Shown here one piece after another: positions 1 to 33,189 of a stretch of DNA of 33,189 bases; position 1 is the stretch's first letter; every line of letters starts with the position of its first letter. Under the pieces are notes generated by a model. It saw only the letters and a list, made by a program, of their open reading frames with translations. It did not search any database and was not told the DNA's origin. Source of the DNA: a virus. The stretch spans positions 1 through 33,189 of the IMG/VR virus record IMGVR_UViG_3300049893_000484, one strand, 5' to 3'. Made by a program: the position numbers and the translations under genes.

Positions 1-1
1 G

Positions 2-106
2 CTGGATATTATGGAAAATGTGGCAGACATATTGAGTAAGGGTGGATACCCCGTCCGTCAGTATCGTGGGGCTAATTACGATAATCTTTTCTTACATAAA
101 ATATAA
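2..106 (+). CDS. Partial CDS, C-terminal end of an unrecognised protein
   Basis: An open frame enters from the left edge and ends at TAA 104-106, giving 34 residues (it begins LDIMENVADI and ends NLFLHKI). The start lies outside the window. The fragment is too short to assign a family. It is followed by a short AT-rich gap with the GATACTTATA motif and then the next gene, so it looks like the end of the preceding transcription unit. Confidence 0.5.
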   Translation: MDIMENVADILSKGGYPVRQYRGANYDNLFLHKI

Positions 107-123
107 TTTTATCGAATAAAATA

Positions 124-133
124 GATACTTATA
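124..133 (+). promoter_or_regulatory. GATACTTATA motif, candidate phage promoter element (copy 1)
   Basis: The ten bases GATACTTATA stand 31 bases before the ATG at 165. The same or nearly the same sequence occurs at 5148, 8154, 11145 and 28238, each shortly before a gene. No TTGACA box accompanies it. A phage-specific (late or middle) promoter core is the likeliest reading, but this is inference from recurrence and position. Confidence 0.4.
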
Positions 134-164
134 GGGAGTAATTATAACGCCTTAAGAGTATGCT

Positions 165-566
165 ATGAACGACACTCAGTTACTTTGCACATTTATTCCA
201 GCACAAGAACTTGACCAACAAGTAAAAATCATTCAAAATTCTTACAAGCTGGCATTCAATAACATCTACGTATTGGAAAATACAGATGACCCTAATCAAT
301 TAATTTTGACCTACAATATCATTGTGGGGTCACTTAAAGAACAATACGCTCCACCGGCTTCTACTATCTCGGTTCACAGAAAGAAGCAAACCAATACAAT
401 ATATACTATTAATGCATTAAACGCATTAATTGCAAGTAAGAATGGTGGAAAGATTGACAAGTCCTATAAGATTGATTGGGACGAATTAAAGAATTCTATT
501 CTAGTGACCGCACACGGTCAATTAAAAGTAGTTAAAACCAAAATAAAAGAAATATTAAGCTTCTAA
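165..566 (+). CDS. Conserved phage protein of unknown function, 133 aa
   Basis: The protein is a soluble mixed alpha/beta sequence with no signal peptide or membrane segment. The central part reads VHRKKQTNTIYTINALNALI, a stretch I have a general impression of from T4-like marine phages, where it has no assigned function. The ATG at 165 is preceded by AAGAG at 154-158. It sits directly in front of gene 32 but is separated from it by a strong promoter, so the two need not be co-transcribed. Glutamine codons are almost all CAA, unlike gene 32 where all are CAG. Confidence 0.75.
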   Translation: MNDTQLLCTFIPAQELDQQVKIIQNSYKLAFNNIYVLENTDDPNQLILTYNIIVGSLKEQYAPPASTISVHRKKQTNTIYTINALNALIASKNGGKIDKSYKIDWDELKNSILVTAHGQLKVVKTKIKEILSF

Positions 567-576
567 AACGTAGGAC

Positions 577-605
577 TTGACAAACTAAACTTTTGGTAGT
601 ATACT
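577..605 (+). promoter_or_regulatory. Consensus sigma70-type promoter for gene 32
   Basis: TTGACA at 577-582, a 17-base spacer, then TATACT at 600-605. This is a near-perfect housekeeping promoter, 68 bases before the gene 32 ATG, and implies transcription by unmodified host RNA polymerase early in infection. Confidence 0.75.
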
Positions 606-633
606 CCTTAATACTTGGGGTAAACTACTTGTT

Positions 634-660
634 ATAAACACCCTAAACACTCTAAACACT
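634..660 (+). repeat. Three tandem 9-base repeats in the gene 32 leader, possible autoregulatory operator
   Basis: The units ATAAACACC, CTAAACACT and CTAAACACT run head to tail from 634 to 660 and end immediately at the AGGAG ribosome binding site (661-665). The stretch contains no G and should be unstructured. T4 gp32 represses its own translation by cooperative binding to an unstructured leader next to the ribosome binding site; the same role here is inferred from position and composition. Confidence 0.5.
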
Positions 661-672
661 AGGAGAAGTACA

Positions 673-1461
673 ATGGCGTTAGACATCAATGCACTAAAGA
701 GCAAGCTTAACAGTTTCAAGCGTACCGGCGGTGGGGACCGCGATGCTTCAATCTGGAAGCCCAAGGAAGGCAAGACGGTCATCCGTATCGTCCCGTGGAA
801 GGATAACCCCTCGAATCCCTTTATCGAACTCTACTTCCACTATCTCGGCAACAAGACCCATCTCTCACCTCTTTCGTATGGCAATCGTGACCCGATTGCG
901 GAGTTTGCTGATGCACTCCGTTCCGACCAGTCACGTGACGCGAAGGAGCGCTACGCTGAGGCTCGTCCGTTCATGCCGAAGCTCCGTACCTATATCCCCG
1001 TCATCGTTCGTGGTGAAGAGGATAAGGGTGTTCGATTCTATTCGTTCGGTAAGACGGTCTATCAGGAACTTCTCTCCTACATCTCTGACCCCGATTACGG
1101 TGATATCACCGATGCCAAGACTGGTCGTGACATCGTAGTTGAGTATATCCCGAAGGAGAAGTCGGATACCAACTTCGCTAAGACCTCTGTGAAGGTCAAG
1201 CCCGCTCAGACTCCGCTTTCTACTGACGCTGCTCAGATGAAGCTGTGGATGACGGAACAGCCCGATATCAAGGAGCTGTATTCTGAACCGACCTATAATG
1301 AGCTGAAGGTAGTCTTGGAGAAGTATCTTGACCCCGATAATTCGGTCATTACTCCCGCCCGTGAGGCTGAGGAGCCCAAGTCGGCAACGGTAAGTGCCGC
1401 AACTCCGAAGGAGAACGTCAAGAACGCTGTTGATGCGTTTGACGAGCTGTTCAACGATTAA
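673..1461 (+). CDS. 32: Single-stranded DNA-binding protein, gp32-like
   Basis: This 262-residue protein matches the T4 gp32 layout: a basic N-terminus (ALKSKLNSFKR, residues 7-17) for cooperative self-interaction, an OB-fold core (about 28-200) containing IWKPKEGKTVIRIVPWKDNP, and an acidic C-terminal tail ending DAFDELFND, the segment that recruits replication partners in T4. It coats ssDNA during replication and recombination. Oddly, it contains no cysteine at all, so the Cys/His zinc site of T4 gp32 is missing; the equivalent region reads THLSPLSYGNRDPI. The start is set by AGGAG at 661-665. It is flanked by its own promoter and terminator and is probably highly expressed. Glutamine is always CAG here. 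Confidence 0.93.
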   Translation: MALDINALKSKLNSFKRTGGGDRDASIWKPKEGKTVIRIVPWKDNPSNPFIELYFHYLGNKTHLSPLSYGNRDPIAEFADALRSDQSRDAKERYAEARPFMPKLRTYIPVIVRGEEDKGVRFYSFGKTVYQELLSYISDPDYGDITDAKTGRDIVVEYIPKEKSDTNFAKTSVKVKPAQTPLSTDAAQMKLWMTEQPDIKELYSEPTYNELKVVLEKYLDPDNSVITPAREAEEPKSATVSAATPKENVKNAVDAFDELFND

Positions 1462-1471
1462 TTAACCAAAG

Positions 1472-1521
1472 ACACGCTGTGTGCTAGGTAGCTTAAAAAC
1501 TACCTAGCGCCTGCGTGTTTT
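1472..1521 (+). terminator. Strong rho-independent terminator between gene 32 and uvsX
   Basis: A perfect 9-bp stem (1483-1491 with 1500-1508, GCTAGGTAG/CTACCTAGC) with an 8-base loop sits inside an outer 6-bp stem (ACACGC 1472-1477 with GCGTGT 1513-1518), followed by a TTTT run. It should insulate gene 32 from uvsX and may protect the gene 32 mRNA 3' end. Confidence 0.8.
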
Positions 1522-1539
1522 GTTACATAAAGGATTAAT

Positions 1540-2697
1540 ATGGCAAAAGAAACAAAAACAAAGAAGCCAGTACCTTCCGCTGACCGTGATGAACTGGCAC
1601 AAGTTATCGCAGATAGCTTGAATAAGTTATACAAGGATGGACAAGTCGCATACTTCCTTGATGGTGAGGAAGAAACTCCTACGGATTTGAGTGATTTCAT
1701 TTCTACGGGAAATACAATGTTGGATATCGCAATCAGTAATCGTCCTTACGGCGGTATTGCCGCTGGTCGTATTACTGAATTGACGGGATTGGAAGCATCG
1801 GGTAAGTCACTCGTTGGTGCTTCACTTATCGCAACCACACAGAAGCGTGGTGGTGTTGCGGTTCTGATTGATACCGAAAACGCGGTCAACGATGAATTCT
1901 TCTCTGCCGTTGGTGTGGATATGAAGAAGCTCGTATACGTTCAGCACGATACCGTTGAAGATATTTTCGATTCTATTGTGAATATCATTGAAAAGGTTCG
2001 TGCCTCTGGGAAGAAGGATAAGTTAGTCACGATTGTGGTTGACTCCGTTGCCGCCGCTTCCACTAAGACGGAAATGGCAGCAGACTTCAATAAGGACGGA
2101 TACGCAACGGCGAAGTCCATTATTATCAGTAAGGCGATGCGAAAGATTACGAACCTTTTGGGTCGTGAAAAGATTGCTCTCGTATTCACCAACCAACTCC
2201 GTTTAAAGATGAACGCTCCTGCGTTCTCTGACCCGTACACCACCTCTGGTGGAAAGGCAATCGGATTCCACGCTTCGACTCGTATCCGTCTGTCACAGAT
2301 TGGAAAGTTGAAGGATTCGGCTGGCAACATTATTGGTATTACCACGAAGGCAGTTATCACCAAGAATCGGTTGGGTCCGCCGTATCGTGAAGCTGAATTC
2401 AACATTTACTTCAATCGTGGTATTGACGATTATAGTAGTTGGTTGGATGTCTTGAAGGAGAACGGCATCATCAAGCAGGCTGGTGCCTGGTATTCTTATG
2501 AGGACGAAAAGTTCCAAGGTAAGGAATTCCCAACATTCCTCGAATCAAATCAGAAGCGGAAGGAAGAGTTGTACGATAAGATTTGTGAAGCGATGATTAT
2601 GAAGTATGAAAAGGACTTCGACCCCACGGCGGTCAATAGTGAAGCCGCTGAGGACGAAGATGAGGTAAAACCTTCTAAGCAACTATTAAATGACTAA
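1540..2697 (+). CDS. uvsX: RecA/UvsX-type recombinase
   Basis: A 385-residue RecA-family ATPase. The Walker A motif GLEASGKS is at residues 83-90, preceded by the typical GRITELTG strand. The segment VLIDTENAVNDEFF corresponds to the RecA catalytic-glutamate region, VTIVVDSVAAAS is the Walker B strand, and VFTNQLRLKM with TSGGKAIGFHAS is the L2/C-terminal core. It forms ATP-dependent filaments on ssDNA for strand exchange and recombination-dependent replication. The P-loop is closer to bacterial RecA than to T4 UvsX. The C-terminus is acidic (SEAAEDEDEVK). The ATG has AAGGA upstream at 1529-1533. It overlaps the next gene by 8 bases, so the two are translationally coupled. Confidence 0.93.
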   Translation: MAKETKTKKPVPSADRDELAQVIADSLNKLYKDGQVAYFLDGEEETPTDLSDFISTGNTMLDIAISNRPYGGIAAGRITELTGLEASGKSLVGASLIATTQKRGGVAVLIDTENAVNDEFFSAVGVDMKKLVYVQHDTVEDIFDSIVNIIEKVRASGKKDKLVTIVVDSVAAASTKTEMAADFNKDGYATAKSIIISKAMRKITNLLGREKIALVFTNQLRLKMNAPAFSDPYTTSGGKAIGFHASTRIRLSQIGKLKDSAGNIIGITTKAVITKNRLGPPYREAEFNIYFNRGIDDYSSWLDVLKENGIIKQAGAWYSYEDEKFQGKEFPTFLESNQKRKEELYDKICEAMIMKYEKDFDPTAVNSEAAEDEDEVKPSKQLLND

Positions 2698-3733
2698 TCT
2701 ACAGCAGGTATTCGATAGTATGAACTTCGATAACGATAAGGGCATGGGATATAATTCCCGTGTCCTTATTGTAGATGCCCTTAACACGTTCATGCGGAGT
2801 TACGCCGCTATTCCCACGTTAGATGAAGATGGTAATCATATTGGGGGAATGGCTGGATTTATGAAATCTTTGGGGTTTGCTATTCGTAGTTTCAAACCTA
2901 CCAGAGTCGTACTCGTATTTGATGGGAAGGGTGGGTCACAACGTCGAAGGAAGATTTATAAGGAATATAAGGCAAATCGGAAACCACCGACTCGCTTGAA
3001 TAGAAATTATGATATGACCACCGACGAGCAAGAACGGGAGAATATGAAGTGGCAGTTGGTGTCACTTGTAGAAATGGTGGAATGTTTACCCGTGTCTATT
3101 CTTGCACTTGACAATATTGAAGCTGACGATACTATCGCATACTTCTCAGAGTTGGTCACGAAGAATGGTGGAACCAGTATCATTTATTCTACGGATAAAG
3201 ACTTCTTACAGATGGTGAGTGATAGCGTCAAGCTATACAATCCCGTCAAGAAGAAAACGTTTGATGTAGATGTGGTACTGGAAACCTACGGCGTGCACCC
3301 GTCTAACTTTGTGTTCTATCGGTCACTTCTTGGTGACAAGAGTGATAACATTGATGGAATCAAGGGAGCTGGGGAAAAGACCGTATTAAAGTATATTCCA
3401 GAATTGGCTGATGCAAATGTGGAAGTCAATCTGGATTTGGTTGAACAGAAATATACTGATATTAAAAAGAAGCCAAAGCTGGTAGAAAACATTTTAGATA
3501 ATTCCAGTATTGTAGAGAGAAATCTGCAATTAATGAATTTGCACGATGTGGACATTAACATTGATGCAAAGATGAAAATAATACATAAATATGAAGAAGG
3601 TTGTCCACCGCTTCGGAAGGCAGACTTGACAAGACTGATGGTTCGTACTAAGATTATATCATCTATCCAAAACTACGACGAATGGATTACATTCGCATTT
3701 TCACCTTTAGCGAGATATTATGGTAGACCATAA
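2690..3733 (+). CDS. 5'-3' exonuclease / RNase H, FEN-PIN family
   Basis: A 347-residue flap-nuclease-family protein, like T4 Rnh, that removes RNA primers and 5' flaps. Acidic metal ligands are visible: D29 in LIVDALNTF, D78 in LVFDGKGG, the E144-A-D-D147 cluster, D169 and D171 in YSTDKDFLQ, and D216/D219 in LLGDKSDNIDGIKGAGEKT, which is also the start of the helix-hairpin-helix (H3TH) domain. The basic arch QRRRKIYKEYKANRKPP follows the second aspartate. The first 20 or so residues are not conserved-looking, and ATG 2744 is an alternative start. It overlaps uvsX and the helicase gene at its two ends, as in a replication operon. Confidence 0.9.
   Translation: MTNLQQVFDSMNFDNDKGMGYNSRVLIVDALNTFMRSYAAIPTLDEDGNHIGGMAGFMKSLGFAIRSFKPTRVVLVFDGKGGSQRRRKIYKEYKANRKPPTRLNRNYDMTTDEQERENMKWQLVSLVEMVECLPVSILALDNIEADDTIAYFSELVTKNGGTSIIYSTDKDFLQMVSDSVKLYNPVKKKTFDVDVVLETYGVHPSNFVFYRSLLGDKSDNIDGIKGAGEKTVLKYIPELADANVEVNLDLVEQKYTDIKKKPKLVENILDNSSIVERNLQLMNLHDVDINIDAKMKIIHKYEEGCPPLRKADLTRLMVRTKIISSIQNYDEWITFAFSPLARYYGRP
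3626..3654 (+). promoter_or_regulatory. Possible internal promoter ahead of the helicase gene
   Basis: TTGACA at 3626-3631, a 17-base spacer and TAAGAT (4 of 6 matches to the -10 consensus) lie inside the end of the nuclease gene, 66 bases before the helicase start. The -35 box is perfect and the -10 box is weak, so this is only a candidate. Confidence 0.35.
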
Positions 3734-5105
3734 GACTTATGATAAGAATGTAGACACGTTGGCAAAGTTCGGCCCGAGTTTCCAAGCGAAAGCTGTGGCA
3801 GCTATGTTGAACTCTCCCGACTTCCTTGCTCAATCCTATGACGTTATCAATCCCAACTTCTTTGAGTTGGATGCGAACCAATGGATTGTACAGACTACGT
3901 TGGATTATTTTGACGAATACAAGACCTTACCGACATTGGAAGTATTTAAGGTCGAGATGAACAAGGAAGTCAAGGATGATACGCTTCGTACTGGTATCGT
4001 CGAATCGTTGCGTGGTATTTTCCAGAAGATGAAGGACAACGATTTGGATTATGTTCAAGATAGTTTCTTGGATTTCGCTAAGAATCAAACCTTGAAGTCG
4101 GCTATCATTCGTTCGGTTGACCTGCTTCAGATTGGTCAGTATGGTGAAATCAAGGTCTTGGTGGATAACGCTCTTCGGAGTGGTCAACCCAAGACCGTTG
4201 GTCACGATTGGAAGAAGGATGTCGAGAAGCGGTTGACAAAGGATGCACGTAATACTATTCCGACTGGTTGGGACGCTCTGGATTCACTTATCGGTGGTGG
4301 TTTGGCTGGTGGTGAGTTGGGTGTTGTTATCGCTCCGTCTGGTGTCGGTAAGAGTTGGGCTCTGGCTACCATCGGTGCGAATGCGTTGAAGCAAGGGAAG
4401 AAGGTGGTACATTATACGCTGGAACTTAATGAAAATTATGTTGGACTTCGGTATGATACCATTTATACGGGTATTGAGCCGGGGAAGATTCCTGAGAATC
4501 CTGAATTGATTAAGGATTTGGTGGAAACAATTAAGGGTGAAATTATCATTAAGTATTATCCCGCTCGTACTATTACCTCCCACACGATTCAAGCCCACGT
4601 ACAGCAAATGGCATCGTTGGGATTCAAGCCCGACCTTATCATTGTTGACTACGCCGATTTGATGAGTGCGAACGCCAGAACCGATGCACGATATCAAGAG
4701 TTGGGTGCGGTCTATGAGGAACTTCGTGGATTGGCTGGTGAATTGCAGGTTCCGATTTGGACGGCTTCACAGACTCAAAGAAGTGCAATTCAAGATGAAG
4801 TCATTCAGGCGGACAAGATTGCTGAATCGTATTCCAAGATTATGACTGCGGATTTGGTACTCTCAATCTCACGGAAACTAGAAGATAAGGTTCATAAGAC
4901 GGGACGTGCCCATATTATTAAGAATCGATTTGGGGCTGATGGTCAGACTTTCCCGATGTTGATTGACGCAAGTGTAGGTAAGATAGAGATTTACGACGAA
5001 GCTTCAGCCAAGGGTATCATGCTGAAGAAACAGATGGACAATGGTGAAACGGTTACGAGACAGAATCTAGCAAAGAAACTATTAGAAATGGATTTGGAAG
5101 ATTAA
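3720..5105 (+). CDS. 41: Replicative DNA helicase, gp41/DnaB family
   Basis: A 461-residue hexameric helicase of the DnaB/RecA-like superfamily. An N-terminal helical domain (about 1-160) precedes the ATPase domain, which opens with IPTGWDALDSLIGGGLAGGE and has Walker A APSGVGKS at 205-212. Walker B is LIIVDYADLM, followed by the DnaB motif PIWTASQTQRSAI; the arginine-rich RAHIIKNRFG element follows near the C-terminus. It unwinds DNA at the phage fork on the lagging strand. The gene overlaps the nuclease gene by 14 bases. No primase (gp61) gene is seen in this window. Confidence 0.93.
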   Translation: MVDHKTYDKNVDTLAKFGPSFQAKAVAAMLNSPDFLAQSYDVINPNFFELDANQWIVQTTLDYFDEYKTLPTLEVFKVEMNKEVKDDTLRTGIVESLRGIFQKMKDNDLDYVQDSFLDFAKNQTLKSAIIRSVDLLQIGQYGEIKVLVDNALRSGQPKTVGHDWKKDVEKRLTKDARNTIPTGWDALDSLIGGGLAGGELGVVIAPSGVGKSWALATIGANALKQGKKVVHYTLELNENYVGLRYDTIYTGIEPGKIPENPELIKDLVETIKGEIIIKYYPARTITSHTIQAHVQQMASLGFKPDLIIVDYADLMSANARTDARYQELGAVYEELRGLAGELQVPIWTASQTQRSAIQDEVIQADKIAESYSKIMTADLVLSISRKLEDKVHKTGRAHIIKNRFGADGQTFPMLIDASVGKIEIYDEASAKGIMLKKQMDNGETVTRQNLAKKLLEMDLED

Positions 5106-5147
5106 AAATATCGTTGGGTATTCACCGTATTTTTCAAGCAGGACCGT

Positions 5148-5157
5148 AGTATTTATT
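5148..5157 (+). promoter_or_regulatory. AGTATTTATT motif, candidate phage promoter element (copy 2)
   Basis: AGTATTTATT matches 8 of 10 positions of the GATAYTTATW motif and stands 36 bases before the reductase ATG, in an 88-base gap holding no other gene. A short weak hairpin with a TTTTT run (about 5110-5136) just upstream could end the helicase transcript. Confidence 0.35.
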
Positions 5158-5193
5158 TAACCCCAAACCCCTAACGATTTTGGAGTAAGCAGT

Positions 5194-7044
5194 ATGCAAT
5201 TAGAATCAAAGATATTATCAGAAATTACAACGTTTATGAAGTATGCGAAGTATCTTCCGAAGAAGCAACGCCGTGAAACGTGGAAGGAACTCGTAGATAG
5301 AAATAAGGCTATGCACTTGGAAAAGTTTCCCAAGTTAGCAAAGGAAATTGAAGCGGCATATGAATTCGTATATGATAAGAAGGTGCTCCCATCCATGCGT
5401 TCACTCCAATTCGCGGGGAAGCCAATTCAAATCAATAACGCACGTCTATACAATTGCTGCTTCCTTCCAATCAATCACACAGACGCATTTAGTGAAGTAA
5501 TGTTCCTACTTCTCTCTGGAACGGGTGTAGGCTATTCCGTTCAGAAGAATCACATTGAACAACTTCCACCTGTGAACAAGCCAACCAAGACTCGTCGTTA
5601 CCTTGTCGGTGACAGTATTGAAGGGTGGGCAGATGCGGTCAAGGTGATGATTGAAGCGTATATGAAGGGTAAGTCACTCCCAGAATATGACTTCTCTGAT
5701 ATCCGTCCGAAGGGTGCATTATTGCTCACCTCTGGTGGAAAGGCACCTGGTCCTGAACCATTGAAGGATTGCTTACACAACATCCAAAAGATTCTTGACC
5801 GTAAGCAAAATGGTCAATTCCTATCTACGATTGAAGTCCACGATATCCTCTGCTTCATCGCTGATGCAGTTCTTTCTGGTGGTATTCGTCGTTCCGCAAT
5901 GATTTCGTTGTTCGACTTGGATGACGATGATATGTTGACTTGTAAGTTCGGTAACTGGTGGGAAACCAATCCACAACGTGGTCGTGCAAACAATTCCGCA
6001 GTTATCGTTCGTCACAAGATTGAAAAGGAAGTATTCTTGGAACTCTGGAAGAAGATTGAAATGTCTGGTTCTGGCGAACCCGGCTTCTTCTTCACGAATG
6101 ATGCAAATTGGGGATTGAATCCTTGTGCAGAAATCTCACTTCGTCCGTTCCAATTCTGTAACTTGACCACCATCAATGCTGGTGACATCAAGGACCAAGA
6201 TGATTTCAACGCACGTGCGAAGGCTGCGGCATTCATTGGAACATTACAAGCATCGTATACCAATTTTCACTATTTGAGAGATATATGGAAGAGAACTACG
6301 GAGAAGGAAGCACTTATCGGAGTGTCAATGACGGGCATCGCCTCTGGTACTGTCCTCAATTTGAATATGAAGGACGCAGCGAATGTAGTCAAAGAGGAGA
6401 ATGCACGTGTATCGGAAATGATTGGAACGAACAAGGCAGCCCGTACAACTACAGTGAAGCCGGAAGGAACCTCTTCACTAGTATTAGGGACTTCCTCTGG
6501 CATTCACGCGTGGCATAATGATTTCTATGTTCGTCGTATCCGTGTTGGAAAGAACGAAAGTATCTACCAATACTTGATTGACAACCATCCAGAAATCGTG
6601 GAAGATGAGTTCTTCAAGCCAAAACAACAAGCAGTTATCTCTGTTCCACAAAAGGCACCAGCTGGAGCAATCACTCGTCAAGAAACCGCTCTTGACCTTC
6701 TTGGACGTACCAGTAAGGTATGGAAGGAATGGGTAAAGGCTGGTCATCGTAAGGGTGAGAACAAGAATAACGTATCTGTCACCGTCACCATCAAGCCAGA
6801 CGAATGGGTTGGTGTTGGGGAATGGATGTGGGACAATCGTGAGAACTTTACCGCTTTAAGTGTACTGCCATTCTCAGACCATAGCTATATGCAAGCTCCA
6901 TTTGAAGATATTGATGAAGCACAATACAACGAAATGGTCAGTCACCTTCACAAGATTGATTTAACGAAGGTAGTAGAAACCGAAGATGCTACCGACCTCG
7001 CAGGTGAAGTCGCCTGTGGTGGCGGTGGGTGTGAGGTGCAATAA
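5194..7044 (+). CDS. nrdJ: Class II (adenosylcobalamin-dependent) ribonucleoside-triphosphate reductase
   Basis: This 616-residue enzyme reduces ribonucleotides to deoxyribonucleotides using a B12-derived radical. The active-site loop NPCAEISL gives the thiyl cysteine C311; N-terminal CC (88-89) and C322 are candidates for the substrate-level redox pair. The C-terminus carries the CGGGGC shuttle pair (C608, C613) that is re-reduced by thioredoxin, and two thioredoxin genes follow directly. It is single-subunit and somewhat shorter than the roughly 740-residue Lactobacillus-type enzyme. No class I small subunit is seen nearby. GGAG at 5181-5184 supports the start. Glutamine is almost always CAA. 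The stop overlaps the next start (TAATG). Confidence 0.88.
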   Translation: MQLESKILSEITTFMKYAKYLPKKQRRETWKELVDRNKAMHLEKFPKLAKEIEAAYEFVYDKKVLPSMRSLQFAGKPIQINNARLYNCCFLPINHTDAFSEVMFLLLSGTGVGYSVQKNHIEQLPPVNKPTKTRRYLVGDSIEGWADAVKVMIEAYMKGKSLPEYDFSDIRPKGALLLTSGGKAPGPEPLKDCLHNIQKILDRKQNGQFLSTIEVHDILCFIADAVLSGGIRRSAMISLFDLDDDDMLTCKFGNWWETNPQRGRANNSAVIVRHKIEKEVFLELWKKIEMSGSGEPGFFFTNDANWGLNPCAEISLRPFQFCNLTTINAGDIKDQDDFNARAKAAAFIGTLQASYTNFHYLRDIWKRTTEKEALIGVSMTGIASGTVLNLNMKDAANVVKEENARVSEMIGTNKAARTTTVKPEGTSSLVLGTSSGIHAWHNDFYVRRIRVGKNESIYQYLIDNHPEIVEDEFFKPKQQAVISVPQKAPAGAITRQETALDLLGRTSKVWKEWVKAGHRKGENKNNVSVTVTIKPDEWVGVGEWMWDNRENFTALSVLPFSDHSYMQAPFEDIDEAQYNEMVSHLHKIDLTKVVETEDATDLAGEVACGGGGCEVQ

Positions 7045-7349
7045 TGCAGGAACTGACGTTACAAGAGTTTGAAGAAAAGTTGGCATCCAAGGAGCCGTTC
7101 GTGGTGGATTTCTGGGCTCCTTGGTGTCCCACCTGCATCGAAATGTTACCCACGGTGGAAGAATTAGCAAATGAATCTACGGTTCCTTTTTATAAGGTCA
7201 ACGTAGATGAACAACCAGAACTGAAAGAAAAGAATCGTATTAAGGCAATTCCCATGCTGATGTTTTATAAGGATGGTCGGACACGGGAATTCCTCTACGG
7301 GAAAAATGATAAGACCAAGATTGAGCAAAAGCTGAATCGTATCAAGTGA
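7044..7349 (+). CDS. Thioredoxin
   Basis: A 101-residue thioredoxin with the active site WAPWCPTC (C28, C31) in place of the classical WCGPC, and the cis-proline in KAIPML (P70). It reduces disulfides and is presumably the electron donor to the adjacent ribonucleotide reductase, whose stop codon it overlaps by one base. The CPTC pair should shift its redox potential relative to CGPC; this is an inference from the motif. Confidence 0.9.
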   Translation: MQELTLQEFEEKLASKEPFVVDFWAPWCPTCIEMLPTVEELANESTVPFYKVNVDEQPELKEKNRIKAIPMLMFYKDGRTREFLYGKNDKTKIEQKLNRIK

Positions 7350-7356
7350 GGTTATT

Positions 7357-7746
7357 ATGATAATTGATTTGACACCAGAAACTTTCTTTGAACACATTAA
7401 TAAAGAAGGTCCGCTTCACGTAGTGATGCATTATGGTGCAACGTGTGGTCCGTGTAAGAATACAATGCCACATTATGAAATTCTGGAACGTCATTTTCTA
7501 GAGTACAATTTTACTAACGTAAAGTTCTATAGGTTTCATCAATGGCAGAATGAGTACAGGTCATTTATTGAAGAAAATAAATTGCAAACAAACGGAGTAC
7601 CTACCTTCCGATATTACTATATGGGTGAAAAGCTGCATGAAGTAACGTCTGGATATGGTGACCCGAATGATATGAAAAAAGTAATTGTTGAAGTTATAAA
7701 AGGTATCGAAGCAACTATGGGGGAGTTTCCAGCACATGAAAGTTAA
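7357..7746 (+). CDS. Second thioredoxin-like protein
   Basis: A 129-residue thioredoxin-fold protein with the classical CGPC active site (C30-C33, in HYGATCGPCKNTMP) and cis-proline in NGVPTF (P82). It has a longer loop (RFHQWQNEYRSF) between the active site and the cis-Pro strand than the first thioredoxin. The start is fixed by GAGGTTATTATG. It is the second disulfide reductant in the reductase operon, and may serve the reductase or another target. It overlaps the dUTPase gene by 11 bases. Confidence 0.87.
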   Translation: MIIDLTPETFFEHINKEGPLHVVMHYGATCGPCKNTMPHYEILERHFLEYNFTNVKFYRFHQWQNEYRSFIEENKLQTNGVPTFRYYYMGEKLHEVTSGYGDPNDMKKVIVEVIKGIEATMGEFPAHES

Positions 7747-8155
7747 AAAGTTATCAGAATATGCTCAATTACCACAGAAGGCACACGCCGGAGACTTGGG
7801 GTATGATTTATTTAGTAACGAAGGTACGGCAGTCTTTCCAGGCGAAACGAAAGTGGTTAAGACAGGAATCGCTATCCAGTTTCCAGCAGGATATGGTGGA
7901 TTTATCAAAGACCGTTCCTCTGTGGCTACGAAGAAAGGATTATTTACTGTGGCTGGTGTTATTGATAATGGGTATATTGGTGAGATTTGTATAGCTCTCC
8001 ACAACGGAACGGATAGTTTAATCCACATTGGACCCGGTGAGAAGATTGCACAGATGGTGTTGATTCCAACGGTCAATTTCACCGTCGAAGAAGTAGACGA
8101 GGTAGTATCGGCTGACCAACGTGGGGAAGGGGGGTTTGGTTCGACGGGAACTTGA
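7736..8155 (+). CDS. dut: dUTP diphosphatase (trimeric dUTPase)
   Basis: A 139-residue dUTPase with all five motifs in order: AHAGDLGYDLFS (17-27), KDRSS (58-62), GVIDNGYIGEI (74-84), GEKIAQMVLIP (101-111) and the P-loop-like RGEGGFGSTG (129-138). It hydrolyses dUTP to dUMP and PPi, keeping uracil out of phage DNA and feeding dTMP synthesis together with the dCMP deaminase at 24099. The stop codon overlaps a GATACTTATA motif. Confidence 0.95.
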   Translation: MKVKKLSEYAQLPQKAHAGDLGYDLFSNEGTAVFPGETKVVKTGIAIQFPAGYGGFIKDRSSVATKKGLFTVAGVIDNGYIGEICIALHNGTDSLIHIGPGEKIAQMVLIPTVNFTVEEVDEVVSADQRGEGGFGSTGT

Positions 8156-8163
8156 TACTTATA
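8154..8163 (+). promoter_or_regulatory. GATACTTATA motif, candidate phage promoter element (copy 3)
   Basis: This is an exact copy of the 124-133 motif, and both are followed by GG. It overlaps the dUTPase stop codon and ends 35 bases before the endonuclease ATG at 8199, a distance like those of the other copies. Confidence 0.4.
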
Positions 8164-8198
8164 GGAAACCCTTAACCGAGAATGTCGCATGAGAGTTT

Positions 8199-8579
8199 AT
8201 GTCACGGCGTAAGAATGGTAAGAAGGTTTCCTCATTGAATACTATTGAAACAAAGGTAGCAACAATATTAGAATCGTTAAATGTTCCATTTGAACAACAA
8301 GTATCAATTGACCGCTACACGGTTGATTTCCTTATAAACAAGAAGTATATTGTGGAGTGTTATGGTGACTTCTGGCACTGTAATCCCCATCAATATACTT
8401 CTTCGTATTTTAATAGGGGTAAGAAAAAGACCGCAGAAGAAATCTGGGAACGGGATATGAAGCGGAAAGAACAATTTGAAAAAATGGGATACAAATTCCT
8501 CTGCCTATGGGAAAGCGATATCCGTAATAATCCCAAGATTGTGAGGTCCAAAATAAAACGTAATATTAAGCTGGATTGA
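8199..8579 (+). CDS. Vsr/DUF559-like endonuclease, possible free-standing homing endonuclease
   Basis: A 126-residue basic protein with a PD-(D/E)XK-type nuclease signature: YTVDFLINKKYIVECYGDFWH (D43, E53, H60), then WERDMKRKEQFEKMGYKFL and LWESDI. This order matches very-short-patch-repair-like nucleases, a family that includes phage homing endonucleases with the EDxHD signature. It stands alone between dUTPase and DNA polymerase with its own motif-type promoter, as mobile endonucleases often do. A repair or host-DNA-degrading nuclease is the alternative. Glutamine codons are all CAA, unlike the polymerase gene. Confidence 0.75.
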   Translation: MSRRKNGKKVSSLNTIETKVATILESLNVPFEQQVSIDRYTVDFLINKKYIVECYGDFWHCNPHQYTSSYFNRGKKKTAEEIWERDMKRKEQFEKMGYKFLCLWESDIRNNPKIVRSKIKRNIKLD

Positions 8580-8604
8580 CAAACTGTTATCTGCGGGTTA
8601 TACT
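8576..8604 (+). promoter_or_regulatory. Consensus sigma70-type promoter for DNA polymerase
   Basis: TTGACA at 8576-8581 overlaps the stop codon of the endonuclease gene; a 17-base spacer and TATACT at 8599-8604 follow. The polymerase ATG is 22 bases beyond the -10 box with GGAGGTT between, so the leader is very short. Confidence 0.75.
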
Positions 8605-8626
8605 TCAAGGATAACGGAGGTTATTT

Positions 8627-11146
8627 ATGTATCAAGCAATTTATATTGAACGTGGTGAAGGGTTTGGAAATGATATCGTGCATCTCTGGGATGATGAGAT
8701 GGGATATCAGACCATTCCGTATAACAAATTTGACTATGCGTACAAGCCAGACCGAAGCGGTACGTATATCAGTATGACGGGTGTAAAACTCGCAAAGGTC
8801 AAGCGTTATAAGCGTGATGACCAATCGTTGTTTGAGAGCGACCTTCCCCAAGAGACTCGCGTTCTCACCGATTTGTATCTCAATGAAGATGACCCATCCA
8901 AGGGACACAAGCTGATGTTCTTCGATATCGAAGTGTCTATGGAAAATGGTGTGCCAAATATTGAGAATCCGAATAATGAAATTACGTCCATTGCCGTGTA
9001 TGACAATATCACACAGCAATATACCGTGTTGGTATTGGATAAGGCTGGTACACATCCGAGTTATGAGAAAGAGAATGTTAATGTCGTGATGTATGGGTCT
9101 GAATTAGACTTGCTATATGGATTCTTGGACTTGTATGAGCAGATTGGACCAACAATCATCTCTGGTTGGAACAGCGATTACTTTGACGTACCCTATCTAT
9201 ATAATCGGTTGAAGCAGCAGTGTGGTCCAAATACTGCGGGTCGGTTATCTCCGATTGGGAAGTTGAAGTATTCCAAGTTCCGTAGAAAGTATCAGATTGC
9301 TGGTGTATCTTCACTAGATTATCTTGACCTCTATAAGAAGTTTACCTATACCCAGCAACCGAATTATCGTTTGGATACGATTGGTCGGTTAGAAGTGGGC
9401 ATGGGCAAGGTTGAATATGAAGGTTCACTAGATGAATTGTTCCGTAACGATTTGAATAAGTTTATTGAATACAATCTTCAAGACGTTCGTATTCTTGTGG
9501 AGATGGATAAGAAGCTCAAGTTGATTGAACTGGTACGTGGTATCTGTCATTTGGGTCACGTGCCGTATGAGGATTATGGATATAGTTCAAAATTCTTGGA
9601 AGGAACCATCGTCACTTATCTTCATCGGAAGGGTATTATCGTGACCAACAAACCCGCTGGTGGTCGTGAAATGATGGACAATAAGGTGGAGAACGATGAG
9701 GAAGGATTCGCTGGTGCGTTCGTGAAGGAACCTGTGCCGGGGTTGTATGAGTGGGTCTATTCTCTCGACTTACAATCGCTGTATCCATCTATCATTATGA
9801 GTCTCAATATCAGTCCAGAAACCAAGATTGGGTTTGTGACCAACTGGAATGTGGACAAGCATATGAATGAGCAGATGACTGAATATCTCATCCGTGGTAC
9901 AAACGATGATGATGTGGTTCGGTTGTCCCGTGAGGCATTCTTGAAGTATATGCGAATGGAAAATCTGATGATTAGTTCCAACGGCGTATTGTACAATGGA
10001 AATGGTATTGGGATTATTCCAGAGGTGCTTGACCGCTGGTTCGCTCAACGTGTGGAGTTTAAGAACACGATGAAGAAGTATAAGAATGAGGGGAACACAG
10101 AACTGGCAGAATATTATGACAGACGCCAACACATTCAGAAGATTTTCTTGAATTCGTTGTATGGTGTACTTGGACTTCCTATCTTCCGATTCTTTGATAT
10201 TGATAATGCTCTTGCTGTAACCGCTTCTGGTCAAGATGTGATTAAGAAGTCTGCGGCATTTGCAAATCAACTCTATCAGAATAAGTTGAATACCCAAGAA
10301 GATTATTGTACGTATATTGATACCGATTCGTTGTATTTCTCAGCAACTCCGTTGATGCCAGAAAATGGTGGAAAGGACTTCACTATCAAGCTTGCTCGGG
10401 TAATGGAAAAGAAGTTGAATGAGTATTACGATACAATGGCACAAGACTTGTTCTTCTGTAAGAATCATCGGTTGTATATCAAGGGTGAGTCGGTCGCTGA
10501 AACTGCGGTCTGGATTGCCAAGAAACGGTATACAATGAATGTGGTCTATGATTTGGAATCTAACCTTGATGTTGCAAATAAGATGAAGGTCAAGGGATTG
10601 GACGTTGTTCGGTCATCATTCCCACCAGCCTTCCGTGACTTTATGAATAAGATGATGAAAGACATCTTGAATAGAACCAGTAAGGATGAGATTGACAAGA
10701 AGGTATTGGACTTCCGTGATTCAATGAACGGGATGAGCTATCTCGAAGTTGCGAGAAATACTGCGGTCAAGAATATTTCTGAATATTCCACCAGCGGGAA
10801 ACTCAATGACTTCCAGAAGGGAACCCCGGCTCACGTGAAGGCGGCATTGACATATAACGCCTTGTTGAAACATTTCAAGCTGGAAAACCGATATGAGAAG
10901 ATTACGGACGGGTCGAAGGTTAAGTGGTTGTATTTGAAGCAGAATCCGTGGAATCTCGAAGCGGTGGCGGTCAAGGGATATAATGACCCCCAAGAAATCG
11001 TTGAGATAGTAAATACTTATATTGATTATAATGCATTATTTGAGAACGAGTTACAAAAGAAATTAGAAGATTTTTATTCGGCATTAAAATGGGGTAATAT
11101 ACCCACCGAAATTAATCAGAACGCATCGGAATGGTTTAGTTTCTGA
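8627..11146 (+). CDS. 43: Family B DNA polymerase, gp43-like
   Basis: An 839-residue replicative polymerase with an intact 3'-5' exonuclease domain (Exo I FFDIEVS at 98-104; Exo II GWNSDYFDVPY; Exo III EYNLQDVRIL) and polymerase domain (motif A SLDLQSLYPSI near 378-390, motif B KIFLNSLYGVLG near 504, motif C YIDTDSLYF near 562). It is a little shorter than T4 gp43 (898). The gene is continuous, with no intron or split, which makes sense to note because a candidate homing endonuclease sits just upstream. GGAGGTT fixes the start. Its partners gp45, gp44 and gp62 are encoded 7-13 kb downstream. Confidence 0.96.
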   Translation: MYQAIYIERGEGFGNDIVHLWDDEMGYQTIPYNKFDYAYKPDRSGTYISMTGVKLAKVKRYKRDDQSLFESDLPQETRVLTDLYLNEDDPSKGHKLMFFDIEVSMENGVPNIENPNNEITSIAVYDNITQQYTVLVLDKAGTHPSYEKENVNVVMYGSELDLLYGFLDLYEQIGPTIISGWNSDYFDVPYLYNRLKQQCGPNTAGRLSPIGKLKYSKFRRKYQIAGVSSLDYLDLYKKFTYTQQPNYRLDTIGRLEVGMGKVEYEGSLDELFRNDLNKFIEYNLQDVRILVEMDKKLKLIELVRGICHLGHVPYEDYGYSSKFLEGTIVTYLHRKGIIVTNKPAGGREMMDNKVENDEEGFAGAFVKEPVPGLYEWVYSLDLQSLYPSIIMSLNISPETKIGFVTNWNVDKHMNEQMTEYLIRGTNDDDVVRLSREAFLKYMRMENLMISSNGVLYNGNGIGIIPEVLDRWFAQRVEFKNTMKKYKNEGNTELAEYYDRRQHIQKIFLNSLYGVLGLPIFRFFDIDNALAVTASGQDVIKKSAAFANQLYQNKLNTQEDYCTYIDTDSLYFSATPLMPENGGKDFTIKLARVMEKKLNEYYDTMAQDLFFCKNHRLYIKGESVAETAVWIAKKRYTMNVVYDLESNLDVANKMKVKGLDVVRSSFPPAFRDFMNKMMKDILNRTSKDEIDKKVLDFRDSMNGMSYLEVARNTAVKNISEYSTSGKLNDFQKGTPAHVKAALTYNALLKHFKLENRYEKITDGSKVKWLYLKQNPWNLEAVAVKGYNDPQEIVEIVNTYIDYNALFENELQKKLEDFYSALKWGNIPTEINQNASEWFSF

Positions 11147-11154
11147 TATTTATT
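11145..11154 (+). promoter_or_regulatory. GATATTTATT motif, candidate phage promoter element (copy 4)
   Basis: GATATTTATT overlaps the polymerase stop codon (TGA 11144-11146) and precedes the TonB receptor start by 57 bases. It is the only promoter-like sequence seen for the surface cassette. Confidence 0.38.
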
Positions 11155-11169
11155 TATTCACCCCTGCGT

Positions 11170-11191
11170 CACACTAACCCATAGTGGTGTG
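11170..11191 (+). other. Hairpin in the TonB-receptor leader
   Basis: CACACTA (11170-11176) can pair with TGGTGTG (11185-11191), including one G-U pair, around an 8-base loop. No T-run follows, so it is not a standard terminator; it could shape the mRNA leader just before the AAAGAG ribosome binding site. Confidence 0.3.
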
Positions 11192-11211
11192 TGGTTAAAG
11201 AGAATCGTTGT

Positions 11212-13929
11212 ATGATGAACAAATTGTTGGCCACTTTTTTAGCAACTGTGATGTTGTCGGTACCTTCTTTTGCACAAGGTCGTATAGTTGGTCGTGTGGT
11301 TGATGCAGGTAATGGAGTAGGAATTTCTGATGCAGGTATTCAAGTGGTGGGTACGACGATGGGTACTGTATCTGGTGTGGAAGGTAGGTTCACCATTAAC
11401 AACGTACCAGCAGGTACGGTGACCATCCTTGTCAGACGAATTGGTTATACCCCCAAGACTATTACAGGATTATTTCTTGTTAGGGGTCAAACGTTACAAC
11501 AAGACATTTCACTATCAGCTGCAAACATTTTATTGTCCGCACAAGTTGTCACCGCAGACGCAGAACGTGGGTCTGTTAATAGTGCGTTGGACAAACAACG
11601 GACTTCAACAAATGTGGTCAGTAGTATCACTTCTGAACAAATCAGTAAGAGTCCAGATGGTGATGCGGCACAAGCAGTCGGTCGTGTTTCTGGTGTAAGT
11701 GTACAAGATGGAAAGTATGTGTTCGTTCGTGGATTGGGTGATAGATATACCCAGACTTCGTTGAACGGAGCACGTATTCCAAGTCCAGAACCAGAAAAGA
11801 AAGTGGTTCCGTTGGATATGTTTCCCACGGGACTTTTACAAACGATTACCACAGTCAAGACATTCACGCCTGACCAACCAGGTGATTTCGCAGGAGCACA
11901 AGTAGATATTCAAACCCGTGAATTTCCTGCCCAACGTACATGGACATTCGGTACCAGTACAGGAGGAAGTGATGCAGTATTTGGAAAACAAGTATTGATG
12001 CCAAACTATGTTCGTGGTGACGTATTAGCAATGGGGTCCACTCACCGTCAACTTCCACAGTTTTTGGCAAGTTTCGGTAATTTTTCAAGTGGTGTTCCAT
12101 CACAAAACGATTATAACAGAATGGTGAGTGAGTTCCGTAATTCGTGGACACCACAAATGACTGAGGGAAGTGCAAACGCATCAACTTCCGTCTCTGTTGG
12201 TGGTACGGATTTCGGTGTAGGATATTTAGTGTCCACTACCTATTCTTATTCACAAGAAGCACGGATAAATCAAGAACGTGCCTTAGCATTAGCACAAGGT
12301 GGAAGTGAACCTACTGCGGTGGATAAGTTTTCTGGTGAATCTGGAAAGTCTAGTGTATTGTGGGGTGGATTGGCAAACTTCAGTAAATTAGCTGGTAATA
12401 GAACTCGTATTGCGTTCAACAACACCTATAACCGCACAATGGATTCTGAAGCTCGTAGAGAACGTGGGGTATCCGAAAACTTGGGGATTCCATTCATCAT
12501 CAATCGTCAGAAGTATGTGGAACGTGGTATTTACTCATCACAATTATTGATACAATCTGATATTACTGCAAATCAAAAGATTGAATTAGCAGGAACGTTA
12601 TCGGGTGTATCTCGTATTGAACCAGACCGCTCAGAATTCGTTCAAGCATTATTCACCAACCCATACAATAATGAATTGATGGCACCACAATGGTTCTCAT
12701 CATCCAACGAAGGTGCGGTCAGAACCTTTAGTGATTTACACGAAACCGCACAAGAGTTTCGTGCATTCCATCGTATCCAATTCGGTGAACCCGGTCGTAT
12801 GTTGGCTGTTAAGACGGGTGGATTGATTCGTCATACCGTTCGTGATGCAAACAGTACCGCATATAGTGTAAGTGGAAAAGGATTAAATCAATCCTATCGT
12901 GAAATGCAACCAGAACAATTATTCAGATTGTTCCGATATGACAGAGTATGGCAAGTTACCCCGATTGGTGTCGGTGGAAACTATGATGTATCTGATTTCA
13001 ATTATGCCGGATATACAATGGTGGAAAAGGAATTCAATCCACAATGGCAAATGATTACAGGTGTTCGTGCGGAATATTCTGATGTGTTGTTGAAGGCAGA
13101 ACCAACGATTGGAGCAAAGTCATTTACACATCCATTATTCCTTGATGTGTTACCCGCACTCGCAGTCACCTATCGTCCAAATGATTTTATTAATTTCCGT
13201 GTGTCGGCATCACAAACATTATCTCGTCCAGAATATCGTGAACTCGCGCCGATTATGTATCGTGAAGTAATGGGATTTGATAACGTGTTCGGAAATCCTA
13301 AATTAGAACGTGCCTTAGTACAGAACTATGATTTCCGTTGGGAATGGTATCCAAACGCCGGAGAAGTGGTAAGTGTCGCATTATTTGCAAAACAATTCAC
13401 CAATCCAATTGAACGTGTATATCAAGGGTCATCGGGTACTCGTATCATTACCTTCGTCAACGCAGAAGGAGCAAACAACTATGGAGTGGAATTAGAACTC
13501 CGTAAGAACATCACCGATAATTGGATGGTATCTACAAACGCAACTGTAATGGAAAGTGATATTCGTATTGCGAAAGGAACGTCCGCAGTCACGAACACCA
13601 ATCGTCCGATGGTGGGTCAAGCACCTTATATGTTCAACACAGGCGTCACGTGGACTTCAAATACAGGAGTAGCAAGTGCTACCCTTCTGTATAATGTGGT
13701 AGGGGCACGTATCACGGAAGCAGGAGAAGTACCATTACCAGATGTCAAAGAAATGGAACGTAATATTGTAGACGTATCGGTTAGATTCCCATTAATAAAT
13801 AATATTTCTGTCAGAATGGATATAAAGAATATATTAGATGCCCCATATCGGTTTATGCAAGGACCAGTCGTTCGTGAGTCTTATAGAATAGGTCGTGGTC
13901 TAAATATAGGATTTAATTGGAATAGATAA
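11212..13929 (+). CDS. TonB-dependent outer-membrane receptor
   Basis: A complete receptor of 905 residues. From ATG 11212 the N-terminus is a clear signal peptide (MMNKLLATFLATVMLSVPSFA, cut before QG). A carboxypeptidase-regulatory-like beta-sandwich follows (GRVVDAGNGVGISDAGIQV ... GRFTINNVPAGTVTILVRRIGY), then the plug domain (DGDAAQAVGRVSGVSV, VFVRGLGDRYTQTSLNGARI) and a long beta-barrel. The end is GFNWNR, without the usual terminal Phe. Such receptors import large ligands (siderophores, B12, glycans) using TonB energy. The RIGY and PSPEPEKKVVPLDMFPTG features recall Gemmatimonadota-type receptors, by impression only. GTG 11191 is upstream in frame, but AAAGAG at 11197-11202 favours 11212 or 11215. 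Glutamine is mostly CAA. The stop overlaps the next start, tying it to the phage operon. Its position right behind DNA polymerase is very unusual. Confidence 0.9.
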   Translation: MMNKLLATFLATVMLSVPSFAQGRIVGRVVDAGNGVGISDAGIQVVGTTMGTVSGVEGRFTINNVPAGTVTILVRRIGYTPKTITGLFLVRGQTLQQDISLSAANILLSAQVVTADAERGSVNSALDKQRTSTNVVSSITSEQISKSPDGDAAQAVGRVSGVSVQDGKYVFVRGLGDRYTQTSLNGARIPSPEPEKKVVPLDMFPTGLLQTITTVKTFTPDQPGDFAGAQVDIQTREFPAQRTWTFGTSTGGSDAVFGKQVLMPNYVRGDVLAMGSTHRQLPQFLASFGNFSSGVPSQNDYNRMVSEFRNSWTPQMTEGSANASTSVSVGGTDFGVGYLVSTTYSYSQEARINQERALALAQGGSEPTAVDKFSGESGKSSVLWGGLANFSKLAGNRTRIAFNNTYNRTMDSEARRERGVSENLGIPFIINRQKYVERGIYSSQLLIQSDITANQKIELAGTLSGVSRIEPDRSEFVQALFTNPYNNELMAPQWFSSSNEGAVRTFSDLHETAQEFRAFHRIQFGEPGRMLAVKTGGLIRHTVRDANSTAYSVSGKGLNQSYREMQPEQLFRLFRYDRVWQVTPIGVGGNYDVSDFNYAGYTMVEKEFNPQWQMITGVRAEYSDVLLKAEPTIGAKSFTHPLFLDVLPALAVTYRPNDFINFRVSASQTLSRPEYRELAPIMYREVMGFDNVFGNPKLERALVQNYDFRWEWYPNAGEVVSVALFAKQFTNPIERVYQGSSGTRIITFVNAEGANNYGVELELRKNITDNWMVSTNATVMESDIRIAKGTSAVTNTNRPMVGQAPYMFNTGVTWTSNTGVASATLLYNVVGARITEAGEVPLPDVKEMERNIVDVSVRFPLINNISVRMDIKNILDAPYRFMQGPVVRESYRIGRGLNIGFNWNR

Positions 13930-14642
13930 TGTCTATGAAAAATTTACTTACTATTGTTATCCCGTGTAAAAATGAAGAAAAATATATTGGTCATTTACTT
14001 GAATCTTTATCACAACAATCTGGTATTGGAGGTGTTCGTATTATTGTCGCAGATGCCGATAGTACCGATAATACAGTCTCTACTATAAAACTCTATGATG
14101 ATGTATTGCATATTGAAGTCATCAAGGGTGGGACTGTATCAGTTGGACGAAACAACGGTGCAAAGTTAGTCACTACACCATATATTCTATTCTTAGATGC
14201 CGATGTGAGACTGTTCAGTAAGTTAGCAATTTTTGATGCAGTCCATATAATAGATTCTCACCGATTAGATTTAGTTACCGCAAACATAAAGAACTATGGA
14301 AAGGATTGGAGAGCATCATTCTTTTTCTGGGGATTTAATATTATCAATAAGATTATGACCAAGACAACTCCATTTGCGATTGGTGCATTCTTTTTGACTC
14401 GTCGTGATAAGTTTGAAGAACTCGGCGGATTCCCGAATAAGTACGAAACTTCCGAAGATTATATTCTCAGTAAGCAGTATGATGCTGACAAGTTTGCTAT
14501 TGTAAATCACTACTTCGGTCAAGACGAACGCAGATTCAATAAGTTGGGATATTTAGGAATGTTGTGGTATATGACAGTCAACTTCTTCAATAGAAATAAT
14601 CTGACGCACTTTGAAAAAGCTAACGTAAATTATTGGGACTGA
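13929..14642 (+). CDS. Family 2 (GT-A) glycosyltransferase
   Basis: A 237-residue GT2 enzyme: nucleotide-binding start LLTIVIPCKNEEKYIGHLL, the VADADSTDNT turn, and the metal-binding LFLDAD (DxD, about 88-92). GGFPNKYETSEDY matches the conserved acceptor/catalytic-base region. It transfers a sugar from a nucleotide donor, probably to an envelope glycan or lipid. Hydrophobic patches (FFFWGFNI, LGMLWYMTVNFF) suggest membrane association. It begins on the last base of the TonB receptor stop codon and ends 1 base before the phosphoesterase gene, so all three are one translational unit. Confidence 0.87.
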   Translation: MSMKNLLTIVIPCKNEEKYIGHLLESLSQQSGIGGVRIIVADADSTDNTVSTIKLYDDVLHIEVIKGGTVSVGRNNGAKLVTTPYILFLDADVRLFSKLAIFDAVHIIDSHRLDLVTANIKNYGKDWRASFFFWGFNIINKIMTKTTPFAIGAFFLTRRDKFEELGGFPNKYETSEDYILSKQYDADKFAIVNHYFGQDERRFNKLGYLGMLWYMTVNFFNRNNLTHFEKANVNYWD

Positions 14643-14643
14643 T

Positions 14644-15372
14644 ATGAAACATCACAAGGCAATTATCATCTCGGATGTCCATTTAGGAACGGAAGCAAGC
14701 AAGGCGGCAGAACTCCTCGAATTCTTAACAGAAAATCATACTGATATTTTAATTATCAACGGTGATTTTGTAGATGGATGGGCACTCGCAAAGGGATACA
14801 AATGGAGAAGTAAGCACACAAAGGTTATTTCAAAGATACTAGACATCTCCAGAAAGGTGCCTGTGGTGTGGATTCGTGGAAATCACGATGAGTTCTTACA
14901 TGAATTTATGCATATGCACTTGGGGAAACTTCAAGTAGAAGAAAACTATATTTTAGATTTAGGTGAAGGAAAGAAATACTTTATCTTCCACGGAGATATT
15001 CTGGACGTATTCGTTGCCAAATGGAAATGGATTGCACAGATTGGAGCAAGTGGATATGACCTTGCCCTCCGTATCAATACAATATACAATAAGTGGAGGA
15101 AGTGGAGAAAACTTCCATATTACTCTATTTCCAAAGATATTAAGAATGGAGTAAAGGCAGCAGTCAACTACATCACAGACTTTGAAGTAAGTGCCACAAA
15201 ACTCGCTCGTCAACATAATTGTTCTGGGGTCATTTGTGGGCACATTCATAAACCAGAGAATAGACAAATCGCAGGTATTCATTATGTCAACTCTGGCGAT
15301 TGGGTAGAAAATCTTACTGCGGTTATTATTGACCACGATAATAACATTATAATAAAAGACTTTCACAAATAA
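14644..15372 (+). CDS. LpxH-like calcineurin-fold phosphoesterase (UDP-2,3-diacylglucosamine diphosphatase family)
   Basis: A 242-residue metallophosphoesterase with the full metal-ligand set: ISDVHLG (D11, H13), NGDFVDGW (D41), RGNHDEF (N80, H81), FHGD (H116) and CGHIHKPE (H200, H202). This pattern and the length fit the LpxH family, which cleaves UDP-2,3-diacylglucosamine to lipid X in lipid A synthesis; related family members act on other nucleotide-lipid or sugar diphosphates. Operon company with a glycosyltransferase and an outer-membrane receptor supports an envelope role. True LpxH activity is not proven by motif alone. Confidence 0.85.
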   Translation: MKHHKAIIISDVHLGTEASKAAELLEFLTENHTDILIINGDFVDGWALAKGYKWRSKHTKVISKILDISRKVPVVWIRGNHDEFLHEFMHMHLGKLQVEENYILDLGEGKKYFIFHGDILDVFVAKWKWIAQIGASGYDLALRINTIYNKWRKWRKLPYYSISKDIKNGVKAAVNYITDFEVSATKLARQHNCSGVICGHIHKPENRQIAGIHYVNSGDWVENLTAVIIDHDNNIIIKDFHK

Positions 15373-15391
15373 TATTTTATAATAGATAGAC

Positions 15392-15427
15392 TTGACAAAT
15401 TGGGGGGCATATGGTATATTCCATATG
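15392..15427 (+). promoter_or_regulatory. Consensus promoter with a palindromic operator over the -10 box
   Basis: TTGACA at 15392-15397, a 17-base spacer and TATATT at 15415-15420. The -10 box is flanked by perfect 7-base inverted arms: CATATGG (15408-15414) and CCATATG (15421-15427). The 20-base unit is palindromic at 18 of 20 positions. A dimeric repressor bound here would block RNA polymerase directly. It controls the small membrane protein and DNA ligase. Confidence 0.7.
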
Positions 15428-15450
15428 TCCCTTAATCTTTGGAGTGATGA

Positions 15451-15570
15451 ATGCTTTTCAAGATTGGTGTAGTCCTTGTGGCTGGGTTTGTGGTATTCGT
15501 ACTGCTTAGTGCAATCTATGCCCATATCAGTTATACCCTTATGAAGATGGATGAGGAGCGTGATATCTAA
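15451..15570 (+). CDS. Small single-span membrane protein, 39 aa
   Basis: An ATG at 15451 follows GGAG (15441-15444) and opens a 39-residue frame. Residues 4-24 (KIGVVLVAGFVVFVLLSAIYA) form one transmembrane helix, followed by a short charged tail KMDEERDI. The stop overlaps the ligase ATG (TAATG), so it is translated from the same message. No family is recognised. It is the first gene behind a strong, apparently regulated promoter. An inner-membrane effector (for example in superinfection exclusion or lysis control) is possible but unproven. Confidence 0.7.
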   Translation: MLFKIGVVLVAGFVVFVLLSAIYAHISYTLMKMDEERDI

Positions 15571-16670
15571 TGAAAATCGTTAAGTCAAGTGAGTGGTTGA
15601 TTTCCGAAAACAAGGCTGGTGGTGAGAAGTTCTGGCGGTTGCATATCGTCAAGGACGGTTCTGACTATTACACCCAGACTGAATGGTATCAGATTTCTAA
15701 GACGGGTCGTGAGACGAAGCGTCAGACCTCTGAACCCTATTATGCTGAACCCACGAATGTCGGTCGGTCAAACGAGCGTAATTCGCAGGAGCAGGCAAAG
15801 TTTGAGTTTGATGCCGTTATCAAGAAGCAACGTGACAAAGGATTCCGTGCGAAGGGTGAACGGAAGAATGTCCGTCCGATGCCGATGCTCGCCCACAAGT
15901 TCGTGGACCACAAGAGTAAGGTGAGTTTCCCTGCATACATTCAACCGAAGCTCAACGGGATGCGGATGTTATTTGACGGAGAGAACGGATGGAGTCGGGG
16001 GAACAAGGAAGTGATTCCCGAAGTCATTCAGCATTTGAAGTTTGATACGAGAGGATATATTCTTGATGGTGAGTTGATGCTCCCAGATAACGTTCTTCTC
16101 CAAGAATCTATGAAGGCCATTAAGAAGTATAGGCCGGAATTGTCCCCAGAGTTGATTTACCATGTGTATGATATCGTGGATGATGAAGTGTCATACGCAG
16201 AACGATATACCATTATTCAGGATATTTGTGTTAACGCACCAAAGAATGTGAAGATTGTCAAGACCGTTCGTGCGCATGACGAGTCGCAAGTCGCTCACCT
16301 TCATCAGTTGTTCGTCAAGGATGGATACGAGGGGACGATGATTCGTGATGCCAAGATGAAGTATGAGATTGGTAAGCGTTCGTATTCACTACTTAAACTA
16401 AAGGACTTCGTAGATGCAGAATATCGTATTGTTGATGTTGTTGATGGTGACGGGAGTGATGTTGGCCTCGCCATTTTTGAATTGGAAACTGATTCTGGTG
16501 AGCGCTTCAATTGCCGTCCAGAAGGTTCGCAGGAGAATCGGGCAGACCTATTCAAGAATCGTCGTGAGTTGGTTGGCAAGTATCTGACGGTTCGCTATCA
16601 AGAGTTGAGCAAGGATGGTATTCCGATTTTTCCAGTTGGTGTCTCTATTCGTGAATGGGGGGAATTCTAA
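15570..16670 (+). CDS. ATP-dependent DNA ligase with an N-terminal WGR-like domain
   Basis: A 366-residue ligase. The nucleotidyltransferase core has motif I PKLNGMR (adenylated lysine K127), motif III ILDGELM, motif IV EGTMIRD, and motif V LLKLKDF, followed by an OB-fold ending GVSIREWGEF. It seals nicks between Okazaki fragments using ATP. The first ~95 residues (FWRLHIVKDGSDYYTQTEWY ... QRDKGF) resemble a WGR domain, a DNA-end/nucleic-acid-binding module known from PARPs and some ligases; this resemblance is by eye. It differs from the 487-residue T4 gp30 architecture. It starts on the stop of the membrane protein gene. Confidence 0.9.
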   Translation: MKIVKSSEWLISENKAGGEKFWRLHIVKDGSDYYTQTEWYQISKTGRETKRQTSEPYYAEPTNVGRSNERNSQEQAKFEFDAVIKKQRDKGFRAKGERKNVRPMPMLAHKFVDHKSKVSFPAYIQPKLNGMRMLFDGENGWSRGNKEVIPEVIQHLKFDTRGYILDGELMLPDNVLLQESMKAIKKYRPELSPELIYHVYDIVDDEVSYAERYTIIQDICVNAPKNVKIVKTVRAHDESQVAHLHQLFVKDGYEGTMIRDAKMKYEIGKRSYSLLKLKDFVDAEYRIVDVVDGDGSDVGLAIFELETDSGERFNCRPEGSQENRADLFKNRRELVGKYLTVRYQELSKDGIPIFPVGVSIREWGEF

Positions 16671-16897
16671 TGCCGAAGGTTACTGTAGAGTTGGATTGGG
16701 ATACGGTAGATGGTATTGTCGTACAACAGGTCACCGATGCCCGTGATGGATTGATTGAGCAGTTAGAGGAACGGAAAGGTAAGGGTAATAAGGGTGGTGT
16801 CTTTGATAACGACAAGAAGAAGGATATTATACTTATTAAGGCACATATTGATGCCTTTGAGTTGGTGATTAAGTATTTTGGTGGAATGGTAGTGTAA
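16670..16897 (+). CDS. Small conserved phage protein, 75 aa
   Basis: The frame starts MPKVTVELDWDTVDGIVVQQ at an ATG that overlaps the ligase stop (TAATG); ATG 16655 is possible but lies inside the ligase gene. A helical, charged protein (IEQLEERKGKGNKGG, then DNDKKKDIILIKAHIDAFEL) with no recognised domain. It probably travels with ligase in one transcript. Its last codons fall in a short direct repeat. Confidence 0.65.
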   Translation: MPKVTVELDWDTVDGIVVQQVTDARDGLIEQLEERKGKGNKGGVFDNDKKKDIILIKAHIDAFELVIKYFGGMVV

Positions 16898-16922
16898 ATA
16901 GGTGCATTTTGGTAGTGTAAAT
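16887..16922 (+). repeat. 13-base direct repeat at the end of the small gene
   Basis: TGGTAGTGTAAAT occurs exactly at 16887-16899 and again at 16910-16922. The first copy contains the stop codon of the small gene. It may be a recombination scar left when the tRNA-like element was inserted or deleted nearby. Confidence 0.5.
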
Positions 16923-16939
16923 GAATGTATTTAGTTTTC

Positions 16940-17043
16940 GGCGGTGCAGTTGGTCGGGACAACGCTAGTAAGATGGGCTCGCTACTTGTTACATCCCTTG
17001 CTAGGCTACGCCAAGGAATAGGGGTTCGAATCCCCCACCGCTA
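16940..17043 (+). tRNA. tRNA-like element with an oversized, non-canonical anticodon arm
   Basis: Acceptor strands 16940-16946 (GGCGGTG) and 17036-17042 (CACCGCT) pair over 7 bp; a D-arm-like stem GTTG/CAAC (16949-16952 with 16960-16963) and a textbook T-arm (GGGG TTCGAAT CCCC, 17021-17035) are present, then A as discriminator. Between D- and T-arm lie 56 bases rather than about 22-38: an 8-bp helix (16965-16972 with 16997-17004, CTAGTAAG/CTTGCTAG) closing a 24-base loop, then 15 bases before the T-arm. No 7-base loop with T33 and a readable anticodon can be formed. The T-stem and acceptor compete for C17036. It could be a tRNA with an insertion, a degenerate tRNA or a tRNA-like structural RNA. 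No CCA is encoded. Confidence 0.5.
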
Positions 17044-17054
17044 CTGAGGTTATT

Positions 17055-17420
17055 ATGGAAGATAAAAAGAATCCAAACGCATTAACATATGGAATATCTC
17101 CTAGTGCTCCCGCATCCATTAAACCCGTTGAGGTGGATAAGTGGGTAGGAAAGGTTGAACCCACCTTTAAGCATTATTACCAAGAACGATATGATGATTT
17201 GGTTAGACAATACGAAAATCTCGTTCGTGATTATGAAATCAATAAAATGTGTTACGAGGCTTCGTTAGGGTTTGAACCGAATATGGGACACGTATACCAC
17301 TTGTATCGTAAACGTGATGGGAGTACATTTCTTTCTATGGTAGAACCCAAGTATGCATATTGGGGTGAATTTATTGGTAGTTACAGATTAAACGCACAAT
17401 ATGCGTGGGAAGAAGTCTAA
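17055..17420 (+). CDS. DUF2452-like phage protein
   Basis: A 121-residue protein with the pattern NPNALTYGISPSAPASIKP at the N-terminus, a central coiled helix (YYQERYDDLVRQYENLVRDY) and a C-terminal FEPNMGHVYHLYRKRDG ... FLSMVEP, which I recognise as the DUF2452 type found in phages and bacteria without known function. The start is fixed by GAGGTTATTATG just after the tRNA-like element. The stop overlaps the start of the first Mom-like gene. Confidence 0.75.
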   Translation: MEDKKNPNALTYGISPSAPASIKPVEVDKWVGKVEPTFKHYYQERYDDLVRQYENLVRDYEINKMCYEASLGFEPNMGHVYHLYRKRDGSTFLSMVEPKYAYWGEFIGSYRLNAQYAWEEV

Positions 17421-18004
17421 TGGCACTACAAGGTTATAAAGTAGAACATATATCGTTTTCTGATACGGTTCGGTCGTTTCTTCGTAAATGGCACTATTCC
17501 GATTATGTCAATATCCAAGCAAAAGAAGTATTTGGATTGTTTCGGGATGGTGCTTTTTTACCTGAAATGGTCGGAGTGTGTATTTATACTAGGCCTGCTG
17601 GACCAACAGCGGCACAAAAGTATTATCCACAAGACCCCGATAAGTGTTTAGAACTTCGTCGGTTGTGCCTGGTGGACGATACTCCAAAGAACGCTGAAAG
17701 TTTCTTTGTGAGTCGGACGTTGAAATGGTTACGGAAGAATACCGATTGGAAGTTTGTGGTCAGTTACGCAGACCCAGAGCAAGGTCATAAAGGTGTGATT
17801 TACCGAGCAGCAAATTTTAAATACGAAGGTACAACCTCATCGGGTCAATCGTTATTGGTAGATGGTAAACCGTTTCATATTAGAACACTAACAATGATTG
17901 ATAGACCATATGGAGTCGAAATCAATCAGCGATATAAAGCTGGTGACCCAAATATTCAAATTGTAAAGACGGAACCAAAACATATTTACACGTATCAACT
18001 CTAG
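17420..18004 (+). CDS. Mom-like GNAT-fold protein, candidate DNA-modification enzyme (copy 1)
   Basis: The 194-residue protein starts MALQGYKVEH at the ATG overlapping the previous stop. It carries the signature shared with phage Mu Mom: LELRRLCLVDDTPKNAESFF, then VVSYADPEQGHKGVIYRAAN (the first residue near 113). Mom is a GNAT-fold enzyme that carbamoylmethylates adenine in DNA and makes phage DNA resistant to restriction. Here the gene is read with replication genes rather than late genes as in Mu. The same motifs recur in the longer protein at 22845. Substrate and chemistry are inferred. Confidence 0.75.
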   Translation: MALQGYKVEHISFSDTVRSFLRKWHYSDYVNIQAKEVFGLFRDGAFLPEMVGVCIYTRPAGPTAAQKYYPQDPDKCLELRRLCLVDDTPKNAESFFVSRTLKWLRKNTDWKFVVSYADPEQGHKGVIYRAANFKYEGTTSSGQSLLVDGKPFHIRTLTMIDRPYGVEINQRYKAGDPNIQIVKTEPKHIYTYQL

Positions 18005-18013
18005 GAGGACACA

Positions 18014-18376
18014 ATGGGAATGTTCGACACGCTGAAGGTTCAAACAAAGATTCCAGGATACTCTGATATTCCTCTTGGGGAATTCCAAACAAAATCATTA
18101 GATAGTTGTCTAGATTATTATGTTATAACTAATAATGGTGAATTATATAAGGAAGTTTGGGATTATAGTTGGGTAGAGGATGCTACTTCTGCTTTTAATG
18201 GGTATTTTGATAAGGTAGAAGGGTCATATCGCCGGGAGTACTTGACAAACTTCCACGGGGATATTATATTTTATAATGGAGAAACTGTTGGTGGAAAGTG
18301 GCGAGAATATACCGCTCGATTCACCGAAGGTAGACTGTCACGCATTTGGTACGAAGATAAAGATTTAAACAATTAA
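18014..18376 (+). CDS. Conserved phage protein of unknown function, 120 aa
   Basis: AGGAGG at 18003-18008 fixes the start. The N-terminus MGMFDTLKVQTKIPGYSDIP and the phrase FQTKSLDSCLDYYVI belong to a small-protein type common in phages, usually annotated as hypothetical. It has no membrane segment or catalytic motif. A consensus promoter for the clamp gene lies inside its coding sequence. Confidence 0.75.
   Translation: MGMFDTLKVQTKIPGYSDIPLGEFQTKSLDSCLDYYVITNNGELYKEVWDYSWVEDATSAFNGYFDKVEGSYRREYLTNFHGDIIFYNGETVGGKWREYTARFTEGRLSRIWYEDKDLNN
18242..18270 (+). promoter_or_regulatory. Internal consensus promoter for the sliding clamp gene
   Basis: TTGACA at 18242-18247, a 17-base spacer and TATATT at 18265-18270 lie inside the preceding coding sequence, 121 bases before the clamp ATG. 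The exact match and spacing repeat those at 577, 8576, 15392 and 21458. Confidence 0.6.
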
Positions 18377-18391
18377 AAGAGGTCAAAGGTT

Positions 18392-19111
18392 ATGGAAAAG
18401 TCAAAGTTGGAGCGGTTCATTTCAAAGTACAACATCGGCGGAGCATGTGAGAGTGTGAAGCTCGTATCGAATGGTACCGAGCTATCCGTTCGTTCGATTT
18501 CGGATGACAAGAATGTTCTCGCTGAAATTGTCAGCCACGATATGTCGTTCCCCGCTGGTGAGTTCAGTATCTATGAAACGAAGAAGCTCCGTTCGCTGTT
18601 GAGTGTCTTGGGTGAGAAGCTCAAGGTCGCTCCGAATTCAGCAAATGGAAAGTCGGTCGGACTCAATATGTCTGACTCCGATACTAAGGTTACGTTCGTT
18701 TTGGCGGATGAGTCGGTCATCCCGAAGGTTCCCGATTTGAAGAAGCTCCCGCCGGTAGATATCGAAATCATTCTTGATGAGAAGTTTGTCAATACCTTCG
18801 CTAAGGCAAAGGGTGCGTTGTCTGAGGTGGATACCTTCACCGTGACCAGCGATGGAACCGATGCGAATGTCGTTATCGGATATTCCACGTTGAATACGAA
18901 TCGGGTGAATATCAAGGTTAACACCAAGAGCAATGCGAAGATTGACCCGATTAGTTTCTCCGCTAACTACTTGAAGGAGATTCTTCTGTCGAACAAGGAA
19001 ATCAAGGATGGTATCTTGAAGGTCAGTTCGAAGGGTATCTCTGTTGCGGAATTCGATGGTGAGGGGTTCACCACGAAGTACTATCTCGTTCAGATTGACA
19101 CGAAGGATTAA
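18392..19111 (+). CDS. 45: Sliding clamp, gp45-like
   Basis: A 239-residue clamp. The N-terminus KLERFISKYNIGGACESVKL and the repeated beta-alpha-beta pattern match T4-type gp45, which forms a trimeric ring that tethers gp43 polymerase and later activates late transcription. T4 gp45 is 228 residues. The sequence has evenly spaced beta strands (ELSVRSISDDKNVLAEIVS; ANVVIGYSTLNTNRVNIKV) and a C-terminal strand FTTKYYLVQID. The start of the next gene overlaps its stop (TAATGG). Confidence 0.88.
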   Translation: MEKSKLERFISKYNIGGACESVKLVSNGTELSVRSISDDKNVLAEIVSHDMSFPAGEFSIYETKKLRSLLSVLGEKLKVAPNSANGKSVGLNMSDSDTKVTFVLADESVIPKVPDLKKLPPVDIEIILDEKFVNTFAKAKGALSEVDTFTVTSDGTDANVVIGYSTLNTNRVNIKVNTKSNAKIDPISFSANYLKEILLSNKEIKDGILKVSSKGISVAEFDGEGFTTKYYLVQIDTKD

Positions 19112-20292
19112 TGGTCGGCTTCGACGATTTCTTTGACACGCCCAAGTTTGATTTCGACAAGGAGAAACAACTCTTTGTCGAAAACTTGGACATGCTTAAG
19201 AACATGCCCGTACAAGAGCAAACCTTGTATAAGAAGTACAAGGAGGTCAACGGGTATTATCGTAATGCTATGGATAAGGCTCGTATTGTAAAGGCGAAGA
19301 TTTGGACGCCGACCGACCTTACGAACAAGGAATTAACTGTCAAGGAAATCGAAGCGTTACAACCACGTGTTCGTCTGGTTGTGTCTAAGTCCACCGATGA
19401 AACCGATTGGAATATGATTCGAGTATTCTCCCATACGATGGAGTTTGACCAGAATCCCGGTCGGTTCGTGAGGTTCCTTGTGTATGATGAGGTGACGGGG
19501 AAGTATCTTGGTGCAACTTCGTTGGGTAGTGATGTTATTGCTATCGGATGTCGAGATGAATGGATTGGGTGGGACAAGGATACCAAGCTGAAGGGGAAGT
19601 TGAACAACTCCGCTATTGGCACGTGTATTATGGCTACTCAGCCGTTTGGATATAACTTCTTGGGCGGAAAGCTCGTTGCTTCGATGTTGACCACAAAGGT
19701 TGTCGCCGACACGTGGTTCAAGATGTATAACAATGTCTTGGCTGGGTTGACCACCACCTCGTTGTATGGTTCTGAGTCTATGTACAATTCTATTCCGTTC
19801 TGGAAGAAGTTGGGGTCGAGTACTGGTGCGATTGGTATTAAGCCCGATGATGATGTCTATGGAAAGTGGCATGACTATTTGAAGGAACACAAGCCGGACG
19901 AATATAAAGAACGCTTTACAAAAGATGACCCGTCAAAAGGGCCGGTCACTGGTATCAAACAACAAATTATCAATATGATTTTCCGTGAAGTGGGAGTTAG
20001 TGCGAGTAAGTACAAGCACGGCTTTGAACGTGGTGTATATTACGCTCCCCTTTACGAGAATACCCGTGAATTCCTTCGTGGAGAAATTGATGCTGATAAG
20101 TTGACTCCCTTGACAAAGTTGAAGGATGATGTAGATTCCGTTATTAACTGGTGGAAGCCGAAGGCTATTGCCCGATACCAGAAGCTGCATGAGGAAGGTC
20201 GTATCAAGGATGGTATTCTATACTATACGAATATGGTTGGGATTAGCTGGGAAGAAGCCAAGAGTCTATATCTATCAGAGGTTGGTCGTTAA
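19111..20292 (+). CDS. DruA/DUF4338-like protein
   Basis: A 393-residue protein. The core reads VRFLVYDEVTGKYLGATSLG (120-139), RDEWIGWD (148-155), KLNNSAIGTCIM, FGYNFLGGKLVASML and FWKKLGSSTGAIG. The order (own-substrate check, RD.WIGWD, nn.a, GgKL/aSk, then a W..LG.T.G turn) resembles DUF4338, the domain named after DruA of the Druantia anti-phage system, whose fold is related to GNAT/Mom-type proteins. Its presence inside a phage replisome operon, directly coupled to the clamp gene, suggests a role on DNA: modification, or mimicry or blocking of a host defence. No enzymatic activity can be read from the sequence. The family call is by pattern and moderately sure. Confidence 0.65.
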   Translation: MVGFDDFFDTPKFDFDKEKQLFVENLDMLKNMPVQEQTLYKKYKEVNGYYRNAMDKARIVKAKIWTPTDLTNKELTVKEIEALQPRVRLVVSKSTDETDWNMIRVFSHTMEFDQNPGRFVRFLVYDEVTGKYLGATSLGSDVIAIGCRDEWIGWDKDTKLKGKLNNSAIGTCIMATQPFGYNFLGGKLVASMLTTKVVADTWFKMYNNVLAGLTTTSLYGSESMYNSIPFWKKLGSSTGAIGIKPDDDVYGKWHDYLKEHKPDEYKERFTKDDPSKGPVTGIKQQIINMIFREVGVSASKYKHGFERGVYYAPLYENTREFLRGEIDADKLTPLTKLKDDVDSVINWWKPKAIARYQKLHEEGRIKDGILYYTNMVGISWEEAKSLYLSEVGR

Positions 20293-21611
20293 TGGATATT
20301 AATAATTTTTTAGAAGAAAGTTACGAAGCAAATAAACAATATGATTATCGTGTATTAATTTATGGAAATTATACCGATATTGAAAATCTCGAGCGTGACA
20401 GCTTCGTTCAAGTTCTGAAGCCCACGCTTGAGTATCTTGATGCACACTATAACATACATTATACCTTATTGACTCCGGCAACAATTAATAGCTTGAACAA
20501 GCCGAATGTCAAGCAGGTGATTTTTGAATTACCTACATATCCGAATTTGATGCGGACCCATTTTGATGCTATCAAGTTCTTAAAGGCGATTGATTGGAGA
20601 AAGAATGACTATGATATCATTTATAGTCATCTCCCCGAACATACCTCACAGATTGCTAACGTTATTCATAACAGCACGCATTTGATGCCAAAGATTATTG
20701 GATATTGTCATTGGTTCGAAGTTGCGGAAAATGCTCCGTATGCCAAGACAATGTTTCTCAATAATATTTTGGGTGTGTTGGAAATGGAAGAATGCGGTGT
20801 GAATAGTAAGTGGTTGAAGGATTTTGTGTTGGATGAAGCGATGGAACACTTCAATCAGCAGACAATTGACAAGTTGGATAAAATCATCCAGCCACATTAT
20901 CTAGGTGTTGACAGAGTTGAGTCAAATGGTCAGACTATAGATAAATCCGTTATCTTCAATCACCGAGCAAACGGGTATACGGGATGGAATTGGTTTGTTG
21001 AGGAAATGGATAAGTTATGGGAAAAGCGTCAAGACTTTACCGTGTACACAACGTATGCAAAGATTGACCGCCCGTGGAATAAGCAAATCAATGAACCGAC
21101 CCGTGAAGGGTATATCAATACATTAAAGCGGATGAAGTTCGGTGTATCGTGCTTTGAAGGATATTCGGCATGGAGCATCAGCACTACCGATGGTCTATCA
21201 GTTAATGTTCCGTACCTACTTCCTAACAAACTCTGTTATCCAGAAATGGTGCCGAAGGATTATCCGTATCTGTATGATGACCGAACGGACTTTGTTAAGA
21301 AATTTGAAGAAATGCTGGATACTGATTTGGTCTATCCGACGAATACCATTGCCAATACGATGCTATGGAACAATAGAATTTCTAAGTGGTTCGGTGGTTG
21401 GAATAATATATTTAAATTTAAAACAATGTCAAATTCAGAAGCAATGGATAGGATAGTTGACATTATTCGCCGGAAGAGGTATATTTCTAAATATGACCTA
21501 TCCAAAGAACTTGGGTGGGGTGTTCAAATCAAATGGACTCCATATCGGAATACCTTGCGTGAACACCCAAACATTAAATTAACGGTGGATGGATATGAAT
21601 GGAATGACTGA
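20292..21611 (+). CDS. GT-B glycosyltransferase with a possible C-terminal winged helix
   Basis: A 439-residue protein that begins on the last base of the previous stop. The body looks like a two-domain GT-B enzyme: Rossmann start YDYRVLIYGNYTD, a DIIYSHLPEHTSQI segment, MEECGVNSKWLKDF, the HYLGVDRV hinge, KSVIFNHRANGYTGWNWF and the C-terminal donor-site-like MKFGVSCFEGYSAWSISTTD. Residues from about 388 (RRKRYISKYDLSKELGWG) to the end look like a winged helix, usual in DNA-binding proteins. Its place between DruA-like and clamp loader genes suggests DNA base glycosylation rather than envelope work. That function is inferred; an ordinary sugar transferase is the alternative. Confidence 0.65.
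   Translation: MDINNFLEESYEANKQYDYRVLIYGNYTDIENLERDSFVQVLKPTLEYLDAHYNIHYTLLTPATINSLNKPNVKQVIFELPTYPNLMRTHFDAIKFLKAIDWRKNDYDIIYSHLPEHTSQIANVIHNSTHLMPKIIGYCHWFEVAENAPYAKTMFLNNILGVLEMEECGVNSKWLKDFVLDEAMEHFNQQTIDKLDKIIQPHYLGVDRVESNGQTIDKSVIFNHRANGYTGWNWFVEEMDKLWEKRQDFTVYTTYAKIDRPWNKQINEPTREGYINTLKRMKFGVSCFEGYSAWSISTTDGLSVNVPYLLPNKLCYPEMVPKDYPYLYDDRTDFVKKFEEMLDTDLVYPTNTIANTMLWNNRISKWFGGWNNIFKFKTMSNSEAMDRIVDIIRRKRYISKYDLSKELGWGVQIKWTPYRNTLREHPNIKLTVDGYEWND
21458..21486 (+). promoter_or_regulatory. Internal consensus promoter for the clamp loader genes
   Basis: TTGACA at 21458-21463, a 17-base spacer and TATATT at 21481-21486 lie in the last part of the glycosyltransferase gene, 102 bases before the clamp loader start at 21589. 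Confidence 0.6.
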
Positions 21612-22515
21612 GAACACTCTGTGGGTTGAGAAGTATCGCCCGAATACATTAGAAAACTATATCGGAAATGAAACACTAAAGGCGAAGTTGGCTGATTTCA
21701 TTTCACGGAACGATATCCCGCATTTGCTGTTCTTCGGAACGGCAGGAACGGGTAAGACCACGGCGGCAAAGATTCTGGTCAAGAATATTGAGTGCGACCA
21801 TCTCTTTATTAACGCATCGGATGAACGTGGTATTGATGTGATTCGGGATAAGATTAAGAACTTCGCTTCGACTACGGGGTTTGCTCCATTGAAGATTGTG
21901 GTACTGGATGAGTCTGACGCATTGACGCCGGATGCACAAGCCGCTCTTCGTAATATGATGGAAGTGTTCAGTCACAAGACCCGATTCGTATTGACTTGTA
22001 ATTATGTGGAACGGATTATCGCTCCGATTATCAGTCGGTGTCAGACGTTCGCGTTGACTCCGCCCTCGAAGAAGGAAGTGGCGGTTCACCTTACGAATGT
22101 CTTGACAAAGGAAGATGTGACCTTCGACAAGCAAGGAGTCGCTACGTTGGTCAACGCATATTATCCCGATATTCGTCGGATTATGAATACCGCTCAGCTC
22201 CAGACCAGAGATGGAAAGTTGACGGTGAATGTGAATGAGGTTATCGCTGGAGATAGTAAGTTGAAGATTATGGATACGTTGATGAGTAACCAACCTTCAG
22301 CAAATAAGATTCAAGAGATTCGTCAAGTCGTGGCTGATGCGGGAATCCGTGACTTTACCGAACTCTATCGGTTACTCTATGAGAAGGTTCAAGAGTATTC
22401 CCCGAACAAGATTCCTCAGACGATTCTTCATATCGCAGAAGGTCAGTATCGGGATGCGTTTGTAGTAGATAAAGAAATCAATTTTATGGCAACAATGTAT
22501 AACATTTTAATGTAA
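21589..22515 (+). CDS. 44: Clamp loader large subunit, gp44-like AAA+ ATPase
   Basis: A 308-residue AAA+ protein of the RFC small-subunit type. It opens with LWVEKYRPNTLENYIG, has Walker A GTAGTGKTT (50-58), Walker B VVLDESDAL (DESD 107-110), sensor 1 TCNY and the arginine-finger SRC box (149-151). With gp62 it loads the gp45 ring onto primed DNA. The start is uncertain among ATG 21589, 21595 and 21604; all overlap the end of the glycosyltransferase gene. Confidence 0.93.
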   Translation: MDMNGMTENTLWVEKYRPNTLENYIGNETLKAKLADFISRNDIPHLLFFGTAGTGKTTAAKILVKNIECDHLFINASDERGIDVIRDKIKNFASTTGFAPLKIVVLDESDALTPDAQAALRNMMEVFSHKTRFVLTCNYVERIIAPIISRCQTFALTPPSKKEVAVHLTNVLTKEDVTFDKQGVATLVNAYYPDIRRIMNTAQLQTRDGKLTVNVNEVIAGDSKLKIMDTLMSNQPSANKIQEIRQVVADAGIRDFTELYRLLYEKVQEYSPNKIPQTILHIAEGQYRDAFVVDKEINFMATMYNILM

Positions 22516-22524
22516 GAGGTAAGT

Positions 22525-22845
22525 ATGACAAGTAAGTACATTCCGCCCAGCGGACGGCCTGACCCACGACAGATGCAGCAACAGATGCCTGACCTGTCAC
22601 TCGCAGAGGACATTAGTTGTGAGAACTGCGGAAACCTCACCTTCCAAGAAGTTTTGATGATGAAGAAGGTATCTGCGTTAGTCTCACCAAACGGAAAGGA
22701 AGGCATTGTTCCGATTCCTACGTTTTCGTGTGTCGCCTGTGGATGGGTCAACAAGATGTTCCGTCCAAAGGGTAAGGTTGAGGAAGCAACTGCTGAGGAA
22801 GCCCCAGCAGAACCCACTCGTCCGAAGCTCGTATTAGAGGACTAA
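22525..22845 (+). CDS. Small zinc-ribbon phage protein
   Basis: A 106-residue protein with two CxxC pairs (C32/C35 in SCENCGN and C69/C72 in SCVACGW), fitting a four-cysteine zinc ribbon, between a Gln-rich N-terminus and an Ala/Glu-rich C-terminal tail. AGAGGTAAG precedes the ATG. It lies between gp44 and the second Mom-like gene and overlaps the latter (TAATGG). Zinc ribbons often bind nucleic acids or polymerases; the exact role is unknown. Confidence 0.7.
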   Translation: MTSKYIPPSGRPDPRQMQQQMPDLSLAEDISCENCGNLTFQEVLMMKKVSALVSPNGKEGIVPIPTFSCVACGWVNKMFRPKGKVEEATAEEAPAEPTRPKLVLED

Positions 22846-23690
22846 TGGAAACTACGTTCGTAGATAAGTCCCGTGTCACAGTCCGAGAAATCTCAAAGAA
22901 TGTGGCACGGGATTTTATCGAAACCCACCATTACACGCACAAGTTTTCTTCTACCAGATATGCCCTTGGGGTATTCTATGTGGAAGATACAGAACATGCG
23001 TTCTTTGCTGGTGCGAACGAGAAGCTTATTGGGTGTATGACCTATGGGCATCCTGTCAGCAATAGAACGGTGGATAGTATTACGGACGGCTTAGAGTTGG
23101 ATGAAGTATTGGAATTGACCAGATTGGTCTGCTTGGATGGATACGGAAAGAATCTGGAAAGTTTTGTAATTGCTCAGTCGTTTGATTGGATGAAGAAGAA
23201 TGACCCCAAGGTGAAAGTCTTGGTCAGTTATGCAGACCCTGAACAAGCACATACGGGTGGAATCTACAGAGCAACCAATTGGCTGTATCAAGGATGTGGA
23301 TATTCCAAGTTGATGCCAGATTATAGTATTCGTATTAATGACAATGACCTCTGGACTCATAGCCGTACCGTTGGGGCCAGATGGGGTAATAAGTCTGTCG
23401 AGAATCTGGCAAAGAGTATCGGTCAAACCTTCTACAGAAAAGAGGAAACGGCTAAACATCGGTATATCTATTTCCTTGTTGGGAAGAAAGAAAAGAAGCG
23501 GATGATGAAGAACTTGAAGATTCCAGTATTCTCATATAATGAAATAAAACCGTATACCCAACTTATTCAGAAGGTGCATGTAAAGGACGGGGCGGTGGAA
23601 CGTATTGAAATCCTGCAAGGGGTTGACAACGGGTGGTCAAACAAACAAATTCTAATGCAGGAGGATGACGATGGCGAAGAGTCTATTTGA
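22845..23690 (+). CDS. Mom-like GNAT-fold protein, candidate DNA-modification enzyme (copy 2)
   Basis: A 281-residue protein with the same core as the gene at 17420: FIETHHYTHKFSSTRYALGVFY, LELTRLVCLDGYGKNLESFV and VLVSYADPEQAHTGGIYRAT (SYADPEQAH at 128-136), followed by NWLYQG. It has about 90 additional residues at the C-terminus. Phage Mu Mom is the reference member and converts adenine to an N6-carbamoylmethyl form. The divergence between the two copies suggests different targets or a division of labour rather than recent duplication. It starts on the stop of the zinc-ribbon gene. Confidence 0.77.
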   Translation: METTFVDKSRVTVREISKNVARDFIETHHYTHKFSSTRYALGVFYVEDTEHAFFAGANEKLIGCMTYGHPVSNRTVDSITDGLELDEVLELTRLVCLDGYGKNLESFVIAQSFDWMKKNDPKVKVLVSYADPEQAHTGGIYRATNWLYQGCGYSKLMPDYSIRINDNDLWTHSRTVGARWGNKSVENLAKSIGQTFYRKEETAKHRYIYFLVGKKEKKRMMKNLKIPVFSYNEIKPYTQLIQKVHVKDGAVERIEILQGVDNGWSNKQILMQEDDDGEESI

Positions 23691-24102
23691 CCATATTAAT
23701 ACAATATATCTCGAACAGAAGAAGAACTATTTTGCTGGATTAGATGATGGGGAGAAGCGGACCTATAGCAATTATATGGTCAACCGATTCCTCAGCATGA
23801 ATATTCACCAGCTCCCGCTGGTTAATGAGATTCAGAAGTACAATATTCCTTCCGATGTTCACTATTTATTCTTTGCGACCACGATTCCTCGTGGAAAGCA
23901 ATATAACAAATATGTGAAGTCAAAGAACGAAACCAAGTATGATAGCTGGTTAATTACTTTGGTGGCGAAGCACTTCAACGTGTCCGAAGATGAAGCGGTC
24001 ACATATTTGGACATTTATCATAAAGACGACAAACCCGCCCTCAGGTCTTTGTGTGAAAAGTATGGGGTGGACCCAAAGATTATTAAAAAGGCAAAGTTAT
24101 GA
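23671..24102 (+). CDS. 62: Clamp loader small subunit, gp62-like
   Basis: A 143-residue protein starting MAKSLFDHINTIYLEQKKNY; the perfect AGGAGG at 23659-23664 lies 6 bases before ATG 23671, so the upstream ATG 23665 is unlikely. SLFDHIN near the start, YMVNRFLSMN and YWLITL-like C-terminal helices match T4-type gp62. It completes the gp44/gp62 loader. Its beginning overlaps the end of the Mom-like gene by 20 bases. Confidence 0.8.
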   Translation: MAKSLFDHINTIYLEQKKNYFAGLDDGEKRTYSNYMVNRFLSMNIHQLPLVNEIQKYNIPSDVHYLFFATTIPRGKQYNKYVKSKNETKYDSWLITLVAKHFNVSEDEAVTYLDIYHKDDKPALRSLCEKYGVDPKIIKKAKL

Positions 24103-24626
24103 TTGTACCAGACACATATTTCTCCGACCGTGTAAAAATGAGTTGGGCAGAATATTTTAACAATATCGCCCACGTAGTTAAACTCAAATCTAAAGATAAG
24201 AGTACAAAGATTGGTGCAGTTATCGTTGGTTCAAATAATGAAATTCGTTCAACGGGATATAATTCGTTTCCCCGTGGGATTGAGGATTTCCACGATGAAC
24301 GGCAAGAACGTCCCGAGAAGTATTATTGGATGGAACACGCCGAACGGAACGCTATAATCAATGCGGCTCGTATCGGTGTTTCCACGAATAATTGTATAAT
24401 GTATTTGACTTGTGATATTCCGTGTGTGGACTGTACCCGTGCGATTATCAACTCTGGTATTAAGATTATCTATTGTGAACGTGGAGCTGGTGCGAAGGGA
24501 CAAATTTGGGACGGTCACACCGAACGTAGTATTGAAATGTTAAAAGAAGCAAGATGTACTGTGTGGTATTATGGAGCACAACGCCCCTTTATTGACATAG
24601 GTGAAATCAATGAGTCAGAACGGTAA
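24099..24626 (+). CDS. dCMP deaminase
   Basis: A 175-residue zinc-dependent cytidylate deaminase. The active site is HAE (80-82, in WMEHAERNAI) and PCVDC (C109, C112). Upstream, STKIGAVIVGSNNEIRSTGYNSFP is the typical strand/loop for the family. It converts dCMP to dUMP for thymidylate synthesis, complementing the dUTPase. It overlaps gp62 by 4 bases and the next small gene by 17. Confidence 0.92.
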   Translation: MIVPDTYFSDRVKMSWAEYFNNIAHVVKLKSKDKSTKIGAVIVGSNNEIRSTGYNSFPRGIEDFHDERQERPEKYYWMEHAERNAIINAARIGVSTNNCIMYLTCDIPCVDCTRAIINSGIKIIYCERGAGAKGQIWDGHTERSIEMLKEARCTVWYYGAQRPFIDIGEINESER

Positions 24627-24870
24627 AGGGGACACCCCACGGCCAGTTAGTGTGGATAATCACACGTATAAGGAAAACTGGGAACGTACATTTGGCAAGA
24701 AACCTACATTGAGCCAAAAGCGTATTTCTTCGTCGATTGAAGAACTCAAGCGAGATATTGCAGAATTGCATAAGAAGTTAGATGAAAGAGATATGCACGA
24801 CCATTACAGCGGATTACCTTCAACACAATCTTATGATACGACCACTAGGACGGCAGACGGGAACAACTGA
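24610..24870 (+). CDS. Small phage protein (GKGDTPRP family)
   Basis: The 86-residue protein starts MSQNGKGDTPRPVSVDNHTY and continues NWERTFGKK, a short-protein type seen repeatedly in phages without known role. Residues 40-60 are a coiled-coil-like helix (ISSSIEELKRDIAELHKKLD). AGGTG at 24599-24603 supports ATG 24610; GTG 24601 is possible. Confidence 0.7.
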   Translation: MSQNGKGDTPRPVSVDNHTYKENWERTFGKKPTLSQKRISSSIEELKRDIAELHKKLDERDMHDHYSGLPSTQSYDTTTRTADGNN

Positions 24871-25081
24871 ACGAGGTAATCATTTCGTATTAGCTCAGTG
24901 GGCACCAAGTACTATCCAATTGACATTACAGAATAGTAACTATGTGATTTCCGAAACGTTAGAAAATATACGGTCAGAGCAAGAAATGCTTGAACGTAGA
25001 AATATATTAGAAGATGAATTTATAAGTTGGGTCAATTCAAAATTACAATCAGTAGAGAACACCAATGAAGCCACTAGTTAA
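24833..25081 (+). CDS. Hypothetical protein, 82 aa
   Basis: An open frame from ATG 24833 (MIRPLGRQTGTTERGNHFVL) to TAA 25081, helical in its second half (ENIRSEQEMLERRNILEDEF). It overlaps the end of the preceding gene by 38 bases and the next by 17. No family is recognised and the start is weakly supported, as no good ribosome binding site is seen. Confidence 0.5.
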   Translation: MIRPLGRQTGTTERGNHFVLAQWAPSTIQLTLQNSNYVISETLENIRSEQEMLERRNILEDEFISWVNSKLQSVENTNEATS

Positions 25082-25394
25082 GTATATATCGGAAGAAGAT
25101 GCAATCCAATGTGTCGGTAAGGGATGGGAACATCTTGTCCGTAGAGTTTATAATGCGAAAATAGGATTAGGTATTCCTGTCGGCATTATACAGGTTAAGG
25201 AAAAGTTCGGTGGGCTCAGAATATATGCTGATTATTATGTTAAGGAAATAGAGGATGTTATTGTTCAAGCAGGTAAAGAAAGTTTTACAATCTGCGAGGA
25301 ATGTGGGAATACAGGTACATTAGTAAAACAAAATGGTTGGTATAAGACGCGATGTGAACTTCATATGGAAGATTTCACCCCGATAGACAATTAA
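25065..25394 (+). CDS. Conserved phage protein with a Cys pair, 109 aa
   Basis: The protein has GWEHLVRRVYNAK, then GIIQVKEKFGGLRIYADYYV and CEECGNTGTLV with a second C...H (TRCELH), a possible zinc knuckle (C84-type CxxC and CxxxH-like pair). The 'KEKFGGLRIY' phrase recurs in small phage proteins of unknown function. It is the last gene before a terminator. Confidence 0.7.
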   Translation: MKPLVKYISEEDAIQCVGKGWEHLVRRVYNAKIGLGIPVGIIQVKEKFGGLRIYADYYVKEIEDVIVQAGKESFTICEECGNTGTLVKQNGWYKTRCELHMEDFTPIDN

Positions 25395-25406
25395 TACCTT
25401 ATAATA

Positions 25407-25422
25407 GACCCCGAAAGGGGTC
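25407..25422 (+). terminator. GNRA-loop terminator hairpin
   Basis: GACCCC GAAA GGGGTC forms a perfect 6-bp stem with a GAAA tetraloop, 10 bases after the TAA at 25394, followed by TTGACTTTT. It ends the block that began at the clamp loader. The -35 box of the next promoter directly abuts the stem. Confidence 0.75.
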
Positions 25423-25451
25423 TTGACTTTTATGGCCTATTTGAGTATACT
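25423..25451 (+). promoter_or_regulatory. Sigma70-type promoter for the Cas4-like nuclease
   Basis: TTGACT at 25423-25428, 17-base spacer, TATACT at 25446-25451, 28 bases before the ATG at 25480. Confidence 0.7.
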
Positions 25452-25479
25452 TCATAGGTCTAGTATCCTAAGAGGAATT

Positions 25480-26352
25480 ATGAACAAGGTTTCGTACAGT
25501 CAATATACAACGTGGGCAAATTGCCCCGAATCGTGGAAGCTGAAGTATGTGGATGGTCATCGTATTGATGATGGCTCCATTCATACTATCTTTGGAACAG
25601 CCATGCACGAAGTCATCCAAGAGTGGATGGAACACTATCTCTTTAATGGAAAGGAATTACAGGCGTCAAGCATTGACCTTGACGAAAATCTAAAGACCAA
25701 GTTCCACGAACACTTCAAGAATTCTATCAAGGAAGTGGACGGACAGAAGGTATTCCCGTGCGACCGACCGACATTGGAAGAATTCTATCACCAAGGCACA
25801 CAGATTCTTTCTTACGTTCAGGCGAATCAGAAGAAGTTGTTCCCTACACAAAACACCAAACTGCTTGGTATTGAATTTCCGATTGACGTAGAGGTTCGTC
25901 CCGGCGTTCAGTATGTTGGGTATGTGGATATTCTTACCCAGAATGAACGTACTGGTCTAATTACGATTTATGATTTAAAGACCAGTCGTGCGGGTTGGAC
26001 GCAGGCACAGAAGTCGGATAAGACCAAGATTAGTCAGCTCCTTCTGTATAAGAAGTTTATCTCCGAACATTTCAATGTTCCGTTAGAATCGGTACGGGTT
26101 GAGTATATCATTCTCAAGCGGACTATCTCTGAGAACTCTCCGTATCCGATTCCACGTGTCAGTCCGTTTGAACCTCCGCATGGGAAGCCGTCTGTCAATC
26201 GGGCGTGGACTGACTTTGAAGCATTCTTGAACGATTGTTTTGACGAGGTTGGTCAGTATAAGACCGACACAATTAAGCATAAGGCAAGTAAGAACGCCTG
26301 TAAGTATTGTGTGTTCCGTGAGCGTAAAGACCTTTGCAAGTACGGGGTGTAA
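25480..26352 (+). CDS. Cas4/RecB-like PD-(D/E)XK nuclease with a likely Fe-S cluster
   Basis: A 290-residue nuclease. The RecB-type active site is H43 (GTAMHEVIQEW), E132, D150 (GYVDIL), then D165-L-K167 (IYDLKTSR) and the QLLLY motif (186-190). Four cysteines are placed as in Cas4 and AddB iron-sulfur nucleases: C15 (WANCPESWKLKY) and C274, C277, C286 (NACKYCVFRERKDLCKYG). Such enzymes resect DNA ends in recombination or degrade host DNA. It has its own promoter; AGAGGAATT fixes ATG 25480. No CRISPR array or other cas genes are seen in the window. Confidence 0.87.
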   Translation: MNKVSYSQYTTWANCPESWKLKYVDGHRIDDGSIHTIFGTAMHEVIQEWMEHYLFNGKELQASSIDLDENLKTKFHEHFKNSIKEVDGQKVFPCDRPTLEEFYHQGTQILSYVQANQKKLFPTQNTKLLGIEFPIDVEVRPGVQYVGYVDILTQNERTGLITIYDLKTSRAGWTQAQKSDKTKISQLLLYKKFISEHFNVPLESVRVEYIILKRTISENSPYPIPRVSPFEPPHGKPSVNRAWTDFEAFLNDCFDEVGQYKTDTIKHKASKNACKYCVFRERKDLCKYGV

Positions 26353-26365
26353 CGTGGAAAATCCG

Positions 26366-26965
26366 ATGGTCAACTATAGCAAGATTATTGCAGAAACTGC
26401 TAGTAACCATTACAATGTGCGGGATGAGTACAAGGACAATTCCTACGAACAGAATGTAGCAATTACGAGAAATGAGCAACGTCCGTTTTCCGTTGGTGCG
26501 ATTAACATTACGGGTGAACTCAATATCGGGATGATGATTCGGTCTGCGTGTCTATTGGGTGCAGAGAACTTTTATATCTTTGGACGAAAGAAATTCGATA
26601 AGCGGTCCACAGTAGGGGCTGAGAAATATATTAATATCGTTCAATATACGTTTGATGACCCGATACACGCGGATACCGAAATCAATGACCGATTGGAGTA
26701 TTTGTTGAAGTGGAATAGTGTGGTGTTGTGTGAGCACGGTGGGACTGAGGTTGGTTCATACCAGACTAAACTATTGTACAGAGAAGAGTTTGAACGTCCG
26801 TTGTTCGTATTTGGGTCAGAGAGCCACGGATTACCAGACGTAGTGGTGAACAATGAGCAATTCTATAAGTTGAGTATTCCGCAACGTGGCGTTCTTCGGT
26901 CGTTCAACGTCAGTGCCGCAATGAATATCATTCTGTGGGATTATGTCAAGGAGATGTATCTATGA
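26366..26965 (+). CDS. SpoU/TrmH-type (SPOUT) RNA 2'-O-methyltransferase
   Basis: A 199-residue SPOUT methyltransferase. Motif 1 is LNIGMMIRSACLLGA (52-66), motif 2 FVFGSESHGLP (147-157), motif 3 IPQRGVLRSFNVSAAMNIIL (171-190). The family binds SAM in a trefoil knot and methylates ribose 2'-OH in tRNA or rRNA. It has no N-terminal extension beyond the knot domain, as in short TrmL/TrmH-like members. ATG 26366 has GGAAA before it; GTG 26354 is an alternative start. RNA methyltransferases of this class are rarely reported in T4-like phages. The stop overlaps the next start. Confidence 0.85.
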   Translation: MVNYSKIIAETASNHYNVRDEYKDNSYEQNVAITRNEQRPFSVGAINITGELNIGMMIRSACLLGAENFYIFGRKKFDKRSTVGAEKYINIVQYTFDDPIHADTEINDRLEYLLKWNSVVLCEHGGTEVGSYQTKLLYREEFERPLFVFGSESHGLPDVVVNNEQFYKLSIPQRGVLRSFNVSAAMNIILWDYVKEMYL

Positions 26966-27360
26966 AGAAACGATACAAGCAAATGGTAGATACTCGCCGG
27001 GTGTATGGTCTGGAAACAGATATGTACTATGACCCACGGTTTGAATATATTACACGGCAACGGTCACTTGGGTATCTTGTACGATATGCTCAAAAGATTT
27101 GGAAGGGTGAGAAGTGTAAGAAGCCACTCCCACTTATTCGATTTGGTAAGGGGATGCAAAAATATAGTTGGTGTGACGGAGAGACACTTGAACTAGCGAA
27201 GTACCAGCGGGATATTCTGACGTTGGTGCATGAGCTGGTTCATGCTATTGGTTATGACGACCACGACAAGAAGTTTGCGGCAAAGGAACTTATATTGTTG
27301 GAAAAGTATACGCCGGTCAAGGTAGATGCATTATATGAATTATTTGAGGTGATGTTATGA
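26962..27360 (+). CDS. Small zinc metalloprotein with an HExxH motif
   Basis: A 132-residue protein with HELVHAIGYDDHDKKF: zinc ligands H90, H94 and probably H101, catalytic E91. The spacing is HExxHxxGxxxH, one residue longer than the metzincin HExxHxxGxxH motif, and the HD-K-F continuation recalls SprT-type small proteases. It could cut a phage or host protein, or be an inactive binding protein. AAGGAG at 26948-26953 precedes the ATG. It overlaps both neighbours by 4 bases. Confidence 0.75.
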   Translation: MKKRYKQMVDTRRVYGLETDMYYDPRFEYITRQRSLGYLVRYAQKIWKGEKCKKPLPLIRFGKGMQKYSWCDGETLELAKYQRDILTLVHELVHAIGYDDHDKKFAAKELILLEKYTPVKVDALYELFEVML

Positions 27361-27623
27361 AGAAGTTAAAAGAGGCAGGACTATTATTCATCATTCAGGT
27401 ATTTTATTATGCCGTCTGGTGCATCAATGCACGTGCAGTAGCAAACACGCACTATAATACTGCAGCGATGAGTGATTTCATGCTTGCTTCTATTCAGTTC
27501 TTTATTATCCGTAAAATCTCACACGGTAGTGACCACGTTCACGAATGGGCAGGATATGCAACGGGGTCGGTGGTCGGAAGTTATCTGGGTATTTGGATTT
27601 CCGCAACTTTCTTGGGAGGGTAA
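27357..27623 (+). CDS. Small multi-span membrane protein
   Basis: An 88-residue protein with about two or three hydrophobic segments: residues 8-27 (GLLFIIQVFYYAVWCINARA), 40-56 (FMLASIQFFII) and 68-88 (ATGSVVGSYLGIWISATFLG). It has no recognised family. The start overlaps the metalloprotein stop (ATGA), implying co-translation. An inner-membrane role is inferred. Confidence 0.65.
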   Translation: MKKLKEAGLLFIIQVFYYAVWCINARAVANTHYNTAAMSDFMLASIQFFIIRKISHGSDHVHEWAGYATGSVVGSYLGIWISATFLGG

Positions 27624-27624
27624 T

Positions 27625-27858
27625 ATGCCACGAAAGAAGAAAGAAACTGTTGATAGTTTAAAATTGGACTTCACAGGTAAGATGGTGGTCCTTGTTGATT
27701 TAGAGGGATGGGGTCCGATGGAACTTAAAGTAGACGATAAAGAAGTAACACTCGCAGTTATGAAATTGATATTGGAACGTATAGGAAATGTATCTACGGT
27801 AGATTCCTATACAACCGCAGAAGGTAAGAAACTTAAGAAAATGTTGGAGGGGAAATGA
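27625..27858 (+). CDS. Hypothetical protein, 77 aa
   Basis: GGGAGGG at 27614-27620 precedes ATG 27625. The protein begins with a basic MPRKKKETVD and is otherwise a small alpha/beta domain (MVVLVDLEGWGPMELKVDDK, then VDSYTTAEGKKLKKMLEGK). No family recognised. It overlaps the cupin gene by 4 bases. Confidence 0.6.
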   Translation: MPRKKKETVDSLKLDFTGKMVVLVDLEGWGPMELKVDDKEVTLAVMKLILERIGNVSTVDSYTTAEGKKLKKMLEGK

Positions 27859-28214
27859 TTGAGAAGATTGAGAAACCGTGGGGAAACGAATTAAAGTGGG
27901 CTCACACCGCACATTATGTGGGAAAGATTCTAGAAGTAAAGTCTGGTGAGGCGTTAAGTATCCAGTATCACCGTGAAAAGGTTGAGACGATGCACGTAAT
28001 CGAAGGTACTGGTCGGATGGTATTGTATTTAATGGACGAGGATGGAGATCCGAATCCGACAAGTGTTACCATAATGAATCCAGGCGATACGTTTCATATC
28101 CCACCCCGACAGATTCATCGGATTGTTGCGGATACTGATATGCGAATTGTCGAAGTGTCTACCAACCATTTAAATGATTTGGTAAGATTACAGGACAAAT
28201 ATAATAGGAAGTAA
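27855..28214 (+). CDS. Cupin, mannose-6-phosphate isomerase type
   Basis: A 119-residue single cupin domain. It starts with the signature EKPWGNELKWA; metal ligands are H39 (SIQYHREK) and H47 in HVIEGTG, then H81/H88 in NPGDTFHIPPRQIHRI. It matches the C-terminal cupin of GDP-mannose pyrophosphorylase/mannose-6-phosphate isomerases. It is likely to act on a sugar phosphate, fitting the GDP-mannose dehydratase at 29844. A stand-alone sugar-binding role is an alternative. Confidence 0.8.
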   Translation: MIEKIEKPWGNELKWAHTAHYVGKILEVKSGEALSIQYHREKVETMHVIEGTGRMVLYLMDEDGDPNPTSVTIMNPGDTFHIPPRQIHRIVADTDMRIVEVSTNHLNDLVRLQDKYNRK

Positions 28215-28237
28215 ATGAAGTTTTAGAAATGTAACCA

Positions 28238-28247
28238 GATACTTATT
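28238..28247 (+). promoter_or_regulatory. GATACTTATT motif, candidate phage promoter element (copy 5)
   Basis: GATACTTATT ends 27 bases before the ATG at 28275, in the only non-coding gap of this block. It would drive the small protein and the glycan genes behind it. Confidence 0.38.
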
Positions 28248-28274
28248 CTATAGAAGGTTATAGACGAGGTTACT

Positions 28275-28445
28275 ATGCGAAAAGACAAACATCAATATAC
28301 TACCATTCAAATCAGTAAAGAAATAAACAGGCATATACGAGAGTTCTGTAAGCAGAACCTCACAAATGCCGGCCCCTTGACAGAACGTCTGTGGGCAAAC
28401 CATATTTCTTCTAGTGCGAGTGGTAGTATTTCTTTACAAGGATAA
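28275..28445 (+). CDS. Small ribbon-helix-helix-like protein, 56 aa
   Basis: The ATG lies in GAGGTTACTATG (28266-28277). The sequence YTTIQISKEINRHIREFCKQ fits a ribbon (strand) followed by helix, as in Arc/CopG-type regulators, but the second helix region (LTERLWANHI) is weaker. The size is right for a dimeric DNA-binding repressor. It sits 4 bases before the first glycosyltransferase. It could be the repressor for operators such as that at 15408, but nothing in the sequence proves this. Confidence 0.55.
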   Translation: MRKDKHQYTTIQISKEINRHIREFCKQNLTNAGPLTERLWANHISSSASGSISLQG

Positions 28446-28449
28446 TAAT

Positions 28450-29844
28450 ATGAAACTAGGTTACATTCCAAAAGAACAACGTAAAAAGATTTTATTCCTT
28501 TCCGATGACATGCGTGTTACCTCAGGCGTTGGGGTTATGTCCCGTGAAATCATTGAAGGAACTGCACATCATTTTAATTGGGTCCAAGTGGGTGCAGGGA
28601 TTAATCATCCAGAACAAGGTAGAGTGTTAGACTTGTCTGAAGCTGTTAATAAGGAAGTTGGAGTTTCCGATTCCTCGGTGACCATCTATCCTTATAATGG
28701 ATATGGTGACAGCCGACTAATTCGGGCATTAATCCAACGTGAAAAGCCAGATGCCATTCTCCATTTCACAGACCCCCGTTACTGGATTTGGTTATACCAG
28801 ATGGAACACGAACTTCGTCAGACCATGCCGATTTTCTATTACAACATTTGGGATGACCTCCCATATCCTATGTACAATCAAGGATATTATATGTCATGTG
28901 ATTCGTTGTTCTCAATCAGTAAGCAGACATATAACATCAACAAGCAGGTATTGGGACCACAGAATCCCCGTCACCTTGCGTACATCCCGCACGGTATCAA
29001 CACGAAGCGGTTCCACCCACTTCCAGATGATGATTCTGGTTTGTTAGCAACTCGTAAGAAGTTGTTTGGTGATGCTGATATAAATTACGTTATCTTCTAC
29101 AACAGTCGGAACATTCGTCGGAAGCAAACATCTGACATCATTTATGCATTCAACGTCTTTATGTCCAAACTTACCCCAGAGCAACGGGAAAAGGTTCGGT
29201 TGGTTCTTCATACACAGCCCGTGGACGACAATGGTACCGACTTACCAGCGGTTATCCGTGATGTCACACCAGAAGTGCAAAAGTATATTGTATTTTCCGC
29301 TGACAGAGTGGAAGCTGGCTTCTTGAATCACCTTTACAACATCGCAGACGTAACCATCAATATGTCCAGTAATGAAGGGTTCGGTCTGGGTACGTGTGAA
29401 AGTATTGTTGCAGGCACCCCTATCATTGTTAATGTCACTGGTGGATTACAAGACCAATGCGGATTTATGGACGATGAAGGAAACTACCTTGACCCAGAAA
29501 CACACTTCACGTATGAGTGGGGTAGCAACCACGATGGTCGGTATAAGAAGCACGGTGATTGGGCATTCCCGATGTTCCCATCAAATCGTTCCATCCAAGG
29601 GTCACCGATGACACCATATATCTTTGATGACCGTGCATCATTTGAAGATGCAGCAGCACGGATGATGGAAGTCTATCTTTTGGGTCGTGAAGAACGGAAA
29701 CACCGTGGTGAACTTGGTAGACAATATGCATTGAACCACGGAAGGTTTACCGCAGAACATATGTGTAACTCCTTCATCGCAGAAATGGATAAGGGATTTG
29801 AACTCTGGAAACCCCGTCAGCGGTTCACGTTGGAGAAGGCATAA
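28450..29844 (+). CDS. GT-B (family 4-like) glycosyltransferase
   Basis: A 464-residue enzyme starting at ATG 28450 (AAGGA at 28437-28441). Features are the Rossmann start KKILFLSDDMRVTSGVGVMS, IPHGINTKRFHPL between the two domains, YVIFYNSRNIRRKQTSDII, and the donor-site motif NEGFGLGTCESIVAGTPIIV, where the E..GFG...E spacing is typical of GT4. It transfers a sugar to a glycan. The gene ends on the start of the GDP-mannose dehydratase. Confidence 0.9.
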   Translation: MKLGYIPKEQRKKILFLSDDMRVTSGVGVMSREIIEGTAHHFNWVQVGAGINHPEQGRVLDLSEAVNKEVGVSDSSVTIYPYNGYGDSRLIRALIQREKPDAILHFTDPRYWIWLYQMEHELRQTMPIFYYNIWDDLPYPMYNQGYYMSCDSLFSISKQTYNINKQVLGPQNPRHLAYIPHGINTKRFHPLPDDDSGLLATRKKLFGDADINYVIFYNSRNIRRKQTSDIIYAFNVFMSKLTPEQREKVRLVLHTQPVDDNGTDLPAVIRDVTPEVQKYIVFSADRVEAGFLNHLYNIADVTINMSSNEGFGLGTCESIVAGTPIIVNVTGGLQDQCGFMDDEGNYLDPETHFTYEWGSNHDGRYKKHGDWAFPMFPSNRSIQGSPMTPYIFDDRASFEDAAARMMEVYLLGREERKHRGELGRQYALNHGRFTAEHMCNSFIAEMDKGFELWKPRQRFTLEKA

Positions 29845-30809
29845 TGAAACGTAAAGCACTTATTACGGGCATCACTGGTCAAGACGGATATTATCTATCT
29901 AAACTCTTATTAGAAAAAGATTATGAAGTCTATGGAATTATCCGTAGACACAATCGTTCTGGTACCGAACTTGGCACAGTCACTTCTTTAGAGAAGGAAT
30001 TAACTTTTGATTATGGTGACTTGACCGATGCATCTTCTTTGGAAGCAATAATGCATCGTGTCAAGCCACACGAAGTATACAATTTAGCAGCCCAATCACA
30101 CGTTAATATCAGCTTCAACACCCCAGTATATACTACCCAAGTTAACGCACTGGGTCCAGTATATCTTATGGAAGCTATTAGAAAGATTAGTCCGTACTCA
30201 CGTTTCTACCAGGCATCTACGTCAGAAATGTTTGGAAATAGTGTAGACATAGATGGATTCCAACGAGAAAGCACCGTGATGCGTCCAGTAAGTCCCTATG
30301 GAGTAGCTAAGCATTACGCTCATCAAATGGTTAATGTCTACAGAGTTCAACATAAGATATTCGCCAGTTCTGGTATTCTTTTTAATCATGAATCACCAAT
30401 GCGTGGTGATTTGTTCGTGACAAAGAAAATCACCAATTATGTTCGTAAGGTTAAGTCAATGGACTGGAACATTAACGCCGTTGATAAACTGAAACTTGGA
30501 AACCTTGATGCTAGACGGGATTGGGGACACGCCGAAGATTATGTGTATGGTATGTGGTTGATGCTACAACACGATGTTCCCGATGATTTCGTTTTAGCCA
30601 CGGGTAAAACGCATAGCATTCGTCAATTCCTTTCTATTGCGTTTGGTGCGAAGGATTGGAAGTCGTGGGTTGAAGTAGATGAAAAGTTCTTAAGACCAGA
30701 AGATGTTCACCATTTGATGGGTGATTCCAATAAAGCTCGTCAAGTGTTAGGTTGGAAGCAAAAGTATGATATTCATTCACTTGTTCATTCAATGATAGAA
30801 GGGTTATAA
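29844..30809 (+). CDS. gmd: GDP-mannose 4,6-dehydratase
   Basis: A 321-residue short-chain dehydrogenase. The NAD(P) motif is ALITGITGQDGYYLSKLLLE (G9-x-x-G-x-x-G15), then NLAAQSHVNISF, the catalytic TSEMFG (S125-E128 region) and Y152-x-x-x-K156 in YGVAKHYAH. The order FNHESPMRGDLFVTKKI and NLDARRDWGHAEDYV is diagnostic of GMD. It makes GDP-4-keto-6-deoxymannose, a precursor of fucose, rhamnose and perosamine sugars. Together with two glycosyltransferases it suggests synthesis of a 6-deoxyhexose-containing glycan. Confidence 0.95.
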   Translation: MKRKALITGITGQDGYYLSKLLLEKDYEVYGIIRRHNRSGTELGTVTSLEKELTFDYGDLTDASSLEAIMHRVKPHEVYNLAAQSHVNISFNTPVYTTQVNALGPVYLMEAIRKISPYSRFYQASTSEMFGNSVDIDGFQRESTVMRPVSPYGVAKHYAHQMVNVYRVQHKIFASSGILFNHESPMRGDLFVTKKITNYVRKVKSMDWNINAVDKLKLGNLDARRDWGHAEDYVYGMWLMLQHDVPDDFVLATGKTHSIRQFLSIAFGAKDWKSWVEVDEKFLRPEDVHHLMGDSNKARQVLGWKQKYDIHSLVHSMIEGL

Positions 30810-30810
30810 T

Positions 30811-32145
30811 ATGACAACAGAATCAAAACCACTTTGTGTAGTACGTGCTCCGTGTGCAACGCGGTCTGGATACGGAGATATGAGTCGAGATATTATCCGA
30901 CATCTTATTGAGTATGGGAAGTATGAGGTAAAGGTTATTTCTGTTCCGTGGGGAGAAACGCCAATGAACGCATTGGACGCAAACAATCCACGGGATAAGA
31001 TGATTACCGATTGCATTCTTACGGAAAATCTTAATCGTCGTCCAGACCTCTTTGTAACTATTACAATTCCGACTGAATTCGAAAATATCGGACGATACAA
31101 TATCGGCATTACCGCTGGTATCGAAACCACCATTGCATCAGCAAAGTGGGTAGAGGCATGTAACAGAATGGATGCGGTATTTACTATCTCTGAACATTCC
31201 AAGAATGTCTTTGTCGCATCAAAGTTCATGCAGCAAGGTCCGAATGGTCAGAACCTTGGTACCGTAGAATTAACCAAACCCATTGAAGTATTACACAACT
31301 GCATTGACCAATCTATTTTTAAGAAGTTGGAATACGAATCGGACATTGAACCTACCATCCGTACCGCTTTAAAGGACATTCCAGAAGATTTCTGTTATCT
31401 ATTCGTAGGTCATTGGCTCCGTGGGGACTTTGGCGAAGACCGTAAGAACGTATGGTTCTTGGTCAAGATATTCCTAGAGACATTTAAGCAAACTAAGAAT
31501 AACCCACCAGCTCTTATTTTAAAGACCAGCGGTGGTAACTTCTCCATTCTGGACAAGAGGGAAATATTGAAACGAATTGAAAATATTCGCAGTAGTGTCA
31601 CACTTTCCGAAGGTCAAGTGATGCCAAACGTATATTTATTACATGGGGAGTTGACTGATTCCGAAATGAATTCATTATACAATCACCCCAAGGTAAAGGC
31701 TCACGTAAGTTTGACGAAGGGCGAAGGATTCGGTCGTCCCTTACTTGAAGCTTCTATCAGTGGTAAGCCAATCATTGCGTCTGGTTGGAGTGGTCATATG
31801 GACTTCTTAAACGCTGAAGATGCTGTATTAGTTGGTGGAGAATTAAAGAACATTCATCCAAGTTCTGTATGGGATGACGTAATTATTAAAGAATCTTCGT
31901 GGTTCGCTCCAGATACCCAGCAGAGTGCAAACGCCTTCGCAGCAGTCTTTATGGATTATGACAACTTCCACAAGAAGGCAAAGAAGTTAGGAAAAGAGAA
32001 CTTTAAGAAGTTTTCATATAAAGCTATTCAACGTCGGACATGGCAATTACTGGATGAGTATGTACCAGAGTTCCCAAAACAGGTTCCGCTCAAGTTACCT
32101 ACCTTAAAGAAGGTCGATTTACCTAAACTGAAGAAGGTTGAATAA
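30811..32145 (+). CDS. GT-B glycosyltransferase with a repeat-rich C-terminus
   Basis: A 444-residue enzyme with VVRAPCATRSGYGDMSRDII near the start, NIGITAGIETTIA, VLHNCIDQSIFKK between domains, and the donor motif TKGEGFGRPLLEASISGKP (E..GFGRP..E). It belongs to the same GT4-like group as the gene at 28450 but is not a close copy. The C-terminus has a repeated basic pattern, LPTLKKVDLPKLKKVE. The gene starts 1 base after the dehydratase stop codon, so the two are coupled. Confidence 0.9.
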   Translation: MTTESKPLCVVRAPCATRSGYGDMSRDIIRHLIEYGKYEVKVISVPWGETPMNALDANNPRDKMITDCILTENLNRRPDLFVTITIPTEFENIGRYNIGITAGIETTIASAKWVEACNRMDAVFTISEHSKNVFVASKFMQQGPNGQNLGTVELTKPIEVLHNCIDQSIFKKLEYESDIEPTIRTALKDIPEDFCYLFVGHWLRGDFGEDRKNVWFLVKIFLETFKQTKNNPPALILKTSGGNFSILDKREILKRIENIRSSVTLSEGQVMPNVYLLHGELTDSEMNSLYNHPKVKAHVSLTKGEGFGRPLLEASISGKPIIASGWSGHMDFLNAEDAVLVGGELKNIHPSSVWDDVIIKESSWFAPDTQQSANAFAAVFMDYDNFHKKAKKLGKENFKKFSYKAIQRRTWQLLDEYVPEFPKQVPLKLPTLKKVDLPKLKKVE

Positions 32146-32546
32146 TGGCATTACTTAGTGAACGACGATTCATTAACATTAGTAACGTTACCTCTGGTAT
32201 GATTGTACAATTCAGTTATACCAAGTTAAGTGGGGAAAACAGCCAGTACGTTGTACTGGTTGTTGACCCTTATCGAAAGAATGACCGTGCTACAGAATTT
32301 CAACTTCACGGATATACTGTGGAAGAAATGTCAGATGAAGAGTTGTTGTCGTTCGCTACAGCATTTAAAACCCGCTTAAACATTGATTATGAACAACGTA
32401 GAGCAGCATTAGTGAGTGATTTGAATACCCAAGAGGCCTATGAGACTTTCCGTTCTTCAAAGTTTAGTCAAGGTCGTCCGTATAGAACATTCAATATCAG
32501 TAAGATAACACAATTACGTCAGGTTTTAATAGGTTCACCAGATTAG
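32145..32546 (+). CDS. Conserved phage protein of unknown function, 133 aa
   Basis: A soluble protein with a beta-rich N-terminal half (RFINISNVTSGMIVQFSYTK, YVVLVVDPYRKN) that looks like a small SH3/Hedgehog-type barrel, followed by helices. No catalytic motif. It begins on the last base of the glycosyltransferase stop codon. Its function is unknown. Confidence 0.7.
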   Translation: MALLSERRFINISNVTSGMIVQFSYTKLSGENSQYVVLVVDPYRKNDRATEFQLHGYTVEEMSDEELLSFATAFKTRLNIDYEQRRAALVSDLNTQEAYETFRSSKFSQGRPYRTFNISKITQLRQVLIGSPD

Positions 32547-32573
32547 TCTACGTAACCCCTTTCCGGTAAATGC

Positions 32574-32717
32574 ATGCTCAAACCAAATACGGAACAACCT
32601 AAGAAGTATCCGATTTTGAATTTAGATGTGCTGGAAGAAAAACAAACGTGGTGGGTAGTTTGGGAATATATTTTCTCTGGGAAACTTCGCCAACCAGACG
32701 ATATAGATAATAGTTGA
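32574..32717 (+). CDS. Small hypothetical protein, 47 aa
   Basis: The frame MLKPNTEQPKKYPILNLDVL continues with a Trp-rich KQTWWVVWEYIFSG and ends PDDIDNS. It fills most of the gap between two genes and its stop (TGA 32715-32717) lies inside the next ribosome binding site, a common phage arrangement. No SD is obvious, and the alternative ATG 32570 gives only a 10-codon frame. Confidence 0.5.
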   Translation: MLKPNTEQPKKYPILNLDVLEEKQTWWVVWEYIFSGKLRQPDDIDNS

Positions 32718-32724
32718 GGTCATT

Positions 32725-33003
32725 ATGTCAGAAGAAATTTGTCCACAAGAGGATTGTGTACCGAAAGAAGATTTACCGAGTGCATTGGAAATGGCGAAGA
32801 ACTTAGCCAGAGATGCTAGTAAGATTGTCAAAAATGCAGTTTCTGGGAACACCACGTTGGTCGAACCAGATGTACGTGACCATCGGTGGACGGTGTGTAA
32901 CGGGTGTCCAAGATTACAAAATGACCGTTGCCTCGAATGCGGATGCTTTATGAAAGTTAAAGTTGCGTTTCAAACGTCAGTATGTCCTTTGGGGAAATGG
33001 TAA
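32725..33003 (+). CDS. Cysteine-rich phage protein with a likely zinc-binding C-terminus
   Basis: A 92-residue protein started by GAGGTCATTATG. The C-terminal third, DHRWTVCNGCPRLQNDRCLE and CGCFMKVKVAF, has C58, C61, C69, C72, C74 and C87, enough for one or two zinc or Fe-S sites. Such short proteins with WTVCNGCP and CPLGKW ends are common in T4-like phages near the sugar/structural region and have no known function. Confidence 0.75.
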   Translation: MSEEICPQEDCVPKEDLPSALEMAKNLARDASKIVKNAVSGNTTLVEPDVRDHRWTVCNGCPRLQNDRCLECGCFMKVKVAFQTSVCPLGKW

Positions 33004-33004
33004 G

Positions 33005-33189
33005 ATGAATCTAAATTTGGTTACGAAATACTTTCATCCATATACAATACTCGACATAGGTGCAAACATTGGTCAATTCCATACGTTAGCAAAAAGTTAT
33101 TTCCCAGACAGTTATGTGTTTTCTATTGAAGCGTCCGAGGAATGTGAACAAGAATTACAGAAGGTTACTGACCAGTATTACATTGGACT
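33005..33189 (+). CDS. Partial CDS, FkbM-like SAM-dependent methyltransferase (N-terminus)
   Basis: The frame opens at ATG 33005 and runs off the right edge (61 codons seen). The SAM-binding motif I is TILDIGANIGQF, followed by the acidic strand end SIEASEECEQEL; this spacing is typical of FkbM-type methyltransferases, which O-methylate sugars or glycans. It fits the glycan cluster upstream. The identity is provisional, because the catalytic half is missing. Confidence 0.7.
   Translation, partial: MNLNLVTKYFHPYTILDIGANIGQFHTLAKSYFPDSYVFSIEASEECEQELQKVTDQYYIG

Follow-up and report, generated by a model that had tools for sequence, protein, structure and literature searches.

In phage T4, gp43, gp55 and gp33 bind the sliding clamp through C-termini that resemble one another, being hydrophobic and acidic, and are interchangeable (PMC2988020). 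T4 alpha-glucosyltransferase (alpha-GT) also binds the gp45 clamp, and this binding is not the main determinant of glucosylation (PMC13216743). Jumbo phages are reported to carry fusions of Mom with restriction endonucleases (Mom-REase; PMC7824862). DruA belongs to the Druantia system, and its family, DUF4338, has been called GNAT (PMC10853773); the DruA of Synechococcus phages was earlier described only as a defence-protein look-alike, and one of these DUF4338 genes is annotated 'methylcarbamoylase mom' (PMC12774648).

The window analysed here is a 33,189-nt stretch of viral DNA (IMG/VR record IMGVR_UViG_3300049893_000484) in which two Mom genes, a DruA-like gene and a glycosyltransferase gene lie among clamp and clamp-loader genes, all on the plus strand. 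We consider it likely that this block serves T4-like phages as a DNA hypermodification module linked to replication, probably a replication-coupled cassette. Its predicted role in DNA modification is well supported by homology, active-site residues, the linkage of DruA, glycosyltransferase and Mom, methyltransferase exchange and purifying selection; we infer that the DruA-like protein and the glycosyltransferase act on DNA, that there is docking on the clamp and that the phage DNA is protected.

The gene set listed by the first-pass annotation (two Moms, DruA-like gene, glycosyltransferase, clamp and gp44) was found complete and in place. The gp45-like clamp (18392..19111) had no family-model match when its protein was searched alone; its profile matched cyanophage clamps annotated as gp45 (188 columns, 94% probability, E 1.3e-7), and its position near gp44 points the same way, as the clamp gene adjoins gp44 in many relatives and in Microcystis phage Mel-JY01 has polB on one side and gp44 on the other. 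The clamp loader large subunit gp44 (21589..22515; phrog_168, E = 9.5e-82) more likely starts at 21604, its relatives beginning with MTENTLW, and the small subunit gp62 follows at 23665..24102 (PF16790, E = 1.1e-13; phrog_225, E 2.3e-23). A small conserved protein between the first Mom and the clamp (18014..18376; phrog_1615, E 4e-6) is syntenic in relatives. The described interleaving held at four junctions with 1-base overlaps (17420, 19111, 20292 and 22845), but the glycosyltransferase and gp44 overlap by 23 bases, the second Mom and gp62 by 26 bases, and the remaining junctions in the block are short gaps. Since the window has further 1-base overlaps outside the block (7044, 13929, 29844 and 32145), overlap alone is not specific evidence for replication coupling, and we dropped it as proof. 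The coupling claimed earlier is thus not readable from gene overlap; what speaks for it is a polymerase-like putative clamp peptide on the DruA-like protein.

Mom1 (17420..18004, 194 aa, short subtype; an in-frame GTG at 17405 is a possible alternative to the ATG start at 17420) and Mom2 (22845..23690, 281 aa, long subtype) are Mom-family GNATs. Their matches to the Pfam Mom family PF25680 (E = 1.9e-36, 126 bits, and E = 3.4e-45, 155 bits, respectively; curated cut-off 27 bits) and to PHROG 1384, 'Mom-like DNA modification protein' (E = 2.6e-47 and E = 2.5e-51), are far beyond chance. A whole-record scan found exactly these two Mom genes above the cut-off, and phmmer aligned Mom2 with Mu Mom (PDB 8bv8) at E 3.2e-6. 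Both proteins share SYADPEQ(G/A)H and IYRA(A/T)N, as first noted, but the aligned stretch of Mu Mom is SFADERCGRAGVVYQASNF, so that the motif is a signature of the family and not Mu Mom's own letters. The residues aligned to Mu Mom, namely His-Tyr, Arg (ELxRL), Glu-Ser, Asp (SYAD) and Tyr (IYxA), are kept in Mom1 and Mom2 and are invariant or near-invariant in an alignment of 22 homologues; these positions have a catalytic role in Mu Mom, and the S124A site is named in the title of 8bv8 ('inactive mutant S124A'). By our reading of the alignment, the equivalent of Ser124 would be the Ser of a conserved KN(L/A)ESF. Identity to close freshwater relatives was 88-91% for Mom1, and that to close relatives 91-94% for Mom2. 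Purifying selection was evident on Mom1, the DruA-like protein and Mom2 (dN/dS 0.06-0.08 overall; 0.065, 0.06 and 0.06-0.08, respectively). Family membership suggests that both Moms would transfer a small, acyl-type group to DNA; the reaction that defines the Mom family is methylcarbamoyl transfer to N6 of adenine.

A small zinc-ribbon protein is encoded between gp44 and Mom2 (22525..22845; Cys pairs, Zn_ribbon_3 E 0.0014). We rejected a Mu-like com-mom pair, with this gene as a dedicated com-like activator of mom, because the gene persists between 44 and 62 where Mom is absent there, as in locus L004 and Microcystis phage Mel-JY01.

The DruA/DUF4338-like gene (19111..20292) was borne out by PF14236 (E = 1.1e-33, 117 bits; curated cut-off 27) and by the PADLOC DruA model (E 1.4e-26). 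Its AlphaFold2 model (pLDDT 89, pTM 0.84) is predicted to have a GNAT fold. Among solved structures, VIA-align placed Mu Mom first (8bv8; Z 10.4, 157 aa, 3.3 A) in a series of GNATs with Z 8.5-10.4. The Foldseek top matches were nearly all acetyltransferases at E about 0.01, so the GNAT assignment rests on the consistency of the match list. Profile comparison gave no sequence-level kinship between DruA and Mom, and fold comparison is the sole link. The most direct suggestion from the homology to DruA is that the proteins of DUF4338 are Mom-like acyltransferases of DNA.

No family match above threshold was obtained for the glycosyltransferase (20292..21611) or its C-terminal domain (best HTH_Tnp_Tc3_2, E 0.05), and its homologues matched Glycos_transf_1 and Glyco_transf_4 weakly, under the cut-off. 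The structure predicted by AlphaFold2 (pLDDT 89, pTM 0.87) nevertheless upheld the proposed GT-B enzyme: residues 16-377 form the two Rossmann-like domains of a GT-B fold of GT4-like type, with 281 Foldseek matches at E <= 0.001, and resemble retaining GT-B enzymes (Foldseek E 6e-12; VIA-align Z up to 27.6, reached with 7qsg_A over 332 residues at 3.3 A). Residues 383-437 form a winged-helix-like domain that is helix-turn-helix-like by its predicted helix/strand pattern. Because no strict GT4 EX7E motif stands out, neither the sugar donor nor even glycosyltransferase activity is proven. The T4 alpha-GT and beta-GT families (PF11440 and PF09198, as given in PMC13216743) did not match the protein in the Pfam scan. 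A hydroxymethyl-pyrimidine acceptor found no support: TET/JBP was found in 0/18 large records, a weak test in which the control was equally silent, and the thymidylate-synthase family in only 7/18. Other glycosyltransferases and an epimerase are encoded at 28414-32145 of the window.

The N-terminus of the DruA-like protein (19111..19158, MVGFDDFFDTPKFDFD) carries a putative sliding-clamp-binding peptide with the core FDDFFD. An FF/FW peptide was present at this end in 50/51 members of the window's DruA clade and in 0/53 of the sister clade, against a background of 3.8% of other genes; the motif pattern was chosen after inspection of the sequences, and the carriers form one clade, so that conservation partly reflects common descent. 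The peptide resembles the polB C-termini of the same phages, exemplified in the window by the gp43-like DNA polymerase B (8627..11146; phrog_262, E 2.6e-185), whose NASEWFSF end we propose as the reference for a clamp-binding peptide; a C-terminal FF/WF motif occurred in 22/25 polB and 17/37 gp55 proteins of the relatives. Similar peptides lie at the termini of many of the relatives' glycosyltransferases, Moms and some DNA methyltransferases (...STLEDFF in L040, ...RNEFF in L072, ...EKFFEF in L056 and ...LVQFF in L033). Because some of these methyltransferases were found by the FF search itself, we claim no unbiased rate; among about nine chosen by a DPPY-like motif, a small sample, about four had FF or FW. 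In the window itself, the glycosyltransferase has a weak variant (INNFLEE) and the Moms have none. These patterns suggest recruitment of the DruA clade to the sliding clamp, a new feature that gives the idea of replication coupling a testable mechanism. It is rather unlikely, though it carries some weight, that the peptide is a packing element or chance and that coupling amounts to operon co-expression only. Hydrophobic tails can pack intramolecularly, much of the count might stem from a single origin as the motif is fixed within one clade, and cyanophage-type DruA genes adjoin clamp genes yet lack the peptide. Against this, the tail is of low confidence in the AlphaFold2 model, the FF/FW core persists while its flanks and position vary, and cores of the same type occur on unrelated modification enzymes as well as at the C-terminal ends of polB and gp55.

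The search for the same block in other phages showed that it recurs in many related viruses, which are known from metagenomes only. Close nucleotide relatives of the window were not found in phage records, and the glycosyltransferase family gave no tblastn match in 50,697 of them; it had 412 viral matches. DruA lay within 2.5 kb upstream of the glycosyltransferase on the same strand at 44/62 loci, counting those whose upstream sequence reached 1 kb or more. Mom was found in 19/32 records with window-type DruA or glycosyltransferase and in 0/11 of a distant DruA clade (Fisher p 4e-4; 1e-3 after leaving out three records found through Mom). The layouts vary, with contiguous DruA-Mom-GT in L137, Mom-DruA-x-GT-Mom-polB-45-44-62 in L097 and DruA-Mom-x-GT ... 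Mom-45-Mom-44-62 in L070; in L037 a distinct DruA subfamily occurs together with Mom and the glycosyltransferase, and in Bacteroidetes single-cell genomes the glycosyltransferase adjoins a ParB_N-DruA fusion in a mobile-looking bacterial element. Other phages fill the slot that separates DruA from the glycosyltransferase with DNA methyltransferases or nucleases of GmrSD type, and GmrSD_N domains above the Pfam cut-off were found there or adjoining the glycosyltransferase. One sister phage has a DNA methyltransferase in place of the DruA-GT pair. The near relatives L020-L026 have the two Moms and the DruA-like gene but no glycosyltransferase, which is thus not essential to the rest.

This last arrangement would also suit an improbable reading in which the Moms alone modify DNA, in a Mu-like anti-restriction role, and the DruA-like protein and glycosyltransferase are unrelated passengers in a compact operon, the latter with host surface polysaccharide as its target, as for other phage glycosyltransferases. 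Mom is well known to work as a system by itself, and the window has the other glycosyltransferases and epimerase mentioned above; however, the DruA-GT linkage recurs independently in L037 and the bacterial element, the glycosyltransferase shares its slot with DNA methyltransferases and GmrSD nucleases and bears a helix-turn-helix-like domain, and the DruA-like fold resembles Mu Mom. We consider it quite improbable that the cassette is a phage-borne attack or defence system, in which DruA, Mom and glycosyltransferase mark phage DNA and a variable nuclease (GmrSD_N-HNH, GIY-YIG-like and others) destroys unmarked host or rival DNA. The GmrSD_N nucleases, the Mom-REase fusions and the membership of DruA in Druantia are in its favour, but the slot in the window holds no nuclease, many cassettes have no recognisable one, and the large helicase partner of Druantia was absent among the proteins scanned. 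Modification of protein or RNA (e.g. host RNA polymerase or the clamp) in place of DNA is very improbable: although GNAT and GT4 folds serve many substrates and phage GNATs that modify RNA polymerase exist, e.g. Rac acetylation (PMC7824862), the Mom identity and kept active site are specific to a DNA-modifying family, and both the ParB_N-DruA fusion and the methyltransferase that replaces the DruA-GT pair speak for DNA.

In the hypermodification module that we favour, the two Moms would act like Mu Mom and place a small group of acyl type on adenines, and the DruA-like protein would be a third, Mom-like GNAT acting on DNA. Anchored to DNA through its C-terminal domain, the GT-B enzyme would add a sugar to the base or to the group set by a GNAT. 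The DruA-like protein, and in relatives also the glycosyltransferase, some Moms and some methyltransferases, may dock on gp45 by the hydrophobic-acidic peptide, as modelled on the polymerase and gp55 C-termini at the clamp; we propose that through this docking nascent DNA would be modified behind the fork. The modification would shield phage DNA from host nucleases and from those carried in some cassettes. The chemistry first put forward, carbamoylmethylated adenine plus sugar, is a guess in which acylation comes from the family only. Tentatively, and rating it somewhat below an even chance, we suggest an undescribed, widespread, replication-coupled system in which Moms, DruA and an HTH-bearing GT4 enzyme build a sugar-bearing base on nascent phage DNA, the clamp peptide is portable and has also been gained by unrelated, interchangeable DNA-modifying enzymes of these phages, and the DruA of Druantia is a DNA acyltransferase. 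If true, this would bring together three topics so far studied separately: adenine acylation of the Mu type, phage DNA glycosylation and the unexplained DruA/DUF4338 family. DruA would gain an enzymatic role open to testing, as a DNA acyltransferase, and a new modified base would be expected in T4-like viruses that abound in freshwater and the sea, with effects on their restriction, CRISPR and sequencing. Phages would then exchange DNA-modifying enzymes as clamp-docked plug-ins, and the peptide would be a simple marker for finding more of them.

Compared with Druantia type I, the homology of DruA is clear, but helicase and other components are not nearby, and the gene sits with Mom and the glycosyltransferase in phage replication genes. 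In a PADLOC scan of ten window proteins DruA itself matched and no Druantia partner did, a protein at 25471-26352 gave a weak PD-(D/E)XK nuclease match to DruK (E 3e-4), and the longest ORF in the window is at most 912 aa; a Druantia island was therefore rejected. The suggested defeat of Druantia-type defence found no support either: the phage protein is a DruA homologue and not a DruA inhibitor. Synechococcus phages S-PRM1 and S-SCSM2R also have a DUF4338 gene, which lies between gp44 and gp62 (Phold, PMC12774648), but theirs is a separate subfamily (about 25% identity to the window DruA) with no N-terminal FF peptide and no glycosyltransferase in the regions examined. The jumbo-phage Mom-REase system shares Mom GNATs in large T4-like phages and linked nucleases; here the nuclease, if present, is a separate variable gene beside DruA-GT, and DruA and the glycosyltransferase are not in the described system. 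The clamp-recruited DNA glycosyltransferase of T4 (alpha-GT with gp45; Sommer 2004, PMC13216743) is the proposed working model, whereas the window enzyme matches neither the alpha-GT nor the beta-GT Pfam family and is GT4-like with an extra helix-turn-helix-like domain. No hydroxymethylcytosine pathway was identified, and it is the DruA-like GNAT that shows the peptide most clearly. Phage Mu Mom is related to the window Moms by profile family and kept residues and to the DruA-like model as its best solved match. In contrast to Mu and its com-mom operon, the window phage has no com-like partner for Mom and carries two Moms inside a T4-like clamp and clamp-loader operon.

The 33-kb viral record carries a T4-like replication block with genes for a gp32-like protein, UvsX, a gp41-like helicase, ribonucleotide reductase, dUTPase, ligase, the clamp and the clamp loaders, and a family-B polymerase is encoded at 8627-11146. 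The canonical T4-type order of the clamp and clamp-loader genes is 45-44-62. The gene order in the window was DUF2452 protein, Mom1 (17420-18004), small protein, gp45-like clamp (18392-19111), DruA-like protein (19111-20292), glycosyltransferase (GT; 20292-21611), gp44 (21589-22515, with the start more likely at 21604), zinc ribbon, Mom2 (22845-23690), gp62 (23665-24102) and dCMP deaminase. Three modification-type genes therefore break the 45-44-62 order, and a fourth, Mom1, lies just upstream of the interrupted run. The gene order and family matches bear out, save in details, the first-pass annotation, which had described two Mom-like genes, a DruA-like gene and a GT interlaced with the clamp genes.

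Elsewhere in the window, the polymerase is followed by a 912-aa protein (11191-13929) for which PHROG gave nothing beyond a weak match to phrog_5687 (function unknown; E 8e-10). The stretch between the polymerase region and ligase (13929-15372) holds a gene for a small GtrB-like glycosyltransferase that runs on into a metallophosphoesterase gene. Genes at 27855-32145 encode a cupin resembling cysteine dioxygenase, a nucleotide-sugar epimerase and two more glycosyltransferases, and may form a sugar-donor supply or surface-glycan cluster. The reading frames of polB and/or gp44 are split in three other loci (L003, L097 and L136), possibly by inteins or homing-endonuclease insertions.

Mom1 and Mom2 scored 126 and 155 bits, respectively, against the Pfam Mom family (PF25680; cut-off, 27 bits), and Mom2 matched the solved Mu Mom structure (8bv8) at E 3e-6. 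A His-Tyr pair, the Arg in ELxRL, the Glu-Ser after KN, the Asp in SYAD and the Tyr in IYxA were kept in both proteins and, with few exceptions, throughout a set of 22 relatives. The PDB entry for Mu Mom is labelled as the inactive S124A mutant, and our sequence alignment suggests that this Ser corresponds to the Ser in KN(L/A)ESF. With 32% identity, Mom1 and Mom2 are distinct, long-diverged subtypes; since both are retained in every close relative in which the region is complete, and two or three Moms per phage occur in other phages, they probably have different targets. In relatives without GT, genes for a ClpP-like protease and for a protein with weak similarity to sulfotransferases flank Mom2 (L020:8410-8997 and 9789-10571), and in viruses of another lineage, an apparent CHASE2-domain nucleotide cyclase lies near Mom (L037:1330-3021 and L040:9951-11801).

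The DruA-like protein matched PF14236 (DUF4338) at E 1.1e-33, and DUF4338 has been named as a GNAT domain (PMC10853773). An AlphaFold2 model built from 30 sequences (pLDDT 89, pTM 0.84) agrees with this label, because acetyltransferases made up almost all of the top Foldseek matches and Mu Mom was the best chain in VIA-align (Z 10.4, 157 residues, 3.3 Å), ahead of generic GNATs (Z 9.2). No relation between Mom and DruA was found at the sequence level. A ParB_N-DruA fusion in a Bacteroidetes single-cell genome supports the action of DruA on DNA. Some loci (L105:7247-8005, L109:7196-7960, L122 and L125) encode, besides the full-length DruA, another DruA homologue of only about 255 aa directly before GT; this short protein has its own N-terminal FFDIE motif and matched PF14236 at E 1.4e-25 in L109. 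In Synechococcus phages, a different DUF4338 subfamily lies right behind gp44 and before gp62 (L006:5839-6990 and L005:5731-6852), one gene being annotated as 'methylcarbamoylase mom'; this makes a further case, distinct from the first, of a Mom-like GNAT inserted amid clamp genes.

GT had no family match. In its predicted model (pLDDT 89, pTM 0.87), residues 16-377 resembled GT-B/GT4 enzymes with Z scores of up to 27.6, and DSSP assigned residues 383-437 to a separate small helix-helix-wing domain, in which the stretch LGWGVRI...PYRNxLR is conserved across the family. This domain would most simply be a winged helix, for which Pfam gave no support. A shorter version without the C-terminal domain replaces GT in close relatives.

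The GT family gave 412 viral matches; a search of 50,697 phage records found no member, and bacterial genomes yielded three. Of the 62 viral GT loci with 1 kb or more of sequence upstream, 44 had DruA within 2.5 kb upstream of GT in the same orientation, and the ends of the two genes often overlapped. Mom is interleaved with DruA and GT in several arrangements (L137, DruA-Mom-GT; L070; L097), and a virus of another lineage (L037) combines Mom and GT with a cyanophage-type DruA. Mom was present in 19 of 32 records of this DruA/GT type versus 0 of 11 of the distant DruA clade, both counts being lower bounds because many records are fragments. GT is paired with DruA in bacteria too: in marine Bacteroidetes single-cell genomes, the ParB_N-DruA gene is convergent with a short-form GT (L224:7098-9287 and 5989-7101; likewise in L225), near a resolvase and an integrase-like gene, and this locus may represent a form of the module belonging to bacteria or to a mobile element.

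The dN/dS values of Mom1, DruA, GT and Mom2 were 0.06-0.08, similar to that of gp44, and when the window was compared with its closest relatives, Mom1, DruA and Mom2 were at least as conserved as gp44, whereas GT was either exchanged or, in L020-L026, missing. The space separating DruA from GT, or the position immediately behind GT, is an exchange slot that in other phages holds GmrSD_N nucleases (L048, L062 and L067), an N6/N4 methyltransferase (L115 and L072), a D12 adenine methyltransferase (L117) or a PLOD-type glycosyltransferase (L087 and L090). In L040, a methyltransferase-like gene with TSPPYF (N6_N4_Mtase, 26.5 bits, slightly below the 26.7 cut-off) stands in place of the DruA-GT of its sister locus L037. 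By association, the slot contents are suggestive, short of proof, of DNA modification and restriction. The nuclease genes (L048:11393-13060, L062:3334-4686 and L067:855-2306; two with an HNH domain) lie either in the DruA-GT interval or in that from GT to gp44; finding them in phages is unusual, since GmrSD is known as a type IV restriction enzyme that acts against phages and targets glucosylated DNA.

The T4 clamp ligands gp43, gp55 and gp33 have similar, interchangeable hydrophobic and acidic C-termini (PMC2988020). In this phage group, polB ended in WFSF, FFSF, FFGF, FFAF or similar in 22 of 25 cases, and gp55-like sigma factors (phrog_234) often ended in SGSFF, 17 of 37 having FF or FW close to the C-terminus. 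DruA-like proteins of the window's clade begin with MxFxDFFDE, SDFFDV or MKFWDTG; FF, FW, WF or FDF occurred within the first 20 residues in 50 of 51 non-redundant members, 0 of 53 proteins of the sister clade and 3.8% of 1,382 other genes. In the DruA tree, the module proteins formed a single well-supported clade in which the motif is almost fixed, and their sister clade lacks it. The motif was found at 23 of 59 GT N-termini (MSEFFETT, MSDFFEY and MSFFETT; internal-window rate, 15%) and 8 of 31 Mom C-termini (KFFDFGE, KEFFNI and KFW; 14%). Several DNA methyltransferases also carry it; the L040 enzyme ends in STLEDFF and the polymerase of its sister L027 in ASLEDFFG. In the window, DruA carries the motif clearly (FDDFFD) and GT in a weak form (INNFLEE); neither Mom has it. 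These termini are putative clamp-docking peptides; a precedent is T4 alpha-glucosyltransferase, which binds gp45, although glucosylation levels were recently found not to depend mainly on that binding (PMC13216743).

Taken together, these results make DNA modification of some kind the highly probable function of the module, and we consider it likely that it encodes DNA hypermodification enzymes that act together with the replisome. Docking of these enzymes on the clamp is somewhat favored, and any specific chemistry of the modification would be doubtful. Mom systems and phage DNA glycosylation are already known, and the module is a variant of these; what is new is the combination of Mom, DruA and GT, the Mom-like predicted structure of DruA, the exchange slot and the shared clamp-like peptide.
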